NCBI RefSeq assembly: GCF_900465345.1
Contig: NZ_UEGO01000013.1
Location: 1-64,000, forward strand
Length of the DNA: 64,000 nt
Source of the DNA: Asaia bogorensis
GTDB lineage: Bacteria; Pseudomonadota; Alphaproteobacteria; Acetobacterales; Acetobacteraceae
Reading direction: 5' to 3'
In this document: positions 1 through 64,000 of the stretch, in pieces
Numbering within the stretch: position 1 is the stretch's first letter
How the letters are laid out: every line of letters starts with the position of its first letter
Translations under genes and position numbers: made by a program
Notes under the pieces: generated by a model
Seen by the model: the letters and a program-made list of their open reading frames with translations, nothing else
The model's database searches: none
Told to the model about the DNA's origin: nothing

Positions 1-1
1 G

Positions 2-151
2 CGCCGGGACGACGAGAACGACGCACAGGATACCGCTGCGCCGACGATCCGGGTTGAGGCGGAAGCGCCTTCCAAGCTCGACGCGCTTGAGCATGACGAT
101 GATGGGGTAGTTCTGGAGGAAACAGGTGGATTGGAAGAGGCCGCAGCATGA
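2..151 (+). CDS. C-terminal fragment of an unknown phage-type protein (partial)
   Basis: An open frame runs from the window edge to a TGA at 149-151, giving 49 residues of an acidic, Asp/Glu/Ala-rich tail. Its stop overlaps the ATG of the next gene in an ATGA arrangement, which indicates translational coupling and supports this as a real gene end. The body of the protein lies left of the window, so no family can be named. In such early phage operons the gene before a DnaQ-type exonuclease is often a recombination or replication protein, but nothing here proves that. Confidence 0.6.
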   Translation, partial: RRDDENDAQDTAAPTIRVEAEAPSKLDALEHDDDGVVLEETGGLEEAAA

Positions 152-738
152 GCATCCTCTTTTTCGATACCGAAACCACAGGCCTGCCGAATTATGGCCT
201 CCCCACCAATCACGAGGACCAGCCGCATGTCGTTCAGCTTGCGGCCATCCTGACGGATGAGCGAGGCGAAGAGCAGGCGCAGTTGAGCGTCATCATCAAG
301 CCTGACGGCTGGGTGATCCCCGAAGGTGCAGCCAAGGTGCATGGCATCACGACAGAGAAGGCGAGCCGATACGGTATCCGCGAGGTAGTGGCCGCCGGAG
401 CGATGTATGATCTGTGCTGCGCTGCCGACACGATCGTAGCGCACAACATCAAGTTTGACCGGCAGATTGTCGGCACGATGTTTGCGCGCGCTGGGCGAGG
501 CTGGAAGCTGCCCGAGCGGCAGGCCTGCACGATGATGAACGCGGCACCGATCGTGAACCTGCCTCCGACCGAGCGGATGATTGCTGCAGGGTATGGCGAC
601 AAGCCCAAAGCGCCGAGCCTGGCCGAGTGCATCCGCCATTTCTATGGCGAAGAACTGGATGGCGCCCATGACGCGCTTGTCGATGTTCGGGCCTGCAAGC
701 GGATCTATTTCGAGATGCTCGAACAGGTGCCCGCATGA
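148..738 (+). CDS. DnaQ-like 3'-5' exonuclease of the DEDDh family, phage-type
   Basis: The 196-residue protein starts with the Exo I motif DTET (D7, E9), has the Exo II aspartate in the HNIKFD segment (D104) and the Exo III pattern HDALVD (H174, D179). That is the full metal- and nucleophile-binding set of DEDDh 3'-5' exonucleases, as in the DNA polymerase III epsilon subunit. It is a single domain with no polymerase-binding tail, as is usual for phage-borne copies, which may process DNA ends or proofread. It overlaps the preceding gene by ATGA and the following small gene by four bases, so it belongs to one coupled operon. Confidence 0.85.
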   Translation: MSILFFDTETTGLPNYGLPTNHEDQPHVVQLAAILTDERGEEQAQLSVIIKPDGWVIPEGAAKVHGITTEKASRYGIREVVAAGAMYDLCCAADTIVAHNIKFDRQIVGTMFARAGRGWKLPERQACTMMNAAPIVNLPPTERMIAAGYGDKPKAPSLAECIRHFYGEELDGAHDALVDVRACKRIYFEMLEQVPA

Positions 739-812
739 GCGACTTCCTACGCCGCCTCGCGTCCTGGTGGCGCGACGGGACAACGGGCCACGGCTGGAGG
801 TGGAGGCGATGA
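735..812 (+). CDS. Very small phage ORF, 25 residues, Trp/Arg-rich
   Basis: ATG at 735 overlaps the stop of the exonuclease, and the stop at 810-812 overlaps the ATG of the next small ORF at 809. The peptide is basic and rich in Trp and Arg. No family is recognised. The reason for listing it is the double start/stop overlap, which keeps an otherwise unbroken chain of coupled genes; without it there would be a gap between 738 and 809. It may also be chance or serve only to relay ribosomes. Confidence 0.35.
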   Translation: MSDFLRRLASWWRDGTTGHGWRWRR

Positions 813-952
813 CCCACCCCGGCGACGAGGAAATATCGGACCGCCTGACGAGAGAGCAGGCGGCACAGGATACAATACGCGACCGGATAGCGGCGCAGGG
901 ACAAGCGCAGGAGGCCGTGAAGGGCCGGAGCGCAGGGGAACAAAGAACATGA
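809..952 (+). CDS. Small hydrophilic phage protein, 47 residues, unknown function
   Basis: ATG at 809 overlaps the previous 25-residue ORF and the TGA at 950-952 overlaps the ATG of the repeat protein at 949 (ATGA), so translation is probably coupled on both sides. The product is highly charged and Gln/Arg/Glu-rich, predicted helical, with no recognised domain. A longer version of the same frame beginning at 581 would overlap the exonuclease heavily and is less likely. Confidence 0.5.
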   Translation: MTHPGDEEISDRLTREQAAQDTIRDRIAAQGQAQEAVKGRSAGEQRT

Positions 953-1623
953 CCAACGCAGCAATGATCACGCTTCTTCGTATTCGTGAATGGGGAGCGT
1001 GCAGTGATGGGCGCGACTGGTTCCAGGAGAAATTCCCGCAGGGCGGTGACTACGGTGCCGTTATGACCGCCCTCCACGAAGATCGCCGCTTCGAAGAGAT
1101 ATCGTGGCTAACGGCCAAGGCGTTTTCTGAGGCTGTAAATGTATCCGCATTAGTGCGAAGCGAAATCGCTGCGGTGCAGTCCGTAACGCGGGATAAAGAC
1201 GAACGCGGAGCCTACGCTCGGATCGGAAGCAGCGGAGCCTACGCGCAGATCGGAAGCAGCGGAGCCTACGCGCAGATCGGGAGTAGCGGAGACGACGCTT
1301 GGATTGGGAGCAGCGGATACATCGCACGGATTGGGAGTAGCGGAGACGATGCCCGGATCGGTAGCAGCGGATACTATGCCCGGATCGGGAGCAGCGGAGC
1401 CTGCGCCCAGATCACATGCGAGGGGAAGGACGCGGTTGTTGCGTCCGCAGGACTTGGGGCGATCGTCGCTCTTGGTGAAGGCGGCTGCGCCTCTCTCGCC
1501 TGGCATGATGGAAAACGCACTCGGTTCACCCAACTGTATGTCGGTGAAAATGGGATCGAGGCGGGCGTTGTGTATCGACTGAACGAAGCCGGGAAACCCG
1601 TTCGTGTCAATGCGGAGGGCTGA
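949..1623 (+). CDS. Phage-type protein with tandem 9-residue repeats (predicted beta-solenoid)
   Basis: The 224-residue product has an N-terminal part of about 85 residues beginning with a Leu/Trp-rich helix, then seven and a half copies of a 9-residue unit with the consensus GxxARIGSS (residues 87-155), then a Gly/Ala-rich C-terminal part. Repeats of this type with a regularly placed Ile and small residues suggest a stacked beta-solenoid. I recall similar repeats in uncharacterised phage-associated proteins of Alphaproteobacteria, which have no established function. The gene overlaps its upstream neighbour by ATGA and lies 3 bases before the next gene. Confidence 0.7.
   Translation: MTNAAMITLLRIREWGACSDGRDWFQEKFPQGGDYGAVMTALHEDRRFEEISWLTAKAFSEAVNVSALVRSEIAAVQSVTRDKDERGAYARIGSSGAYAQIGSSGAYAQIGSSGDDAWIGSSGYIARIGSSGDDARIGSSGYYARIGSSGACAQITCEGKDAVVASAGLGAIVALGEGGCASLAWHDGKRTRFTQLYVGENGIEAGVVYRLNEAGKPVRVNAEG
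1207..1413 (+). repeat. Tandem 27-bp repeats inside a coding sequence
   Basis: Seven full 27-base units plus a partial unit, in frame with the gene starting at 949, each encoding one GxxA(R/Q/W)IGSS unit. The units differ at the second and third codons (Ala-Tyr, Asp-Asp, Tyr-Ile, Tyr-Tyr, Ala-Cys) but keep the ATCGG(A/G/T)AGCAGC or ATTGGGAG(C/T)AGC core. The absence of spacer sequence between units and their coding nature exclude a CRISPR array. Copy number could vary by slippage. Confidence 0.85.
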
Positions 1624-1626
1624 GGC

Positions 1627-2487
1627 ATGAGCCACGAACAGAAGCAGGAGAGCGCGGAGTTTCGGACGCGGGAGGCTCATAGGCGGAGCTTTGCGCAGGC
1701 GTGGCAAGATGAGGGGATGGGCCAGTTATATGCAGAGGCGTTGGCTGATGCGGAACTGTCCGAAGCCGAGGCCCGAGGCGCGGCAGAGCAGCGCCGGAAG
1801 GATGCGGAGTTATCGAAGGCGCAGCTTTTTTGCCTACGTGAAAAGGAAGCCGCTGACCGGACGCCACAACGTGAGGACGTGCGGCAATGGCAGGAAGATC
1901 AAAAGCAATTCTTCCTGCCCTCGCTGATTGAGGTCGTCACTGAATATGCTGAGTGGCGAGACAAGAAGGATGCGGTCGAGGTTGCATATTACATCGACCA
2001 TCGCCCTGGCTCTGCATGTGCGCCCTACGCGGTTCGCAAATTAGAGCAGTGCGCCTTTCCCGAGCGGGCAGAGCCAGTCTATGGCCGCCCCACCAACGTC
2101 GCCGCATTTACGGCTGACGCGATTGCCCGCGCTTTCTCCAAGTTGCCCGGTCGCACGTCTCTGGACGATGAGGAAGGCGTGATGACGACAACGGTCACGG
2201 TGGAGGAGTTGAGCTCAATCATATCGTCAGAATGGAACGCTCATGCGGCCATTCTCGAGGATCGGGTGAAGGAATTGGAGGGAGCTTTGAAAGAAGCCGC
2301 ATACGCGCTCGAGCGGGTAAAGGACGGGGAGCGCGGCGGATACAATGCCCGCAACGGTAAGTTTGTCTCTCTCCAGATGAGTGACGGTGAACGCGCTGAT
2401 ATCATCCACAGCGAGGTCACAGAGGATTGCGAGCACGCTCTCGAAACGTTGCGTGCAGCCATCCGCGAGGGAGGCGAGCATGACTGA
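1627..2487 (+). CDS. Unknown charged phage-type protein
   Basis: A 286-residue protein rich in Glu, Ala, Arg and Lys, starting at the ATG three bases after the preceding stop. Residues about 30-80 and 205-245 look like long amphipathic helices or coiled coil. A second in-frame ATG sits at about residue 186, before a Thr-rich segment and the second coiled coil, so two fused parts are possible. No domain is recognised. Its 3' end overlaps the next gene by 8 bases, in keeping with the operon. Confidence 0.6.
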   Translation: MSHEQKQESAEFRTREAHRRSFAQAWQDEGMGQLYAEALADAELSEAEARGAAEQRRKDAELSKAQLFCLREKEAADRTPQREDVRQWQEDQKQFFLPSLIEVVTEYAEWRDKKDAVEVAYYIDHRPGSACAPYAVRKLEQCAFPERAEPVYGRPTNVAAFTADAIARAFSKLPGRTSLDDEEGVMTTTVTVEELSSIISSEWNAHAAILEDRVKELEGALKEAAYALERVKDGERGGYNARNGKFVSLQMSDGERADIIHSEVTEDCEHALETLRAAIREGGEHD

Positions 2488-2737
2488 CCCCACCCCCTTC
2501 AACCGCCTCCTGGGCGAGCGGGTGCGGCGGCTGGTCGAGAAAGACGGGCGCTCAATGGAGGCCATCTCCTTCGCCGCCGGTATGGGGCCGCATACGGTCA
2601 GCCGGATCGTGCGCGGCCATGTTGTGAAGGTCGAGACGCTGCTTGCGATCCTGCACGAGGTGGAGGCCACGGGAGAGGATCTGAGCGCGATCTATGCTGA
2701 CTTTGTGGAGCATCGGAAGGAGAGGGCGGATGGGTGA
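2480..2737 (+). CDS. Small Cro/C1-type helix-turn-helix protein
   Basis: 85 residues starting at ATG 2480, which overlaps the previous stop. The body is one HTH domain: a helix carrying RRLVEKDGRS, then SFAAGMGPHTVSRIV, where the second part is the recognition helix, followed by a Leu-rich helix as in XRE-family repressors. It lacks any dimerisation or cleavage domain. In its position just before the excisionase and integrase genes it may regulate excision or the early operon. Which operator it binds is not visible. Confidence 0.7.
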   Translation: MTDPTPFNRLLGERVRRLVEKDGRSMEAISFAAGMGPHTVSRIVRGHVVKVETLLAILHEVEATGEDLSAIYADFVEHRKERADG

Positions 2738-3038
2738 GGGAATGCCACGGCTGCTAACCGTCAAGAAAGCAGCCTCCGAGATCGACGTTTGTCCTGAGAC
2801 GGTTCGCCGGGCCATCCGGGCTGGAAAGCTCGCAGCCTATCGCAGGCCCGGCGGATACCGCGTGTCAACAACTGACCTTCAAGCCTATATGGACACCTAC
2901 CATTGCCCCGCATCAGAAATGATAAGCCCCACCTGGAATTACGTCGCGGCAAATGGGCGATCGTCTGGTGGGAAGAAGGACAGAGAAAACGACTTTCGAC
3001 TGGCACAGAGGACGAGAAACGCGCTCGTCAAGCGCTAG
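2730..3038 (+). CDS. Excisionase-like MerR/Xis-type DNA-binding protein
   Basis: Residues about 5-60 carry the helix-turn-helix pattern TVKKAASEIDVCPETVRRAIRAG followed by a wing containing RPGGYRVS, typical of excisionase (Xis) and excise-type MerR domains, where a short wHTH binds DNA at attachment sites. The ATG at 2730 overlaps the previous stop; a second ATG at 2742 is also possible. The gene runs 136 bases into the integrase frame, an unusually long overlap, so the last 45 residues, which are low in pattern, may contribute little. Its position directly before the integrase supports a role in directing excision. Confidence 0.65.
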   Translation: MGEGMPRLLTVKKAASEIDVCPETVRRAIRAGKLAAYRRPGGYRVSTTDLQAYMDTYHCPASEMISPTWNYVAANGRSSGGKKDRENDFRLAQRTRNALVKR

Positions 3039-3925
3039 CGGACTTCGAGGGAGCGCTGGAAAAGGCGCCCCTCAAGATGGCTGTGTCTGAGTGTTTGTCT
3101 CGATATGTCGAAAGCAGAAGGGGTAAGGTATCAGCACTGAAGCGTCTTGAAGAAGCCACCGTGCCACTCGAAGAGGCAATGGGCCATCTCCGCATTGACC
3201 AGATCGACCAGAAGCGTTGGGACGCGTTCGCCGCAGGTCGGTGCAAGAAACGTGGAGAGGCAAATGTCCCGATCTCACCCGGAACACTGCGCCGTGAGTT
3301 TAACGTCTTGCGGGCTGCGCTGCGCCGGGCATGGAAAGACGGTTATCTCGTAAGACCACCCGAGATCGAGCCGCCACGTGACAGCGCCCCGCGTGACCAA
3401 TTCCTGACCAAGGAGGAAGCCCGACGCTTGATAGACGCTGCGCAGACCCCGCATGTTCGGCTGTTCATGGCCTTGGCCATCTACACCGGTGCGCGCAAAG
3501 GCTCGATTCTGGCGCTCACCTGGGACCGGGTCCATTGGACCACGAACATGATCGACTTTCAGGAACCGGGCCGCGCCTTGACGCGCAAGCGCCGAGCAAC
3601 CGTACCGATGACCAAGGCCCTACGTGAGGAGATGGAAGCTGCATTCGAAGAGCGGAATGGCGACTATGTTGTGAACTGGCATGGCAAGCCGATCCCGACC
3701 GGGCTGCGCTGGTCCTTCAACAAGGCTTGCGAAAGGGCAGGGCTGACATGGAAGCCAACACCCCATCACCTGAAGCACTCTCTGGCGTCATGGTTCGCGA
3801 TGGACGGCGTGCCGATTGATCAAACGTCTGACTGGCTTGCCACCGATCCGCAGACATTACGCCGCGTCTATCGGAAGTTCGACCCGTCATACCTGAAGAA
3901 TATTGCGGAGGGCTTTAAGCTGTAG
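2903..3925 (+). CDS. Tyrosine-type site-specific integrase
   Basis: 340 residues: N-terminal arm-binding domain (about 1-60, with WWEEGQRKRLSTGT), core-binding SAM-like domain (about 60-155) and catalytic domain (about 165-335). Catalytic residues seen are R198 in YTGARKG, a lysine near 229 in the beta-hairpin, H288 in PHHLKH, W311 and the nucleophile candidate Y323 in RRVYRKF. The second arginine of the usual HxxR motif is a lysine here (K291), a change I recall from an alphaproteobacterial integrase subgroup. The start is a TTG at 2903, inside the excisionase gene. The gene lies directly beside tRNA-Glu, its presumed target. Confidence 0.88.
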   Translation: MPRIRNDKPHLELRRGKWAIVWWEEGQRKRLSTGTEDEKRARQALADFEGALEKAPLKMAVSECLSRYVESRRGKVSALKRLEEATVPLEEAMGHLRIDQIDQKRWDAFAAGRCKKRGEANVPISPGTLRREFNVLRAALRRAWKDGYLVRPPEIEPPRDSAPRDQFLTKEEARRLIDAAQTPHVRLFMALAIYTGARKGSILALTWDRVHWTTNMIDFQEPGRALTRKRRATVPMTKALREEMEAAFEERNGDYVVNWHGKPIPTGLRWSFNKACERAGLTWKPTPHHLKHSLASWFAMDGVPIDQTSDWLATDPQTLRRVYRKFDPSYLKNIAEGFKL

Positions 3926-3945
3926 TGGTCCATGTGGACCGCTAC
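3922..3945 (+). repeat. Inverted repeat overlapping the integrase stop codon
   Basis: GTAGTGGTCC at 3922-3931 pairs with GGACCGCTAC at 3936-3945 with one G-T pair and a 4-base loop. No T-run follows, so it is a poor rho-independent terminator. Its position between the integrase stop and the tRNA 3' end would also fit an integrase or excisionase binding site or a transcript-stabilising hairpin. Confidence 0.5.
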
Positions 3946-3983
3946 CATGCCTGTGGATAACAGAGAAAACTCAATGTTAACAA

Positions 3984-4059
3984 TGGCGTCCCATAGGGGA
4001 TTCGAACCCCTGTTGCCGCCGTGAGAGGGCGGTGTCCTAGGCCTCTAGACGAATGGGAC
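3984..4059 (-). tRNA. tRNA-Glu (anticodon CTC)
   Basis: Read on the minus strand, a 76-base cloverleaf starts with the acceptor strand GTCCCAT at 4059 and ends with ATGGGAC, discriminator G and encoded CCA (3984-3986). The anticodon stem CCGCC/GGCGG encloses the loop CTCTCAC with anticodon CTC, which reads GAG (Glu). The T arm contains GGTTCGAATCC. The 3' half next to the integrase is the likely bacterial attachment site of the element at the left, and the tRNA stays intact on this side. Confidence 0.95.
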
Positions 4060-4116
4060 GAGGCGAGGTGCGTTCTATGATACCGAACGGAACCCCGCAA
4101 GAGGAAAAATGCACAT

Positions 4117-4494
4117 CTAGCGAACTAATTTCGCGCTGAGCTTCTCGCCGGCCAAAAGATGGACATGATAATGCGGCACTTCCTGCCCCGCATCGCCGCC
4201 AGCGTTACTGATCAAACGATACCCCGTCTCGGTGACATCAAGTGCTTCTGCGACTTTCGAGATTGCCCGAGCAAAACCGGCAATCTCCGCAATGGATGCA
4301 TGCAAGCCGAAATCCTGTGCACTGACGTATTGTCCCTTGGGAATAATCAGCGCATGGACGGGGGCTTGTGGCGCGATATCCGGGAAGGCGAGGGCAAAGT
4401 CATCTTCGTAGATGGGCTTGACCGGAATCTCCCCACGCAAGATCTTCGCGAAGATGTTTTGCGGGTCGTATGGAAGGCGCAGATCGACAGCCAT
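4117..4494 (-). CDS. HIT-family (histidine triad) nucleotide-binding protein
   Basis: A 125-residue protein with the C-terminal triad HYHVHLLAG (H108, H110, H112) that defines HIT nucleotide hydrolases and transferases, and the N-terminal NIFAKILRGEIP signature of the HinT/PKCI branch. HinT enzymes hydrolyse adenosine phosphoramidates and aminoacyl adenylates in the cytosol. The gene is the last of the histidine operon, three bases after hisE. HIT genes commonly follow hisE in alphaproteobacteria, with no proven role in histidine synthesis. Confidence 0.9.
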   Translation of the reverse strand: MAVDLRLPYDPQNIFAKILRGEIPVKPIYEDDFALAFPDIAPQAPVHALIIPKGQYVSAQDFGLHASIAEIAGFARAISKVAEALDVTETGYRLISNAGGDAGQEVPHYHVHLLAGEKLSAKLVR

Positions 4495-4497
4495 CGG

Positions 4498-4989
4498 TCA
4501 GACTCTTGGCTCGACGGGGCGCGAGGCCTTTTCCTCAACACCGCTCATAGCCTCCCGGCGGCGTAACTCCTGCCATACGTCATGCGGCGTCACGCCAGCG
4601 TCCACCCACATCACAATGAGATGGTAGAGCACATCCGCACTTTCACTGACGAGCTCTGATGGCTTGCCGGCGACCGCCTCGATAAGACACTCGACAGCTT
4701 CTTCACCAAATTTCTGGGCAATCTTCTTGCGGCCACGCGAAAGAAGTCGAGCCGAATGGCTCAGCGACGGATCAGTACCTCGACGGGATTCAACAGTTGA
4801 AAACAGACGATCAAGAACCTGTGCGTCGATCGGGGTCAAATCAGCCTCGGGCTTCTTGACGGCGTTTTTCTTGCCCTGCGCTTTCTTCGTGCTCTCACTC
4901 TTGGGCGCAGCGTTCTTGACGCCCTTCTTTCCGGCGCCTCCTTCTGTCTTGCGGGTCGTCCGTTTTGTGGCAAGCGCCATGATCGTCAT
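4498..4989 (-). CDS. hisE: Phosphoribosyl-ATP pyrophosphatase HisE with a basic N-terminal extension
   Basis: The C-terminal about 100 residues are the HisE/MazG-like all-alpha fold with the metal-binding pattern KFGEEAVE and ESADVLYH, which hydrolyses PR-ATP to PR-AMP, the second step of histidine synthesis. The first about 50 residues are an extra, very Lys/Ala-rich segment, making the protein 163 residues instead of the usual about 105. A start at the second Met (4980) is also possible. HisI is not nearby, so the two activities are encoded separately. The gene follows hisF by 29 bases. Confidence 0.9.
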
Positions 4990-5018
4990 CCGTCTGAAAA
5001 CGAGGTGAAAAGAATGCG

Positions 5019-5780
5019 TTAGTTGGCTGGCCTCACAGGCAGTCCCGCAGCTTCAAGCGCTGCCTTGACCCCCGCTATACCAAATGTGCCAAAATGGAAG
5101 ACGCTGGCCGCCAGAAGGCCGCTCGCTCCGGCCTTGGCGCCTTCCACAAAGTGCTCGAGCTCTCCCACGCCACCGGATGCGACGACCGGTATGGTGATCT
5201 TGCCGCAAACCTCACGCAGGAGGTCAAGGTCGAAACCCTTGCCTGTTCCATCGCGGTCCATGCTTGTCAGCAAAATCTCACCCGCACCCCGCGCCTGCGC
5301 CTCCTGCGCCCAGGCGACCGCATCTATACCAGTCGGCTCTCTGCCGCCCTTGGTATAAACTTCCCAACCGCCTTTGCCATTGGAACGCGCATCAATCGCG
5401 ACCACAACACATTGGCTACCGAACCGATTGGCTGACTCATTGATGAGGTCCGGGTTCAAGACTGCTGCCGAGTTCACGGCACATTTGTCGGCACCGGCAA
5501 GGAGCAGTTTGCGCATATCCTCAGGCGCACGCACACCACCACCAACAGTCAGGGGCAAGAAGACACGCTCGGCGGTGCGACGGACCACATCGTAAATCGT
5601 GTCGCGGTTCTCGACACTTGCCGTGATGTCCAGAAAAGTCAGTTCATCGGCCCCTGCCGCGTCATAGACAACGGCCTGCTCCACCGGATCGCCTGCATCA
5701 CGCAGCGATACGAAATTGACGCCCTTGACCACGCGGCCATCTTTGACGTCGAGGCAGGGGATAACCCTCAGCTTCAGCAT
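5019..5780 (-). CDS. hisF: Imidazole glycerol phosphate synthase subunit HisF
   Basis: A 253-residue (beta/alpha)8 barrel starting [17 protein letters not shown], with the two catalytic aspartates D11 (CLDVKDG) and D130 (VAIDARSNG) and phosphate-binding glycines ([13 protein letters not shown]). It combines PRFAR with ammonia supplied by HisH to form imidazole glycerol phosphate and AICAR in the cytosol. Its start overlaps the hisA stop by 7 bases. Length and motifs are typical. Confidence 0.97.
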
Positions 5781-7114
5781 GTGGCCCCCTCGACAATGCT
5801 GAGCGCTTCCCCAAGCGATATACGCCCGTCATAAAGCGCGCGCCCTACAATCACGCCCTCAAGCCCCGGAACCTCCTGGGCAATCGCACGGAAATCACGC
5901 AGATGCTGCGCTGAACCTACGCCGCCGCTGGCAATGACAGGGATGGACAATACGCGCGCCAGATCAGCCGTCTGTTCCAGGTCCAGCCCTTCAAGCATGC
6001 CGTCGCGTGTAATCTCGGTGAAGATCACGGCAGACACGCCAGCATCCTGCATGCGCAGGGCGAGATCGCGCGCATTGAGCTCGGAGACTTCGGCCCACCC
6101 TTCGGTCGCGACGCGTCCCTGACGCGCATCAATGCCCGCGACAATCCGCCCTGGAAAAGCCTTGCAGGCCTCGCGCACGAGCTCGGGATTCTTCACTGCA
6201 ACCGAACCAAGAATGACCCGATCCAGCCCGGCTTCCAGCCAACGCGTGATGCCCGCCATATCACGAATGCCACCACCAAGCTGCACTGGCAGATCAGTCG
6301 CAGCGATAATCGCCTCTACCGCGGCACCGTTTGCCGATTTCCCGGCGAAGGCCCCATTGAGATCGACCACATGCAGGCGCGAACACCCGGCGTCGGCGAA
6401 AGAACGCGCCTGTGCAGCGGGATTATCGGAATAGACGGTGGCGTCGTCCATCTCGCCGCGTCGGAGGCGTACGCAGGCGCCGTCCTTCAGATCGATGGCC
6501 GGATAGAGGGTGAGGGCACGATGGGGGGTGCTGTCCGTACTGGCCAAGATATGATCCTTCCCGGAATGTTTCTTGTATTTCGCGCCACTACCTTCGGGAG
6601 AGAGGGGCAGGGTCATGAAGACGCCCCGCACCACCCCGTCATGATTGCGGGCATAAAGGGGGTGCGTGCCCCAAGGCTCGAAACCAAGCGAGCGGAACAT
6701 GGACAACGCAGAGGCCTGTGTCTCCGGAACCTCGCAGTTCAGCACGCGGCAACCCAGCGCTCTGGCGGCCGCAATTACGGCATCGGCCAGGACATAGCCC
6801 AGCCCACGACCACGCATATAGGGTGCTACGAAATAGCCCCTGATCTGTGCCGTCTGCGCCTGAGCCTCATTATTGCGTGAAGGCCGCACAAGCTGCGCGC
6901 AACCCTGTATCTGCCCCGTTTCATCGCGCACCACGAAAAAACGGGTTTCCGGCACGAGCAGGAGCCCGCTGAAATAGCGCTCAAGTACGGCGCGCCCGGG
7001 CGGCGTGAGCCAGCCTAGACCGCCCCCGTCAATGATCGCCGCCGTCGTGATCTCGCACAGGGCGGCCATATCACTGTCATCGATGCGCGACAGGCGCTCG
7101 GCGATACGGGTCAC
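5774..7114 (-). CDS. hisA: GNAT acetyltransferase domain in one open frame with HisA (ProFAR isomerase)
   Basis: One uninterrupted frame encodes an N-terminal GNAT domain (about residues 1-165; acetyl-CoA loop RGRGLG, MFRSLGF near its end), a short linker and a full HisA barrel starting at [12 protein letters not shown]. HisA isomerises ProFAR to PRFAR in histidine synthesis. The GNAT substrate is unknown. The chosen start is a GTG at 7114 that overlaps the hisH stop (GTGA); an upstream ATG at 7192 would overlap hisH by 82 bases. HisA may also be made alone from a TTG at 6547 preceded by GGGAAGGA, giving 257 residues, close to the family's usual about 245. So this is a true fusion, or two in-frame genes that lost the stop codon between them. 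Confidence 0.85.
6545..6562 (-). promoter_or_regulatory. Internal Shine-Dalgarno and TTG start for HisA
   Basis: On the minus strand GGGAAGGA (6562-6555) lies 7 bases before a TTG codon (6547-6545) that is in frame and begins [11 protein letters not shown], about 11 residues before the first HisA strand. The match to the anti-SD sequence and its spacing are better than expected inside a coding region. This suggests that free HisA is translated as well as, or instead of, the GNAT-HisA fusion. Confidence 0.6.
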
Positions 7115-7752
7115 GGCATCCAGCTCAGAAAATTCGCCATGATTGTCAGTCCAGTCTTCTGGCTCTTCTCGACATGGAATTGAGTCCCACATCGGTTGTC
7201 CCGCGCGACGATTGCCGGCACGGCGCCGCCGTAGCTTGCAGTGGCGACGATGTCAGCCGGGTTCCATCCTGTCAGGGCATAGGAGTGCACGAAATAACCA
7301 TGGTCGCCCTGTTCCAGACCCGCAGTCAGCCTGTGGGCGCCGGATTCGAACTCCAGAACGTTCCAGCCCATGTGTGGCAGACAGAGCCCCGCCTCAAGCG
7401 CGAACTCCATTTTTGCGATACTGCCCTCTATCCAGCCGAGCCCCGGCGTGCGTCCATGCTCAAGACCCCATTCTGCCATAAGCTGCATGCCCACACAGAT
7501 GCCCAGAAAAGGCGTGCCGCGATCCGTCGCCTCAACCAGTGCTTCGCGAAGGCCACCCCGCAGCCCGGAGGCGCAGTGAGCAAACGCACCCTGTCCGGGC
7601 AGGATGATGTGGTCAGCCTTCAGAACAGTTTCAGGGTCGGCCGATATCTGCACCTCGGCGTCCAGCCCGCGTTCCGCAACGACGTGGCGCGCCGTTTGTG
7701 CTGCTGAGGCCAGATTTCCACCATCGTAATCTATGACTACAACGCGTCTCAT
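7111..7752 (-). CDS. hisH: Imidazole glycerol phosphate synthase glutamine amidotransferase HisH
   Basis: A 213-residue class I glutaminase with the oxyanion and nucleophile motifs PGQGAFAHC and GICVGMQ (C86) and the C-terminal partner residues in FHVEKSQ (H193, E195). It releases ammonia from glutamine and channels it to HisF. It starts with an ATGA overlap with the DUF2628 gene and ends with a GTGA overlap with the GNAT-hisA frame, so the operon is translationally coupled. Confidence 0.96.
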   Translation of the reverse strand: MRRVVVIDYDGGNLASAAQTARHVVAERGLDAEVQISADPETVLKADHIILPGQGAFAHCASGLRGGLREALVEATDRGTPFLGICVGMQLMAEWGLEHGRTPGLGWIEGSIAKMEFALEAGLCLPHMGWNVLEFESGAHRLTAGLEQGDHGYFVHSYALTGWNPADIVATASYGGAVPAIVARDNRCGTQFHVEKSQKTGLTIMANFLSWMP

Positions 7753-8096
7753 GAGGCAGCGCGATCCTTGTCCATCAGCCTGAGTCGAGCCTCATCAGCC
7801 GAGCGCCCCATCCAGAGCCCGTTGCTGGCATAGCCCTTGAGCCGGGCCTCCCAGCCAATCACTTCGGCCCCGAATACTGCCAACACTAGATTGAAGACCC
7901 ATGAAAGCAGCAGCCCGGCACCCCCGCCATAACGCAAGAGAACCACGCTGATCAGCGCCGTCAGGGCGAAGGCAATCCAGCGTCTGCTGGCCAGCAATGC
8001 GAGCGGACCGAAAACGAGCAGGGACCAGTGAAAACCGTGCTTGACCATGATCGGCTCAACATTGCCGTCGGTGCGATAGGCAAGATAGTCGTTCAC
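7749..8096 (-). CDS. DUF2628-type small membrane protein
   Basis: 115 residues with two or three hydrophobic segments (about 22-38, 41-57 and 60-78) flanked by soluble ends, including a C-terminal helix with [12 protein letters not shown]. This fits the DUF2628 family of small inner-membrane proteins with unknown function. It lies between hisB and hisH with 4-base overlaps on both sides; the same gene is found at this place in the histidine operon of related bacteria, as far as I recall. No enzymatic motif is visible, so it need not take part in histidine synthesis. Confidence 0.75.
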
Positions 8097-8689
8097 AAGA
8101 CCCCCTTCGTCGATGGAATCATGCCAAGCGCTCGCGGATCATGCGCAACCGCCATTCGCAGGGCGCGGGCAAATGCCTTGAATCCGCTCTCTGCAATATG
8201 ATGAGCGTTGCGCCCGGCCTTGCAGGTCACATGAAGCGCAATCGACGATGCCATGGCAAAGGCGCGATAGAATTCCTCGAACAGATCCGTATCCATCTCG
8301 CCGATACGCTCGCGCTCGAAGGTTACATTCCAGGCAAGGTAGGGCCGGCCCGAGATATCCACGACCACCTCGCACAGCGCCTCATCCAGCGGTACCAGCG
8401 CGTGTCCGAAGCGGGTGATGCCCTTCTTGTCACCCAGCGCTTGGGCAAAGGCCTTGCCAAGGGCGATGCCAATATCCTCGACGGTATGATGGCCATCTAC
8501 ATGAAGGTCACCGTGACAGCGCACATCGAGGTCGAATCCGCCATGCTTGGCGAGCGCGGTCAACATATGGTCGAAAAACCCTATGCCGCTATCGAGTTCG
8601 GCCTGCCCGCTGCCATCAAGATTGATCGCAACGGAGATATCGGTCTCACCGGTCTTGCGGTGGATGCGGGACTGTCGGGCGTCTGTCAT
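8093..8689 (-). CDS. hisB: Imidazoleglycerol-phosphate dehydratase HisB
   Basis: 198 residues with the manganese-binding histidine motifs of the IGPD family: [15 protein letters not shown] and [16 protein letters not shown]. It removes water from imidazole glycerol phosphate, the sixth step of histidine synthesis. It is the monofunctional form without the phosphatase domain found in enterobacteria. The start at 8689 is preceded by GGAGGG at a good distance; the upstream in-frame ATG at 8701 is part of that ribosome-binding sequence and is unlikely. First gene of the operon. Confidence 0.96.
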
Positions 8690-8767
8690 GTTTCCCTCCA
8701 TAAACTATTCGACGCGAATACGCGATGGCCTCTTGGCGAGCACGCGGGAACTTGCCATCTATCCAGC

Positions 8768-9376
8768 ATGAGCAGCTCTCCCGCATCATCCCCCGCCCTT
8801 GATGTCCTGCTATCCAGGGCCTCGACCGATCACCTGAGCGCGCCCGCTCCCGACAAGGAGCAGATCGCCCGCATCCTCTCTGCCGGACTGCGAGCGCCGG
8901 ATCATGGGAAGATGCGGCCCTGGCGTTACATCGTGATCAAGGGCAAGCATCGCGCAGAGTTTGCCGAGCAGGTCGTCAAGGCCATGAGCGCAGCCGACCC
9001 CGAGGTGCCGCAAAAGAAGATCGACAAGCGCCGTCAGCGTTTCGGCGAGATGCCCATGACCATAGCCCTCGTCATGGACATCGACTCCCGCGGCAAGATT
9101 CCCGTCTCGGAGCAGGAACTGTCGATCGGTGCAGGGGCCATGAACGTGCTGAATGCGCTTCATGCCGAGGGTTTCGGCGGCTTCTGGGTATCGAGCGACT
9201 TTGCTGAGCAGCCTTGTTTCCGTGAGGCTCTGGGCCTTCGGGATTCCCAGCGCCTCGCAGGGTTCCTTTTCGTGGGCACGCCGGACAAACCCGTCCATGG
9301 CAGCAAACGCCCTGACATTGCCGAGTATATGGCGTTCTGGAAGGGCGAACCCGTGAGCTTCGAGGCGGACAAGTGA
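8768..9376 (+). CDS. Nitroreductase family protein (YdjA-like FMN oxidoreductase)
   Basis: A 202-residue single-domain nitroreductase: GLRAPDHGKMRPWRYIVI near residue 40 matches the FMN-binding APSGGNxQPWxF region of the small YdjA branch, and AMNVLNALHAEGFGGFW followed by LGL near 125-160 matches the second FMN and dimer segment. It is expected to be a cytosolic NAD(P)H-dependent flavin enzyme; the substrate is unknown. The open frame extends upstream to 8141 across hisB, but the ATG at 8768 fits the family length. Its stop overlaps the GTG start of the next gene, suggesting coupling. Confidence 0.85.
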   Translation: MSSSPASSPALDVLLSRASTDHLSAPAPDKEQIARILSAGLRAPDHGKMRPWRYIVIKGKHRAEFAEQVVKAMSAADPEVPQKKIDKRRQRFGEMPMTIALVMDIDSRGKIPVSEQELSIGAGAMNVLNALHAEGFGGFWVSSDFAEQPCFREALGLRDSQRLAGFLFVGTPDKPVHGSKRPDIAEYMAFWKGEPVSFEADK

Positions 9377-10611
9377 CGCGCACAGGCTCAACGCTCGGTT
9401 TCGATATCACGATTGCCGGGGCCGGCCCGGCAGGGCTGGCCTGCGCGCTCTCTCTTGCCGAGAGCGGTTGGCGCGTCGGCGTTATCGATCCGGCACCCGA
9501 TGCGGTCCTCAGCGCACCGTCGTTCGATGGTCGTGAGATCGCCCTGACCCATCACTCGCGCAGCTGGCTGCAGACGCATGATGTCTGGCGTCACATCCCG
9601 TCCGAGTGTGTTTCGCCCTTGAAAACTGCCCGCATTGAAACCGGCCAGGAAGCGCCGGATCATCCCTCGGGGGCTTTGCTGTTTCGGGCACCGGCGGGGC
9701 AGGATCTCGGCGACGCGACTGAGGCGCTGGGTTATCTCGTTCCCAATCACGCGATCCGCACCGCGCTGCATCGCGCGGTTCAGGAGCAGGGCAAGGTATC
9801 GATCCTGTCGGGTCGCTCTGTTGCCAGAAGCGCCGGCACCAGCGATGTCGCGACGGTCTTGCTTGATGATGGCAGTCTCATTGAAAGCGCTCTTCTGGTC
9901 GCAGCGGATGGACGGTTCTCACGCATCAGACAATCTCGCGGGATTGGCGCAATCGTGCATGATTTTGGCAAGGTCATCATGGTCTGCCGCATGCGCCACC
10001 CCGAGCCGCATGACGGCGTGGCGCTGCAGTGGTTCGATGAAGGGCAGACAATTGCCCTCCTACCGGTAGCAGATGACGATCAGCCCGGTCATTTGTCATC
10101 ACTCGTGCTGACCCTTGACCCTGGCGAAATTGCGGCGCTCAAGCAGCTCGATAAAGCTGCCTTTGATGAGGACATCACGCGCAGGACACAAGGGCGACTG
10201 GGCCCGATGAGCCTGGAAAGCGCGCGCTGTACCTACCCCCTCAAGACCGTTTTCGCCCATCGCTTTCAGGCCCCGCGCCTTGCCTTGATCGGTGATGCCG
10301 CTGTGGGCATGCATCCGATTACAGCCCATGGCTTCAATCTTGGGCTCAAAGGCCAGAGTATCCTGAGTGAGGAAATCGCCTTGGGTGATGCCGATCCGGG
10401 CGCTGCTGATGTGCTGCGACGCTTCGAGCGCCGTCTTCGACGGGCCACGGCACCCTTGTTTGCCGCAACAAATGGTATTGCCTCACTGTACACTCATGAC
10501 GCCAAACCTGTTCTGGCGTTGCGCAGGGCGGGGCTGGCGCTTGCCGAGCGTCTGACACCGTTCAAATCACTCGTCACAGGTTTCTTGATGGACCGTGACC
10601 ATGCAGCCTGA
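9373..10611 (+). CDS. UbiH/UbiF/Coq6-family FAD-dependent hydroxylase
   Basis: 412 residues starting at a GTG that overlaps the previous stop. The N-terminus has the Rossmann dinucleotide fold GAGPAGLACAL, the middle has VAADGRFSRIR and the C-terminal third the second FAD motif LIGDAAVGMHPITAHGFNLGL. These three features define class A flavin monooxygenases of the ubiquinone pathway, which hydroxylate the ring of polyprenylated quinone precursors at the membrane. Which ring position is attacked cannot be told. A strong terminator follows. Confidence 0.88.
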   Translation: MTRTGSTLGFDITIAGAGPAGLACALSLAESGWRVGVIDPAPDAVLSAPSFDGREIALTHHSRSWLQTHDVWRHIPSECVSPLKTARIETGQEAPDHPSGALLFRAPAGQDLGDATEALGYLVPNHAIRTALHRAVQEQGKVSILSGRSVARSAGTSDVATVLLDDGSLIESALLVAADGRFSRIRQSRGIGAIVHDFGKVIMVCRMRHPEPHDGVALQWFDEGQTIALLPVADDDQPGHLSSLVLTLDPGEIAALKQLDKAAFDEDITRRTQGRLGPMSLESARCTYPLKTVFAHRFQAPRLALIGDAAVGMHPITAHGFNLGLKGQSILSEEIALGDADPGAADVLRRFERRLRRATAPLFAATNGIASLYTHDAKPVLALRRAGLALAERLTPFKSLVTGFLMDRDHAA

Positions 10612-10649
10612 CCCGTCTTCTACGAAGGCGTAGGGCGATTGGTAAAACA

Positions 10650-10684
10650 AGGGGGCGGGAGATTGATCTCCCGCCCCCTTTTCC
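10650..10684. terminator. Bidirectional rho-independent terminator
   Basis: An almost perfect stem of 14 base pairs (GGGGGCGGGAGAT pairing with ATCTCCCGCCCCC) with a minimal loop at 10651-10678, followed by TTTT on the plus strand and by TTGTTTT on the minus strand. It sits between the convergent UbiH-type gene and the MscS gene and can stop transcription from both. Confidence 0.9.
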
Positions 10685-10708
10685 GCTTCAAAGCCGATCG
10701 CTGTGACC

Positions 10709-13075
10709 TCAGGCTGGCTTGCCGAGCTCAACCCCGGCTTCCTGCAACACGCGGTAAGCATCCAGCATGATGGCATTGGTTACGCCCCCAACATCGCGCA
10801 CCGAGGCGACTTTCGCGGAAAGCGCGAGCGTTATACCGGTATCGGTAATTGCCGAGATGGCCACGCCGGGTGCCGGGTTCTGAAGGATATCTTCGCGGTT
10901 GGTCATCATGTCCATCAACGCCGCCTGAGCCTTTGTCGCATCGGCACGCGGAGAAATCGTGACGGTTGCGGAAGCGGCGCTCAGCGCTGTACCGAGCGTC
11001 GCATTGCGAACGGCAGAGGTGATGAACTGCGAGTTCGGGACAATCATGGTCGAGCCGTCACCCAGCCCGATCTCGGTCGAACGAACACTGATGCGTTTGA
11101 CATCCCCCTTGATGGAACCAAGTTCAATCAGGTCACCGACGCGGATCGGCCGCTCCGCCAACAGGATCACGCCTGAAACGAAGTTCTGCACAATGGCCTG
11201 AAGGCCAAAGCCGATACCGACAGACAGGGCGCTCACGACCCAGGTCAAATTCTTGACCGTCACACCGGCTTCCGAGAGCACCATCAGGAAGACCGCGATC
11301 CATGCAACATATTTGAAGATGTTGAGGATGGACGTGCGGGCGCCGATATCGAGATTGGTCGTGGGGAAGAGCCGTGCCTCGAGCCACTGACTGAAGGCAC
11401 CGATGGCGTAATAGGACACGACGAGTATGACCAGACAGAGCACGGCGGTATTCAGTGAGAACTGCACGCCGTTGATGGTCTGGCCGACGAAAAGTCCGCG
11501 GACATTATCAGCTATTACCGGCACATCGAGTTTGCCTTGCGACAGGCAGACGGCAACGAAAACGATAATCAGCCCGATATTCACGGCACCGGAAAGAATC
11601 ACCCCGAACTGGGCCACACGGTTGGAATGAACCCCAAGGCGTGAGAGGCGCCGGGATATAACCGACCCCACAGAAAAGGTGCGAGCGGTGAATTCTTTCA
11701 CGGCAATCGAGAGGAGAAGCAGGGTCAGCAAGCTGACCGAAAGCGTCAGCGCCCAGATCGCCACGGCGAAGGCGAAAGCCAGATAGCCGAGGGCGATGGC
11801 AGCCCAACTGACGAGAAGCACTAACCAGGCCATGCCATAAAACGCAGGCGCCATCCGGGCATCCGTACGCCCCGTCAGCTTACGGCACAGACCGACAAAA
11901 AGAAGGCTCACGACGATGGTGAACAGGGCCTCAATCAGGCGCCGGGCCGTGGTCGGGAACGCGTTTTCCTCACCAACGATGAGAAAGAGGGTCTGCAGGA
12001 GCACGAGGACTGCAGCACCCCAATCCACACCCCATAAGGCGCGTGTTACGTGCTGGGAGACACCGTCGACGGCTGTAGCGCGGCTGAGTGCGGGCAGACC
12101 AGCCCCGAGGATAAAGCCGCAAAGGGGCATGATACCAGCAAGACCGGCGACAAAAAGAGGACTACGCCCGGCCCCCAGAGAGAGAACACCTGAAGTGATC
12201 TCCCAAAGCACAAACATGAGAAGTCCGCAGGCCAGCCCGCTCAGCGCAACCGGAATGAAAGATTGATGACTCTCTGGAAGCGGCTCGCCGGTAAAGCGCT
12301 GGGCTATGTTGCTCTCGACGCCACGAAACAGTCGGTAGATCGGGCGTGAAAGCAGGGCCGTCAGGACGAAGACCCCGACAAGAGCGCCCAGCATCCAGGG
12401 CCAGTTATATAGCACCCCGGCATAACCGTTATTGAGCGGCGGTGCGAAAGTCAGTTTGAGTTCCGGCCCCTCATCGCGCAGATCACGCCAGAACGAGAGG
12501 GTAAGCGGAGACGCAATACGCTCCGACAGGAGCGCTTGCTGGCTCACACTGCCGCGACGTTGAACCTCCAGTTGCACCTGTTTCGCCTGCAAACCCAGCA
12601 GCTTGCCCTGAGTGACGGTGGATTTGATATCCTGCAGCACGGATTGCAGATGCGCGCGCTGCGCAACGATTGCCTGGCTCTCACCATCCGCTTTCGCGCC
12701 GATGATCTCAAGGTAGCTCTGATATACCGTCTGATAGGAGGTTGCCTGAGTCTGGATGGACTGGGCGACAGTCGTGATGTCGTCAATCTGGTCGGACAGA
12801 TCCGAGAGCGTCTCGCTGCCAAGCACGATATCGGTGCGGTTCAGCTGACCGTATATATATTTGAGCCGACCCTGCGCCGTCGTGATTTGCCGGTTGAGCG
12901 TAGCGGATACGGTCGTCCAGCCATAGCCATCAGCGGCCGATGGGACCAGCGGTGGCGCAACCGGCGCGCTATCCCCCGGTGCAGCCAGAGCCGGAAAAGT
13001 CGATACCGAAAGGGCAAAGACAAGGAAGAGCCCGTAGAGGATTTGCAGGGCCGACCGCCTTTTCAAAGCAAACAT
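10709..13075 (-). CDS. Large MscS-family mechanosensitive channel with DUF3772-like periplasmic domain
   Basis: About 788 residues: signal peptide, a periplasmic helical domain (about 35-200, rich in Gln/Thr, DUF3772-like), then about ten membrane segments and the MscS core near the C-terminus (VSALSVGIGFGLQAIVQNFVSG pore helix region, RPIRVGDLIELG and VRSTEI beta domain, IVPNSQFIT). Such large MscS paralogues release solutes on hypo-osmotic shock and sit in the inner membrane. The start at 13075 follows GGAGG; the frame is open to 13120. Confidence 0.88.
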   Translation of the reverse strand: MFALKRRSALQILYGLFLVFALSVSTFPALAAPGDSAPVAPPLVPSAADGYGWTTVSATLNRQITTAQGRLKYIYGQLNRTDIVLGSETLSDLSDQIDDITTVAQSIQTQATSYQTVYQSYLEIIGAKADGESQAIVAQRAHLQSVLQDIKSTVTQGKLLGLQAKQVQLEVQRRGSVSQQALLSERIASPLTLSFWRDLRDEGPELKLTFAPPLNNGYAGVLYNWPWMLGALVGVFVLTALLSRPIYRLFRGVESNIAQRFTGEPLPESHQSFIPVALSGLACGLLMFVLWEITSGVLSLGAGRSPLFVAGLAGIMPLCGFILGAGLPALSRATAVDGVSQHVTRALWGVDWGAAVLVLLQTLFLIVGEENAFPTTARRLIEALFTIVVSLLFVGLCRKLTGRTDARMAPAFYGMAWLVLLVSWAAIALGYLAFAFAVAIWALTLSVSLLTLLLLSIAVKEFTARTFSVGSVISRRLSRLGVHSNRVAQFGVILSGAVNIGLIIVFVAVCLSQGKLDVPVIADNVRGLFVGQTINGVQFSLNTAVLCLVILVVSYYAIGAFSQWLEARLFPTTNLDIGARTSILNIFKYVAWIAVFLMVLSEAGVTVKNLTWVVSALSVGIGFGLQAIVQNFVSGVILLAERPIRVGDLIELGSIKGDVKRISVRSTEIGLGDGSTMIVPNSQFITSAVRNATLGTALSAASATVTISPRADATKAQAALMDMMTNREDILQNPAPGVAISAITDTGITLALSAKVASVRDVGGVTNAIMLDAYRVLQEAGVELGKPA

Positions 13076-13165
13076 TTCGATGATCGCCTCCAGTGTTTGT
13101 TCGGAATGATGAGGATGCAAACGGTCGGGGGGGCATTACGTTCGCATCCAGAGTTTACCGGCGGC

Positions 13166-14239
13166 TCAGCCTCGTGATGACTTTAGGTCGCCAACCGACT
13201 CATAGCCCTCACGGGAGAGCTCCTGCAGCAGCTCTCTCTTGATGCGCTGCACCAGATAGGGACCGTGATAGATCAGGGCGCTATAAACCTGCACCATATC
13301 GGCACCAGCCCGCAGACGTTCAAAAACGTCAAAACCACTTTCAATGCCGCCGCAGGAAATCACGGCGATACGGCCCCCAACCAGTGGCACAATGCGATGA
13401 AGCATCCCCACCGCCAGCTGCGCCAGAGGGCGGCCCGACAATCCACCGGTCTCATGCGCAAAACCAGATCGCAGGGAAGGGGGGCGACTGATCGTGGTAT
13501 TATTCACGATGATGCCCGCCGCCCCGCCTTCGATAGCTGCCTCGACAATTTCCGGCAGCGCGTCAGGGTCGAGATCAGGCGCCAGCTTGACAACAAGGGG
13601 CGGGTGCTCCGCATTGTGACGCTTTACGGCCTTGAGAATGTCGAGGAGCGTGCCTGCGCTCTGTAGGTCACGCAATCCCGGCGTGTTTGGGGAAGAAAGA
13701 TTGATGGTGATGTAATCTGCCAGAGGAGCGACGCGCGAGACGAGATAGGGATAATCTTCCAGAGGGCGGGCGCCGAGCTTGTTGATGCCCAGATTGGCCC
13801 CGACCGGCACCGCCCTAAGGGCAGCATTGCGCCCCGCTTGCAGGACGCGGAACCGTTCAAGCCGCTGGACAAAGGCGTCAATGCCATCGCCGTTGAAGCC
13901 CATGCGGTTGATGATTGCCCGATCTTCAGTCAGACGAAAAAGACGCGGCTTGGGGTTGCCCTCCTGCGGGCGCGGCGTCACGGTCCCACATTCGACATGA
14001 CCAAAACCCATGCGGGCCAGAGCAAGCGGGGCGCGGGCATTCTTGTCAAATCCCGCGGCAAGGCCGATCGGATTGGGAAAACGCAGCCCCATACAGCGAG
14101 TAGCCAGCGCCGGCACATCCTTCGCGGCGCTCGGCCCAAGACCCAGAGCAAGCGCCTCAATGGCCGCCTCATGCGCCGTCTCCGGGTCGAGGCCGTGGAA
14201 CATCCGGGTCGAGAGTGTGGATAGAAACGCGCGCGCCAT
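13166..14239 (-). CDS. pyrD: Dihydroorotate dehydrogenase (quinone), class 2
   Basis: 357 residues; the N-terminal hydrophobic helix and the FMN barrel are typical of the membrane-associated class 2 enzyme. Visible motifs are GLAAGFDKNA and VECGTVTPRPQEGN near residues 60-95, NLSSPNTPGLRDLQ (with the catalytic Ser of class 2) and VKLAPDLD, and the FMN phosphate loop near ISCGGIESG. It oxidises dihydroorotate to orotate and passes electrons to ubiquinone in pyrimidine synthesis. It lies alone, 90 bases after the MscS gene start. Confidence 0.95.
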   Translation of the reverse strand: MARAFLSTLSTRMFHGLDPETAHEAAIEALALGLGPSAAKDVPALATRCMGLRFPNPIGLAAGFDKNARAPLALARMGFGHVECGTVTPRPQEGNPKPRLFRLTEDRAIINRMGFNGDGIDAFVQRLERFRVLQAGRNAALRAVPVGANLGINKLGARPLEDYPYLVSRVAPLADYITINLSSPNTPGLRDLQSAGTLLDILKAVKRHNAEHPPLVVKLAPDLDPDALPEIVEAAIEGGAAGIIVNNTTISRPPSLRSGFAHETGGLSGRPLAQLAVGMLHRIVPLVGGRIAVISCGGIESGFDVFERLRAGADMVQVYSALIYHGPYLVQRIKRELLQELSREGYESVGDLKSSRG

Positions 14240-14516
14240 GACATATCCTGCAGGTAATTTCTGTGGGCCTCTCTATAACGTGGTGACAGGACGGGTCGAC
14301 CCCTTTCCAGGTTGATTTGCCTCGCCACTCACAAAACCCGATGTCGCCACCCAACCCGTTTCCTGCGCTGGCGCAGTATTCGGACAGGGGTATCCCTGAC
14401 TGCCTGAAAACGAGCAAAACGTGACCGGAAGATGCGATGGACCGTGGAAAGGCCGGGCACGACCTGTTATGCGAAGCGCCACGCCACCCAATCGGGCACA
14501 ATATGGAGACAGCATC

Positions 14517-14765
14517 ATGTGGGATGAACCCTATCTCGAAACGTGCTGTCGCTCGACGCTGCATCGTGTGCTTCTTTGCGAGGGCATAGGGCGTCCGCAG
14601 GATTTGCGCGACCAGCCTTGTCTGGAACGCCTGCAGGAAATGGGCTTTGTGACTCTCGGCGACGACGGGCGCTTCCACATCACGCCAGCGGGCATGAATC
14701 GCCATGATCAGGAAATAGGGCAACTCAAGCCAATGAGCGCCCGGGCTTCCCATGTACGCGCCTGA
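14517..14765 (+). CDS. Small conserved-looking hypothetical protein
   Basis: 82 residues from the ATG at 14517, which has GGAG eight bases upstream; the frame is open to 14421 but that part lacks a ribosome site. The sequence has a Cys-Cys pair near the N-terminus, LCEGIGRPQDL, then LERLQEMGFVTLGDDGRFHITPAG, which resembles a winged-helix with a C-terminal beta wing. No family is recognised and no partner gene is evident. Confidence 0.55.
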   Translation: MWDEPYLETCCRSTLHRVLLCEGIGRPQDLRDQPCLERLQEMGFVTLGDDGRFHITPAGMNRHDQEIGQLKPMSARASHVRA

Positions 14766-14877
14766 CGGGCTACGCGAGGGCTATCAACCCACCCGGACAA
14801 TCTTGCAGGGGTCTTGATCCTGCATCGTTAATTCGATTGACAGTGCGTGCCTAACCACGCAATGCTCCCATCCATAC

Positions 14878-14999
14878 CAGGGGGGGCCTCGACAAGAGGC
14901 TGAGAGGCTGATGGCGGGATTTCCGCAGCGCAGCGACCCTTTCGCCCCGGCATGTGGGCGAAGAACCTGATCCGGTTCGTACCGGCGTAGGGATTGGTG
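14878..14999 (+). promoter_or_regulatory. TPP (THI element) riboswitch
   Basis: The segment has the conserved THI parts in order: a G-rich opening stem, GAGGCTGAGAGGCTGA, the central CGACCCTTTCG, then GAACCTGATCCGG and TACCGGCGTAGGGA. These form the pyrimidine-sensing and pyrophosphate-sensing arms of the TPP aptamer. It lies about 85 bases upstream of thiC and is expected to shut thiC expression when thiamine diphosphate is abundant. Whether it acts on transcription or translation is not clear; no T-run hairpin follows, so translational control is the better guess. Confidence 0.95.
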
Positions 15000-15062
15000 T
15001 GAGCGGCCCGGTCACCCTACACGCGACTTCCGTTCACTCTGCTCTTGCGCTGTCGGACATAA

Positions 15063-16955
<1,893 letters not shown>

Positions 16956-17200
16956 CCCCCGGAAGTTCGGCGGTCCTCCCAAGGCCGTCGGCACCTCGCT
17001 GGGCAATAATGCGAGACGGGCAGGGGCATGTAGCTCTTATCCGATTTGTCGCTCTGCCGGGAAGCCCAACAACTCTGTGACCTTCTCTTCAGGTGGCCCG
17101 TCCATCCGTTTCTGCGCCTCATACTACCTGAAGCACATGACCAGCATAAGCGCCTGAAGAAACACAGGCGACGTGACACCCTAGCCTGGTTGCGATAAGA

Positions 17201-17227
17201 AAACCCCGGTTTCATGGTCCGGGGTTT
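17201..17227 (+). promoter_or_regulatory. Perfect hairpin ending one base before the SMR start codon
   Basis: AAACCCCGG (17201-17209) pairs perfectly with CCGGGGTTT (17219-17227) around a 9-base loop. The right arm would include the only Shine-Dalgarno-like bases for the ATG at 17229, so folding could hide the ribosome site. The loop holds an alternative in-frame ATG at 17214. I see neither a guanidine riboswitch consensus nor a T-run for a terminator, so the role is open. Confidence 0.5.
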
Positions 17228-17228
17228 C

Positions 17229-17558
17229 ATGACGTATCTTTGTCTTCTGATTGCGATCTGCTCGGAGGTGTTTGCCACCACCATGCTCAAGATGTCGGAC
17301 AGCTTCACGCGCGCAGTGCCCGGCATGCTGAGTGTTCTGGGCTATATCATCTCATTTTACGCGCTATCCTTCACCCTGCGTACCATGCCCACCGGTATCG
17401 CCTATGCCATCTGGTCCGGCGTCGGGATCGTGCTCATTTCTGCCATCAGCTGGATCAAGTTCAGGCAGACCCTCGACACGCCAGCCTTGATCGGGCTCTC
17501 GCTCATCATCATCGGGGTCATTGTCGTTAACGTGTTTTCGCGCTCGGTTGGGCATTGA
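17229..17558 (+). CDS. Small multidrug resistance (SMR) protein, EmrE-type
   Basis: 109 residues with four membrane helices. The essential glutamate is E13 in ICSEVFATTMLK, and Y59 and W62 in AYAIWSGVGIV match the EmrE Tyr60/Trp63 pair, pointing to the cation-drug branch rather than guanidinium exporters. SMR proteins work as antiparallel dimers that exchange protons for quaternary ammonium compounds across the inner membrane. The frame could start at 17214, but 17229 aligns best with EmrE numbering. The gene is monocistronic. Confidence 0.88.
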   Translation: MTYLCLLIAICSEVFATTMLKMSDSFTRAVPGMLSVLGYIISFYALSFTLRTMPTGIAYAIWSGVGIVLISAISWIKFRQTLDTPALIGLSLIIIGVIVVNVFSRSVGH

Positions 17559-17648
17559 TCGACAAATCGCGTCAAAACAACCGAAGATACACGCATTTAA
17601 TTGACGATTGCCGTGGCAAATCCATATGCGGATAAGATGAAGGTGCCT

Positions 17649-18131
17649 ATGGACGATCCGCATATTCTTGATGTCTTGCTCGGCCGGCTTGGCCCGGCGA
17701 AACCTGCCCAGCCCGAAAACCTGCCTCCCACCGCCAAGCCCAAACGAGGCAAGAAGCGGCAGAGCGCTCCCGTCAAGACGCATTCTAAGGCTGGCAACAG
17801 GAAGGATCCCAAGGGGGGGACGCCACAGTCTCCGTCCGCCGCCGTGCTCTCTGACGACGCGCTGCGACGTGATCTCGCGCATGCCACTGTACGATGCGTC
17901 ACCTTCTACTCTCTCGAACAACCCCAGGATCTGATTGAGCAAAGCGCCGCCTTCCTTGAGGCGCTTTTGCGCCTTTGGGCGCTGCGAGGTATTGACGCGA
18001 AAGCCGTGTGGCGTGAGATCGACCATCGTGTGCAACTGGGGAACCTGCTGAACCAGATCAATCGTGATATACCCGTCAGCACCGACACCACCCGCAGGTT
18101 CTGGCGCCCATCCTCCACCAAGCTCCCCTGA
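17649..18131 (+). CDS. Hypothetical protein upstream of cvpA
   Basis: 160 residues from ATG 17649 (AAGG five bases before). Residues about 25-70 are a Lys/Pro/Ser-rich, probably disordered segment. The C-terminal half is helical, with WALRGIDAKAVWREIDHR, which faintly resembles the end of HisE/MazG-like folds but lacks their metal-binding glutamates. No function can be given. It precedes cvpA by 22 bases and reads the same way, so it may be cotranscribed with cvpA and purF. Confidence 0.55.
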   Translation: MDDPHILDVLLGRLGPAKPAQPENLPPTAKPKRGKKRQSAPVKTHSKAGNRKDPKGGTPQSPSAAVLSDDALRRDLAHATVRCVTFYSLEQPQDLIEQSAAFLEALLRLWALRGIDAKAVWREIDHRVQLGNLLNQINRDIPVSTDTTRRFWRPSSTKLP

Positions 18132-18153
18132 CCGGATCCGTTCCAGAACACCC

Positions 18154-18681
18154 ATGGAAAATTCTGCCGACATCGCTGTTCTCTTTGTTCTTCTCGTTTC
18201 AGCGTTGTGGGGCGGCGCACGCGGCTTCGCACGTGAGGTGTTCAGCCTTGCAGCCTGGCTTGGCAGCTTCGTGCTGGCGGCACGGGTCGCGCCTCTCATC
18301 CTTCCCTGGATCACGCAGAAGGTCAGCGACCCGCTCGCCGCAACGGCGCTTGCCTATATCGTTTCTTTCATCGTGCTGGTCCTTATCCTGTCGACCGTCG
18401 CACAACGACTGGCTACCGGGCTTCGCAGTGTTCTCGTGGGGGGAACGGACAAGCTGCTTGGCTGTCTGTTCGGCGTTGCGCGCGGCTATATCCTGCTGGT
18501 GGTCCTCTATCTGGTCTGCGTCTCTGTGGCAGGCGCAGATATGGCGCATTCGCTTATTGCAGGAAGCAAATCCGGACCCTACATCCTCGACGGCGTGAAT
18601 TTCGTGCGGGAACTAATGCCATATTTCCCGCAACTTCATCTTGCCATGCCGCCCGCAACAGGTCATGAGGCTGCCTTCTGA
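18154..18681 (+). CDS. cvpA: CvpA family membrane protein
   Basis: 175 residues with four hydrophobic segments and the family opening ALWGGARGFAREVFSLAAW. CvpA proteins are inner-membrane proteins, first linked to colicin V production, that usually sit directly upstream of purF, as here. The molecular role is not settled. The start at 18154 fits the family length; the frame is open upstream into the preceding gene. Confidence 0.9.
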   Translation: MENSADIAVLFVLLVSALWGGARGFAREVFSLAAWLGSFVLAARVAPLILPWITQKVSDPLAATALAYIVSFIVLVLILSTVAQRLATGLRSVLVGGTDKLLGCLFGVARGYILLVVLYLVCVSVAGADMAHSLIAGSKSGPYILDGVNFVRELMPYFPQLHLAMPPATGHEAAF

Positions 18682-18786
18682 CAGACCCCGGTCCGGAACA
18701 GCCTATCTCAGATCGCCCGATCGCCGCATCACCGATCGCCCCATTTCCGGTCGCCCAAGCGTGACCATGCCCAGGAGCGCCGCCCG

Positions 18787-20217
18787 ATGATTGATCCCGC
18801 CACCCTCGAAACCTCGAACCGCCCTTATGAGGAATGCGGCGTGGTTGGTATCTGGGGCGCCCCCGATGCCTCCGCCCTAGCTGCGCTCGGTCTCCACGCG
18901 CTTCAGCATCGCGGGCAGGAAGCCGCCGGTATTGTGAGCCATGATGGCGAGCGTTTCTGCCAGCACAAGGGCCTTGGCCTTGTGGGCGACGTATTCAGCG
19001 ATGCACGTGTCATGAGCACGCTCAAGGGCAGCGGGGCCATTGGGCATAACCGCTATGCCACGACCGGCGGTACATTGCTGCGCAACGTCCAGCCGCTTTA
19101 TGCCGATTTCGAGTTCGGCGGTCTGGCAGTGGCGCATAACGGCAATCTGACCAATGCCGCGACGCTAAGGCAGGCACTCGTGAAGCGTGGCTGTCTGTTC
19201 CAGTCGACGACCGACACGGAGGTGTTCGTTCATCTTATCGCCATCTCGCTCTATGCCACCGTGCTGGAGCGTCTGGTGGATGCTGCGAAGCAGGTGAAGG
19301 GTGCCTACTCGGTGGTAGCGCTGGCGCCCGACTTCCTGATCGGGCTTCGTGATCCGCTGGGCGTACGCCCGCTTATTCTCGGCCGCGTGGCTGATGGCGG
19401 CTGGATGCTGGCCAGCGAGACCTGCGCGCTGGATATCGTGGGCGCCGAATTTGTGCGCAATGTCGAACCTGGCGAGATGGTGATCATCGACAATGACGGG
19501 ATACGCTCCATGCGTCCCTTCGCGCAGACCAGCCCGCGCTTCTGCGTTTTCGAATACATCTATTTCGCCCGCCCTGATTCGATCCTCGAAGATCACTCGG
19601 TCTATGAAGCGCGCAAGCAGATTGGCGTCGAGCTTGCCCGCGAGAGCGGTGTGGAAGCCGATGTGATCGTGCCCGTACCCGATTCAGGTGTGCCCTCTGC
19701 AATGGGTTTCGCTGCGGAGAGCGGTATTCCGTTCGAGATGGGCATCATCCGCAACCACTATGTCGGGCGCACTTTCATCGAGCCGACAGACCAGATCCGC
19801 AATCTGGGCGTTCGTATGAAACACTCGGCCAATACGCCTGTGCTCGAAGGCAAGCGGGTCGTGCTGGTGGATGACTCGATTGTCCGTGGTACGACATCAC
19901 GCAAGATCGTTGATATGGTTCGTGCTGCCGGAGCAACCGAAGTCCATATGCGCATCAGCAGCCCGCCCACCAAGCATCCATGCTTCTATGGCATTGATAC
20001 GCCCGAAGAGAGCCAGCTTCTGGCTGCGACACACAGCATCGAAAAAATGGCAGAGGCCATTGGCGTGGATAGCCTTGCCTTCATCTCATTCGATGGTCTG
20101 TATCGTGCGCTTGGACATGACGGGCGCAACGGCGCGCAGGGACGGTACTGCGATGCCTGCTTCACCGGTGACTATCCGATCGAGCTGGTGGACAAGGAAG
20201 GCAGGCTGGTTGCCTGA
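18787..20217 (+). CDS. purF: Amidophosphoribosyltransferase PurF
   Basis: 476 residues. The N-terminal glutaminase nucleophile is C17 in EECGVVGI, so a 16-residue propeptide must be removed. Further motifs are HRGQEAAGI, HNGNLTN and the PRPP-binding loop VVLVDDSIVRGTTS. It makes 5-phosphoribosylamine from PRPP and glutamine, the first committed step of purine synthesis. The C-terminus keeps Cys-rich segments (RYCDACFTGDYP) of the iron-sulfur type seen in Bacillus-like enzymes. A terminator follows at once. Confidence 0.97.
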   Translation: MIDPATLETSNRPYEECGVVGIWGAPDASALAALGLHALQHRGQEAAGIVSHDGERFCQHKGLGLVGDVFSDARVMSTLKGSGAIGHNRYATTGGTLLRNVQPLYADFEFGGLAVAHNGNLTNAATLRQALVKRGCLFQSTTDTEVFVHLIAISLYATVLERLVDAAKQVKGAYSVVALAPDFLIGLRDPLGVRPLILGRVADGGWMLASETCALDIVGAEFVRNVEPGEMVIIDNDGIRSMRPFAQTSPRFCVFEYIYFARPDSILEDHSVYEARKQIGVELARESGVEADVIVPVPDSGVPSAMGFAAESGIPFEMGIIRNHYVGRTFIEPTDQIRNLGVRMKHSANTPVLEGKRVVLVDDSIVRGTTSRKIVDMVRAAGATEVHMRISSPPTKHPCFYGIDTPEESQLLAATHSIEKMAEAIGVDSLAFISFDGLYRALGHDGRNGAQGRYCDACFTGDYPIELVDKEGRLVA

Positions 20218-20226
20218 CGAATTGGA

Positions 20227-20249
20227 GGGGCCTTTTCAGGCCCCTTTTT
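20227..20249 (+). terminator. Rho-independent terminator of purF
   Basis: GGGGCC at 20227-20232, loop TTTTCA, GGCCCC at 20239-20244, then TTTTT. It follows the purF stop by ten bases. The stop codon of the convergent TetR gene (20236-20238) lies in the loop, so the two transcripts overlap here. Confidence 0.88.
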
Positions 20250-20928
20250 CGTTTTCGAGACCGCAGAGAAACATTCTCACAACGCGGCGTAGATAACGTG
20301 GCGTTTCATCCCAGTGCTGGCGCTGGCGACAATGGCTCAGCTCGCACAGCATCGATGTTGCGAGCGCGGCCCCGAAAAGCAGATCAGACGCTTCCTCCAC
20401 ATCGTCGACCACAAGCGCCCCCTCATCGACCAGTCGTTCGAGCCACACGCGCAGGGGAAACGGGCCAGCAGCGCTGGAGAAGAATTCACGAACGAAGCGA
20501 CTGACTTCCGGATTGCGCGAGACTTCGGCAATGACCACACGAATCAGGCTCAAACGCTTCTCGGTCATCATCGCAATGGCCAGCTTTTCGAGCCCGTAAA
20601 CGAGCCTGTCCTCCACCGTATCGCCGCAAAGCTCCAGATCACGCAAACCTGACAGAAGAAGGCGATCCCTGAGCAGTAACTCGACCATCTCCTGCTTGCT
20701 TGCAAACATATGGTAGAGCGTCTTTTTGGACATGTTCGAGCATTGCGCAATACGGTCCATAGACGCGCCCGAGTAACCATGCTCCTGCAATACAATCTCT
20801 GCTGCGTCGAATATTCTATCCCGCCTCTCGGTCTCGCATAATACGGGCGGCCGGCCACAATGCTTGCGCAGTGCAGCAGGCTCCGGGTCTTGGGCGGGAC
20901 TTTTGATGGTGAGGGGCACAGTTGACAT
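20236..20928 (-). CDS. TetR family transcriptional repressor, divergent to the RND operon
   Basis: 230 residues: a 25-residue lead, then the TetR HTH (IFDAAEIVLQEHGYSGASMDRI and SKKTLYHMFASKQEM, about 38-85), then a helical ligand-binding domain. It lies divergently 170 bases from the efflux adaptor gene, the usual layout for local repressors of RND pumps such as AcrR or MexZ. Two palindromic sites in the shared intergenic region are likely operators. The inducer is unknown. Confidence 0.88.
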   Translation of the reverse strand: MSTVPLTIKSPAQDPEPAALRKHCGRPPVLCETERRDRIFDAAEIVLQEHGYSGASMDRIAQCSNMSKKTLYHMFASKQEMVELLLRDRLLLSGLRDLELCGDTVEDRLVYGLEKLAIAMMTEKRLSLIRVVIAEVSRNPEVSRFVREFFSSAAGPFPLRVWLERLVDEGALVVDDVEEASDLLFGAALATSMLCELSHCRQRQHWDETPRYLRRVVRMFLCGLENEKGA

Positions 20929-20967
20929 CGTATTGCGAAAAACCGCTCCAGAGCTTCAAAGGGTCCG

Positions 20968-21030
20968 TTGACCGAGGTTCGGAAACCGTATAGTTCCCTA
21001 TGCCAGAGAAACTCAAGGGTTTCCGAAACC
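20968..21030. promoter_or_regulatory. Paired palindromes between tetR and the RND operon, probable TetR operators
   Basis: GGTTTCCGAAACC at 21018-21030 is a perfect odd-centred palindrome, and GGTTCGGAAACC at 20976-20987 is a near copy lacking one base. They are 42 bases apart centre to centre (four helical turns), in the gap between the divergent genes. The first lies between a possible -35 (TTGACC, 20968) and -10 (TATAGT, 20989), although the 15-base spacing makes that promoter weak. The layout fits a TetR repressor that controls both its own gene and the pump. Confidence 0.6.
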
Positions 21031-21098
21031 TTTTTTGGCGCGAGCGCATGGTTTGCGGTTACCCTTCACAAACATCGGTAATTTTGGATAGCGCCAGC

Positions 21099-22334
21099 AT
21101 GCGAGCATTTCAGTCTTACACGCCACGTTTGCCGTGGTCTCTCAAGGCCACCACCAGCCTTTCATTGCGTCTCATCCCCCTGGCTCTGCTGACGCTTGAT
21201 CTCTCAGGCTGCAAACACAAGGCGGACGCTCCCAAACCACCCCCGCAGACGGTGGGCATCTACACGGTCCATCCTCACCCGCTCAAGACAGCGACATCGC
21301 TGCCGGGCCGTGTCGAGGCGTTCGAGCAGGCACAGGTCCGTCCGCAGGTCGGCGGCGTGATCCTCAAGCGCGCTTTTGAACAGGGCACTGACGTCAAGGC
21401 CGGTCAGCTCCTCTATGTGATCAACCCGGCTCCCTATAAGGCCACTTACGATCAGGCGAAGGCGCAGCTTCTTCACGCCCAGGCGGCGGCATTGAGCATT
21501 CGCGCCCAGCTGGAGCGTTATCGCCCGCTTGCCGCGGCTCATGCTGTCAGCAAACAGGACTACGATAATACCCTTTCGTCCTCCCGTCAGGCAGAGGCTG
21601 ACATCGCGCAGGCGAAAGCCAACGTGGACAGCGCAGCCGTCAATCTGGACTGGACACAGGTGCGATCTCCCATCGACGGGCGCATCGGGCGTATGCTCGT
21701 GACCCCCGGCACACTCGTCACCGCAGGTCAGACCACGGCCATCGCCACGGTCACGCGTATGGATCCGATCTATGTGGACGTGAACCTTGCCACCTCGGAC
21801 ATGCTGCGCCTGCGACGCGAATTCGCCAGCGGCAAGCTCGAAAAGGTCTCGGGCAATGCCGCAGCCGTAGAGCTTACGCTTGAGGATGGCAGCCGCTACG
21901 ACAAGGCTGGTCAGCTGCGCCTGACCGAAGTCACGGTTGACCCCGCAACGGGTACGATGGTCGTCCGCGCCGAATTCCCCAACCCTGATCGCCTGCTGAT
22001 GCCTGGCATGTATGTTCATGCCGAAGTCGCCGAGGGTGTCGATCCCAAGGCCATCACCATTCCGCAGCCGGCATTGCAGCGTGACTCGAAGGGCGATCCT
22101 TTCGTCTATGCGCTCGATGGCGACAACAAGGTGACCATGCGCTTCGTTCAGCTCGACCGCGCCCTAGATGGCGACTGGGTTGTGATGGGTGGCCTCAATG
22201 ACGGCGACCGCATCATCGTCGAGGGATTGCAGAAGGCCCATCCGGGTGCCGTCGTAAAGCCGGTCGAGAAATCGGCGGACGACAAGGCCACGGACGGCAA
22301 GGCAGCCGACGCCCAGCCCGCGCACGCAGGATAA
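21099..22334 (+). CDS. RND efflux periplasmic adaptor (AcrA/MexA-type lipoprotein)
   Basis: 411 residues from ATG 21099. A lipoprotein signal ends in the lipobox LSGC (C38). Next come the biotinyl-lipoyl half motifs (LPGRVEAFEQAQVRPQVGG and VRSPIDGRIGR), a helical hairpin (about 110-190) and the beta-barrel and proximal domains. The C-terminal about 30 residues are Ala/Asp/Lys-rich and extra. It links the inner-membrane pump to the outer-membrane channel. First gene of a four-gene operon. Confidence 0.93.
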   Translation: MRAFQSYTPRLPWSLKATTSLSLRLIPLALLTLDLSGCKHKADAPKPPPQTVGIYTVHPHPLKTATSLPGRVEAFEQAQVRPQVGGVILKRAFEQGTDVKAGQLLYVINPAPYKATYDQAKAQLLHAQAAALSIRAQLERYRPLAAAHAVSKQDYDNTLSSSRQAEADIAQAKANVDSAAVNLDWTQVRSPIDGRIGRMLVTPGTLVTAGQTTAIATVTRMDPIYVDVNLATSDMLRLRREFASGKLEKVSGNAAAVELTLEDGSRYDKAGQLRLTEVTVDPATGTMVVRAEFPNPDRLLMPGMYVHAEVAEGVDPKAITIPQPALQRDSKGDPFVYALDGDNKVTMRFVQLDRALDGDWVVMGGLNDGDRIIVEGLQKAHPGAVVKPVEKSADDKATDGKAADAQPAHAG

Positions 22335-22343
22335 GAGTAGTCC

Positions 22344-25300
22344 ATGTCTCGTTTCTTTATCGACAGACCGATCTTCGCCTGGGTTATCGGGCTGATCATC
22401 ATGCTGGTGGGTGGCGTCGCCATCTTCAGCATGCCGATTGCCCAGTACCCGTCCATTGCTCCGCCACAGATTGCGATCACGGTTGACTATCCTGGTGCAT
22501 CTGCCGAGACGGTGAACAACACCACTGTCCGGCCGATCCTGCAGCAGATGTTCGGCCTGGATCACCTCGAATATCTCTCGGCGTCATCCTATGGCAGTGG
22601 CCATATGGAAATCGACCTGACCTTCGCGCAGGGGACAAACCCTGACATCGCGCAGGTCCAGGTGCAGAACAAGCTTCAGCTGGCACAGCCGCGCCTGCCG
22701 ACAGAAGTTGTCAACCAGGGCCTGAGCGTCACGAAAGCCGTGAAGAACTTCATGCTCGTGCTCGCCTTTATCTCGACCGACAGCAGCATGTCGGGTCAGG
22801 ATATTGCCGATTACGTGGCCTCGAACGTATCCGATCCGCTGTCGCGCGTTTCCGGTGTGGGTGACCATACGCTGTTCGGTTCCGAGTACGCGATGCGCGT
22901 ATGGATGGACCCCAACAAGCTCTATAAATATTCGCTCAATGTCAGCGATGTTCAGGCAGCCATCCAGCAGCAGAACATTCAGGTTTCCTCAGGTGAACTG
23001 GGCGGTCTGCCCTCCACCAAGGAGATCGGCTTTGATGCGACCATTATCGGTCCGACCCGACTCAGTGAGCCCGAACAGTTCAAGAAGATCGTGCTCAAGG
23101 TACAGCAGGACGGTTCCCAGGTTCTGCTCAGCGATGTCGCCCGTATCGAACTGGGTGCGCAGAACTACAACCTGACCTCGTTCTACAACAACCTGCCGAC
23201 GGTCGGTATGGCGCTCAAGCTCGCGCCGGGTGCGAACCAGCTGACAACCGAGACGGCCGTGCGCGCCAAGGTGGCCGAGCTCGAGAAATTCTATCCGCAG
23301 GGCCTCAAGACGGTTTATCCGCTCGATACCGAGCCGTTCATCACCCTGTCGATCAAGGAAGTTGTCATTACGCTTCTCGAAGCCATTGCGCTCGTGTTCG
23401 TTGTGATGCTAATTTTCCTGCAGAATTTCCGTGCCACGCTCATTCCGACGATCGCCGTTCCAGTCGTGCTTCTGGGCACTTTCGGTGTGCTCTCGGCCCT
23501 TGGCTTTTCCATCAACACGCTGACCATGCTGGCCATGGTACTCGCCGTCGGCCTTCTCGTCGATGACGCGATCGTGGTGGTGGAAAACGTCGAGCGCGTG
23601 ATGAGCGAGAAGGGACTATCGCCCAAGGAAGCCTCACGTCAGTCAATGGACGAAATCACCGGTGCTCTCGTGGGTATCGTGCTCGTCCTGACCGCCGTGT
23701 TCCTGCCTATGGCCGCGTTCAGCGGTTCGACCGGCGTGATCTATCGCCAGTTCTCGATCACCATTGTCGCAGCCATGTGGCTCTCGGTGCTGGTGGCCAC
23801 GATCATGACCCCCGCACTGTGCGGCTCCATGCTCAAACCTACCCACAAGGAACACAAGACCGGACCGATTGCCTGGTTCAACCGCAATTTTGATCGCATG
23901 ACCAATGGTTACCTGAACGGTGTGCGTCGCCTCGTGCGCAGCCGTCTGGTGAGCATGCTCATCTTTGCCGTCTTCGCTTTCGGTGCGGTCTTCCTGTTCC
24001 TTCGCGTTCCGGGCGGCTTCCTGCCGGAAGAAGATCAGGGCATTATCTTTGGTCAGGTCACCATGCGTCCGGGCGCCAATAATGCCCAGACGGCGGCGGT
24101 CAACCGCAAGATCACCGATTACGTGATGCACAAATACGGTGATATCGCGCAGTCCGTCTTTGCCATGAATGGCTTCAACTTTGCCGGTCAGGGCCAAAGT
24201 GCGGGTGCCTTCTTCATCCGTCTCAAGCCGTGGGATGAACGACCGGGTTATAAAAACACCACCATGTCGGTGGCTGGCGAAATCATGAAGCACTTCTGGA
24301 TGGATCCGGAAGCCATCATCTTCGCCATCAACCCCCCAGCTGTGATGGAACTCGGCAACGCGGCCGGCTTCGATCTTGAACTGGAGGATAACGGGCATCT
24401 GGGTCACAAGGCCCTCCTTGCGGCCCGCAACCAGGTTCTGGGCGAGGCTGCCAAGAACCCGCGCCTGATGGCTGTGCGTCCGATGGGCCTTGAGGATCAG
24501 CCCCAGTTCCATCTGGATATCGACCGTGAGCGCGCCAATGCGCAGGGCGTGACGAATGCCGAGATCAACACCACCATCCAGGGGGCGTTTGGCTCGATCT
24601 ACGTCAACCAGTTCATGCGTAGCGACCGTGTCAAACAGGTCTATATCGAAGGTGAAGCCTGGGCGCGCATGACGCCTGAGGACCTCAATAAGTGGTATGT
24701 GCGCAATACCGCCGGCAACATGGTGCCATTCAATTCCTTTGCCACGGGCAACTGGATTGTCGGCCCGCAGAAGGTGGAGGACTATAACGGTCTGAACTCC
24801 TTCGAACTGCAGGGTCAGGGCGCACCTGGCACAAGTTCGGGCGATGCCATGAAGGAGATGGAAAAGATCCTGTCCCATCTGCCAAAGGGTATCGGGTATG
24901 AGTGGACCGGCATTTCCTACGAACAGGTCGCATCCAGCGGTTCGACTGGCCCGCTCTACGCACTCGCGGCCATCGTCATCCTGCTTTGCCTTGCCGCGCT
25001 TTATGAAAGCTGGGCCATTCCGCTTGCAGTGCTGATGGTGCTGCCCCTTGGTGTGCTCGGCGCGATTGGTGCCACGCTCTGGCGTGGTCTGGACAACGAC
25101 GTGTATTTTCAGGTGGGACTGCTGACCACGGTCGGCCTTTCGGTCAAGAACGCCATTCTGATTGTCGAATTCGCCAAAGAATTCTTCGAGCAGGGTGACT
25201 CTCTGGAAGATGCCGTTCTCAAGGCGGGTCGCGAGCGTCTTCGCCCGATCCTGATGACCTCTATCGCTTTCGTCTGCGGTGTTTTCCCGCTGGCCATTGC

Positions 25301-25499
25301 GACGGGCGCAGGATCGGCGGCTCGTGTGGCCATTGGTACCTGCGTGGTCGGCGGCATGTTGTCCGCGACCCTTCTGGCCGTCTATTTCGTCCCGGTCTTC
25401 TTCGTGGTGATCCTGCGTCTGTTCAAGGTGACACGCATGAAGGATCGCGTTGATCCGTACGAACACCGCAATGAAGCTGCGCGAGGAGAGGGCGCATGA
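22344..25499 (+). CDS. RND multidrug efflux permease, HAE1 family (AcrB/MexB-like)
   Basis: 1051 residues, the normal size, opening with MSRFFIDRPIFAWVIGLIIM typical of AcrB. The proton-relay aspartate pair is in GLLVDDAIVVVENVER (about 405-420), and two large periplasmic loops and twelve membrane helices are present. It exports hydrophobic or amphipathic drugs driven by protons. The stop overlaps the start of the outer-membrane factor by four bases. Substrates cannot be predicted. Confidence 0.96.
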   Translation: MSRFFIDRPIFAWVIGLIIMLVGGVAIFSMPIAQYPSIAPPQIAITVDYPGASAETVNNTTVRPILQQMFGLDHLEYLSASSYGSGHMEIDLTFAQGTNPDIAQVQVQNKLQLAQPRLPTEVVNQGLSVTKAVKNFMLVLAFISTDSSMSGQDIADYVASNVSDPLSRVSGVGDHTLFGSEYAMRVWMDPNKLYKYSLNVSDVQAAIQQQNIQVSSGELGGLPSTKEIGFDATIIGPTRLSEPEQFKKIVLKVQQDGSQVLLSDVARIELGAQNYNLTSFYNNLPTVGMALKLAPGANQLTTETAVRAKVAELEKFYPQGLKTVYPLDTEPFITLSIKEVVITLLEAIALVFVVMLIFLQNFRATLIPTIAVPVVLLGTFGVLSALGFSINTLTMLAMVLAVGLLVDDAIVVVENVERVMSEKGLSPKEASRQSMDEITGALVGIVLVLTAVFLPMAAFSGSTGVIYRQFSITIVAAMWLSVLVATIMTPALCGSMLKPTHKEHKTGPIAWFNRNFDRMTNGYLNGVRRLVRSRLVSMLIFAVFAFGAVFLFLRVPGGFLPEEDQGIIFGQVTMRPGANNAQTAAVNRKITDYVMHKYGDIAQSVFAMNGFNFAGQGQSAGAFFIRLKPWDERPGYKNTTMSVAGEIMKHFWMDPEAIIFAINPPAVMELGNAAGFDLELEDNGHLGHKALLAARNQVLGEAAKNPRLMAVRPMGLEDQPQFHLDIDRERANAQGVTNAEINTTIQGAFGSIYVNQFMRSDRVKQVYIEGEAWARMTPEDLNKWYVRNTAGNMVPFNSFATGNWIVGPQKVEDYNGLNSFELQGQGAPGTSSGDAMKEMEKILSHLPKGIGYEWTGISYEQVASSGSTGPLYALAAIVILLCLAALYESWAIPLAVLMVLPLGVLGAIGATLWRGLDNDVYFQVGLLTTVGLSVKNAILIVEFAKEFFEQGDSLEDAVLKAGRERLRPILMTSIAFVCGVFPLAIATGAGSAARVAIGTCVVGGMLSATLLAVYFVPVFFVVILRLFKVTRMKDRVDPYEHRNEAARGEGA

Positions 25500-26980
25500 G
25501 CCTTTTGACCAAAACCGGATCGGTGGGCGCCCTGCTGGCGTTCACCATACTCGCCTCATGCGATCTGGCCCCGAAATATCAGCGCCCGACCCAGCCCGTG
25601 CAGAATGCCTATCCTGCTGATTCTGGGTCGACGCAGGCCCTTCGCGGTCAGGCAGCCTCGGATATCGGCTGGAAGCACTTCTTTACCGATGCGAGACTGC
25701 GGGCGCTGATCGAACTCGCCCTGCGCAACAACCGTGACCTGCGTAGTCAGGCGGCGGCGATCATGGAGGCTCAGGGCAGCTATGAAGTGCAGCATGCCTC
25801 ACTGTTCCCCCCCATCGGGGTAACAGGGCAGGGCCAGTATTTCGCCCCCTCTGATACGGCAGGCTTTTCCTTCGCCCCTGGTCTGGGGCGCGGCACGTCC
25901 ATGCTGCGTTATTACGGCGCCAATATCGGATTCTCCTCTTACGAGGTCGATCTGTTCGGCCGTATCCGCAACCTTTCCCGCCAGCAGGCGGAGGAGTTGC
26001 TGGGCTCGCGCATGAACGCGCAATCCGTGCTGATCAGCATGGTAGCGCAGGTGGCCAATACCTATCTGCAATGGCTGGCGGACCGTGAACTCGTGCGCGT
26101 GACCGACCAGACCCTGACATCGCAAAGCGATACGCTGCGTCTGACGCGTATGAAATACGATCATGGCGAGGCCGATGCGCTAACGCTGGCACAGACGCAG
26201 ACCCAGGTTGAGCAGGCAGCCAGCAATAAGGCGCAGTATGAGCGTCAGATGGCGCAGGATGAGCACCAGCTGCAGTTGCTCGTTGGCGTGCCTCTGCCTG
26301 ACACATTGCCGCCACCACAGCGTTTCGGAACGCAGACCCTGATGGCCGATCTGCCTGCGGGCCTGCCTTCCGACCTGATCGGCCAGCGCCCAGACATCCA
26401 GTCAGCGGAACACAATCTGATCGGTGCGAACGCCAATATCGGTGCGGCACGCGCGGCGTTCTTCCCCAAGGTCACGCTCACGGCGCAGGAGGGGGTCAGC
26501 TCGTTGCAGTTCCGCCATCTCTTCACGCCCGGCGCGCAGACATGGTCGGTTTCGCCCAACATCACCTTCCCGATCTTCACCTGGGGTCAGAACGAGGGTA
26601 ACCTCAAGATCAGCAAGGCGCGTCGCCTTGCCCAGATCGCCACCTATGAGAAGACGGTCCAGACAGCCTTCAAGGAAGTGTCTGATACCCTGACGGCGCG
26701 CGAGACCTATCTCGCACAGGATACTCACCTCAAGGCCCTCGTACAGTCGTCGCAGCAGGCCTTCGATCTGGCGATGATGCGCTACAACACGGGTATCGAT
26801 CCCTACCTTACGACCCTGACGCAGCAGCGCAGCCTGTATGACGCGCAGCAAAACCTCATCAATGTGCAATTGGCCCGTTACCAGAATCTGGTAACGCTCT
26901 ATCGGGCACTCGGTGGTGGCTGGAGCGCCAGCGATGTCGCAAAGGCTCAGTCCATGCCCGGTGCCGCAAAACAAGGTTGA
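25496..26980 (+). CDS. Outer-membrane efflux lipoprotein, NodT/OprM family
   Basis: 494 residues with lipobox LASC (C22), the N-terminal CDLAPKYQRP segment typical of NodT/OprM proteins, and two TolC-like repeats (each about 200 residues, the second starting near QRPDIQSAEHNLIGANANIG). It forms the trimeric outer-membrane duct of the tripartite pump. It is coupled by ATGA to the permease gene. Confidence 0.94.
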   Translation: MSLLTKTGSVGALLAFTILASCDLAPKYQRPTQPVQNAYPADSGSTQALRGQAASDIGWKHFFTDARLRALIELALRNNRDLRSQAAAIMEAQGSYEVQHASLFPPIGVTGQGQYFAPSDTAGFSFAPGLGRGTSMLRYYGANIGFSSYEVDLFGRIRNLSRQQAEELLGSRMNAQSVLISMVAQVANTYLQWLADRELVRVTDQTLTSQSDTLRLTRMKYDHGEADALTLAQTQTQVEQAASNKAQYERQMAQDEHQLQLLVGVPLPDTLPPPQRFGTQTLMADLPAGLPSDLIGQRPDIQSAEHNLIGANANIGAARAAFFPKVTLTAQEGVSSLQFRHLFTPGAQTWSVSPNITFPIFTWGQNEGNLKISKARRLAQIATYEKTVQTAFKEVSDTLTARETYLAQDTHLKALVQSSQQAFDLAMMRYNTGIDPYLTTLTQQRSLYDAQQNLINVQLARYQNLVTLYRALGGGWSASDVAKAQSMPGAAKQG

Positions 26981-26996
26981 TACAGGAATAGCTTTG

Positions 26997-27338
26997 ATGA
27001 AACAGTCAGCGCCGCTTCGTCTCTTCCTCTGCGCCCTTGGCGCAGGGGCGGTGCTTATGCCCGCCCTTGCCACGGCGCAGGATGACGATGACGACAAGAA
27101 GAAGCCGGATATGCATCAGCTGGCCCGCTCCTCTGCCTTGCCCAAGGCGGAGGCTGATTTCAGCATGTTCAAGTACCGCCCGCCTGGCGACAAGGTCATC
27201 GAGCAGGCCGACGCCCACCGTATGCTGTTCAAACGCCCTGACGGCACGCCCGACGGCTATGCCCAGCGCCGGGGCAATGCGATCATCTATTACGATCGCG
27301 CCGGCAAGGTTTCACACGTCCAGCCCATCGACGAGTGA
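26997..27338 (+). CDS. Small secreted protein at the end of the RND operon
   Basis: 113 residues. Residues 1-27 form a clear signal peptide ending ALATAQ, followed by an acidic-basic run of five Asp and three Lys and a mainly polar mature part with FKRPDGTPDGYAQRRGNAIIYYDRAGKV. No domain is recognised. It starts 16 bases after the outer-membrane factor gene and lies before the operon terminator, so it is probably cotranscribed and periplasmic. Whether it serves the pump is unknown. Confidence 0.65.
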   Translation: MKQSAPLRLFLCALGAGAVLMPALATAQDDDDDKKKPDMHQLARSSALPKAEADFSMFKYRPPGDKVIEQADAHRMLFKRPDGTPDGYAQRRGNAIIYYDRAGKVSHVQPIDE

Positions 27339-27402
27339 GCGGGGCCAGACGCTCGACCGGGTAATGGGCTGAAGCCGTTACGGCGTGATGCCTGCCCATG
27401 AC

Positions 27403-27466
27403 GGCAACATGATGGTCAGGATTACCTGATCCTTTCCATCATGTTGCCTATTTATTATTTATTTTA
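27403..27466 (+). terminator. Long hairpin terminator of the first RND operon
   Basis: GGCAACATGATGG (27403-27415) pairs perfectly with CCATCATGTTGCC (27436-27448), with a smaller TCAGG/CCTGA hairpin inside, followed by the AT-rich run TATTTATTATTTATTTTAT. It separates the drug-type RND operon from the heavy-metal-type one. Confidence 0.88.
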
Positions 27467-27523
27467 TCGTTCAGCCAAGTTTTGTCGTGGAGCGATGCTC
27501 ATATCCGCCTAAGATCACCCATC

Positions 27524-28810
27524 ATGTCAGTGATTCTTCGGCCAAAACGGGCTTCAAGGCGCCGTCAGCTTCTCCTCGGCCCAATGCAGGCCAGATGCTT
27601 TCTCGCATCCTCCCTAATTGCTGTTGCAGCGCTTGGGCTCGCACCCGGCGCAAGAGCGGAGAGCTTTCACGAAGCCATCCAGCTTGCATGGGACCGTGAC
27701 CCGGCCAACCATTTCTTTTCGATTGATGCCACGGCGTCACACAAGAATGCTCGTGCCGCGCAGTCATGGTTTCCAGAGGGGCCGATCGTTGCCGGGCAAT
27801 ATCTCGATGACCATTTCATCGGCACCAATCTTGGCTACACGACCTATCAGGGCAGTATCAGCGTTCCCTTATGGCTCCCCGGTCAGGGCACGGCCACCGT
27901 ACGCAACGCGCTGGCGGATGAAGCGGTTGCCAAGGCCCGGATCAAGGTTCAGCATCTTCTGAGCGCTGTGCGTATCCTCGATCTCGCCAGTGCCGCCACA
28001 TTGCTCGAAAAGAAGATCGGCAATCTCCGCGCAACCAGCGATCTCCTCGAACGCGTCGTGCAGAGCTCCCATCAGGGTCTGCGCGCCGGTGAGATCGCAG
28101 CGGCCGACTTCGATGCTGTGGTGGGCGAGAAGGGCGATTTCGATGCGCAGATCGCCCAGTCAGAGCAGGCTCTCGAAAACAATCGCGCCGAGCTTGAGGC
28201 TCTCACCGGGACTGACGAGATCCCCGATATCCTGTCGCTCGACGGTCGCATCCTGGGCACGCAGAACCTGACACTCGACCCTACCCGTGATCCGCGTATC
28301 GAGATGGCTGCGGCAGTGTCGCGCAGCGCCAAGGCAGCGTATTCGCTGGCGCGTCACTCCTACATGCCAAACCCGCAGCTTGGCGTGCAGGTGGTCAAGC
28401 AGGGGCAATATGGCAGCCCGTGGGACACACAGGTGGGTGTCCAGTTCTCGATGGCATTACCGAGCGAGGCGCGTAATACGCCAATGGTCATGAAAGAGGT
28501 CAAGGCCATGGGTGCGGCCGAGCGCGATGCCATACTGGCGCAGCGCAAGGTCAAGACCGAGTACCGCCAGACACGCGCCAGCCTGAGTTCAGCGCTGGCC
28601 ATGCTGCGCAATGCCTCATCGGCGCGACAGGCGCTTGATGCCCGCGCCCATGACCTTGAACATGCGTGGAGCGTCGGTGAGACGCCGGTCATCGAATATC
28701 TTCGCGCACGCCGTGCGGCGCTCGAAGCCGGTCAGAGAAACGCCGAAGCCGATGTCATCTGGCACGCCGCAATGATCAGAATGAGCCTGATGGCCGGAAA
28801 CTACCCATGA
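27524..28810 (+). CDS. Outer-membrane efflux protein of a metal-type RND system (CzcC/CusC-like)
   Basis: About 428 residues from ATG 27524 (the frame opens at 27482). A signal peptide ends at GARAES, followed by two TolC-family helical repeats with motifs such as SFHEAIQLAWDRDP and WSVGETPVIEYLRARRAALEA. There is no lipobox, as in CzcC. Its stop overlaps the next gene by four bases. It would form the outer-membrane duct of the following adaptor and pump. Confidence 0.85.
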   Translation: MSVILRPKRASRRRQLLLGPMQARCFLASSLIAVAALGLAPGARAESFHEAIQLAWDRDPANHFFSIDATASHKNARAAQSWFPEGPIVAGQYLDDHFIGTNLGYTTYQGSISVPLWLPGQGTATVRNALADEAVAKARIKVQHLLSAVRILDLASAATLLEKKIGNLRATSDLLERVVQSSHQGLRAGEIAAADFDAVVGEKGDFDAQIAQSEQALENNRAELEALTGTDEIPDILSLDGRILGTQNLTLDPTRDPRIEMAAAVSRSAKAAYSLARHSYMPNPQLGVQVVKQGQYGSPWDTQVGVQFSMALPSEARNTPMVMKEVKAMGAAERDAILAQRKVKTEYRQTRASLSSALAMLRNASSARQALDARAHDLEHAWSVGETPVIEYLRARRAALEAGQRNAEADVIWHAAMIRMSLMAGNYP

Positions 28811-30096
28811 TAATCACCCCCGCGCGCCGCCTGTCTGCACGTTATCGCTGCGCTCTCCTTGCCCTCACCAGCCTGTCTTTCGCGCTCGTACCCGAGATCG
28901 GGTTCGCGCAGGCCGGGCCAGTTTCAACGCCCCCCGGCACAGTCAGCGCACCGGCAGCGCCAAGTGCCCCGAGTGCAGAGAGCGGCTCACAAAGCCCTGC
29001 AGACTGGCCGAACGCACCCATTGCGATTTCGCGGGAGGCACTCAGGCAGGAAGGTATTCATACCGCCGTAACGCGTCAGGGGGCTTTGCCACCGCATGTC
29101 GATGTGCCTGCCTATATCGATCAGGATGACCGACGCAGTGCCCGGATTCACCCAGTGGGGCAGGGACGTGTGCAGAGTGTTCTGGTGACGCCGGGTGAGA
29201 TCGTCAAAAAAGGGCAGGTGCTGTTCACCTATGACGATTTCAGCCTGAGCGATGCCCATCAGCGCCTCCTTTCGGCCGAAGCTGCTGTCCAGCAGGCCCG
29301 CGCCCTGCGCGACGATGCCCGCCTGTCCTATGATCGGGCCCGCGCCCTTCAGGGCGGCGCCATATCGCAGGGTGAAGCCCAGCGTCGCCGGTCGCGCCTG
29401 CAGGACGCTGAGGGCACGGTAAAACGCAGCGAGGCCATTGCGCAGAATGAGCGTGAAAGGCTGGCCCGGTTCTCTTCATCGTCTGAAAAGACCGAGGGGC
29501 TCCATTCATCCGTCATCTCCCCGATCGATGGCATCGTGAACAAGATTGTAGTGGGTGTGGGGGAGGAAGTGTCCGGCCGTGCCGCGCCAGCCGTCGAAAT
29601 TGACGATCTCTCCCGGGTCTGGGTGGTCTCGCAGGTTGGTGAGCAGCAAGCCACGCATCTGAGCCGGGGTGGAAGACAGCTGACCTGGCCGGCTCCTGAC
29701 GCCAAACCGATCGAGTCACGCATCGACCTGATTGAGGGCAGTGTGGACCCGATGACACGCCACGTGCTCGTGCGCAGCCTCGTGGATAACAGCAAAAGGC
29801 AGCTTCGGCCCGACATGCTCGTCAAGACACGGCTCTTCTCGACCGAAACCGTGCATGGCATCGTGATCCCGGCCAGTGCCATACAGAAAATCGGCTCGCA
29901 GCCCTGTGTATTCGTGCGTCTGGATGACACACATTACCAGGCGCGCAAGGTAATGACCGGCCCTGATCTCGACGGGCGGATTGTCGTCACACAGGGGCTG
30001 AAACCCGGCGAAACAGTCGTGACGGATGGCAGCTTCGTTCTGAAGTCACAGGCGCTCCTGGCCCCCGAACCCAATCACGGCGAGGGCGGTCAGTAA
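28807..30096 (+). CDS. RND periplasmic adaptor, CzcB/CusB-like
   Basis: 429 residues: signal peptide ending near FAQA, Pro/Ala/Ser-rich linker, then the adaptor core with the lipoyl half motif GQGRVQSVLVTPGEIVKKGQVLF, a short helical hairpin with a Gly-Gly-Ala-Ile-Ser turn, and the second lipoyl half SPIDGIVNKI. This is the heavy-metal-efflux type of membrane fusion protein. It has no clear N-terminal metal-binding Met cluster, so the metal is unknown. Three bases separate it from the pump gene. Confidence 0.88.
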   Translation: MIITPARRLSARYRCALLALTSLSFALVPEIGFAQAGPVSTPPGTVSAPAAPSAPSAESGSQSPADWPNAPIAISREALRQEGIHTAVTRQGALPPHVDVPAYIDQDDRRSARIHPVGQGRVQSVLVTPGEIVKKGQVLFTYDDFSLSDAHQRLLSAEAAVQQARALRDDARLSYDRARALQGGAISQGEAQRRRSRLQDAEGTVKRSEAIAQNERERLARFSSSSEKTEGLHSSVISPIDGIVNKIVVGVGEEVSGRAAPAVEIDDLSRVWVVSQVGEQQATHLSRGGRQLTWPAPDAKPIESRIDLIEGSVDPMTRHVLVRSLVDNSKRQLRPDMLVKTRLFSTETVHGIVIPASAIQKIGSQPCVFVRLDDTHYQARKVMTGPDLDGRIVVTQGLKPGETVVTDGSFVLKSQALLAPEPNHGEGGQ

Positions 30097-30098
30097 CC

Positions 30099-33000
30099 AT
30101 GAGATTCATGCTCGCCCTCCTCAAGGGGCGCGCCGCCATACTCGGTGCGGTCGTCCTTCTCATGATCGCCGGGATCGCGGATCTGCGTTCGCTCTCTGTC
30201 GAGCCGGTGCCGGATATCTCGCCGCGGCAGGTGCTCATCTCGGTGCGCGCACCGGGCCTGCCGACTGAAGAAGTCGAGCGTCTGGTGACTTTCCCCATAG
30301 AGACCGTCATGTCCGGTATCGTCGGGGTGGATTCCATGCGCTCGGTCTCACGTACCGGCGTTTCCGTGCTCTATCTGCAGTTCAATGACGGCACCGACAT
30401 CTATCGGGCACGCGAGCTCGTAGCGCAGCGGCTAGATCAGGCCCGCGCTGCCGTGTCTGTACGCAATCTCGCCATCACGATGGGGCCGATGGCCACCGGT
30501 ATGGGTGAGATCCTGCAACTTCAGATTCACGGCGAGGGTCGCTCACTGGCGGCGCTGAACCGGATCATGACGTGGAACGTCGTGCCCAAGCTGCGTCTGA
30601 TCCCCGGTGTGATCGATGTCAACATCAATGGTGGCGCATCACAGACCTATCAGGTCGCGCTCAACCCCATGGCGCTTCGCCAGTTCCAGGTTTCGGTCTC
30701 GGATGTGTTCAACGCGGTGGATCGTGACAACGAGGCCGCCGGGGGCGCGTGGATCGAGCATAACGACGAGCAGAACATCATTGTCGGGCGCTCGCTGATC
30801 GACAGCCTGCATGAGCTGGGCGAGGTGCAGGTGCGCAGCATGCCTAATGGCGGCGTGGTCCATGTGCGCGATGTCGGCACAGTGCGTGAGGGGCGCCTCC
30901 CGAGGCTCGGCGGTGTCACGCGCGATGGTGAAGGCGAAATCGTCAATGCCGTGGTCCTGCTGCAGCAGGGGGCCAATGCCAAGGCCACGCTCTCACGCAT
31001 TAAGGCCGCCCTGCCTCAGATCATTGCCTCACTCCCTGAAGGCGTGACGCTCGAACCCTATTACAGCCGCGCCACCTTGACAGATGTGACCATTCACACC
31101 GTCAAGGAAAACCTTATCCTCGGCGCAATCCTCGTACTGGTCGTGCTTCTGGTCGTGATCGGCGACTGGCGCGCGTCGGTCGTGATCATTTCGGTCATTC
31201 CGTTTTCCCTTGTGGCCGCAATGGTGGGCATGCGCCACCTCGGCATTTCCGCCAATCTGCTGAGCCTTGGCGCCATTGATTTCGGGATGGTGGTCGATAG
31301 CGCCCTCGTGATTGTCGAAAGCGTGCTTTCCAGCCAGGCTGGTGACGACGTACCGCTTTCACAGCGTATTGCCGAGACGGTGCGCTCGGTGGCGCGACCG
31401 GTCATATTCGCCATTCTGATCATCATCATGGTCTATCTGCCGGTGCTCACGCTGGAAGGTGTCGAGGGCCGAATGTTCCGCCCCATGGCCCAGACGGTCA
31501 TCCTCGCACTCATCGCTTCGCTGATCTACGCGCTGGTCGCCGTGCCTGCTTTTGCGGCGCTGATCATGAAGATCAAGCCTCATCATGCGCCCAAACACGA
31601 AACCCACGACGAGGCGCATCCTGCTGGTACAGAGGCGCTGACAGGGACCGAGCACGACACTTTCTTCATCCGATTTCTGCGCCGCGGTTTTGCCCCGGCC
31701 TCGCGCTGGTGCATGGATCATGGGCGTATGGTGATGGGCATCGCCCTGCTTGTGCTGGTGGTATCGCTCGGGCTGACCACGCGGCTTGGTGGTGAATTCA
31801 TCCCGCAATTGCAGGAAGGTGATCTGATCGTCACCTCGACGCGTCTGCCTGGCATCTCGCTCGACGCCTCGCTGCGTGCCATCACCCAGATCGAGAAAAC
31901 ACTCAGGCAATTCCCTGATATCCGGATGCTGGTCAGCAATAGCGGCACTTCCGCCATCCCGACTGATCCTCAGGGTGGCGAGCAGTCTGATACCTATGTT
32001 CTGCTCAAGCCCCGCAGCGAGTGGAAAACCGCCACAACGCAGGAGGGCCTGATACGCGCCTTCGATGCCGCCTTGCGCAAGAACAATCCCGGCTCGCTCT
32101 ATTCATGGAGCCAGCCAATCCAGATGCGCATGGATGACCTGCAATCGGGTGTACGCTCCCAGATCGCCATAGGCATCTATGGACCAGACATCGACACACT
32201 GATGAAGCTCGCCAGCCAGACGGCCCGCGTGGTGGATTCAGTCAATGGTGCTGCCGATGTCGCCCCGCAGGATGTCGGCACGATCCCGTATCTGCACATC
32301 GATGTGGATCGTACCGCCGCAGCGCGGCTGAACGTCGATACATCCGAAGTGCTCGATGTCGTGGAATCCATCGGCGGCCATGTAGGCCCGCCAGTCTCGC
32401 TTCAGGATGCGCTGATCCCCACCGAAGTGCGCATCATGGCAGAGTCACGTGATGATATGAATGATATCCGCCTGCTGCCCGTGCTGACCCGCGACGATCA
32501 CTCGGTAAGGCTCGATCAGGTGGCCGACATCACCTTGCGTGATGGTCCAGCAGCGATCCGGCGCAACCAGGGGGAGCGCCGGATGATGGTACAGGCCAAT
32601 GTGCGTGGCCGCGACCTCAGCTCCTTCGTTCAGGAAGCGCAGAGCGCGGTCAAAAATCAGATCAAGCTTCCGCCGGGTTACAGGATCGAATGGAGCGGCC
32701 AGTTTCGCAATCTGCAAACCGCGGTCGCGCGTCTGGAAATTGTCGTCCCGATCACACTGGTCCTTATTTTCTGCCTGCTCATCCTCGCCCTGGGCGATAT
32801 CTGGCTGGCGGCTCTGGTGTTCGTGAACCTGCCTTTTGCCGCAACAGGCGGCATCATAGCCCTGTGGGTTCGTGGTATGCCGTTCAGCATCTCGGCTGGT
32901 ATCGGGTTCATCGCCTTGTTCGGTGTCGCCACGCTTAATGGCGTGGTGCTAATTTCCTATATTCGAGACAAGCGGCTTGCAGGATTCGATGCGGTTACCG

Positions 33001-33251
33001 CGGCCGTGACTTCGGCACGGGAGCGTTTCCGCCCTGTCATGGCAACAGCCACGGTGGCGTGTCTTGGCTTCTTCCCGATGGCCTTCTCCATGAGCGAGGG
33101 CGCCGAGGTGGAGAAGCCGCTGGCGAGTGTGGTGATTGGCGGGCTCATTTCCTGCACGGCCCTTACGCTTCTGGTTCTGCCAACCCTCTATATAAGGCTC
33201 TCAGCCTGGCGTGAGCGCCGGACCCAGGCCAGTTCGGCCCCGGCTAAATAG
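30099..33251 (+). CDS. Heavy-metal-type RND efflux pump, CzcA/CusA family
   Basis: 1050 residues with twelve membrane helices and two large periplasmic loops. The fourth helix carries AIDFGMVVDSALVIVESVL, the DFG...D...E pattern that marks the HME branch of the RND superfamily. Between helices 6 and 7 is a His-rich cytoplasmic loop (HHAPKHETHDEAHPAG, about residues 496-511), a possible metal-binding site. It would export divalent or monovalent metal ions with its adaptor and outer-membrane partner. Specificity for Co, Zn, Cd, Ni, Cu or Ag cannot be told. Confidence 0.9.
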   Translation: MRFMLALLKGRAAILGAVVLLMIAGIADLRSLSVEPVPDISPRQVLISVRAPGLPTEEVERLVTFPIETVMSGIVGVDSMRSVSRTGVSVLYLQFNDGTDIYRARELVAQRLDQARAAVSVRNLAITMGPMATGMGEILQLQIHGEGRSLAALNRIMTWNVVPKLRLIPGVIDVNINGGASQTYQVALNPMALRQFQVSVSDVFNAVDRDNEAAGGAWIEHNDEQNIIVGRSLIDSLHELGEVQVRSMPNGGVVHVRDVGTVREGRLPRLGGVTRDGEGEIVNAVVLLQQGANAKATLSRIKAALPQIIASLPEGVTLEPYYSRATLTDVTIHTVKENLILGAILVLVVLLVVIGDWRASVVIISVIPFSLVAAMVGMRHLGISANLLSLGAIDFGMVVDSALVIVESVLSSQAGDDVPLSQRIAETVRSVARPVIFAILIIIMVYLPVLTLEGVEGRMFRPMAQTVILALIASLIYALVAVPAFAALIMKIKPHHAPKHETHDEAHPAGTEALTGTEHDTFFIRFLRRGFAPASRWCMDHGRMVMGIALLVLVVSLGLTTRLGGEFIPQLQEGDLIVTSTRLPGISLDASLRAITQIEKTLRQFPDIRMLVSNSGTSAIPTDPQGGEQSDTYVLLKPRSEWKTATTQEGLIRAFDAALRKNNPGSLYSWSQPIQMRMDDLQSGVRSQIAIGIYGPDIDTLMKLASQTARVVDSVNGAADVAPQDVGTIPYLHIDVDRTAAARLNVDTSEVLDVVESIGGHVGPPVSLQDALIPTEVRIMAESRDDMNDIRLLPVLTRDDHSVRLDQVADITLRDGPAAIRRNQGERRMMVQANVRGRDLSSFVQEAQSAVKNQIKLPPGYRIEWSGQFRNLQTAVARLEIVVPITLVLIFCLLILALGDIWLAALVFVNLPFAATGGIIALWVRGMPFSISAGIGFIALFGVATLNGVVLISYIRDKRLAGFDAVTAAVTSARERFRPVMATATVACLGFFPMAFSMSEGAEVEKPLASVVIGGLISCTALTLLVLPTLYIRLSAWRERRTQASSAPAK

Positions 33252-33322
33252 ACAATCTGCGCAGTAGCAGGAAATGAACTCGCGAGCCTGACGAGACGTT
33301 AACACCGAAGGCTTATTGGCAG

Positions 33323-33357
33323 ACACCCCAGAGACGGCGATCGTCTTTGGGGTGTTT
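33323..33357 (+). terminator. Hairpin terminator of the metal RND operon
   Basis: ACACCCCAGAGACG (33323-33336) pairs with CGTCTTTGGGGTGT (33342-33355) with one G-T pair and a 5-base loop; only a short T-run follows. Its place between the czcA-like stop and the dehydrogenase start fits a terminator or an attenuating hairpin. Confidence 0.65.
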
Positions 33358-33394
33358 GACGTTCCTCTGCCCAGGGCCAGGATGGAGAATCTCG

Positions 33395-34447
33395 ATGCTT
33401 TCCTGTATCGGTTATGGCGCACAAGGCGCCTCTGAGCGCCTCGCTCCCTTCAAGTTTGATCGTCGCGACACCGGTCCTGACGATGTCCGTATAGACATTC
33501 TCTATTGCGGCGTTTGCCATTCCGACATTCATCAGGCCCGCAATGAATGGCACAACACCATCTACCCCTGCGTGCCCGGCCATGAAATTGTTGGTCGCGT
33601 CAGCGAGGCTGGCGCGTCTGTCAGCAAGTTCAAGGTTGGCGATCTGGTTGGCGTAGGCTGCATGGTTGATTCTTGCCGCGAATGTGCCAGCTGCAAGGAA
33701 GGTCTCGAGCAATATTGCGAGGTCGGCTTTGTTGGCACCTATAATGGTGAAGACCGTCAGGGGCGCGGTATCACCTTCGGCGGCTACTCCAAGGCCGTAG
33801 TGGTCGATCAGGGATTTGTTCTCAAGGTTCCGGAGAACCTCGAACTCGCGGCTGTCGCGCCCCTGCTTTGCGCGGGTATCACGACCTACTCACCGCTCAA
33901 GCACTGGAAGGTTGGCCCGGGCCAGCGCGTGGGTATTGTCGGCCTTGGCGGGCTCGGCCACATGGCTGTTAAGTTCGCGCGGGCGTTTGGTGCCGAGGTC
34001 GTTCTGTTCACGACATCGCAAAGCAAGGTCGAGGATGGCCTGCGCCTTGGCGCGCATGAAGTTGTGCTCTCCAAGGACCCCGAAGCGATGGCGAAGGAAA
34101 CGGGTCGCTTCGACTTCATCCTCGATGCAGTGGCGGCCGATCATGACATCAACGCCTATCTTAACCTGCTTAAGCGCGAGGGAACGCTGGTTCAGGTAGG
34201 CGCTCCCGAGAATCCGCTTCCAGTCAGCGTATTCAGCCTGATCATGAAGCGCCGCAACTTTGCCGGCTCACTGATTGGCGGCATCGCCGAGACACAGGAA
34301 ATGCTGGATTTCTGCGGCGAGCATGGCATCACCTCGGATATCGAGATGATTGCGATGGACGAGATCGAAAATGCCTATTCACGCATGCTCAAATCGGATG
34401 TGAAGTATCGCTTCGTCATCGATATGGCGACGCTCGAAAACGCCTGA
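33395..34447 (+). CDS. Zinc-dependent NAD(P) alcohol dehydrogenase (YahK/cinnamyl-alcohol-type)
   Basis: 350 residues from ATG 33395 with GGAG seven bases before. Catalytic zinc ligands are in CGVCHSD (C38/C41 region) and GHE (H63, E64), structural zinc cysteines are C94, C97, C100 and C108, and the cofactor loop is GLGGLGHMAVKFA. This fits the YahK/CAD branch of medium-chain dehydrogenases, aldehyde reductases with broad range. It lies between the efflux operon and the tetritol locus, reading the same way as the former, and could be independent of both. Confidence 0.9.
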   Translation: MLSCIGYGAQGASERLAPFKFDRRDTGPDDVRIDILYCGVCHSDIHQARNEWHNTIYPCVPGHEIVGRVSEAGASVSKFKVGDLVGVGCMVDSCRECASCKEGLEQYCEVGFVGTYNGEDRQGRGITFGGYSKAVVVDQGFVLKVPENLELAAVAPLLCAGITTYSPLKHWKVGPGQRVGIVGLGGLGHMAVKFARAFGAEVVLFTTSQSKVEDGLRLGAHEVVLSKDPEAMAKETGRFDFILDAVAADHDINAYLNLLKREGTLVQVGAPENPLPVSVFSLIMKRRNFAGSLIGGIAETQEMLDFCGEHGITSDIEMIAMDEIENAYSRMLKSDVKYRFVIDMATLENA

Positions 34448-34539
34448 TTGTAGTAAGGGGCCGGGCCGGGGATGCTACCCGCCCGGCTTCATCACTGGTT
34501 TACACTGAAGCGACCAGGCACGCCGCCTGATGAGCTGGT

Positions 34540-35355
34540 TCAGCAGATTTCGACGGGAATACCAGCGGCTTCAAGTTCTGACAGCGTATCGGATTTGATC
34601 TGGCTGTCTGTGAGAATACGGTCAAATTCCTGCAACGACGTCAGGCGATGCAGACCGCCCTGCCTGAATTTGGTGCTGTCCACCAGAAGCACGCATTTAT
34701 CCGCAATATCCATCAGGGCACGCTTGACCTTCACGACATCCTGATCGTTCTGGAAGGCCGTGTCCCCCGAGATCACGGAGGTGGACATGAACATGATATT
34801 GCCGCGCAGTGAGCGCGCAGCCTGCTCGCACACCAGCCCGAAGAACGCGTTGCGTGAGTTGCTGTAATCACCCCCAAGACAGATAATCTTGATACCGGGG
34901 AAAGGGGCCAGAGCCTGAACGACCCCGACCGCATTGGTAATGACCGTCAGCGGTGCCCGGGCAGGCAGCAACGGCAACATCTCGGCAACAGTGGTCGAGT
35001 CATCTAGAATAATGACCTGGCCGGGCTCAATCATCGACACGGCACGCTGGATGATCGCCTTCTTCAGATTGGCGGCGCGATGCTGACGATAGGCAACGTT
35101 TTTCTCGGTACGGGCACGGTTCTTGAGCGTGATGCCGCCATGAATCTTGTCAATCAGCCCCTGACTTGCCAGCGCATGGGCATCACGATGAATGGTCATA
35201 CGGCTGACATCGAAATGCTCCGCCAGAAACTCGATGCTCGCATTACCCTGCTCAAACAGCAGATCGAGAATCTGCTGCTGACGTGATTTCAGGTTCTGGC
35301 GCTTGATCCCGGAAAAACCGTCGAGCGCGGCTGCTGGCTTGGGGTCATCACTCAT
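34540..35355 (-). CDS. DeoR-family sugar-phosphate-responsive repressor (first of two)
   Basis: 271 residues: HTH near 27-80 (RQQQILDLLFEQGNASIEFL with SRMTIHRDAHAL and IHGGITL) and a C-terminal sugar-phosphate-binding domain with DDSTT and LGGDYS. It is divergent to the kinase gene at 35650, with a 294-base gap carrying candidate operators. DeoR proteins usually release DNA when they bind a phosphorylated pathway intermediate. A paralogue sits inside the operon at 41073; the two share the same domain layout, so they may divide control. Confidence 0.88.
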   Translation of the reverse strand: MSDDPKPAAALDGFSGIKRQNLKSRQQQILDLLFEQGNASIEFLAEHFDVSRMTIHRDAHALASQGLIDKIHGGITLKNRARTEKNVAYRQHRAANLKKAIIQRAVSMIEPGQVIILDDSTTVAEMLPLLPARAPLTVITNAVGVVQALAPFPGIKIICLGGDYSNSRNAFFGLVCEQAARSLRGNIMFMSTSVISGDTAFQNDQDVVKVKRALMDIADKCVLLVDSTKFRQGGLHRLTSLQEFDRILTDSQIKSDTLSELEAAGIPVEIC

Positions 35356-35417
35356 CTTGAAGAACTGCCTTTGACAGATTTTGCTTTGCTCCGATGGACC
35401 AAGCAGACCAATCGATA

Positions 35418-35584
35418 GATAACAAAAATATCACAAATATCTCATGCCAGCAAGAGAGGGGTGTGCCCCTGCGCGTGGCTTTCCCAACAAGGGCAACAAC
35501 TTGTCATCACGCTCAACAGGCAGTGATCGGCTTCTCGGTGACATGAACTGTATCATATATAGCACTACATTGTGATTATCGAAA
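35418..35584. promoter_or_regulatory. Regulatory gap between the DeoR gene and eryA with candidate DeoR sites
   Basis: The 294-base gap is markedly A+T-rich against its neighbours. On the minus strand it contains GTGATATTTTTGTTATC (around 35434-35418) and on the plus strand GTGATTATCGAAA (35572-35584). The decamer GTGATATTTT occurs again at 40219-40228, upstream of the second half of the locus. A motif shared by the two regulatory gaps of the locus is a fair candidate for the binding site of one or both DeoR proteins. No clear sigma-70 promoter is visible. Confidence 0.45.
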
Positions 35585-35649
35585 CATTTAGGGGCAGTTT
35601 AAGTCTTGTAGTCAGATCACCACCCCTCTTGCCAGAACGGAGCCTGGTC

Positions 35650-37371
35650 ATGAGCACAGGATATCTGATCGGGATCGATTGCGGTTCGTCGAGCGCCAAA
35701 TCTGTGATTTTCGCAACAGATGGCAGGATCGTCGGTCTCGGGCAGGCGCGCGTCGCCCAGATCACCGATACGCCGCGCCATGTCGAGCGTGATATGTCTG
35801 CTACCTGGCGCATCGTTGCGGGTACCATATGCGATGCGCTGGCCGATGCGGGGCTGACAGGTACCGATATCGCTGGCGTAGGGATCACTGCGCATGGTGA
35901 CGGGCTCTTCCTGCTCGACCGCGACCGGCAGCCACTCGGTCACGGCATCATGTCGCTGGACAGCCGCGCCTACGGTATTCATGACGGGTGGAAGCGCGAA
36001 GGGCTGCTTGATCGTCTGATGCCGGTAGCCGGGCAGCGCCCTTATCCGTACTCCGCCACCACGTTGCTTGCCTGGATCAAACGCCACGAACCCGAGCGTT
36101 TTGCTTCGATTGGAACCGTGTTTTTTGCAAAGGACTGGCTGCGTTACTGCCTGACCGGAGGGATCGCCACCGATCTCACAGAGGCCAGCACTGCCTTCAC
36201 AGACCTGCACAGCCAGACCTATAGCCCCGATATCCTCTCTGCGCTCGGTCTGTCGGAAATATCCGACGCCCTGCCACCCATGCTCGATTCATGCGCCCTG
36301 GCAGGCACGGTAAGCGCCGAGGCGGCGGCCCTGACAGGCCTTGCTGAGGGCACGCCCGTTTCCGCTGGCCTGCATGATGTAATCGCGGCCGCTGTCGGGT
36401 TGGGTCAGGTTCGCCCTGGTGACATGACCGTCACGGCCGGAACGTTCTCCATCAACGAGGTCCTGCGTGACCGCCCGGTGATCGGTACCGAGTGGGCCTG
36501 CCGCGCCGGCTATCGCAAGGGCTTGTGGAACTGCATGGCGATCTCGCCTGCGTCGGCCAGTAATCTGGAGTGGATGGCACGTTACGTGGCACCTGACGAC
36601 CCCGAGGCTGCTGCAAGGCTCATCGAGGCGACCATCGCGAAGTTTGCGACGGGCCGCACCGAGCGTCAGATACCGCTCTACCATCCCTACCTGTTTGGCT
36701 CCCCCTTCGAGACGCCCGCCACCGCTTCCTTCCTCGGCGTCCAGTCCTGGCACGACAGGGCCGATCTCTTCCGTGCGATGATCGAGGGCACGATATTCAA
36801 CCACCGCCATCACGTGGAGGATCTGCTGCAAACGGGAGGCGTGCGTCAGATCGGCATTTCGGGAGGAGGCAGCCGCCGCCCGGAAATTGGCCAGCTCTTT
36901 GCCGATATCCTCGGCCGCCCCGTCATGACGTCTCCCGTGAGAGAGGCCGGTGCCCTGGGCGCGGCCCTGACAGCTGCCGTCGCCTGTGGTCTCTCCCCTT
37001 CACTGGAAGAGGCCGTGGACGCGCTGAATATGCAGCCGCGTCATTTCGAGCCCGATGCCGCGCTCGCGCGATACTACGACGCCGTTTATGGCCGCTACCT
37101 CGCTATAGCCCGCGTGCTCGAACCCTTCTGGCCGTCCCTGCACAGCGATCAGGGCGATGACTACCCGAAGGCCGAGCCCCAGCACGAAAAGCTGCCTGAA
37201 GATCTGGCGGCTGACGCCACGAACTCACCAGCAATGCCCGGGAGCGGAAAGATTGCGCCTCCTCTCTCGGGGGCAGCAACAGCGTCAACCATCACACAGA
37301 CCATGACCGCGGCAATCGCCGCGACGCAAGCGCCTGTTGTCCAGATCGGTTCGATGCCTCTGCAACACTGA
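35650..37371 (+). CDS. eryA: FGGY-family polyol kinase, EryA-like (erythritol kinase)
   Basis: 573 residues from ATG 35650 (GGAG seven bases before). The FGGY fold is complete: the phosphate-1 loop IGIDCGSSSAKS at residue 7, GITAHGDGLFLLD near 90, substrate-domain GTFSINEVL near 285 and the adenosine segment GISGGGSRRPEIGQLFADILG near 420. I favour erythritol kinase (ATP + erythritol to erythritol-4-phosphate) because of its partners: EryB-like dehydrogenase, divergent TIM and RpiB. Xylulose or another polyol is not excluded. The last about 70 residues are Ala/Pro/Thr-rich and look like an unneeded extension. Confidence 0.78.
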   Translation: MSTGYLIGIDCGSSSAKSVIFATDGRIVGLGQARVAQITDTPRHVERDMSATWRIVAGTICDALADAGLTGTDIAGVGITAHGDGLFLLDRDRQPLGHGIMSLDSRAYGIHDGWKREGLLDRLMPVAGQRPYPYSATTLLAWIKRHEPERFASIGTVFFAKDWLRYCLTGGIATDLTEASTAFTDLHSQTYSPDILSALGLSEISDALPPMLDSCALAGTVSAEAAALTGLAEGTPVSAGLHDVIAAAVGLGQVRPGDMTVTAGTFSINEVLRDRPVIGTEWACRAGYRKGLWNCMAISPASASNLEWMARYVAPDDPEAAARLIEATIAKFATGRTERQIPLYHPYLFGSPFETPATASFLGVQSWHDRADLFRAMIEGTIFNHRHHVEDLLQTGGVRQIGISGGGSRRPEIGQLFADILGRPVMTSPVREAGALGAALTAAVACGLSPSLEEAVDALNMQPRHFEPDAALARYYDAVYGRYLAIARVLEPFWPSLHSDQGDDYPKAEPQHEKLPEDLAADATNSPAMPGSGKIAPPLSGAATASTITQTMTAAIAATQAPVVQIGSMPLQH

Positions 37372-37444
37372 CGCACCCGATCACGAACGACCGCTTTCGC
37401 TCAACCATGAAAATGCTCAAGACAATACTGGACCCGAACACCCC

Positions 37445-39127
37445 ATGACCCATTCTGCCGAACATCTCGACTCAGCCCATTTCGATGTGACGATCATCGG
37501 TGCTGGCATCAACGGGGTCGGCCTCTTTCGTGAACTGGCCCTTCAGGGCGTGAATGTCCTGCTCATCGAACGCGAGGATATCTGTGCGGGAGCCTCTGCA
37601 GCTCCTTCGCGCCTCATTCATGGTGGCATCAAATATCTTGAGACAGGGGAATTTCGTCTCGTGGCGCAGTCGACGCTCGAGAGAAACCTGCTGCTTCGCA
37701 ATGCCCCGCATCTGGTAACCGCCCTGCCAACGGTGATCCCGATTCACTCATGGTTTGGCGGCATCATCCCTTCAATCAAGCGGTTTTTCCGCCTCAAGAG
37801 CAAGCTTGCAGATCGTGGGGTCCTGATTACCGAGATCGGTATGCAGATCTATGATTTCCTGGGACGACGGGCCAGGGTGATGCCCCGCCATTCGCTCACG
37901 CTTGGAAAGAAAGTCCGGCAGAACTGGCCACATATGACCCGTAAGGTTATCGCAACCGGGCGCTATTACGACGCCGCCATTTCCCAGCCTGAGCGGCTAG
38001 GATTTGAATGTGTAGAGGATGCGCTCAAGCTGAATCTTGGTTGCGCCATCAAGACCTATAGCGAGGTCGAAGCATTCAGTGAGGGCACTCTGACCTTGCG
38101 CGACCGCCTGACCGGCAGCAAGGAGCAGGTACGGACCGACCTTATTGTAAATGCTGGTGGCGCGTGGATCGACAGCGTCAACGCCGCGCTGGGGCTGACG
38201 ACGCGCTATATCGGTGGCACCAAGGGGTCCCACCTCGTCATCCGTCACGAGGGCCTGCTGCGAGAACTCAACGGGCAGATGGTGTATTTCGGCACGGCCG
38301 ACGGACGTATCTGCCTGGCTTACCCCTTTCTTGGACACGTTCTGGTCGGGTCAACCGACATCCCCGTCAAGGATCCTGATACGGCGCGGTGCTCACAGGA
38401 CGAGCAAGCCTATATGCTGCGCATGCTGTGCGAACTGTTTCCCGGATTCACCATTAATGAAAGCGATGTGATCTATCGCTATTGCGGGGTCAGACCGCTC
38501 CCCGCCAGCAATGCTGATGACCCTGGTGCAATCAGCCGCGATCACATCATCCATACGGATTACGCAGGCATCACCCCTGTTCTGTCGCTCGTTGGCGGAA
38601 AATGGACCACATTCCGTGGATTGGCGGAAGAAGTGGCCGACAAGACGCTCTGCATGCTGCACAAAAAGAGAGCGTGCTCTTCGCGTCAGCGTCCTATCGG
38701 AGGGGGGACGAATTATCCGTCCGCGCGCAAGAAAGCTGCCTATCTGCGTCAGCTTGCCAGCAGACATGGCCTGACCGAGGCTCGTGCAGCCCTGCTGTTC
38801 GAACGCTATGGCACTACAGCGGAACGGGTGGCGGAATATTGTGCGCGAACGCCCGATGCGCCGCTCGCGAGCCTTCCCGAATACACACGCAACGAAATTC
38901 TCTATGTGGCAAACGAAGAACTCGTGCGCGGCGTCAACGATATTGTTTACCGACGCACGCCAATTGCCCTGCGCGGTGCGCTTAATCGCGCTGTCATCGA
39001 CGAGATATGCGCGCTTATCGCCACCCCGCTTGGCTGGTCGGAGGCTGAACGCATCACCCAGGCTGAAACATGCTGGCATATTGCGCGCGAACAGCACGGG
39101 GTGACCGACAGCCAGATCGCCGCGTAG
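37445..39127 (+). CDS. eryB: FAD-dependent polyol-phosphate dehydrogenase, EryB-like (GlpD family)
   Basis: 560 residues with the FAD fold IGAGINGVGLFRELAL near residue 18, SRLIHGGIKYLETGEFRLV near 60 and GGTKGSHLVIRH plus VGSTDIPV in the substrate half, as in glycerol-3-phosphate dehydrogenase GlpD. The GASAAPSRLIHGG segment differs from the SSRSSKLIHGG usual in GlpD, and the gene follows an EryA-like kinase, so erythritol-4-phosphate dehydrogenase feeding electrons to quinone at the membrane is the better reading. Glycerol-3-phosphate remains the alternative. Confidence 0.75.
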   Translation: MTHSAEHLDSAHFDVTIIGAGINGVGLFRELALQGVNVLLIEREDICAGASAAPSRLIHGGIKYLETGEFRLVAQSTLERNLLLRNAPHLVTALPTVIPIHSWFGGIIPSIKRFFRLKSKLADRGVLITEIGMQIYDFLGRRARVMPRHSLTLGKKVRQNWPHMTRKVIATGRYYDAAISQPERLGFECVEDALKLNLGCAIKTYSEVEAFSEGTLTLRDRLTGSKEQVRTDLIVNAGGAWIDSVNAALGLTTRYIGGTKGSHLVIRHEGLLRELNGQMVYFGTADGRICLAYPFLGHVLVGSTDIPVKDPDTARCSQDEQAYMLRMLCELFPGFTINESDVIYRYCGVRPLPASNADDPGAISRDHIIHTDYAGITPVLSLVGGKWTTFRGLAEEVADKTLCMLHKKRACSSRQRPIGGGTNYPSARKKAAYLRQLASRHGLTEARAALLFERYGTTAERVAEYCARTPDAPLASLPEYTRNEILYVANEELVRGVNDIVYRRTPIALRGALNRAVIDEICALIATPLGWSEAERITQAETCWHIAREQHGVTDSQIAA

Positions 39128-39165
39128 GCCGCCTGAGGTAGGATGCGCGGCTTGAGAGGACATTC

Positions 39166-40122
39166 ATGAACCGGTTCCGCCAGAAGCTTGCCCGTATGAG
39201 GGCCCAATGTGACACACGCGACGACTTTATTCTGGTCGATGCACGTGACGCGGATATGGCCGGCGGCATGTCCGCCTTCTGCCGCCCCGGTCAGGGGATG
39301 ATGACCAAGGCCGAGTTTCTGGCGGATATCCAGAATGTCGTGTCGCATGACCTGGTGGACATGGTTCTGGTATCGGTATCCACCCATGAGGATCTTTTGG
39401 CGTCGCACGTCACAACGCTGCGCGACATACAGCTTGCCGTGCGCGCCAATGACAGCTCGGACCTCTGGCGCATCCGCGCCGGCACCTATGAAAGCCAGAA
39501 ATCGCTGCCTTTCAGGACCGCTACGCTCGATCAGGCACTCTGCCATTTCGGCCTGTATTCGCTCACCTTCAATGGCGAGGCCAGCCACGATGTCATGGTT
39601 CTGGACCAGTTCCGGACCTTTCGTAGGGAAGCACGCGAAACGGGTTTCGAGTATTTTCTGGAGGTCTTCAATCCCAACCAGACGGATATCGATCCCGACG
39701 ATTTCGGCGATTTCCTCACCGACATGATCACACGCTGTCTGGCAGGAATGCGTCGTGACGAGATGCCGCATCTGCTGAAAATTCCGTTCAACACGACGGA
39801 GAGCCTGTCGTCCCTGTGCCGCTTCGACCCACGTATTGTGATTGGCATCATGGGAGGCGGAAGCGGCACCACACGCGACTGCCTGGAGCTACTCGGACAG
39901 GCGCAACAGGCAGGGGCAAGGGCCGCGCTTTTTGGTCGCAAGATCCTGCACGCCGAAGACCCGGTACTGATGCTCGGCATGATGAGAAGCGTGACCGATG
40001 GTGTTCTAACGCCTGCTCAGGCCGTGGAATTCTACCATCAGGGCCTCGCGGAACGAGGGATGACACCGCGTCTTTGTGTCCGTGACGATTGTGAGATCAC
40101 AGAATTACGGCTTTCAAGATAA
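39166..40122 (+). CDS. Class I aldolase-like barrel protein of unknown substrate
   Basis: 318 residues from ATG 39166 with GAGAGGA upstream. The pattern FILVDARDADM, MVLVSVSTHED, EYFLEVFNPN, HLLKIPFN, VIGIMGGGSGTTRDCLELL and GARAALFGRKI follows successive strands of a beta/alpha barrel like the DhnA/LacD class I aldolases. K205 in HLLKIPF sits where their Schiff-base lysine lies. It stands where eryC (a xylose-isomerase-type barrel) stands in rhizobial and Brucella erythritol operons but has no obvious likeness to it. It may be a functional substitute, or may split a tetrulose phosphate. Confidence 0.6.
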   Translation: MNRFRQKLARMRAQCDTRDDFILVDARDADMAGGMSAFCRPGQGMMTKAEFLADIQNVVSHDLVDMVLVSVSTHEDLLASHVTTLRDIQLAVRANDSSDLWRIRAGTYESQKSLPFRTATLDQALCHFGLYSLTFNGEASHDVMVLDQFRTFRREARETGFEYFLEVFNPNQTDIDPDDFGDFLTDMITRCLAGMRRDEMPHLLKIPFNTTESLSSLCRFDPRIVIGIMGGGSGTTRDCLELLGQAQQAGARAALFGRKILHAEDPVLMLGMMRSVTDGVLTPAQAVEFYHQGLAERGMTPRLCVRDDCEITELRLSR

Positions 40123-40192
40123 CATCAGGCATAAATCGTCAAACCGCTGAAACAATACAATATACTCCCAAAATCTGCCTTTTCGGTCAATC

Positions 40193-40228
40193 CGTTCATA
40201 TCAATGTGAACGATCAAAGTGATATTTT
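40193..40228. promoter_or_regulatory. Inverted repeat and shared motif before the tpi-deoR-rpiB part of the locus
   Basis: In the AT-rich 189-base gap, CGTTCA (40193-40198) and TGAACG (40207-40212) form a 20-base near-palindrome, followed directly by GTGATATTTT (40219-40228), which also occurs in the gap upstream of eryA. The block suggests a separate, regulated promoter for the downstream genes, but no exact -35/-10 pair is evident. Confidence 0.45.
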
Positions 40229-40311
40229 CTCTATAAAAATGTTAAAGCCTCCCATAGAGTAACATCAAGACGTTACGAACCGGCCGTCGTGCTGTGCAGA
40301 AAGAGGAAGCA

Positions 40312-41076
40312 ATGCCCCAAAAGTCGCTCTGGGTCGGAACAAGCTGGAAGATGAACAAGGGGCCAGGGGCTGCCCGCGACGCGGCTGCCCGAATTGCCGA
40401 CATGTTAGTGCCGGACAGGATTACCCCCTTCGTCATTCCCCCGTTCACCTCTCTCGAAACAGTAGCATCGCGTCTTCAAAACACGGCCTGGCATGTCGGT
40501 GCGCAGAACATGCACTGGGAGGAAGAGGGCGCATGGACAGGTGAAATTTCCCCTCGCATGGTGCGCGAGTGCGGGGCAGACCTGATTGAGCTGGGCCATT
40601 CCGAAAGACGGGAGCATTTCGGCGAGACCGATATCACGGTCAACCTGAAGGTCCGCGCCGCCATCCGTCACGGCCTGCGGCCGCTCATCTGCATCGGCGA
40701 CAGCGCCGAGGAATATGAGTTCAATGTGACGCACGAAACCCTGGCCCGTCAGACCAAGATGGCGCTTCACGGCCTGACATCGAATGAAATCGCCACAGTG
40801 CTTCTTGCCTATGAGCCCGTCTGGGCAATCGGCGCGAAGGGCAGGGCGGCCGAGCCGGATTTCGTCGATATCGCCCATAAGCGCCTGCGCCAGGTGCTGA
40901 TCGAACTCGTTGGAGAAGAGCAGGCGCGACGTGTGCCGCTTCTCTACGGTGGGAGTGTCTCGCTCGACAACGCCGCCCGCTACACGGCACTGAGCGATGT
41001 GGATGGTGTCTTCATCGGTCGTTCGGCCTGGGATCCCTCGGGGCTCGAAGCCATCATCAGGTCTGTTGCGTCATGA
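40312..41076 (+). CDS. Triosephosphate-isomerase homologue, EryH/LerI-like tetrulose-phosphate isomerase
   Basis: 254 residues with the three TIM catalytic positions: K13 in GTSWKMNKG, H96 in LGHSERR and E168 in LAYEPVWAIG. The first motif has SWKMN in place of NWKMN, so the conserved Asn of true TIMs is Ser, as I recall for the L-erythrulose-1-phosphate isomerase subgroup. Together with eryA, eryB and rpiB neighbours this suggests conversion between tetrulose phosphates rather than glycolysis. The start at 40312 is preferred to 40294 (AGGA upstream). It overlaps the next gene by ATGA. Confidence 0.75.
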   Translation: MPQKSLWVGTSWKMNKGPGAARDAAARIADMLVPDRITPFVIPPFTSLETVASRLQNTAWHVGAQNMHWEEEGAWTGEISPRMVRECGADLIELGHSERREHFGETDITVNLKVRAAIRHGLRPLICIGDSAEEYEFNVTHETLARQTKMALHGLTSNEIATVLLAYEPVWAIGAKGRAAEPDFVDIAHKRLRQVLIELVGEEQARRVPLLYGGSVSLDNAARYTALSDVDGVFIGRSAWDPSGLEAIIRSVAS

Positions 41077-41900
41077 GCGGCGCGACCGGGGTCGAGAGCA
41101 AGGCCGTCTCGGCCAGACGACGCGAGATTCTGGACTACGTGCTCGAAAACGGTGGCGCGCAGATCGAGGAACTGGTGGATCGTTTCTCGACCAGCCGCAT
41201 GACCATCCATCGCGACCTTCATGCCCTGTCCGAGCAGGGCCTGGTGCGCAAGGTGCATGGCGGTGTCACCATGCTGGCCAGCGGTGTAATGGAAACGAGC
41301 GTCGTCCATCGCATGCGCCGCGCCTCGCGCGAGAAACAGGCCATTGCCCGCCTTGCTGCAGGATTTATCAAGGCTGGCGATATCATCGCACTCGATGATT
41401 CCACCACCTCGCGCATCCTGTCTGAAAACCTGCCCTCGGGCATGCCTCTCACTGTGCTGACAAACAGCATGGGAATTGCCACGCAGATTGCGGGTGCACG
41501 CGATATCAGCCTGATATCGTTGGGCGGCAAATATCACCCCCGCTTCGATGCCTTTCTCGGCATCCTGTGCGAGCAGGGGACCAAATCACTCAGGGCCAAC
41601 ACGCTCTTCATGTCCGTCTCTGCCGTGCGCGATCTCGGTGCGTTCCATCAGGAGCAGGAGATCGTCAAGTGCAAGATGGCCCTCATGGAAATTGTCGATC
41701 GTCGCATCCTGATGATCGACAGCCAGAAATTCGATGTTACCGCATTGAACCGTCTGGCCAGCCTTTCTGACTTTGATGTCGTGATCACCGATTCAGGTGT
41801 GTCCGAAAGCCAGAAGAACCGAATGCTTGATGCTGGCATCAACCTGCATGTCGCCCATCTGGATGACGCAGTGCCCACCTCGCATTCTCCATCCCCCTGA
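41073..41900 (+). CDS. DeoR-family regulator (second, intra-operon)
   Basis: 275 residues: HTH domain near 15-65 (ILDYVLENGGAQIEELVDRF, then SRMTIHRDLHALSEQGL and VHGGVTM) and the sugar-phosphate sensor with DDSTTSRIL and LGGKYHPR. It begins inside the stop of the isomerase gene, so the two are coupled; this deoR-tpi-rpiB grouping recalls eryR-tpiA2-rpiB of rhizobial erythritol loci. It probably represses the transporter and second pathway half, sensing a tetrose or tetrulose phosphate. Confidence 0.85.
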   Translation: MSGATGVESKAVSARRREILDYVLENGGAQIEELVDRFSTSRMTIHRDLHALSEQGLVRKVHGGVTMLASGVMETSVVHRMRRASREKQAIARLAAGFIKAGDIIALDDSTTSRILSENLPSGMPLTVLTNSMGIATQIAGARDISLISLGGKYHPRFDAFLGILCEQGTKSLRANTLFMSVSAVRDLGAFHQEQEIVKCKMALMEIVDRRILMIDSQKFDVTALNRLASLSDFDVVITDSGVSESQKNRMLDAGINLHVAHLDDAVPTSHSPSP

Positions 41901-41922
41901 AACACGATCAAGGAAAACGATC

Positions 41923-42390
41923 ATGAAAATTGCAGTTGGTGGCGACAGCGCCGGTGAAGGTCTGGCCCAGCAGATCGTGGCCCATCTCAAGGCCAAGGGT
42001 GTCGATGCGGTCGATCTCTCGCGCCCCGTCGATGCGAAAAGCGAACTCTATTCCGAACTGAGCGAGCGCGTGGGTCACGCCATTCTCTCAGGCGAATATG
42101 AGCGCGGCATCCTGTGCTGCGGCACCGGTATCGGGGTTGCGATTTCAGCCAACAAGATCCCTGGTATCCGCGCAGCTCAGGCTCACGATGCGTATTCGGC
42201 CGAGCGCGCCGCCCTGTCGAATAATGCCCACATCATCACACTGGGCGCACGTGTCGTCGGGGCCGAGCTGGCCAAGACGATTGTCGATTCCTTCCTTGCA
42301 AAAGAATTCGACCCGGCGAGTGCTTCCAAGAAGAACGTCGATGGCATCGATGCTCTCGACAAGAAGTATTCGCCAAACGCCTGCAAGTAA
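41923..42390 (+). CDS. RpiB/LacA/LacB-family sugar-phosphate isomerase (EryI/DerI-like)
   Basis: 155 residues starting MKIAVGGDSAGE, with the catalytic cysteine C66 in ILCCGTGIGVAISANK and the histidine in NNAHIITLGARV. RpiB-type enzymes interconvert aldose and ketose phosphates through an enediol; in Brucella and mycobacterial tetritol pathways the homologue turns D-erythrulose-4-phosphate into erythrose-4-phosphate. The context supports that here rather than ribose-5-phosphate isomerisation. AAGGA precedes the start. Confidence 0.85.
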   Translation: MKIAVGGDSAGEGLAQQIVAHLKAKGVDAVDLSRPVDAKSELYSELSERVGHAILSGEYERGILCCGTGIGVAISANKIPGIRAAQAHDAYSAERAALSNNAHIITLGARVVGAELAKTIVDSFLAKEFDPASASKKNVDGIDALDKKYSPNACK

Positions 42391-42422
42391 TGGATTAACA
42401 CGACCACATAAGGTCTGATTTC

Positions 42423-43349
42423 ATGAAAAAAGTCCTGCTCGCTACCGCATCCCTCCTTCTCGCTCCGTTGGCCGCTCATGCGGCCCCGGAGAACGGGCCG
42501 ATGCGTTTTGTCATGATACCGAAAGCCGTGCATCCCTGGTTCGACAAGGCCAATAATGGTGCCCAGTCGGCTGCCCAACTGCTCAGCAAGGCAACCGGGC
42601 GCACCATCACGGTGGAATATCGTGCACCGCAAACGGCCGATGTCTCGACCCAGAACGACATCATCGAACGGGCCATTGCGACACATCCTGATGGCCTGAT
42701 CCTCGATCTTCTCGATGAGAAGGGCAATCGCTCGACCATGCAGGAAGCGGTTGACGAGAAGATCCCGATGACGGTGTTCGACTCCCTTCCTCCCGAAGGC
42801 ATGGATATCACGGCAGTCGGGGCGGATTTCTGCGAGCAGGGCACGCTGGCCGCCGAACGGCTGGCCAAGCTGATTGACCACAAGGGCGAGGTCGCCATCA
42901 TGATGGGTGTTCCAACCGCCCCCAATCATGCCTTGCGCGCCCGTTGTGAACTCAAGGTTTTTGCCAAATATCCCGACATCAAGGTCGTTGCTACGGGCAT
43001 CGACAATGACAGCATTGAAACGGCTCAGAAGCAGGCTTCGGCCATCATGCAGGCCCACCCCAATCTTGGCGGCTGGGTCGCCTGTGATGCGGCCGGCCCC
43101 GTGGGTATCGGCCAGGCCATTCGCGAGAGCGACAAGGTGGGCAAGGTCAAGGAAGTCGGGCTCGATAACCTGAGTGACATGCTCCAGCTCATCAAGGATG
43201 GCGTGGTGGATTCCTCCGCATCGAGCCGCCCTGAAATGCAGGGCTACTGGGCCGTAATCGCTGCCTGGCAGAAGGCGATGGGCCAGCAGACGCCCAAGAA
43301 CATCGATACGGGCATCGACATCATCACCAAAGCGACTCTCTCCAAGTAA
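42423..43349 (+). CDS. Periplasmic sugar-binding protein of an RbsABC-type importer
   Basis: 308 residues with a clean signal peptide (1-21, ending AAHA) and a Peripla_BP_4 fold: MRFVMIPKAVHPWF at the start, ADFCEQGTLAAERLAKLI and GGWVACDAAGPVGIGQAI in the second half. Proteins of this group carry pentoses, polyols or autoinducer-2. It is the first gene of a binding protein-ATPase-permease set in the tetritol locus, so a C4 polyol or ketose is the best guess for the ligand. Confidence 0.88.
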   Translation: MKKVLLATASLLLAPLAAHAAPENGPMRFVMIPKAVHPWFDKANNGAQSAAQLLSKATGRTITVEYRAPQTADVSTQNDIIERAIATHPDGLILDLLDEKGNRSTMQEAVDEKIPMTVFDSLPPEGMDITAVGADFCEQGTLAAERLAKLIDHKGEVAIMMGVPTAPNHALRARCELKVFAKYPDIKVVATGIDNDSIETAQKQASAIMQAHPNLGGWVACDAAGPVGIGQAIRESDKVGKVKEVGLDNLSDMLQLIKDGVVDSSASSRPEMQGYWAVIAAWQKAMGQQTPKNIDTGIDIITKATLSK

Positions 43350-43366
43350 GCGATGGGAGCAGGGCC

Positions 43367-44872
43367 ATGGTCCTTCTCAAGGCAACAGGCATACGAAAGA
43401 CCTATCCGGGTGTCGTAGCGCTTGACCATATCGACCTGACCCTGGAACCCGGCAAGGTGCATATCCTTGCCGGGGAAAACGGGGCGGGCAAATCCACCCT
43501 CATCAAGACTCTTTCCGGCCTGGTCAGACCCGATGAAGGGACATTGGTGATTGACGATGCCGATGCCCTTCACGACCACAGGCTTTTCCGGCGGGTGGCC
43601 TATGTTCCCCAGGAACTCAATCTCTTCCCCTACCTGACCGTTGCGGAAAACATGTTCATGCCGTTCGCCCGCTCGGGCTTCGGCACAGTCACCGTTTCCG
43701 AAAAAGCCATGGAGGCCAAGGCCGCCGAGTATATCGCGCGTTTTGGCATTCATGCGCGCCCCGATCAGAAGGTCGCCGAAATCAGCGTGCCCGATCAGCA
43801 GCTCTTGCAGATTGCCCGCGCGGCCACACAGGAAGATTTCGGGGTCATGATCCTCGATGAGCCGACCTCATCGCTGACAGCCCGTGAGACAGAACAGCTT
43901 TTCCGTATCGTCTGTGATCTGCGCGACCGGGGCGTGGCCATCGTGTTCGTCTCCCACAAGATGGAGGAAATCTTCTCGCTGGGCGATACGGTCACCGTGC
44001 TGCGCAATGGTCGCAGCGTTGGCAGTTTCCCGATGGAGGGCATGACCGAAAACGAACTGATCCGCCTGATGTCGGGCAGTACGGTCAAGCTGGACGAACA
44101 ATTCCAGTCCGATCCGGCCTCTCGCACGGGCGAGACAATCCTCAAAGTGGAGAATTTGTGCGGGCCCGGGTTCGAGGATATCTCCTTCGAATTGAAAAAA
44201 GGCGAAATCCTCGGCTTTGCGGGACTGGTTGGCGCAGGCCGTTCCGAAATCATGCAGGCCATGTTCGGTTTCCGCAAAGTCCGGAGCGGCCAGGTGATGC
44301 TCGATGGAAAGGTCATCGCCCCCAACAGGCCCGATAAAGCCGTCAAGGCCGGGATGATCTACCTCTCTGAAGAACGCAAGCATCACGGTATCTTCCCGAT
44401 GCTCAGTGTGCGCGAAAACATCGCGCTTGCTGTCACCGATGACATCTCCACGGGCGGGCTGATCTCCCCCAGGCGGGAGAAAGAGATCGTCCGTGAGATC
44501 ATCCAGCGTTTCGATGTCCGCACCTCGTCAGCGGCGAAGAAGATCATGTTTCTTTCTGGCGGCAACCAGCAGAAAGCAATCATCGGCCGCGCCATGGCAC
44601 GCAAGCCTCGCCTGCTCATATTCGATGAGCCGACGAAGGGCATTGATATCGGCACCAAGTTCCAGATCTACCGGATCATGCAACGCCTTGCGGAAGAGGG
44701 CGTCGGGATCATTCTCGTCTCGTCCGAAATGAACGAATTGCAGCGTTGCGCCACGCGCATCATCACCCTCTATTCCGGCCGTATCAACGGTTCCTTCGAG
44801 CACGACAAGACGGATGTCAGCACGCTGGTCGCCTCGATCATTGGCTCACCGGAGACCAGACATGTCGCATGA
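43367..44872 (+). CDS. Sugar ABC transporter ATPase with two nucleotide-binding domains (RbsA-like)
   Basis: 501 residues, two ABC domains in tandem. The first has Walker A GENGAGKST near residue 39 and Walker B VMILDEPTSSL near 160. The second has the altered Walker A GLVGAGRSE typical of the C-terminal half of RbsA-type proteins, with signature LSGGNQQK and Walker B LLIFDEPTKGID. It energises the adjacent permease. The 3' end overlaps the permease start by 11 bases. Confidence 0.94.
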   Translation: MVLLKATGIRKTYPGVVALDHIDLTLEPGKVHILAGENGAGKSTLIKTLSGLVRPDEGTLVIDDADALHDHRLFRRVAYVPQELNLFPYLTVAENMFMPFARSGFGTVTVSEKAMEAKAAEYIARFGIHARPDQKVAEISVPDQQLLQIARAATQEDFGVMILDEPTSSLTARETEQLFRIVCDLRDRGVAIVFVSHKMEEIFSLGDTVTVLRNGRSVGSFPMEGMTENELIRLMSGSTVKLDEQFQSDPASRTGETILKVENLCGPGFEDISFELKKGEILGFAGLVGAGRSEIMQAMFGFRKVRSGQVMLDGKVIAPNRPDKAVKAGMIYLSEERKHHGIFPMLSVRENIALAVTDDISTGGLISPRREKEIVREIIQRFDVRTSSAAKKIMFLSGGNQQKAIIGRAMARKPRLLIFDEPTKGIDIGTKFQIYRIMQRLAEEGVGIILVSSEMNELQRCATRIITLYSGRINGSFEHDKTDVSTLVASIIGSPETRHVA

Positions 44873-45884
44873 ACCCTCAACGCTTCCCCAGCCCGATGGC
44901 GCAGCGGTCGCGGCAGCCCCCGGCGCGGGCGCCCGCATCAAGGCTCTGGCGGCCAACCCGCTCTGCGGTGTGATCGTGGCGCTGGTAGTCATCTTTGTGC
45001 TGTCCTGCTCGCTGTCATCTCACTTCCTGACCGCGTTCAACATGAAGATCATTGCGCGCTCGCTGGCTTTCGTGGGGCTCGTCACGATCGGTCAGGCCAT
45101 ATTGATGATCCTCGGTGAGCTAGACCTCTCCGTCGGTGCCATTGGTGGCCTCGCCGGGGTGGCAGGTGGCCTGCTCATGGTTCAGGCAGGCCTCGACCCG
45201 TGGCTTTCCCTCATTCTCTGCCTCGCGCTCGGAACGGGGTGCGGATTGCTCAATGGCCTGCTCATCACCAGGCTGCGCCTGCACTCCCTGGTGCTGACCA
45301 TCGGCATGGCCGGTGTCTATGGAGGCGCCAATCTGGTGCTCACCAAGGGCGTCGCCATTACCGGGATCCCGAGTGATATCGGTTTCCTTGGCCGAGGCAT
45401 GATGTTCGGGCTGCCCGTACCCTTCGTGATCCTGCTCGTCTGCCTTGCGATCGTGTCCTTCGTCATGATCCGCACCCCGCTGGGGCGCTATGTCTATGCC
45501 ATTGGCAGCAATAATGCCGCTGCACGGATGCTTGGCATCAGGGTAGACGCCATTCGCGTCTGCGCTTTCGCAACGGCAGGCTTCCTTTCCGCACTGGCAG
45601 GTATCGTGATGGTTGCCCGCCTCGGGACAGCCCAGCCTTCCATTGGCGATACCTGGGTGCTTGCCCCCATTGCAGCGGCCGTTATCGGCGGTGTCGCCAC
45701 GACAGGCGGCCTTGGCAGCCCATTCGGTGCCGTGCTGGGCGCGGTCATCATAGGCATTATCGAGAACGTCATCGTGCTGTTCGGCATTTCGCCCTACTGG
45801 CAATCGATCGTCAGCGGCGGGATCGTCGTTGCCGCCATTTCCTTCGACTCAATCGCAAGACGCTATTTCAACCGCGAGGCCTGA
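44862..45884 (+). CDS. Sugar ABC transporter permease (RbsC-like)
   Basis: 340 residues from ATG 44862, inside the end of the ATPase gene. About 35 polar N-terminal residues are followed by eight to ten membrane helices with the RbsC motifs ILGELDLSVGAIGGLAG and AIGSNNAAARMLGI, the loop touching the ATPase. It forms the inner-membrane channel of the importer. A frame open to 44814 is not used. Confidence 0.93.
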   Translation: MSHEPSTLPQPDGAAVAAAPGAGARIKALAANPLCGVIVALVVIFVLSCSLSSHFLTAFNMKIIARSLAFVGLVTIGQAILMILGELDLSVGAIGGLAGVAGGLLMVQAGLDPWLSLILCLALGTGCGLLNGLLITRLRLHSLVLTIGMAGVYGGANLVLTKGVAITGIPSDIGFLGRGMMFGLPVPFVILLVCLAIVSFVMIRTPLGRYVYAIGSNNAAARMLGIRVDAIRVCAFATAGFLSALAGIVMVARLGTAQPSIGDTWVLAPIAAAVIGGVATTGGLGSPFGAVLGAVIIGIIENVIVLFGISPYWQSIVSGGIVVAAISFDSIARRYFNREA

Positions 45885-45945
45885 CAGGGGGCCCCTGCGG
45901 GGGTCACCCAGTGCCTTCATCGCGGACCCTATCGAGGATATCTTC

Positions 45946-47667
45946 ATGACCAAGATCTGTGGTGACGCCGAGAATTTCGCGACATCGGCCCTGCGTGGCT
46001 TTGCCAGCCTCTATCGCGACATCGTCCAGCCGGTCCGTGGCGGCGTACTGCGCAGTCAGCCCGGTGCCAAGGGCAAGGTGGCTCTGGTGGTCGGTGGCGG
46101 GTCCGGGCATTTCCCGGCCTTCAACGGCTATGTCGGCACCGGCTTTGCGGATGCCGCTGTAGCGGGCGACGTCTTTGCTTCGCCCTCTACGCAGGCCATT
46201 TTGCGCATCGCCCGGCAGGCCAATCTGGGTGGCGGCGTTGTCCTCGGCTACGGCAATTACGCTGGTGACGTGCTGAACTTCAGTATCGCCGCAGAACGCC
46301 TTCGCGCCGAGGGGATCGATGCCCGGATGATCGCCACGACAGACGACATCGCAAGCGCCCCTGCCGAGGAGGCCAGCAGACGTCGTGGCACGGCAGGCGA
46401 CGTACCTGTTTTCAAGATCACGGGGGCTGCGGCCGAGGCAGGTCTCTCCCTCGACGAGGTCGAGGCGGTGGGCCAGCGTGCCAATGCGCGTACCCGTTCT
46501 TTCGGTGTGGCGTTCGACGGGTGCACCTTGCCTGGTGAAACCGAGAAGCTCTTCCATGTCCCGAATGGCCGTGTTGCGCTCGGCCTTGGTGTTCATGGAG
46601 AGCAGGGCATTGATGAGCAGGATCTCATGCGCCCCGAAGCGCTGGCTGCCATCCTGTGCGAGCGTCTGCTGAAGGAAGCACCCCCGAAGGCGGGATCGCG
46701 CATCACGGCGCTGCTGAATGGCTTGGGCGGGACGAAATATGAAGAGCTTTTCGTGCTGTGGGAAGCGATCATCCCCTATCTCGAAAATGCCGGATATACC
46801 CTGGTCGCACCCATCGCCGGGGAATACATCACCAGCCTTGATATGGCCGGATGCTCACTGACCATCACATGGCTCGATGAAGAGCTCGAGCGTTTCTGGT
46901 GTGCCCCGGTGGATAGCGCGGCATTCCGCCGCAACGCGGTGACCCGCGTGCAGGATCATGCCCTGTCGGTGCTGACAGATGCCCCGGCCGTTTACATGAA
47001 ATCCCTTACCGATGCCGGACGCGATGGCGGTCGCTGTGTGGCCTCCATCATGGTCAAGCTCTCACACGCCCTGACAGAGGCCGAGGCCGAGCTTGGGCAA
47101 ATCGACGCTCACGCGGGCGATGGCGACCACGGACAAGGAATGGCCCGTGGGGCGGCTGCTTCGGCCAAGGCCGCACTGGCCGCTGTTGAGGCCGGGGCGG
47201 GCCCTGCGACAGTGCTCGCAGCGGCAGCAGATGCCTGGGCGGATCGTGCCGGCGGCACATCGGGCGCCTTGTGGGGGGCAGGGCTGTTCGCCTTCAGCAC
47301 AGCCTTCGATGATTCTGCCGTGCCCGATGCCCAGAGCCTTTCGACCGGCCTGCGTCGCGCAATGGAAAAGATTACAGCCCTTGGCAAGGCGAAGCCGGGT
47401 GACAAGACCCTTATGGATGCTCTGGTCCCCCTCGTGGAACGCTTCGAGCAGGGCCTGCGCCAGGGAGAGAATGTCTCGAAAGCCTGGAACGAAGCCGCCA
47501 AGGCATCAACCACCGCAGCCGAGGCGACGAAAGACCTCCTGCCGCGACTGGGTCGCGCACGCACTCATGGCGAGCGCAGCAAAGGCTATCCTGACGCTGG
47601 TGCAATTTCCATGGCGCTTAGTGCCCGTGTCGTGGGTGAGGCGCTTGCCTCGCTCGCTGTGAAGTAA
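45946..47667 (+). CDS. One-chain ATP-dependent dihydroxyacetone/erythrulose kinase (DhaK-DhaL)
   Basis: 573 residues from ATG 45946 (GAGGA upstream). Residues 1-335 are the DhaK domain with GGGSGHFPA near 50 and the histidine that binds the ketone carbonyl, H217 in GLGVHGEQG. Residues 370-573 are the ATP-binding DhaL domain with Mg-binding D387, D392 and D394 in IDAHAGDGDHG. It phosphorylates short ketoses such as dihydroxyacetone; related one-chain enzymes (LerK, DerK) phosphorylate L- or D-erythrulose. The locus suggests an erythrulose role. It closes the operon, before a terminator. Confidence 0.83.
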   Translation: MTKICGDAENFATSALRGFASLYRDIVQPVRGGVLRSQPGAKGKVALVVGGGSGHFPAFNGYVGTGFADAAVAGDVFASPSTQAILRIARQANLGGGVVLGYGNYAGDVLNFSIAAERLRAEGIDARMIATTDDIASAPAEEASRRRGTAGDVPVFKITGAAAEAGLSLDEVEAVGQRANARTRSFGVAFDGCTLPGETEKLFHVPNGRVALGLGVHGEQGIDEQDLMRPEALAAILCERLLKEAPPKAGSRITALLNGLGGTKYEELFVLWEAIIPYLENAGYTLVAPIAGEYITSLDMAGCSLTITWLDEELERFWCAPVDSAAFRRNAVTRVQDHALSVLTDAPAVYMKSLTDAGRDGGRCVASIMVKLSHALTEAEAELGQIDAHAGDGDHGQGMARGAAASAKAALAAVEAGAGPATVLAAAADAWADRAGGTSGALWGAGLFAFSTAFDDSAVPDAQSLSTGLRRAMEKITALGKAKPGDKTLMDALVPLVERFEQGLRQGENVSKAWNEAAKASTTAAEATKDLLPRLGRARTHGERSKGYPDAGAISMALSARVVGEALASLAVK

Positions 47668-47733
47668 CATCGCGAGGTTAAACTCGGCGGCTCACCAGGC
47701 CACTGCGTTCAAGACCAATTGAAGCAAGCTGGA

Positions 47734-47760
47734 AAGGGGGGCTCTCATGCCCCCCTTATT
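47734..47760 (+). terminator. Terminator closing the tetritol locus
   Basis: AAGGGGGGC (47734-47742) pairs perfectly with GCCCCCCTT (47749-47757) around a six-base loop, followed by ATT. It lies between the kinase stop and the convergent permease gene and may serve both strands, though the T-run is short. Confidence 0.8.
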
Positions 47761-47876
47761 CACGTCCCATGCCCAGCTTATCCACAAGCTTGCCCACGAA
47801 CGCATCCACCAAATCTGTGGGTAACGTCATGAGCGGCGGAAAAACGGCCCCTCGTCAGACATCCGCACGTCATGCC

Positions 47877-49298
47877 TCAGGGAGAGGATGATCCTCCGGT
47901 GGCAAAGCGGGAGTTGTGCCGGGAGTAGAACCAGTAGGTCGCAAATCCGAGCCCCGCATAAGCGATCAGCAACAGGGCCGGGACCGGATTGCCGTGCATC
48001 AGGGCGCGGGCCATGTCGGCAAAAAGCGGCGCAATCATCACGAGGCAGAACAGGATGCCCAGCGTCGGGGTGACGCCAATCCACCATCCCCTGATGGTGA
48101 CGCCCCCCAGCGGAACACTGAAGCTTCTTGGCATATCAGGGTGCTTGTTGCGCTGCCAGATAACCGTGAAGCACACAATACCGAAGGCGGCTGCCGTCCC
48201 GATGCTGACAAGATCGCTGATCACGTCAATTGGCAATGTCGCCGTGGCGAGAGCCACCAGAATACCTAGCAGGATCGTCCCGGTCCAAGGCGTGTGGTAG
48301 CGCTTGTGCACATACGCGAAGATCGGGGGGAGCAGCCCGTCGCGGCTCATTGCAAAGAAGATGCGTGTCTGTCCGTAAAGCAGGCCCAGCAATACCGAGC
48401 AAAGCCCGATCGTGGCGCCGAGATTGACGAACAGGGCGAGCCACGGCTGATGCATGGCGCGCACGGCGATTGCGAGCGGATCGGCCACATTGAGCTGCTG
48501 GTAGGGCACGATACCGATCAGGATGGACGCCACACACACATAAACGATCGTGCAGATCACAAGGCTGCCGATAATCCCGATCGGCACATCCCGACGCGGG
48601 TTGCGCGCCTCGGCCGATGCTGTCGAGACAGCCTCAAACCCGACATAGGCAAAGAAGATGATCGAGGCCGCACGGAACATGCCGGGGATGCCGTATTGGA
48701 ACCCGCCGCGATACTCAGGAATGAAGGGGTGCCAATAGGAGGGATGCAGCGCAAAAAGACCGCACACGACAAACAGGAAAAGCACCCCGACCTTGATGAA
48801 TACGATCACCGTGTTGACGCGTGCTGACTCTTGTACGCCGCGCACCAGACAGGCCGTCACCACCGCAATGGCCAGCGTTGCGACAAGGTCAAAGCGCCAG
48901 CCCGAGGTGATGGCCATGCCGCCGCTTCCCGGCACGGTCTGGAAGGTTGCCTGACTCAGTGCCGCCGGGACATGCATATTGAAGCTTGAGAGCAGGCTCG
49001 TGGCATAGCCTGACAGGCCGGACGCGACAGCGGCACAGGAGATGCCGTATTCGAGCAGTAGCAGCCACCCGACCGTCCAGGCGGCCTTCTCACCCATCGA
49101 CACATAGGCGTAGGAATAGGCCGACCCCGACACAGGCAGGCTGGAGGACAGTTCGCCGTAGGAGAAGGCCGTAAAGAGACAGGCCAGCGCCGCGATGATG
49201 AACGAGACAAGAATGGACGGCCCCGCATACTCGGCGGCAGCTGTGCCGGTCATGACATAGATGCCAGCGCCGATCGTGGAGCCGACACCGAGCATCAC
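47877..49298 (-). CDS. APC-family amino-acid permease (cationic amino acid transporter-like), start uncertain
   Basis: 473 residues from a GTG at 49298; about twelve membrane helices; the first helix GVGSTIGAGIYVMTGTAAAEYAGP and GLSGYATSLL fit the CAT/APC branch, which imports amino acids with protons or by exchange. The conserved cytoplasmic lead (NGLKRSLTATQLV) lies upstream of the GTG in the same open frame, which continues to a stop at 49455-49457 without any ATG, GTG or TTG. So the real start is a rare codon (ATT or CTG between 49433 and 49413), or the 5' end is damaged. Confidence 0.85.
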   Translation of the reverse strand: MMLGVGSTIGAGIYVMTGTAAAEYAGPSILVSFIIAALACLFTAFSYGELSSSLPVSGSAYSYAYVSMGEKAAWTVGWLLLLEYGISCAAVASGLSGYATSLLSSFNMHVPAALSQATFQTVPGSGGMAITSGWRFDLVATLAIAVVTACLVRGVQESARVNTVIVFIKVGVLFLFVVCGLFALHPSYWHPFIPEYRGGFQYGIPGMFRAASIIFFAYVGFEAVSTASAEARNPRRDVPIGIIGSLVICTIVYVCVASILIGIVPYQQLNVADPLAIAVRAMHQPWLALFVNLGATIGLCSVLLGLLYGQTRIFFAMSRDGLLPPIFAYVHKRYHTPWTGTILLGILVALATATLPIDVISDLVSIGTAAAFGIVCFTVIWQRNKHPDMPRSFSVPLGGVTIRGWWIGVTPTLGILFCLVMIAPLFADMARALMHGNPVPALLLIAYAGLGFATYWFYSRHNSRFATGGSSSP

Positions 49299-49494
49299 AA
49301 GCTGCGTGGCCGTCAGCGAGCGCTTGAGCCCGTTGGTTTCGTAATCAGCCGTGACCTGTTCGAGCGTCTTGCGTCGGCTTGCGGAGTTCGATGCGGAGGG
49401 TGGAGGTTCGGCCAGGTCAGGAATGATACTAATCGCCCATAGTGGAAAAGCCGATCATGCCGGATCGGCTGTCAAAGTGGAAATTATTTCGTTA

Positions 49495-50340
49495 TCAAAA
49501 GAGAACGAGTGCGACGAGGGAGACGGCACCGGCTCCCATGCAATAGAAGGCGAAAGGCGACAACGCCCAGCGCTCATGATTGCGGAAATAACGCAGCAGA
49601 ACAGCCGTACTGATGAGCGCCGTCACACCCGCCGCGATAGCCGCGATGATGGAAATGCGGATCATGTCCGGGCTGACACTCATATGACGGAGCTGCCATG
49701 CCTCATGCACGGTCGCCGCCAGAACCGCAGGCTGCGCCATGAGCAGCGAGAACCGGGCAGCTGTCTCATGATTGAGCCCACAGACAAGCCCCGCATTGAT
49801 GGTCGAACCCGAACGCGAGATGCCGGGGAAGAGTGCCAGACACTGCCATAGCCCGATGACCACCGCATCGCGGGCCGACATGTCGGCAATGGCACGCTGG
49901 GGCATACGCCCCTTGTAAGACCGCATCCACTCGGTAACGAGCAGGATCACACCGTTCAGGATCAGGAAGATCGCCACAGCAGCAGGCGTACCGAAAATGA
50001 CCTTCAGCTTGTGCTCGAACGCCGCACCGAAGATGACCACCGGAATGGTGGCCACAACCAGAAGCACCAGAATACGGATGGCTTCCTCTCGGCGGGCCGC
50101 ACCATGCATCCCGATTGCACCGGTAAAAATGGCCAGCCAGTCACGCCAGAAGAAGCAGAAGAGCGCAACCAGCGTGCCAAAATGCAGCATCGTCAGAAAA
50201 GGCAGAAACAGCTCGCTCCGCTCGTCCAGATTCCAGTGAAGCAGGGCGGGAAGGAGGACTGCATGGCCGAGACTGCTCACGGGGAAGAGTTCGGTCAGTC
50301 CCTGGACGATGGCCAGAACCAGTGCTTGAAGCAGCGTCAT
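49495..50340 (-). CDS. uppP: Undecaprenyl-diphosphatase UppP (BacA family)
   Basis: 281 residues, eight or so membrane helices, with the two active-site motifs of the family: QGLTELFPVSSLGH near residue 13 (the usual form has STGH) and LFPGISRSGSTI near 170. It removes one phosphate from undecaprenyl diphosphate to recycle the lipid carrier for cell-wall synthesis and gives bacitracin tolerance. It lies alone, divergent to the MlaD-like gene. Confidence 0.92.
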   Translation of the reverse strand: MTLLQALVLAIVQGLTELFPVSSLGHAVLLPALLHWNLDERSELFLPFLTMLHFGTLVALFCFFWRDWLAIFTGAIGMHGAARREEAIRILVLLVVATIPVVIFGAAFEHKLKVIFGTPAAVAIFLILNGVILLVTEWMRSYKGRMPQRAIADMSARDAVVIGLWQCLALFPGISRSGSTINAGLVCGLNHETAARFSLLMAQPAVLAATVHEAWQLRHMSVSPDMIRISIIAAIAAGVTALISTAVLLRYFRNHERWALSPFAFYCMGAGAVSLVALVLF

Positions 50341-50468
50341 GTCAGCTCAGTATGAAATAAATGTTTCCATCTCCTGCCTTACTGCGGCACGGATCGCAAG
50401 CCCGCGCTTGACCGTCACCGCAACTCGGGCGAAGAGTTCCGCTGATATAACAGGCAGGTGACGCAGAT

Positions 50469-50921
50469 ATGGCAGCAAAAAACCGGGGCGGCGCGATTCT
50501 GGCCAGCACAATGGTGCTGGCTATCGCAGCGGGCTTTGCTGTCTTTGCCGTGGCACAGCGGCATGGCCCGTCAGGAGACACCCAGAAGCTTCATGCCCGC
50601 TTCGTTTCTGCCAATGGGCTGGACGCAGGCGCTGCCGTCGTGCTGGCAGGCGTCCGTGTCGGTACGGTCCAGAAAATCAGCCTCGACCCGGCCACACAGA
50701 TGGCGCAGGTCGATTTCTCCATCGACCGCCATCTGTCGCTGCCTTCAGACACGATCCTGACCATCGCTGCGCCGACGATGACCTCGGAAAACGCTCTGAC
50801 CATCGAGCCTGGCACGTCCCGCGAGCGTTTGCCCTCAGATGGCACCATCACCAACACCCAGGCGCCCACATCGCTTGAGCAGCAGGTCAGCAACTATATC
50901 TTCGGGTCCGGCATTCAGTAG
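50469..50921 (+). CDS. Stand-alone MlaD/MCE-domain protein
   Basis: 150 residues: an N-terminal membrane anchor (about 9-28) and one MCE domain (about 38-115) with FVSANGLDAGAAVVLAGVRVG and LTIEPG. MlaD is the periplasmic hexameric part of the Mla phospholipid transporter. The ATPase, permease, MlaC and MlaA genes are not adjacent, so it may work with a complex encoded elsewhere, or its function differs. In some alphaproteobacteria mlaD lies beside an NADH-ubiquinone chaperone gene, also absent here. Confidence 0.82.
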   Translation: MAAKNRGGAILASTMVLAIAAGFAVFAVAQRHGPSGDTQKLHARFVSANGLDAGAAVVLAGVRVGTVQKISLDPATQMAQVDFSIDRHLSLPSDTILTIAAPTMTSENALTIEPGTSRERLPSDGTITNTQAPTSLEQQVSNYIFGSGIQ

Positions 50922-51122
50922 GCCGCATCGCCCCTGAATGGGGGTGATCCAACAAGGCGGGCAGGGGGGCTGAGGCACCGCGCGCAGGCTTGTGTACGTA
51001 TCCATAGCACCCGCAAAAATTGTCCGGCCAGACGACCAAGGCGGTTTCAGCAAAACGCCATCTAGCTGGAGCGGCGCTCGGGACGACAGCCATCAATTTG
51101 CGCCCGATACTGTCGAATACCC

Positions 51123-52277
51123 TTAGTCGTTAAGGGGGTAGAGTGCGAGAAGGCGTCTTTGCTTGCGCCAGTAGCGCAGCATCGTATAGGCCCCACAGGT
51201 TTTCCAGCCTCGTGCCCTGTTCATCGCCCCGACACGAAACGCCATGCGATAGTGATAGAATTGCGCGCGATACGCCTCCCACAGCGTCGTGCGTGAATCC
51301 CATATATGTGTGGCCTCGGATCCGACGCCGTTGAGTTCGATGATCTCGAAATCCTCACCGCGTCGCAAAGCCTCGATCGAGGCCGCCTTGACGTCGATAC
51401 GACCGAAATGGAATTCGCGGATATCGCCGATGATTTCGTCAAGGCGACGTGTGAGCGCGGGGGTGGCATCGGCGCAACCGTTGCGGAAGATAGAGCCCTT
51501 GCAATGGTTGCCGGTAAAGACAAGCTGCACCGGCTCCCCCTTGGCAGGAACCGTATCAAGACGATCCTTGAGGCGCGGCAGATAGATGTCGGGCAGCAGA
51601 TTGGTTCGCGTATCGCGCGCAATGAGCTCGCGTATGGTCGCAGCACCATCTCCCTCAACGATCGGCGCTTCCTTGTAGGTGATCGAGGTGATGCGCCCTG
51701 AGGAAGCGCCCGGCTCACGGATGTAGAACAGCCCGGCCTCGACAGGCCCGGTGGCGAGTGCCTGCGCCATGATACGCACATTGGAAGGGAACGTCTCGAG
51801 CACCCCGAGCAGCGCGTCCTCACTCTGGACGAGCTTCACCCCGGTTCCGTTGCACCCGATATCCGGCTTGATCACGGCTGGAAAATCGATGCCCTTCGTC
51901 CTCATGGCGGCGACCAGTTCACGCGCATCGTCCTTGCGGCGTCCCTTACGCAACATCTGCGTGACATAGGGCGCGATCCAGCGTGTAGCGACCGGACCGG
52001 CCAGATCGAGAATACCGCTCTTGCTTTCGCCACAGAGCCCGCCCGTTTCGATCAGGGGGTTCGCCGCACTGGGTACGCTGAAATCGCCATATCGCAGACC
52101 GAGACCGATCCAGTACAGAACGATCGGCGTATAGAAAATCGACCCGGGCCAAAACTCGAACAACGAGAGTGGATGCGGCTCCTTCTTTGTTTCTCCTTGC
52201 CTGGTTGCGGTCTCTGCGCCCATGCCGGTGTCATCGCAATCGGAAGAGTCGGGGAATCCGTGTGTCGTCTGAAGCAT
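51123..52277 (-). CDS. ATP-grasp domain protein (D-Ala-D-Ala-ligase-like), unknown substrate
   Basis: 384 residues from the Met at 52277; the frame opens at 52313, inside dedA. The N-terminal part has a hydrophobic FEFWPGSIFYTPIVLYWIGLG segment. The ATP-grasp core shows FPAVIKPDIGCNGTGVKLV, ITYKEAPIVEGDGAATIREL and a C-terminal FEIIELNGVGSE, which would hold the Mg-binding Glu and Asn. The family joins a carboxylate to an amine or thiol using ATP, but the substrate is unknown. It is right after dedA in the same direction. Confidence 0.75.
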   Translation of the reverse strand: MLQTTHGFPDSSDCDDTGMGAETATRQGETKKEPHPLSLFEFWPGSIFYTPIVLYWIGLGLRYGDFSVPSAANPLIETGGLCGESKSGILDLAGPVATRWIAPYVTQMLRKGRRKDDARELVAAMRTKGIDFPAVIKPDIGCNGTGVKLVQSEDALLGVLETFPSNVRIMAQALATGPVEAGLFYIREPGASSGRITSITYKEAPIVEGDGAATIRELIARDTRTNLLPDIYLPRLKDRLDTVPAKGEPVQLVFTGNHCKGSIFRNGCADATPALTRRLDEIIGDIREFHFGRIDVKAASIEALRRGEDFEIIELNGVGSEATHIWDSRTTLWEAYRAQFYHYRMAFRVGAMNRARGWKTCGAYTMLRYWRKQRRLLALYPLND

Positions 52278-52284
52278 CTGCCAC

Positions 52285-52881
52285 TCAGTCACTGAAAGTC
52301 TGAAACCGGGCAATCAGACGCCCGACGAAAAGGATGGTCAGTATGAACCCCGCGATCCCAAACCAGCGCCAGCTCGCCAAATGGACCGACATCCAGCCAC
52401 CCACATGCAACGACACGCTGAAAAGGAGCGAGGTCCAGATCAATGTAGCGACTACCGCGCTGGCAGCAAACGCGCCGAATGGTGCCCGGAAAAACCCGCA
52501 AGCCGTATAGAGCGGCAGACGGGCCCCCGGGATGAAACGGCTTATCACGACGGTGCGTACGACGTTACGGTGAAACCAGCTGCGCCCCTTGTCATGGCGC
52601 GGCATGGTCAGCCAGCGCCGGGCAGGGGGCCATTTCGCGCCCACGGCACCCAGGCCGTAGAGCCCGAGATCGCCCACAGCCACGCCGATATAAAGGGAGA
52701 CAAGCGCCAGCGCGACGCTGAGACGACCATCATCCACCGCCATGGCCGCAATCATGGTCGTGGCATCCTCAAGGATGAATGTGCCGATGATGACAGCCAG
52801 TCCCTTGGACCACCACGCCGCACCGGCAATCGAGAGGAGGTGGTAGAGCGAACTGGTATGAAGAGGGGTGCCATCGGACAT
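52285..52881 (-). CDS. DedA-family membrane protein
   Basis: 198 residues with four to five hydrophobic segments and the DedA pattern FILEDATTMIAAM (acidic residues in the re-entrant helix) and SRFIPGARLPLYTACGF (conserved arginines). DedA proteins are inner-membrane transporters, some of which recycle undecaprenyl phosphate or phospholipids. It precedes the ATP-grasp gene by 7 bases, so the pair is likely one operon. UppP, with a related lipid-carrier task, is 2 kb away. Confidence 0.85.
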   Translation of the reverse strand: MSDGTPLHTSSLYHLLSIAGAAWWSKGLAVIIGTFILEDATTMIAAMAVDDGRLSVALALVSLYIGVAVGDLGLYGLGAVGAKWPPARRWLTMPRHDKGRSWFHRNVVRTVVISRFIPGARLPLYTACGFFRAPFGAFAASAVVATLIWTSLLFSVSLHVGGWMSVHLASWRWFGIAGFILTILFVGRLIARFQTFSD

Positions 52882-52993
52882 GGCGCATCATGTGCCACGG
52901 CAAACCCCAAAACGCCAACAGGGCAATTGCGAATCGCTCCTGACTTGCAGGATCCGATTGTAACGCCCTGAGGCGGAGCGACGACGCCGTAAC

Positions 52994-53755
52994 CTATTGG
53001 AGATTTACAAAGCAGCCGCCATCGACCAGCAGGGCGGCACCCGTGACATAGCTGGCAAGTGACGAGCCCAGAAAGACGATTGGCCCTGCCAGATCTTCCG
53101 GCTCGCCCAGCCTGCCGAGCGGGATGCGCGCGATCATTGCGCTGGCCTTCCCTTCATCGGCCAGATCCTCCTGATTGATCGGCGTCCTTATCGTGCCGGG
53201 CAACACTGAATTGCAGCGAATGTTATGTGGCCCCAGAGCAATGGCTGTGGACTGCATGAGCGAGTGAACGCCCGCCTTGGTAGGCGTATAATGCGTCTGG
53301 AACTCCCCTCCAACCAGAGCCGAGATGGACGACACCGCAATGATCGCCCCGCCGCGCCCCTGTCTGACCATCTGATTGGCCGCAGCCTGCACCATGAAAT
53401 AGGCCCCGAGCAGATTGACGCCGATTGTCTTCTTCAACACGTCCGGCGGCAGGTCGAGAAAGGCGTGGAACGGGCAGATCCCGGCATTGCTGACAAAAAC
53501 GTCCAGACCGCCCAGTTGTGACTCGATAGCGCTCATGAAACGGACTGCCGTTTCCGGCTCGGCCACATCGCCCTGCAGGTACAAGGCGCGCCGCCCGGTT
53601 ACCTCGATCTCATCGAGAAGACTGCGAACAGTCTCGGGGGCCACGATGTCGGTTATGGCGACGTCAGCGCCCTGCCGCGCTGCTTCCAGGGCCGCCGCCT
53701 TGCCGATGCCTGAAGCGCCACCTGTAATCGCGAATACCTTACCTTCAAGCAGCAT
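52994..53755 (-). CDS. Short-chain dehydrogenase resembling L-rhamnose 1-dehydrogenase
   Basis: 253 residues: cofactor loop TGGASGIG at 11-18, NNAG-type site as SNAG near 89, catalytic S143, Y156 and K160 (HYTPTKAG). The stretch NAGICPFHAFLDLP, the SSISALVGGEFQTHYTPTK core and the ending VDGGCFVNLQ closely recall the NAD(P)-dependent L-rhamnose 1-dehydrogenases of the non-phosphorylative rhamnose route. Sugar oxidation to a lactone is therefore likely, with rhamnose or a similar sugar as substrate. It is the last gene of the minus-strand catabolic block. Confidence 0.75.
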   Translation of the reverse strand: MLLEGKVFAITGGASGIGKAAALEAARQGADVAITDIVAPETVRSLLDEIEVTGRRALYLQGDVAEPETAVRFMSAIESQLGGLDVFVSNAGICPFHAFLDLPPDVLKKTIGVNLLGAYFMVQAAANQMVRQGRGGAIIAVSSISALVGGEFQTHYTPTKAGVHSLMQSTAIALGPHNIRCNSVLPGTIRTPINQEDLADEGKASAMIARIPLGRLGEPEDLAGPIVFLGSSLASYVTGAALLVDGGCFVNLQ

Positions 53756-54086
53756 GAGCTTCGTCTCCTTCTATCCGGTCGCATGTTGAGCCTGCACGCT
53801 CTGGCCTTGACGGAAGCAAATCGCGCTGCGGCCCAACCATACCTCAATGCCCCCCTTAACCCCGACTTACGTTTGATGGACCAGGTTCTGGATTGGCCCT
53901 TGCGAGCCAGACGGGGGGCTCCCTCAAACCGCGTTGTAGCGGCGGCAAAGCACCATGCTCAATTCAGCTCTGCGCGAGCCCCAAAGGCGATGGACACGAC
54001 ACTCTTAAGGGAAAAGCAATGCTGATCATTGGCTACTCCGGAGAGGGGCCATACCGCCCGACCGGCCCAGTTCCCCTGTGCCAAAC
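53756..54086. other. 331-base gap without a recognisable gene
   Basis: Only short shadow frames are present; none has a clear ribosome site or family motif. It may carry a promoter for the SDR gene, but I see no convincing elements, terminator or repeat in it. Confidence 0.5.
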
Positions 54087-55076
54087 CTAGAGCGGCAGGA
54101 TCTGGCGCAGATAGTCGCGGTTACGGGCCGCAACACTCAGGCCGTCACCGCCATAATGCTCGACCAGGAACGGGCTTGAGTACCCATATTCCAGAGCCAT
54201 CGCGATGGCAGCCCGGTAGCTGATCACACCCTGCTCCATCGGCGCTGGCGCGGTAACGATCATCCCGGTCGTCGCATCTTCGGTACGCAGGTAGTTCTTC
54301 ACATGCCAGTAGCGCAGATAGGGGGCGAGCTTGACCATCATGCTGTGCCAGTGCTCGACCGGACGATGCAGCCGCACAAGGTTGCCAATATCAGCATTGA
54401 TCCCGCAGGCCGGGTGATCGACATCCTGAATAAAGCGAACGCTGGAATCAGCCGTCCCGAGATAGGTGTCCTCGTACATTTCGAGTGAAAGCGTCACGCC
54501 CACGCTTGCTGCATGGTCGGCAAGTTCGCGGATACGTGAAACCGCCTTTTGCCACACAGCCTTATCTTCCGGGTCACGATGACCCTGAGCGGTCCAGAAC
54601 CAGAGTGCCTTCTTCTGGGCATCGTTCAGTGCTGTTGCGAAGCCAACCGCGATTTCGCTTGCGCCCATCTCCGGCGCCACATCGATCACCCGATGGATAT
54701 AGGCCAGATAGGCATCGGCTTTCGTCGGGTCAGGATCGATCACTGAGCGTCGCGAGGTCGAGATTGCTGGGATGGTCAGGCCGGCATTGGTGCAGAGCGC
54801 CAGAAACTCGCGTCGGCGTGCTGGCGTCAGGTCTGCCACACGCAGCCAGCTATCCGTCGGGTCGATTTCCGTGAATCCTGCACGGGACACTTCCGATATC
54901 GCCTTGGCCCAACCCTCGGCGGATTGATCCTGCACCGAGCTGCCATCTGCCAGAACGGCGGGATACTGGATCATGGCCGCGGCGATCGGCCAGTTTTTCG
55001 CGTTGTAGCGGTGTTCTGATTTGTTGTCTGTTGCTGTGGATTGGGGGGTGGGGGCGTTCTCGACCGGGGCGGACAT
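54087..55076 (-). CDS. Xylose-isomerase-like TIM-barrel sugar isomerase/epimerase
   Basis: 329 residues from ATG 55076; the first 35 residues are a polar lead. The barrel shows the four metal ligands of the family: Glu in LEMYEDTYLG, Asp in NADIGNLVRL, His in YWHVKNYL and Glu in LVEHYGGDG. Such enzymes isomerise or epimerise sugars, sugar phosphates or keto sugars. The length and ligand set exclude endonuclease IV. The exact substrate is unknown; its place between a LysR gene and an L-rhamnose-dehydrogenase-like gene suggests a sugar-acid or keto-sugar route. Confidence 0.75.
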   Translation of the reverse strand: MSAPVENAPTPQSTATDNKSEHRYNAKNWPIAAAMIQYPAVLADGSSVQDQSAEGWAKAISEVSRAGFTEIDPTDSWLRVADLTPARRREFLALCTNAGLTIPAISTSRRSVIDPDPTKADAYLAYIHRVIDVAPEMGASEIAVGFATALNDAQKKALWFWTAQGHRDPEDKAVWQKAVSRIRELADHAASVGVTLSLEMYEDTYLGTADSSVRFIQDVDHPACGINADIGNLVRLHRPVEHWHSMMVKLAPYLRYWHVKNYLRTEDATTGMIVTAPAPMEQGVISYRAAIAMALEYGYSSPFLVEHYGGDGLSVAARNRDYLRQILPL

Positions 55077-55170
55077 GATCACATTCCTTGCAACGATGCG
55101 TCCGGCACATTGAAAGTCGGCACCAGACGCGGCCAAGCAAAGACGGTGCAGATGGCCTTGTCGATCAGAG

Positions 55171-56112
55171 TTATCCGATGCCGCTATCGGCTTTTCCGAT
55201 AGCCCGCTCCTTTAGAGCCTCCCATACGAACTGTGCTGCGGGTGACAGGGCACGGTCTCGCATCCGGATGAGATGATAGGGCCCGATGATATCAGGCAGC
55301 GAAACCGGTAATTCGCCAATCATGCCCGTCTTTTCGAACATCCTGTAAAGCGAGCGGGGCAGGACCGAGACCATGTCGGATTGCGTAAGCAGGTCGATTG
55401 TCGCGAGAACAGAGGAGAGTTCGGTCAGGCGCTGGGGCATGGGCAATCGCGCCATCGTGAATATGCCCTCGAATGCACGGCGGAGCGGGCTGGGCTGCAT
55501 CTGCACGATCCATCGCTGCTGTATCAGCGCATCGAGGTCGAGCGCCTCTGCCTGGAACAGGATATTGCCGCACCCTGCAACTACCAGGAGCGGCTCATCA
55601 GATATCTCCTCAATGGTGAGGAGATCATGGCCGATGCCTTCCGTCGGGCGGCCTAAGGCGAGATCGATCCGCCCCGATTGCAGAAGGGCCATGAGATCAT
55701 CGCTGGTGGTCACCCTGAGGGTAAGACTGATTTCGGGGTGGCTACGCGTTGTTGACGCAAGAACCGGGGTCGCAATTTCATGGAGCGCGGCGCCAATCGC
55801 ACCGATACTGACAGTCCCTGTCAGCCCGCGTTTGACGGCATGGAGATCCTCGCGCAGGCGCCCGAGATCAGCCAGAATTTTCTCGGCGTGACGTATCGCA
55901 ACCCGTCCGGCGGCAGTTGGGGTCAGACCGTGGGAATGCCGCTCAAAGAGCTGTGCCCCGAGGTCATCCTCCATATCCTGCAACAGTTTCGATGCGGTTG
56001 GCTGTGACAGGTTGAGTGAGCGCGCTGCACGATTGAGAGACGGCTCAAGGCTGATCTGCTGCAGAAGCAGGAGCTGCCTGAATTTCAGCCGGAAGATAAG
56101 CGCGTCCATCAT
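55171..56112 (-). CDS. LysR-family transcriptional regulator
   Basis: 313 residues with the N-terminal HTH (FRQLLLLQQISLEPSLNRAA, then LSQPTASKLLQDMEDDLG near 35-60) and a periplasmic-binding-fold sensor domain (about 95-300). The likeness to GbpR-type regulators of sugar uptake is modest. It sits between the porin and isomerase genes on the same strand. LysR proteins often activate a neighbour on binding a pathway compound, but no divergent gene is present here. Confidence 0.88.
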   Translation of the reverse strand: MMDALIFRLKFRQLLLLQQISLEPSLNRAARSLNLSQPTASKLLQDMEDDLGAQLFERHSHGLTPTAAGRVAIRHAEKILADLGRLREDLHAVKRGLTGTVSIGAIGAALHEIATPVLASTTRSHPEISLTLRVTTSDDLMALLQSGRIDLALGRPTEGIGHDLLTIEEISDEPLLVVAGCGNILFQAEALDLDALIQQRWIVQMQPSPLRRAFEGIFTMARLPMPQRLTELSSVLATIDLLTQSDMVSVLPRSLYRMFEKTGMIGELPVSLPDIIGPYHLIRMRDRALSPAAQFVWEALKERAIGKADSGIG

Positions 56113-56162
56113 GAGCAGAGGGTGACGGCTTTGCTGCCCTCTGTCACCTCACAACCTTACCG

Positions 56163-57632
56163 TCAGAGCACGGCATGAATCTTGAGGCCGATTGCATCGA
56201 CCTGCGGTTTGTCCGCCTGCAGATTGGTGCGCCAGATATGCTGATAGTCAGGCTGGATCGAAAGCCCACGGAAAGCATGAATGCTGTAGGTCGCCTCGAA
56301 CGTCATCAGATGGCTTTGCGGGTAGGTGGCAGAACCCGGCAGGGAAAGTCCGCGCCGATATCGTATCCATTGTGACGCCACAAGCTGGCGACTGGCGAAG
56401 GTCTCTGACCACTCGAGGCCAAACGTATCTTTCGGGCGTGACGGAATGATCCCGCGATCGACAATCCCGGCATAAACCTGCCAGTCATACACACTGTTCT
56501 GGCCCTCGCTTTTCGTTGCACCCGCGAGCGCATAGAGTCCCTGCAAAGGGCCATGGCCATTGCGTATGAGCATCTGGTCACCTTGCAGCCAGATCTGCGT
56601 CTTGCCATTGGTCCATCTATAGGGCTGACCCGTTGCGGCAGCGGCATTCATATTGTTATCGTAATAGAGATCGCGATAGTTCGAGGAATCATAGGCCACG
56701 CCAAACTTGTAATGCCCGACAAGCTGGTTTTTGCCAAAAGACGGGATCAGACCGATCTCTGTGGGCACATAAACGCCGGTATAGAGCTCTGTACCCATCC
56801 GGAAACCCGTGCGGTCATACTGGTTGGAATTGAGATACGGATTGACGCCGTATAACCCCGACTGAACATAAATGCCGTGCAGCGGCCAGTAACGCACACG
56901 CGTTCCCCAGGTCGAGCCAGGATAGGTGCCATAGCCTGCGGCTGTGCGCGTCAGCGATTTCGGAATGCCGCAATTGGATTTGTTCATGAAGGTGCAGAAC
57001 AGGGGTGAATTGGCGAAGTCGATATTGACGGGCATCTTGCCCAGCGCAATCTGCATGCGGTTGTGCAGCAAATCCTGCGTGCCATAGACGTAGACAAGAT
57101 GCACCCCGACATTGCCGCCGCCGCCATAGATTTCCTGAAACCCGTTTAACGAACGTTCGCCAAGATCTGACGCCAGATTATGCCCGGCACGATTGACGAT
57201 GACTGCATGAGTAATGAAGCCTTTCCATCCAACAAGTCTGGACCAGTCGAGATCAAGCTCAACGCCAATCTGATGGGCGTAGCCCGCATCACCCGCATGA
57301 CCGGCATTGAGCACCATGGCACTTTCGCTGGTATAATCAGCTACAATGCCAATGCCTTTGCGATTGAGGCGCTTGATCAGCCGTTCCCACGGCAGAACCA
57401 CGCTTTCAACCGGGGGCGTAAACGCCGTATTGGCGTAAGAAGTCGGTGTATCAAGGGCAAAAAGCGGCGCGGTTTCGGAGATCGGCCCTCGATACTGCGC
57501 CCAGGCATTCTGGGTCAGGGCGAGGCATAAGAGGCTGCACCCCAGACCCGCCGGGAGGAGCCCCGAGCGATGGACGAGCGGGTTCGTTGACCGCGCGACT
57601 GGCGCGGCCCTCAGCAGGAAACTCGATTTCAT
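56163..57632 (-). CDS. OprB-family carbohydrate-selective porin
   Basis: 489 residues: long signal peptide ending LTQNAWAQ near residue 46, then a beta-barrel pattern of alternating residues with the OprB segments GIGIVADYTSE, IQIALGKMPVN-like and a C-terminal hydrophobic strand ending VL. OprB porins pass sugars and polyols through the outer membrane and are common in acetic acid bacteria. Its position within a set of enzymes and a transporter suggests it admits the same substrate. Confidence 0.88.
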   Translation of the reverse strand: MKSSFLLRAAPVARSTNPLVHRSGLLPAGLGCSLLCLALTQNAWAQYRGPISETAPLFALDTPTSYANTAFTPPVESVVLPWERLIKRLNRKGIGIVADYTSESAMVLNAGHAGDAGYAHQIGVELDLDWSRLVGWKGFITHAVIVNRAGHNLASDLGERSLNGFQEIYGGGGNVGVHLVYVYGTQDLLHNRMQIALGKMPVNIDFANSPLFCTFMNKSNCGIPKSLTRTAAGYGTYPGSTWGTRVRYWPLHGIYVQSGLYGVNPYLNSNQYDRTGFRMGTELYTGVYVPTEIGLIPSFGKNQLVGHYKFGVAYDSSNYRDLYYDNNMNAAAATGQPYRWTNGKTQIWLQGDQMLIRNGHGPLQGLYALAGATKSEGQNSVYDWQVYAGIVDRGIIPSRPKDTFGLEWSETFASRQLVASQWIRYRRGLSLPGSATYPQSHLMTFEATYSIHAFRGLSIQPDYQHIWRTNLQADKPQVDAIGLKIHAVL

Positions 57633-57745
57633 GAGCGACTATCCTTGCCTGCGCCTCAACGGGCGCAGATCACGGTCACACGGCCTGCCGCCCAACCCCA
57701 CGCAGGCTTTTCGCTGCGTGGTTCCAGGCGCTGTTCTGGCGCTGC

Positions 57746-58726
57746 CTAGCTTGCGGGTTCGGCCTCGCGCGCCGCTACAGGCGCCGATGGCGCAGGAACG
57801 GTTGCAGGGAACACAGGCGTCAGTAGCGGGGTATCCGCGAAATGAGCCGCCAGATTATCCAGCACGAGCCGCCCCATAGCGGTACGCGTCTCGATGGTGG
57901 CACTGGCGCGGTGCGGTTGCAGCACGACGTTACTCATGGTCGTGAGCGCCTGCGGCACATGCGGCTCATCAGCAAACACGTCGAGCGCGGCGCGGCCAAG
58001 CCGCCCGTCCTGAAGCGCGCTGACCAGGGCCTCCTCATCGACCACGCTGCCACGCGCCACGTTCACCAGAAGCCCCTCAGGCCCGACAGCCTCGATAATA
58101 TCCTCGCTGATCAGATGGCGGGACTGCGCCCCGCCCGAGGCCGCAACAACCAGAACGTCGCTGGCTTCAGCAAGCGCCTTGAGGTCAGCCACAAACGGAA
58201 TCCCCGGCAGGGAGAGGTCCCTGCGGCTGAAATACGAAACCGGCATGGAGAAGGCCTGCGCCCGCCGCGCGATGGCCTGCCCGACCTGACCCATGCCCAC
58301 AATGCCGAGTTTCGCCCCGCTGACCTTGCGCGATAGCGGCAACCCCTTGCTACCCCATAGCCCTTGTCGAACCAGCGCATCACCGGGCAACAGGTCCCGC
58401 AGGGCTGACAGCATAAGGGCCATCGCGAGATCGGCCACATCGTCGGTCAGCACATCACGTGTGACGGTCACGGCGATATTGCGGCGCGCAGCCTCGACCA
58501 GATCTACCGCATCCGTACCGATGCCGTTGATGGTGATGATCTCCAGATCCGGCAGCGCGTCCATCAACTTGCGAGGCAGCCCCGTACCGCCGCCGGTCAC
58601 CACCCCGCGTATCGACACGCCGGAGGGAAGCGTCTCACCATGCCAGCGATGGAGCACGTAGCCTTGCTCGAGCTCGGCTTCCACGAAAGGCATCATGGGT
58701 TCGATAAGAAGGATATGAGGTTTCAC
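57746..58726 (-). CDS. D-isomer-specific 2-hydroxyacid dehydrogenase (GhrB/hydroxypyruvate reductase-like)
   Basis: 326 residues. The NAD(P) fold is LGIVGMGQVGQAIARRA near 140-157, the substrate arginine is in VNVARGSVVDE, the catalytic glutamate in ADEPHVP and the catalytic histidine in LQPHRAS. These are the three residues of the glyoxylate/hydroxypyruvate reductase branch. The last about 20 residues are Ala/Pro-rich. It would reduce a 2-keto acid made in the pathway, or oxidise a 2-hydroxy acid. Confidence 0.88.
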   Translation of the reverse strand: MKPHILLIEPMMPFVEAELEQGYVLHRWHGETLPSGVSIRGVVTGGGTGLPRKLMDALPDLEIITINGIGTDAVDLVEAARRNIAVTVTRDVLTDDVADLAMALMLSALRDLLPGDALVRQGLWGSKGLPLSRKVSGAKLGIVGMGQVGQAIARRAQAFSMPVSYFSRRDLSLPGIPFVADLKALAEASDVLVVAASGGAQSRHLISEDIIEAVGPEGLLVNVARGSVVDEEALVSALQDGRLGRAALDVFADEPHVPQALTTMSNVVLQPHRASATIETRTAMGRLVLDNLAAHFADTPLLTPVFPATVPAPSAPVAAREAEPAS

Positions 58727-58804
58727 GGGGGAATGTCCTATTTCTGCAAGAGAGTCGGGGGTCCGACCCGATTGACGGGTCGATTTGAATGTGGCGCGCC
58801 GTTG

Positions 58805-59611
58805 TCAGGGCATCTCAACCGTGACAGGCGGGAGATGGGCGATCCTCGCCATAGCCGTCGTGCCCGGCGGAACGAAAATCGTGTCTGTCATCGAGCCCGT
58901 TGTGATCATGCAGCCCGCCATGAGGGGGATACCTCGCCCCATTGCGTGATTGGCCAGCCAGACCAGCAGGCGACGCGGATCGCCCGCCGAGTTGCCACCG
59001 ATATGCTCGATCACACGACCATCACTGAAGGCGAGACGAACCGTCTCGCAAACAGGGCTGAGACGCTGCCACGCCTTCGTACCTTTGCCGATTACGAGTG
59101 CGCCGTGGCTCGCCTGATCAGCCAGATGCACGAGCCGTGGCTGGGAGCCGGGCCGCACGAAACGTGTGTCGATGATTTCGATGGCGGTATGGACACTGTC
59201 GATGGCGTCCATCACCTCGTCCAGCGACCAGGGCTGGTCGCGCCATGGCAGGTCACGGCCAAGACGATAGACGATTTCCGCTTCCACCCCGCGATAACGG
59301 CATAAACCCGGTGCCAGCGTCGTATCCTCATCAAAGAGGGTCGCTTTATGCAGGGGGGCAGCGAACGGAAGCCCGGTGGGCGAGGGCGCGCCAACTTTCC
59401 AGCCCATGATGTTGCCCTGATCGGCGATCAGCGCAGCGGCAACAGCGTCCTGTATGCGATAGGCGTCGTCCTCTGTCCGGGGCACCTCGCTGTCGTCCAG
59501 CGCCTGCAGCGGGGCGCGTGTACGGCGACCATTCAACAGATGCGCCGCAGCTGACGCCGCATCGCAGACAGTCGGGATGTCACCGGGCGGGGCGAGGTCG
59601 AGTGTGATCAT
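58805..59611 (-). CDS. 2-keto-4-pentenoate hydratase-type enzyme (MhpD, FAH superfamily)
   Basis: 268 residues with the MhpD pattern: IMGWKVGAPSP near 88, the metal-binding YRGVEAEIVYRL near 125 and IEIIDTRF near 163. Members hydrate 2-keto-pentenoates or split and decarboxylate keto acids with Mg. In the L-rhamnose diketo route an FAH-superfamily hydrolase acts on 2,4-diketo-3-deoxyrhamnonate, so a similar role is conceivable here, but aromatic meta-cleavage products are also possible. The neighbours contain no ring-cleaving enzyme. Confidence 0.82.
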   Translation of the reverse strand: MITLDLAPPGDIPTVCDAASAAAHLLNGRRTRAPLQALDDSEVPRTEDDAYRIQDAVAAALIADQGNIMGWKVGAPSPTGLPFAAPLHKATLFDEDTTLAPGLCRYRGVEAEIVYRLGRDLPWRDQPWSLDEVMDAIDSVHTAIEIIDTRFVRPGSQPRLVHLADQASHGALVIGKGTKAWQRLSPVCETVRLAFSDGRVIEHIGGNSAGDPRRLLVWLANHAMGRGIPLMAGCMITTGSMTDTIFVPPGTTAMARIAHLPPVTVEMP

Positions 59612-59714
59612 GCGGAAACTCCCGGTCGATCAGAAAAGTGAATACGATGCGGTGCGATGAGGCCCGGACTCACAACAGTCCATGCGAAGGCCATGATCGC
59701 GTATCTGGGGCTCT

Positions 59715-61130
59715 TCACAGCGCATCTTCCTGCGCCATCAGATCGCGCCCTCTGGTTTCGGGCACATAGAAGGTCGCGAGGATGGCAAGACATGCCAGAA
59801 AGACGACGTAAGCGGAGAGCGGGATCCAGGCGTATTTGCCACTCCCGACGCCGCCAATATGAAACCTTGCGAACATCGCGATGAGGAATTGTCCAACCAT
59901 TGGCGACACGCCACCCGCGATGACGGAGGAAAACTCGCGCGTGAACGAGACAGCCGTGTAGCGATGACGCAGGCCGAACATTTCGGGCAACAGGGCCCCT
60001 TGCGTGCCGAACATTCCCCAGGTTGCCACCCCCAGCGCAAAAGACAGGGCGATGGCCGAGGGAACAGGATGGCCCTGACTGAAGACATACCAGACGGGCA
60101 GGGCGCTGACGGCCTGAAGTATCGCAAAGCCACGGTAGACACGCACACGTCCGAAGCGATCGCTCAGCCATCCTGCAACGGGGATGGTTACACCACCCAC
60201 AAGTGCCGCGCCGATCAGGACCAGAGTACCCCACTGGCTGTTCATGCCGATCGTGTGCACGAGATAGCTGATGGCGAGCACCTGATAGATCGACGAGCCC
60301 CCGTTTTCAGCCATACGCAGACCCATTCCTGCCAGGATCGGCCGCCATGAGGCCGTCAGCGTCTCGCGCAGCGAGCCTGTCTCCTCATGACGCTCATCTT
60401 CCTTGATCTTGGCGAAAGTCGGTGATTCCTTGAGCCTCATGCGCATGTAAAGCGCGATGAGAAGCAGGACAGCACTTCCGACGAAGGGAACGCGCCAGAG
60501 CATGGTCTGGGTAATATCCGGAACGCCGGTCAGCATGGCATAATAGATGAGTCCCGCCGCGACCGTCCCGATCTGGATGCCAAGAAAAGGCAGGGCCGCG
60601 TAGTAGCCACGACGCTTGCGCGGAGCACATTCTGTCATCATGACGGCGGCCCCGGCCTGCTCCGCGCCAGCGCCGAAGCCCTGCGCCATACGAAGGAAAA
60701 CGAGCAGAAAGGGCGCCATGATGCCGATGCTCTTGTAAGTCGGGATAAGGCCGATAAGTGCGCTGGCGAGACCCATCAGCGTGACAGTGAGCAGCAATAC
60801 GCGCTTGCGGCCATAGCGATCACCCAGCCGACCAAAGAAGATTCCCCCCAGAGGCCGCACCGCAAAACCGATGAAGTAGGTTGCAAAACTCGCCACCAGA
60901 CCGAGGCCGGGAATATTGCTTGGGAAAAAGAGCGGCGCGAAAATCAGGGCAGAGGCGAGGCTGTAGAGCGCGAAGTCGTAATACTCCATCGCGCTGCCAA
61001 TCGAGCAGGTCCACGCGGCGCGGCGCAGTTCCTGCGCGGACATTTCCGGACGCTGTGTTTCACTCGCCTCGGCCTGGGCAGAACGCAAGCCGACGGTCGA
61101 ACTGTTTCCTGACAATGCGAGGCTCACCAT
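59715..61130 (-). CDS. MHS-family MFS transporter (metabolite:proton symporter)
   Basis: 471 residues from ATG 61130, which has GGAGG just upstream; the frame opens at 61262. Twelve membrane helices and the MHS signature segments (SAMEYYDFALYSLASALIF, RPLGGIFFGRLGDRYGRKRVL and RMAQGFGAGAEQAGA) place it with the shikimate, citrate, proline-betaine and alpha-ketoglutarate transporters. It is the first gene of the minus-strand block, and a palindrome 130 bases upstream may be its operator. An acid such as a sugar acid is a reasonable substrate. Confidence 0.88.
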   Translation of the reverse strand: MVSLALSGNSSTVGLRSAQAEASETQRPEMSAQELRRAAWTCSIGSAMEYYDFALYSLASALIFAPLFFPSNIPGLGLVASFATYFIGFAVRPLGGIFFGRLGDRYGRKRVLLLTVTLMGLASALIGLIPTYKSIGIMAPFLLVFLRMAQGFGAGAEQAGAAVMMTECAPRKRRGYYAALPFLGIQIGTVAAGLIYYAMLTGVPDITQTMLWRVPFVGSAVLLLIALYMRMRLKESPTFAKIKEDERHEETGSLRETLTASWRPILAGMGLRMAENGGSSIYQVLAISYLVHTIGMNSQWGTLVLIGAALVGGVTIPVAGWLSDRFGRVRVYRGFAILQAVSALPVWYVFSQGHPVPSAIALSFALGVATWGMFGTQGALLPEMFGLRHRYTAVSFTREFSSVIAGGVSPMVGQFLIAMFARFHIGGVGSGKYAWIPLSAYVVFLACLAILATFYVPETRGRDLMAQEDAL

Positions 61131-61462
61131 GATGCCTCCTCCACGCTTTGGAGAACCGCTGTTGCGAGGCCGCCAATGCGGCCCGGTCTGGTTGTCGACA
61201 TGAGATCGAGAAGGGTCATCACACACCGCCTGGCTACACTCCGTCGGACCCTCCCTTGCCAATTTAGATCGGTCTAAATGAGCGATCAGGGAATTGAACC
61301 TGTGGGGAAGGGCTACCTTGGAAGGGAAGAATCTGTCGGAACTAACAAATCTGTAATGACTTTGAACGCCATTCCGGAGAAGAAGTCACACATAAAATGT
61401 GAAACATCTTTCACTCCTGTGTGATATCTCGTGAAAAACGGCGGATAAAATCACGCAGCGCC
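61131..61462. other. 332-base regulatory gap between lacI-type gene and transporter gene
   Basis: The gap is A+T-richer than its neighbours. Apart from the palindrome at 61263-61278 it holds a segment near 61390-61435 with TTCACTCCTGTGTGATATCTCGTGAAA-like symmetry that is too loose to call. No gene is evident. Confidence 0.5.
61263..61278. promoter_or_regulatory. Candidate LacI-family operator upstream of the transporter gene
   Basis: TTTAGATCGGTCTAAA has perfect inverted arms TTTAGA and TCTAAA around a 4-base centre, the size and symmetry usual for LacI-type operators. It lies about 130 bases before the transporter start and 185 bases after the end of the LacI-type gene, where the promoter of the catabolic block is expected. 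Confidence 0.55.
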
Positions 61463-62485
61463 TTATGCGCTTTCACGCAGGATAAGCTCTGGAGCAATAA
61501 CCTGCTTCTCGTATGCACGCGCAGGTCGCGCCATACGCTTTTGGAGGAGGCGAGCCGCAGCCGCACCGATCAGACGAGGCATCGTGGCAATCGTGGTCAA
61601 AGCGGGATAAGCCGCCGCCGCGGCGGCGAGATCGTCCATGCCAATCACGGCAAAACCATCCCTGTCGTGACCGCCCACCCGAACGCCTCTGCGATGCAGC
61701 TGGTTCATCAGGGCAAGCGCTATGATATCATTATAGCAGATCGCTGCTTCCGGCGGGTCAGAAGAGTCCAGCAGTGCCTCGAATACGCGTTCGTCATAGT
61801 GACTATCTTTCGTCCCATTGACGATCGCCACGTCACTCATACCGAGATGCGCTGCGGCCTCGCGAAAACCCTGTACGCGGGCTAACGCAGCCGAGTGCGT
61901 TTCCATGTTGCCGACATAGACAACCCGTTTTCGCCCGATGCGATCGAGATAGGCGAGGGCGGCCCCGATCCCTGCTGCATAATCTGCTGTCACATAATCA
62001 CGTTGTGCGTCAGGCACCTCACGCAGGACCTGAACGAAAGGCAGGCCGAGCCGGTCGAGATCAGCAATGAGCCCGGCATCGCTGCCGATTGCCGGACATA
62101 TGATGAGACCATCTATGTTATGTTCTCGCAGGCGCTGGATCTGCCTTGTCTGACGCGCCGGAGATTCACCACTATTGGCGATGATGGAAACGATCTCCTG
62201 CGTGTCGTTGACCTCTTCCACGCCAGCCGTCAGCGTGCTGAAAAACGGATTGGCAATATTGGAAAGCACAAGACCTATAGTGCCTGTGCGTTTCTGCCTG
62301 AGGTTGGCAGCGCCGCGATTATAGATATATCCAAGTCTCAGCATGGCCGCCTGAACCTTCTCGCGCGTTGAGGCCGCAACGAGGGGGCTGTTGCGTAAAA
62401 CAAGCGACGCTGTGGCGCGTGAAACACCAGCCTCATGCGCGACATCCAGCAAACTGACAGTACTCGCCCTTCGCTCGCGCTTCAT
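61463..62485 (-). CDS. LacI-family transcriptional regulator
   Basis: 340 residues: the HTH SLLDVAHEAGVSRATASLVLRNS near 10-33 with hinge helix, then a sugar-binding-protein-like domain with GLVLSNIANPFFSTLTAGV near 72 and IGMDDLAAAA near 280. It is the first gene of the minus-strand direction leading into the transporter operon and probably its repressor, with a sugar or sugar-acid inducer. Its own promoter region is the AT-rich gap to the right. Confidence 0.93.
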   Translation of the reverse strand: MKRERRASTVSLLDVAHEAGVSRATASLVLRNSPLVAASTREKVQAAMLRLGYIYNRGAANLRQKRTGTIGLVLSNIANPFFSTLTAGVEEVNDTQEIVSIIANSGESPARQTRQIQRLREHNIDGLIICPAIGSDAGLIADLDRLGLPFVQVLREVPDAQRDYVTADYAAGIGAALAYLDRIGRKRVVYVGNMETHSAALARVQGFREAAAHLGMSDVAIVNGTKDSHYDERVFEALLDSSDPPEAAICYNDIIALALMNQLHRRGVRVGGHDRDGFAVIGMDDLAAAAAAYPALTTIATMPRLIGAAAARLLQKRMARPARAYEKQVIAPELILRESA

Positions 62486-62947
62486 GGAATACAGGTCTCC
62501 GTTGTTTGTAATGGTAAAATAACGATGCTGACGGCAGACGTATCATTCACCGTCAACAAGAGGCAAACACACCGCATTGAGATAGCAGAACCCAGGCACC
62601 TATCCACCGATCTGTCAGCACAGATGATCATTATTATTTCGTATTCTTATCGAATTTCGCATGTCGGTTCTGTAATACTTTGCAAATCAACGATATTCAC
62701 GCAGTTTGTCACTGGACCAGGATGCAGGCGTGTCATAGAACCTGCATGACGTTCAAACCCGGATCGCAGCGGCACCGACCACTTTTGTTCAAGTACCAAC
62801 GCGGCGGGTAAACGGTTATTAACGGTCTGGCCATCGGTCGAAAAAATGCACACCGGCGGATGGGTAGATCACGATCCAATGACAGGAAATGCGCCTCCTG
62901 TCTCTTGGGGTCAGCAGAGCGCGTAGAATAAACTGGGGGATTCTCTC
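62486..62947. other. 462-base AT-rich gap between divergent genes
   Basis: The part from about 62490 to 62720 is notably A+T-rich for this genome. No coding frame with a ribosome site, no tRNA and no strong hairpin with a T-run could be found. It presumably carries the promoters of the LacI-type gene (leftward) and of the small repeat protein (rightward). Confidence 0.5.
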
Positions 62948-63424
62948 TTGGCAAAAGCAGCCCGGTCCCGAACGACCACAATACGAAAAAAAGACCAGCC
63001 AGACGCCCCTGCTTCGGCCCCTGAGGGAAAGGCGGCAGTTGTGCCTGCGGCAAACCCGTCAGAAGAGCCGCTCGTCACAGCACCCCTGACCGCTGAAGAA
63101 ACGAATACCGCGTTTACTTCGGAGTCTGATCGCGCTGCAGAGCCCACGCCTGATACCGAGACATATCAGGGCCTGACTTACCCAGCCGAAGCGCTTTATT
63201 TCGATTCGAACTGGTATCTTGCAGCCTATCCTGATGTCGGTGCCTGCGGGATGGATGCTGTCGAGCACTTCATGACGCATGGTTATCTCGAAGGCCGCGA
63301 CCCCAATGGCCATTTCAGCGTCGCCGAATATATTGCTGCGAACCCGGACATTCCCTTGACGATCAATCCATTCCTGCACTTCATCATGCATGGTGCTGCC
63401 GAGGGTCGAAAGCTTCATCCCTGA
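62948..63424 (+). CDS. Small protein with two YPDV/EGR-type repeats
   Basis: 158 residues from a TTG at 62948 preceded by GGGGA. Residues 1-75 are a disordered, Ala/Pro/Glu/Thr-rich lead with a basic N-terminus and no signal peptide. The rest holds two related units: FDSNWYLAAYPDV with HFMTHGYLEGRDPNGHF, then VAEYIAANPDI with HFIMHGAAEGRKLHP. I recall such units at the ends of glycosyltransferases and surface-polysaccharide proteins, where they occur in arrays. Here they stand alone. Function unknown. A transglycosylase gene follows by 43 bases. Confidence 0.65.
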   Translation: MAKAARSRTTTIRKKDQPDAPASAPEGKAAVVPAANPSEEPLVTAPLTAEETNTAFTSESDRAAEPTPDTETYQGLTYPAEALYFDSNWYLAAYPDVGACGMDAVEHFMTHGYLEGRDPNGHFSVAEYIAANPDIPLTINPFLHFIMHGAAEGRKLHP

Positions 63425-63467
63425 GCTGAACCGGGGGCGGCACCCTCTGGCAGATAAACAGGCAAGG

Positions 63468-64000
63468 ATGACATTGGTGCTTACCCGACGTTCTATACTG
63501 GCCGCGACAGCGGCCGCCCCCTGCCTGTACGGGACCAGCCTTGCCGGAACGCTTGGGCACAAAGGGAGTGCCCATGTTCATAAGCAGGCTACTTCCGGTG
63601 TATCGGGCGGCAGTTATGCTGCCTTTCTCGACACCCTGCGCAGCGAGGCCATAGGCAAGGGAATCGCCCCCTCGACTCTGTCGCGTGCCTTCGCCCTAAC
63701 ACGCGAACCCAATGCGCGCGTCATCAAGCTTGACCGGCATCAACCGGAATTTACCCTGACCTGGGCCCAGTATCGCGAACGTGTGATCAGCACGACACGC
63801 ATCAGCCAGGGGCAGGCCGCTTATCAGCAGCGTGCGCAGATGCTTGAAGCCACAGGCAAGATGTACGGGGTCGATCCACGGGTCATCGTCGGCATCTGGG
63901 GGCTGGAATCAGGTTTCGGTCGCAAGATCGGTACATTCTCGGTCATCGATGCGCTCGCGACACTCGCTTATGACGGCAGGCGCGCCAGCTTCTTCCGTGG
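63468..64000 (+). CDS. Lytic murein transglycosylase, MltB family (partial at window edge)
   Basis: The frame opens with MTLVLTRRSILAATAAA, a signal peptide with a twin-arginine look, and stays open to the end of the window (177 residues). YAAFLDTLRSEAIGKGI and VIKLDRHQPEF, then the catalytic segment VIVGIWGLESGFGRKIG with the acid glutamate and IDALATLAYDGRRASFFR, match MltB/SLT_2 enzymes that cut peptidoglycan to 1,6-anhydromuramyl products in the periplasm. The C-terminal part lies beyond 64000. Confidence 0.92.
   Translation, partial: MTLVLTRRSILAATAAAPCLYGTSLAGTLGHKGSAHVHKQATSGVSGGSYAAFLDTLRSEAIGKGIAPSTLSRAFALTREPNARVIKLDRHQPEFTLTWAQYRERVISTTRISQGQAAYQQRAQMLEATGKMYGVDPRVIVGIWGLESGFGRKIGTFSVIDALATLAYDGRRASFFR

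Follow-up and report, generated by a model that had tools for sequence, protein, structure and literature searches.

A probable four-carbon sugar and polyol operon in Asaia bogorensis combining predicted L-erythrulose phosphate isomerases, a kinase-dehydrogenase pair distinct from EryA-EryB and an aldolase-like gene

Within the window, the 64,000-nucleotide stretch of Asaia bogorensis contig NZ_UEGO01000013.1 analysed here, we identified a gene cluster in which all genes named in a preliminary description of this DNA were present, with positions and reading frames unchanged. A DeoR-family regulator, DeoR1 (34540..35355, minus strand; PF00455 and PF08220 above cut-off), is divergent to an FGGY-family kinase of the 'FGGY2' clade (35650..37371; PF00370/PF02782), which is followed on the plus strand by a GlpD-like FAD dehydrogenase (37448..39127; PF01266/PF16901), an uncharacterised barrel protein, ALDO (39166..40122), the TIM-family isomerase LerI (40312..41076), a second DeoR-family regulator, DeoR2 (41073..41900; assigned by Pfam), and the isomerase DerI (41917..42390). 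The remaining plus-strand genes encode an importer, comprising an RbsB-like substrate-binding protein (42423..43349; PF13407), an RbsA-like ABC ATPase (43367..44872; recognised from its open reading frame, translation and conserved gene order) and an RbsC-like permease (44862..45884; PF02653), and a DhaK-DhaL fusion kinase (45946..47667). Alignment of eight Asaia/G016 sequences revealed two conserved blocks in the DeoR1-FGGY intergenic region (35356..35649, no strand). A further conserved non-coding block 5' of LerI (40196..40278, no strand; blastn and alignment) was matched by blastn in all five Asaia relatives (5/5) and contains CATATCAATGTGAAC, which 10 of the 11 aligned sequences carry unchanged and the eleventh with a single substitution. 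Given these conserved blocks 5' of FGGY and of LerI, the span probably comprises two transcription units, together probably representing a C4 sugar/polyol operon that likely turns tetritols and four-carbon sugars into central metabolites. We searched 22 stretches for a zinc alcohol dehydrogenase gene (33347-34447) and found it adjoining the locus in 10, drawn from eight Asaia genomes and G016. As it persists even in loci that have lost FGGY and ALDO, and is missing from all 12 stretches from other genera, we rejected it as a pathway member and attribute its position to plain synteny.

The preliminary description had placed homologues of LerI and DerI in a C4 locus, and this part of the proposal held. 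The best PDB sequence match of LerI was 11ef, an L-erythrulose-1-phosphate isomerase (E 1.4e-69), and LerI is 48.8% identical to TpiB of Rhizobium johnstonii versus 36.7% to the other TIM of its own genome; the EryH/TpiB component of an ery locus is present here. DerI, a predicted EryI-like D-erythrulose-4-phosphate isomerase encoded by the only RpiB-family gene in the genome, found its best NCBIfam model in NF051858 at 232.5 bits, just under the cut-off of 240; R. johnstonii RpiB, to which it is 58% identical, scores 257.7. The DhaK-DhaL fusion, a predicted L-erythrulose 1-kinase resembling LerK, reached 708.7 bits against NF011049 (cut-off 492) and carries the motifs GVHGE and DGDHG. The RbsB-like protein shows 25% identity to EryG, a figure that rises to 61% for a Salipiger protein whose gene lies with a DhaK-DhaL gene. 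For rhizobial LerK homologues, where an apionate context was considered, the neighbouring barrels gave no NCBIfam match at E<=1e-15. Taken together, these comparisons lend good support to LerI, DerI and the LerK-like kinase as a predicted route from L-erythrulose to erythrose-4-phosphate, as had been suggested for both the kinase and the point of convergence, and the LerK-LerI-DerI route very probably operates here. Superfamily membership would also accommodate an ordinary glycerol/dihydroxyacetone locus, with LerK as a dihydroxyacetone kinase and FGGY-GlpD acting on glycerol, but the linkage of LerI and DerI, the presence of two further DhaK-DhaL genes elsewhere in the genome, and FGGY scores far below the GlpK model cut-offs leave this reading barely credible.

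Reading the FGGY and GlpD-like genes as eryA and eryB, and expecting eryC with them, as the proposed merger of routes implies, was not supported by comparison with the R. johnstonii proteins. FGGY is 27.4% identical to EryA versus 44.0% to FGGY2, and the GlpD-like protein 28.0% identical to EryB versus 49.3% to GlpD2, FGGY2/GlpD2 being a second pair located beside the ery locus on the same plasmid as EryA/EryB. Phylogenetic trees, in which long branches meet for both families, likewise placed EryA and EryB outside the clades of the window proteins. On the identities and trees together we rejected EryA/EryB orthology. A search with EryC found no match in the source genome (G000), nor in any of the Asaia genomes (missing from 9/9). 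The same query retrieves its own sequence from pRL12 and finds a match at 76% in genome G030. Moreover, both operon regulators are DeoR-family by Pfam, and the operon has no SorC-type EryD. Shared superfamilies and shared LerI/DerI partners do favour an eryA-eryB pair acting on erythritol as in Brucella, but in view of the identities, the trees and the failure to find EryC we consider this model very unlikely. G030 argues in the same direction, since it possesses a complete true ery locus elsewhere in the genome (EryA 60%, EryB 70%, EryC 76%) in addition to this operon, so that erythritol is less probable as the substrate of FGGY in that genome. With FGGY and GlpD being neither eryA nor eryB, and with no eryC, the locus is not simply a merger of two known routes, as had been put forward; rather, its polyol branch is a different pair. 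We found no published description of this pair, which represents a second kinase-dehydrogenase clade set apart from EryA/EryB that superfamily-level annotation would confuse with them.

Gene-neighbourhood comparison across Acetobacteraceae, as suggested in the preliminary description and performed with mechanical open reading frames as gene calls, placed FGGY-GlpD together with LerI in 23/23 loci read, or 21/21 without G016 and G020, which were retrieved via LerI and contain it by construction. The order FGGY-GlpD-ALDO-LerI was preserved in all 11 named Gluconobacter/Komagataeibacter loci, suggesting that the gene set reflects more than chance, and extended to LerK in eight of them; these 11 loci, together with G017 and G030, were retrieved via ALDO, so that ALDO is present by construction. 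Outside this arrangement, three genomes (R. johnstonii, Sinorhizobium sp. B11 and Carnimonas) encode members of the same FGGY-GlpD clade next to EryEFG, an importer of the erythritol type, and in Shinella (L033) the order is importer-FGGY-DeoR-GlpD-ALDO. No LerI was found within the stretches read in Shinella L033 or Carnimonas L112, indicating that FGGY-GlpD need not feed LerI everywhere. A DeoR2-DerI-RbsBAC-LerK-LerI set stands by itself in G009, consistent with the LerK-LerI-DerI route. A. prunellae, G007 (FGGY) and G006 retain DeoR2-DerI but have damaged or missing FGGY/GlpD genes. The locus could also consist of two neighbouring but separate pathways, one (FGGY-GlpD-ALDO) for another polyol, e.g. 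a pentitol broken down via a pentulose-1-phosphate to DHAP and glycolaldehyde, and the other (LerI-to-LerK) for L-erythrulose. The separate conserved upstream blocks, the two DeoR genes, the Shinella arrangement, the loss of FGGY/GlpD from loci that keep DeoR2-DerI, and the company of lyxose isomerase and ketohexokinase genes that ALDO keeps elsewhere are all consistent with this division. However, FGGY-GlpD accompanied LerI in every Acetobacteraceae locus read, even where ALDO is missing, and the same pair lies near an erythritol-type importer in three other genomes, such that we regard separate pathways as rather unlikely.

ALDO itself matched no Pfam family at E<=0.001; its nearest sequence matches were weak, to LsrF-type aldolases, and at 23.3 bits against NF006081 (cut-off 297) it falls outside that family's sequence model. 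An AlphaFold model (pLDDT 92.1, pTM 0.91) was searched with Foldseek, and the 50 matches listed, of 392 at E<=0.001, were all aldolase-type barrels, with LsrF and archaeal FBP aldolase as the relevant relatives; the best matches share about 12-16% identity. Residue K205 is invariant and pairs with K203 of LsrF, which we take to be its catalytic lysine, in a local hhalign alignment, although hmmsearch puts the pairing one residue off and global alignment failed; structure 4p2v carries Ala at the LsrF K203 position. From the model, we assign ALDO a class I DHAP-type aldolase (beta/alpha)8 fold with K205 as the predicted Schiff-base lysine, and it is likely to be a DHAP-forming lyase of some kind. 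We also considered, and rejected, an identity with the Fba beside the R. johnstonii ery genes, which is annotated as class II, whereas the ALDO fold is class I.

ALDO has counterparts in many bacteria, and at least 560 relatives were recovered in one scan. Because an open reading frame map of their neighbourhoods lost ALDO to an overlapping frame in 22 of 80 loci, and its cluster c4 probably runs antisense to PfkB, we relied on tblastn counts, for which the PfkB, Khk and lyxose-isomerase queries came from some of these loci themselves. By these counts, 71 of the 80 relatives have in their vicinity a kinase, or a kinase-dehydrogenase pair, potentially able to make a ketose-1-phosphate, and any kinase occurs within 2.5 kb of ALDO in 43/48 loci compared with 5/48 at 5-7.5 kb. 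Elsewhere, ALDO is accompanied by lyxose isomerase and ketohexokinase genes; a literature search on bacterial ketohexokinase with lyxose isomerase, or on xylulose-1-phosphate aldolase, returned nothing useful. For this uncharacterised class I aldolase-like family, the operon offers a testable role.

The distribution of ALDO among close relatives suggests that this role is optional. Six Asaia relatives possess the operon without ALDO, each carrying a single ALDO' at another site, and searches of G016 and G020 recovered no ALDO; in contexts beside LerI it is therefore not essential. Searches of the GlpD-LerI gap in five Asaia relatives returned only chance-level pieces of ALDO (best E 0.11). The eight Asaia genomes with FGGY each carry exactly one ALDO, at one site or the other. 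In the six relatives and Ameyamaea, ALDO' occurs in the arrangement LysR-DenD-OtnI-like-ALDO'-DhaKL, at the place of OtnC, pointing to a different reaction; DenD of A. lannensis scores above the cut-off of its model, and the window ALDO groups with the ALDO' of these D-erythronate-type operons in one tree (99/78). According to PMC12540250, OtnC enzymes are known in two aldolase folds. These observations, along with the single ALDO per genome, would favour a tetronate route: phosphorylation of erythronate or threonate by FGGY and oxidation at C3 by GlpD would yield 3-oxo-tetronate-4-phosphate, from which ALDO would remove CO2 to leave DHAP. Against it, such a route has no place for LerI or DerI, a further DenD locus exists in the source genome and all eight other Asaia, and other ALDO relatives adjoin ketose-forming genes. 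We consider the complete route improbable and the decarboxylase role for ALDO a serious rival. Alternatively, ALDO might substitute for the missing EryC as an erythrulose-1-phosphate 3-epimerase acting via an enamine on its lysine, given its position between GlpD and LerI and the Schiff-base chemistry allowed by the fold. This is very doubtful, as neither ALDO nor EryC was found in G016 and G020, both of which possess FGGY-GlpD-LerI, and ALDO relatives occur in loci lacking LerI.

Our preferred explanation is an operon centred on L-erythrulose-1-phosphate. In a first, well-supported way in predicted from sequence, RbsBAC would import L-erythrulose for phosphorylation by LerK. In a second, FGGY would phosphorylate a tetritol and the GlpD-like enzyme oxidise it beside the phosphate to give L-erythrulose-1-phosphate directly, so that no EryC epimerase would be needed; L-threitol would fit as substrate, as would erythritol if the phosphate were placed on the other end from the one that EryA uses. 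Given its association with LerI in 23/23 loci (two via LerI), FGGY-GlpD most likely makes this product without an epimerase, and we give its conversion of a tetritol to L-erythrulose-1-phosphate about an even chance. LerI followed by DerI would provide a well-supported exit to erythrose-4-phosphate, and ALDO may constitute a second, optional exit to DHAP, splitting a ketose-1-phosphate-like compound into DHAP and a small fragment, with some relatives keeping the rest of the operon without it. The whole scheme, with two ways in and two ways out, may be right or wrong with roughly equal probability. Its most specific form is speculative and unlikely in full: ALDO as a natural erythrulose-1-phosphate aldolase (DHAP plus formaldehyde), forming with LerI/DerI a counterpart of the engineered EuMP module, and FGGY-GlpD as a phosphorylate-first route from L-threitol (or opposite-end erythritol) without EryC.

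Relative to known systems, the operon shares with the Brucella/rhizobial ery locus (eryABCD, eryEFG, eryR-tpiB-rpiB) a kinase and GlpD-type dehydrogenase, TpiB/EryH and RpiB/EryI homologues, a DeoR regulator, an ABC importer and erythrose-4-phosphate as the predicted end product. It differs in the clade of its FGGY and GlpD, in having no EryC and no EryD in the operon, in an importer unlike EryEFG, and in the addition of a DhaK-DhaL kinase and a class I aldolase fold. The LerK-LerI-DerI tetritol route of Mycobacterium smegmatis, reportedly described by Huang et al. in 2015, is similar, by its description, in its DhaK-DhaL kinase, TIM-type LerI and RpiB-type DerI; in contrast, the window operon additionally has an aldolase-like gene and a branch in which FGGY and GlpD would act by phosphorylating first, and none of its 11 genes encodes EltD (erythritol/L-threitol dehydrogenase). 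With the LsrF / archaeal class I FBP aldolase / ADH synthase family, ALDO shares the barrel fold, the lysine equivalence and expected DHAP-type Schiff-base chemistry, but identity is low and no family model is reached above cut-off. The D-erythronate/L-threonate pathway (DenD/LtnD-OtnI-OtnK-OtnC; PMC12540250) is alike in the relatives that carry ALDO' at OtnC's place, whereas the window operon lacks DenD and OtnI genes, and ALDO belongs to neither the Aldolase_II nor the F_bP_aldolase domains of OtnC described there. Finally, the engineered EuMP module, as presented in PMC10733421, combines a DHAP aldolase (FucA/RhaD) with LerI and DerI. The Discussion of that 2023 paper singles out cases where an aldolase occurs naturally alongside LerI and DerI as particularly worth studying, since these could bring to light a formaldehyde-assimilating cycle in nature or an enzyme that makes EryC dispensable. 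The window operon represents such a co-occurrence for an aldolase-like gene; it resembles EuMP in uniting a DHAP-aldolase-type gene with LerI and DerI, and differs in being a natural operon, with a class I fold where EuMP uses FucA/RhaD, and no EryC. It would constitute a new variant of tetritol catabolism, joining known isomerases to a kinase-dehydrogenase pair unlike the textbook erythritol pair and to an aldolase-like enzyme.

All eleven genes listed in the preliminary description are present, with reading frames as it gave them, between positions 34540 and 47667 of the window, which belongs to a 3.38 Mb genome in 43 contigs. A DeoR-type regulator gene (DeoR1) on the reverse strand is followed on the forward strand by genes for an FGGY-family kinase (FGGY), a GlpD-like dehydrogenase (GlpD), an aldolase-like barrel (ALDO), a triosephosphate isomerase (TIM) homologue (LerI), a second DeoR regulator (DeoR2), an RpiB homologue (DerI), the importer RbsB-RbsA-RbsC and a DhaK-DhaL fusion (LerK). 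This operon is real and conserved. The complete order was also found in two related genomes, G005 and G030, and in all three Komagataeibacter loci; five of eight Gluconobacter loci hold the run from FGGY to LerK (DeoR2 in one, four without a DeoR2 match), and the remaining three comprise FGGY-GlpD-ALDO-LerI-DeoR2 only. Genes appear fragmented in three relatives, namely FGGY and GlpD in A. prunellae (L068), FGGY in G007 (L186), and LerI and LerK in G006 (L180), where FGGY was not found genome-wide (best match 29%) and GlpD was not present in the stretch read. DeoR2 and DerI are intact in all three, and the broken or missing genes may reflect either decay or draft-genome errors. A search of the literature, with most subscription papers outside its scope, found no published description of the operon. 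Geddes et al. 2013 (PMC3599248) covered the ery loci of 19 species, including Acidiphilium loci without eryC and tpiB, and the word Acetobacter does not occur in the accessible part of its text. Elsewhere in the window, a second catabolic-looking cluster on the reverse strand (54087-62485) carries LysR, porin-like, 2-hydroxyacid dehydrogenase, hydratase-like, MFS transporter and LacI genes (named by eye), together with a xylose-isomerase-like barrel matching PF01261.

The closest PDB sequence match of LerI is L-erythrulose-1-phosphate isomerase (11ef; E 1.4e-69), followed by a triosephosphate isomerase (E 1.5e-50), and LerI shares 48.8% identity with TpiB of the Rhizobium johnstonii ery cluster as against 36.7% with the other TIM of the window genome. 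DerI, the sole RpiB-family match in this genome, is 58% identical to R. johnstonii RpiB; its best NCBIfam model is D-erythrulose-4-phosphate isomerase, which it matches with 232.5 bits, below the cut-off of 240. LerK, encoded by the last gene of the operon, is a DhaK-DhaL fusion with the motifs expected of such a kinase, and its partner genes point to L-erythrulose as its likely substrate. Formation of L-erythrulose from meso-erythritol by acetic acid bacteria is described in the accessible text of a review which elsewhere lists L-erythrose (PMC9171043). In the stretch read from the related genome G009, DeoR2-DerI-RbsBAC-LerK-LerI stands by itself, without FGGY, GlpD or ALDO, which supports a self-sufficient module. 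In Shinella sp. H4-D48, genes for an FGGY kinase, YjbQ, a small triose-phosphate isomerase, a TIM barrel and SDR proteins (L171 3196-7606) are close to an RbsBAC-DhaKL set with a binding protein ~61% identical to that of the window. LerI, DerI, LerK and the C4 theme are supported as first proposed; the accompanying claim, that FGGY and GlpD are orthologues of EryA and EryB, was not borne out. The preliminary description gave ALDO, to us the most interesting gene, no more than a place in its list.

The ery operon of R. johnstonii plasmid pRL12 encodes a kinase, a GlpD, a TIM barrel, a SorC-type regulator, a DeoR, a TIM and an RpiB, here named eryA, B, C, D, R, tpiB and rpiB from the arrangement in the accessible part of PMC3599248, and is adjoined by a second DeoR-FGGY-GlpD set. 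This set (L039 8992-12310) adjoins eryEFG, and the opposite strand carries a class II fba. The window FGGY is 27.4% identical to EryA but 44.0% identical to the FGGY of the second pair, and the window GlpD is 28.0% identical to EryB but 49.3% identical to its second-pair counterpart. In phylogenetic trees, both window proteins cluster with the second pair and with sequences from Shinella, Carnimonas and other Acetobacteraceae, to the exclusion of EryA and EryB, although several long branches make the distant joins unsure. The closer second pair and the trees together argue against EryA/EryB orthology. The window kinase (35650-37371) also has an Ala-, Thr- and Pro-rich C-terminal tail of ~75 residues that extends past the part alignable with its relatives.

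EryC was not found in the window genome using a query that recovers its own sequence in pRL12 and, in G030, a 76% match, nor did any of nine Asaia genomes yield a match at E<=0.001; among 60 relatives, five matched at this threshold, with 73-80% in three cases but no more than 23-26% in two. Since LerI can use D-erythrulose-1-phosphate only after its conversion by EryC, according to the accessible text of PMC10733421, a pair feeding LerI in Asaia has to produce the L form. Direct formation of L-erythrulose-1-phosphate would be possible from L-threitol, or from erythritol phosphorylated at its opposite end.

We think that FGGY-GlpD forms a C4 branch, because LerI shares its locus in Acetobacteraceae and because an erythritol-type importer, EryEFG, adjoins the pair elsewhere (R. 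johnstonii, Sinorhizobium sp. B11 and Carnimonas). We read 23 Acetobacteraceae FGGY-GlpD loci: eight from Asaia, found by an FGGY search of the genus (8 of 9 genomes), G016 and G020, found via LerI, and 13 found via ALDO (G017, G030, eight Gluconobacter and three Komagataeibacter). LerI is present in 23/23, and in 21/21 once the two loci found through LerI are dropped. ALDO adjoins GlpD in 15/23, falling to only 2/10 without the 13 loci found through ALDO; whole-genome searches of G016 and G020 (the latter 86% complete) gave no ALDO match.

Conserved non-coding blocks were identified at two positions. Across the GlpD-LerI region of five out of five Asaia relatives, blastn aligns only a block of 42-84 bases (window 40196-40278), whose core, CATATCAATGTGAAC, recurs unchanged in 10 of 11 aligned sequences, among them G016 and G030 from two other genera, and carries one substitution in the eleventh. 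Further blocks upstream of FGGY are kept in eight aligned sequences. Blocks before both LerI and FGGY probably indicate two transcription units, with one DeoR gene each.

True eryDABC-EFG loci, 55-80% identical to R. johnstonii, occur in the Acetobacteraceae relatives G030 (L176), G009 (L183) and G033 (L184). The last has its own TpiB; in G009 and G030, the 19.9 kb read (~5 kb past the genes on each side) held no tpiB or rpiB. G030 has two TIM matches only, the LerI of the operon and one at 36%, so the operon probably supplies its ery locus with LerI and DerI.

ALDO (39166-40122) matched no Pfam family at E<=0.001, and its annotated relatives, among 40 plasmid entries listed, are always termed 'hypothetical protein'. 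It was found in 13 of 100 relatives searched, and one scan of genome contigs gave at least 560 relatives. AlphaFold, with 37 sequences, predicted a confident barrel (pLDDT 92.1, pTM 0.91), for which the 50 matches listed, of 392 in Foldseek at E<=0.001, comprise LsrF, archaeal FBP aldolase, M. jannaschii ADH synthase, tagatose-1,6-bisphosphate aldolase and Slackia FBP aldolase. The invariant K205 falls on LsrF K203 in a local profile alignment (E 3.6e-6 for this one comparison), although global alignment failed; hmmsearch places it one residue off, and in that alignment 4p2v has Ala at the K203 position. Among 23 aligned relatives, Arg at position 27 is confined to the window protein and a 98% relative of it; the others have Lys.

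Of the best 80 of these relatives, 71 have a kinase set within 4.5 kb: FGGY with GlpD in 14, PfkB/ketohexokinase in 54 and a DhaK-type kinase in four, one shared with FGGY-GlpD. Among the nine loci with no kinase set in this range, L120 and L125 lie at contig ends, and in L130 and L136 GlpD and FGGY are found upstream, just beyond it. Of the 75 loci with room, 44 carry PfkB immediately downstream in the same orientation, and any such kinase occurs within 2.5 kb in 43/48 loci with full flanks, compared to 5/48 at 5-7.5 kb (PfkB alone, 0/48). In Pelagicoccus, Coraliomargarita and Botrimarina, the D-lyxose isomerase cluster and the ketohexokinase-type cluster, both named from a single representative, are among the neighbours. 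The relatives L118, L141 and L150 from Verrucomicrobiota/Planctomycetota adjoin D-lyxose isomerase and prokaryotic ketohexokinase genes, suggesting a ketose-1-phosphate route in these phyla. The partner genes of ALDO would plausibly place a ketone beside a CH2 that bears phosphate, the target of DHAP aldolase cleavage.

A serious rival is that ALDO is a decarboxylase, releasing DHAP and CO2. In six Asaia relatives the single ALDO, 50-55% identical to that of the window, lies outside the C4 operon in the order LysR-DenD-OtnI-like-ALDO'-DhaKL, and Ameyamaea (G017) has this operon plus another ALDO next to GlpD (L020-L026 in all). Compared with the D-erythronate pathway, ALDO' takes the place of OtnC, the 3-oxo-tetronate-4-phosphate decarboxylase (accessible text of PMC12540250), and DhaKL that of OtnK. 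In A. lannensis, one 662-aa frame holds both the DenD and the OtnI-like part, and DenD scores above the cut-off of the D-erythronate dehydrogenase model (349.2 vs 325 bits). Exactly one ALDO occurs in each of eight FGGY-bearing Asaia genomes, in one location or the other, and one tree (12 sequences) clusters the window ALDO with Carnimonas and ALDO' (99/78), apart from Gluconobacter and Komagataeibacter. The GlpD-LerI gap of five Asaia relatives holds no ALDO remnant, and a further DenD locus occurs in all nine Asaia genomes. With ALDO read as a DHAP aldolase, the operon can be set beside EuMP, the engineered module of DHAP aldolase, LerI and DerI. The accessible Discussion of PMC10733421 regards an erythrulose-1-phosphate aldolase co-occurring with LerI/DerI-type isomerases as particularly interesting, since it might show an EuMP cycle in nature, and adds that EryC would not be needed with an aldolase that makes the L form; the Asaia operon is a candidate, and only a candidate, for such a natural co-occurrence.
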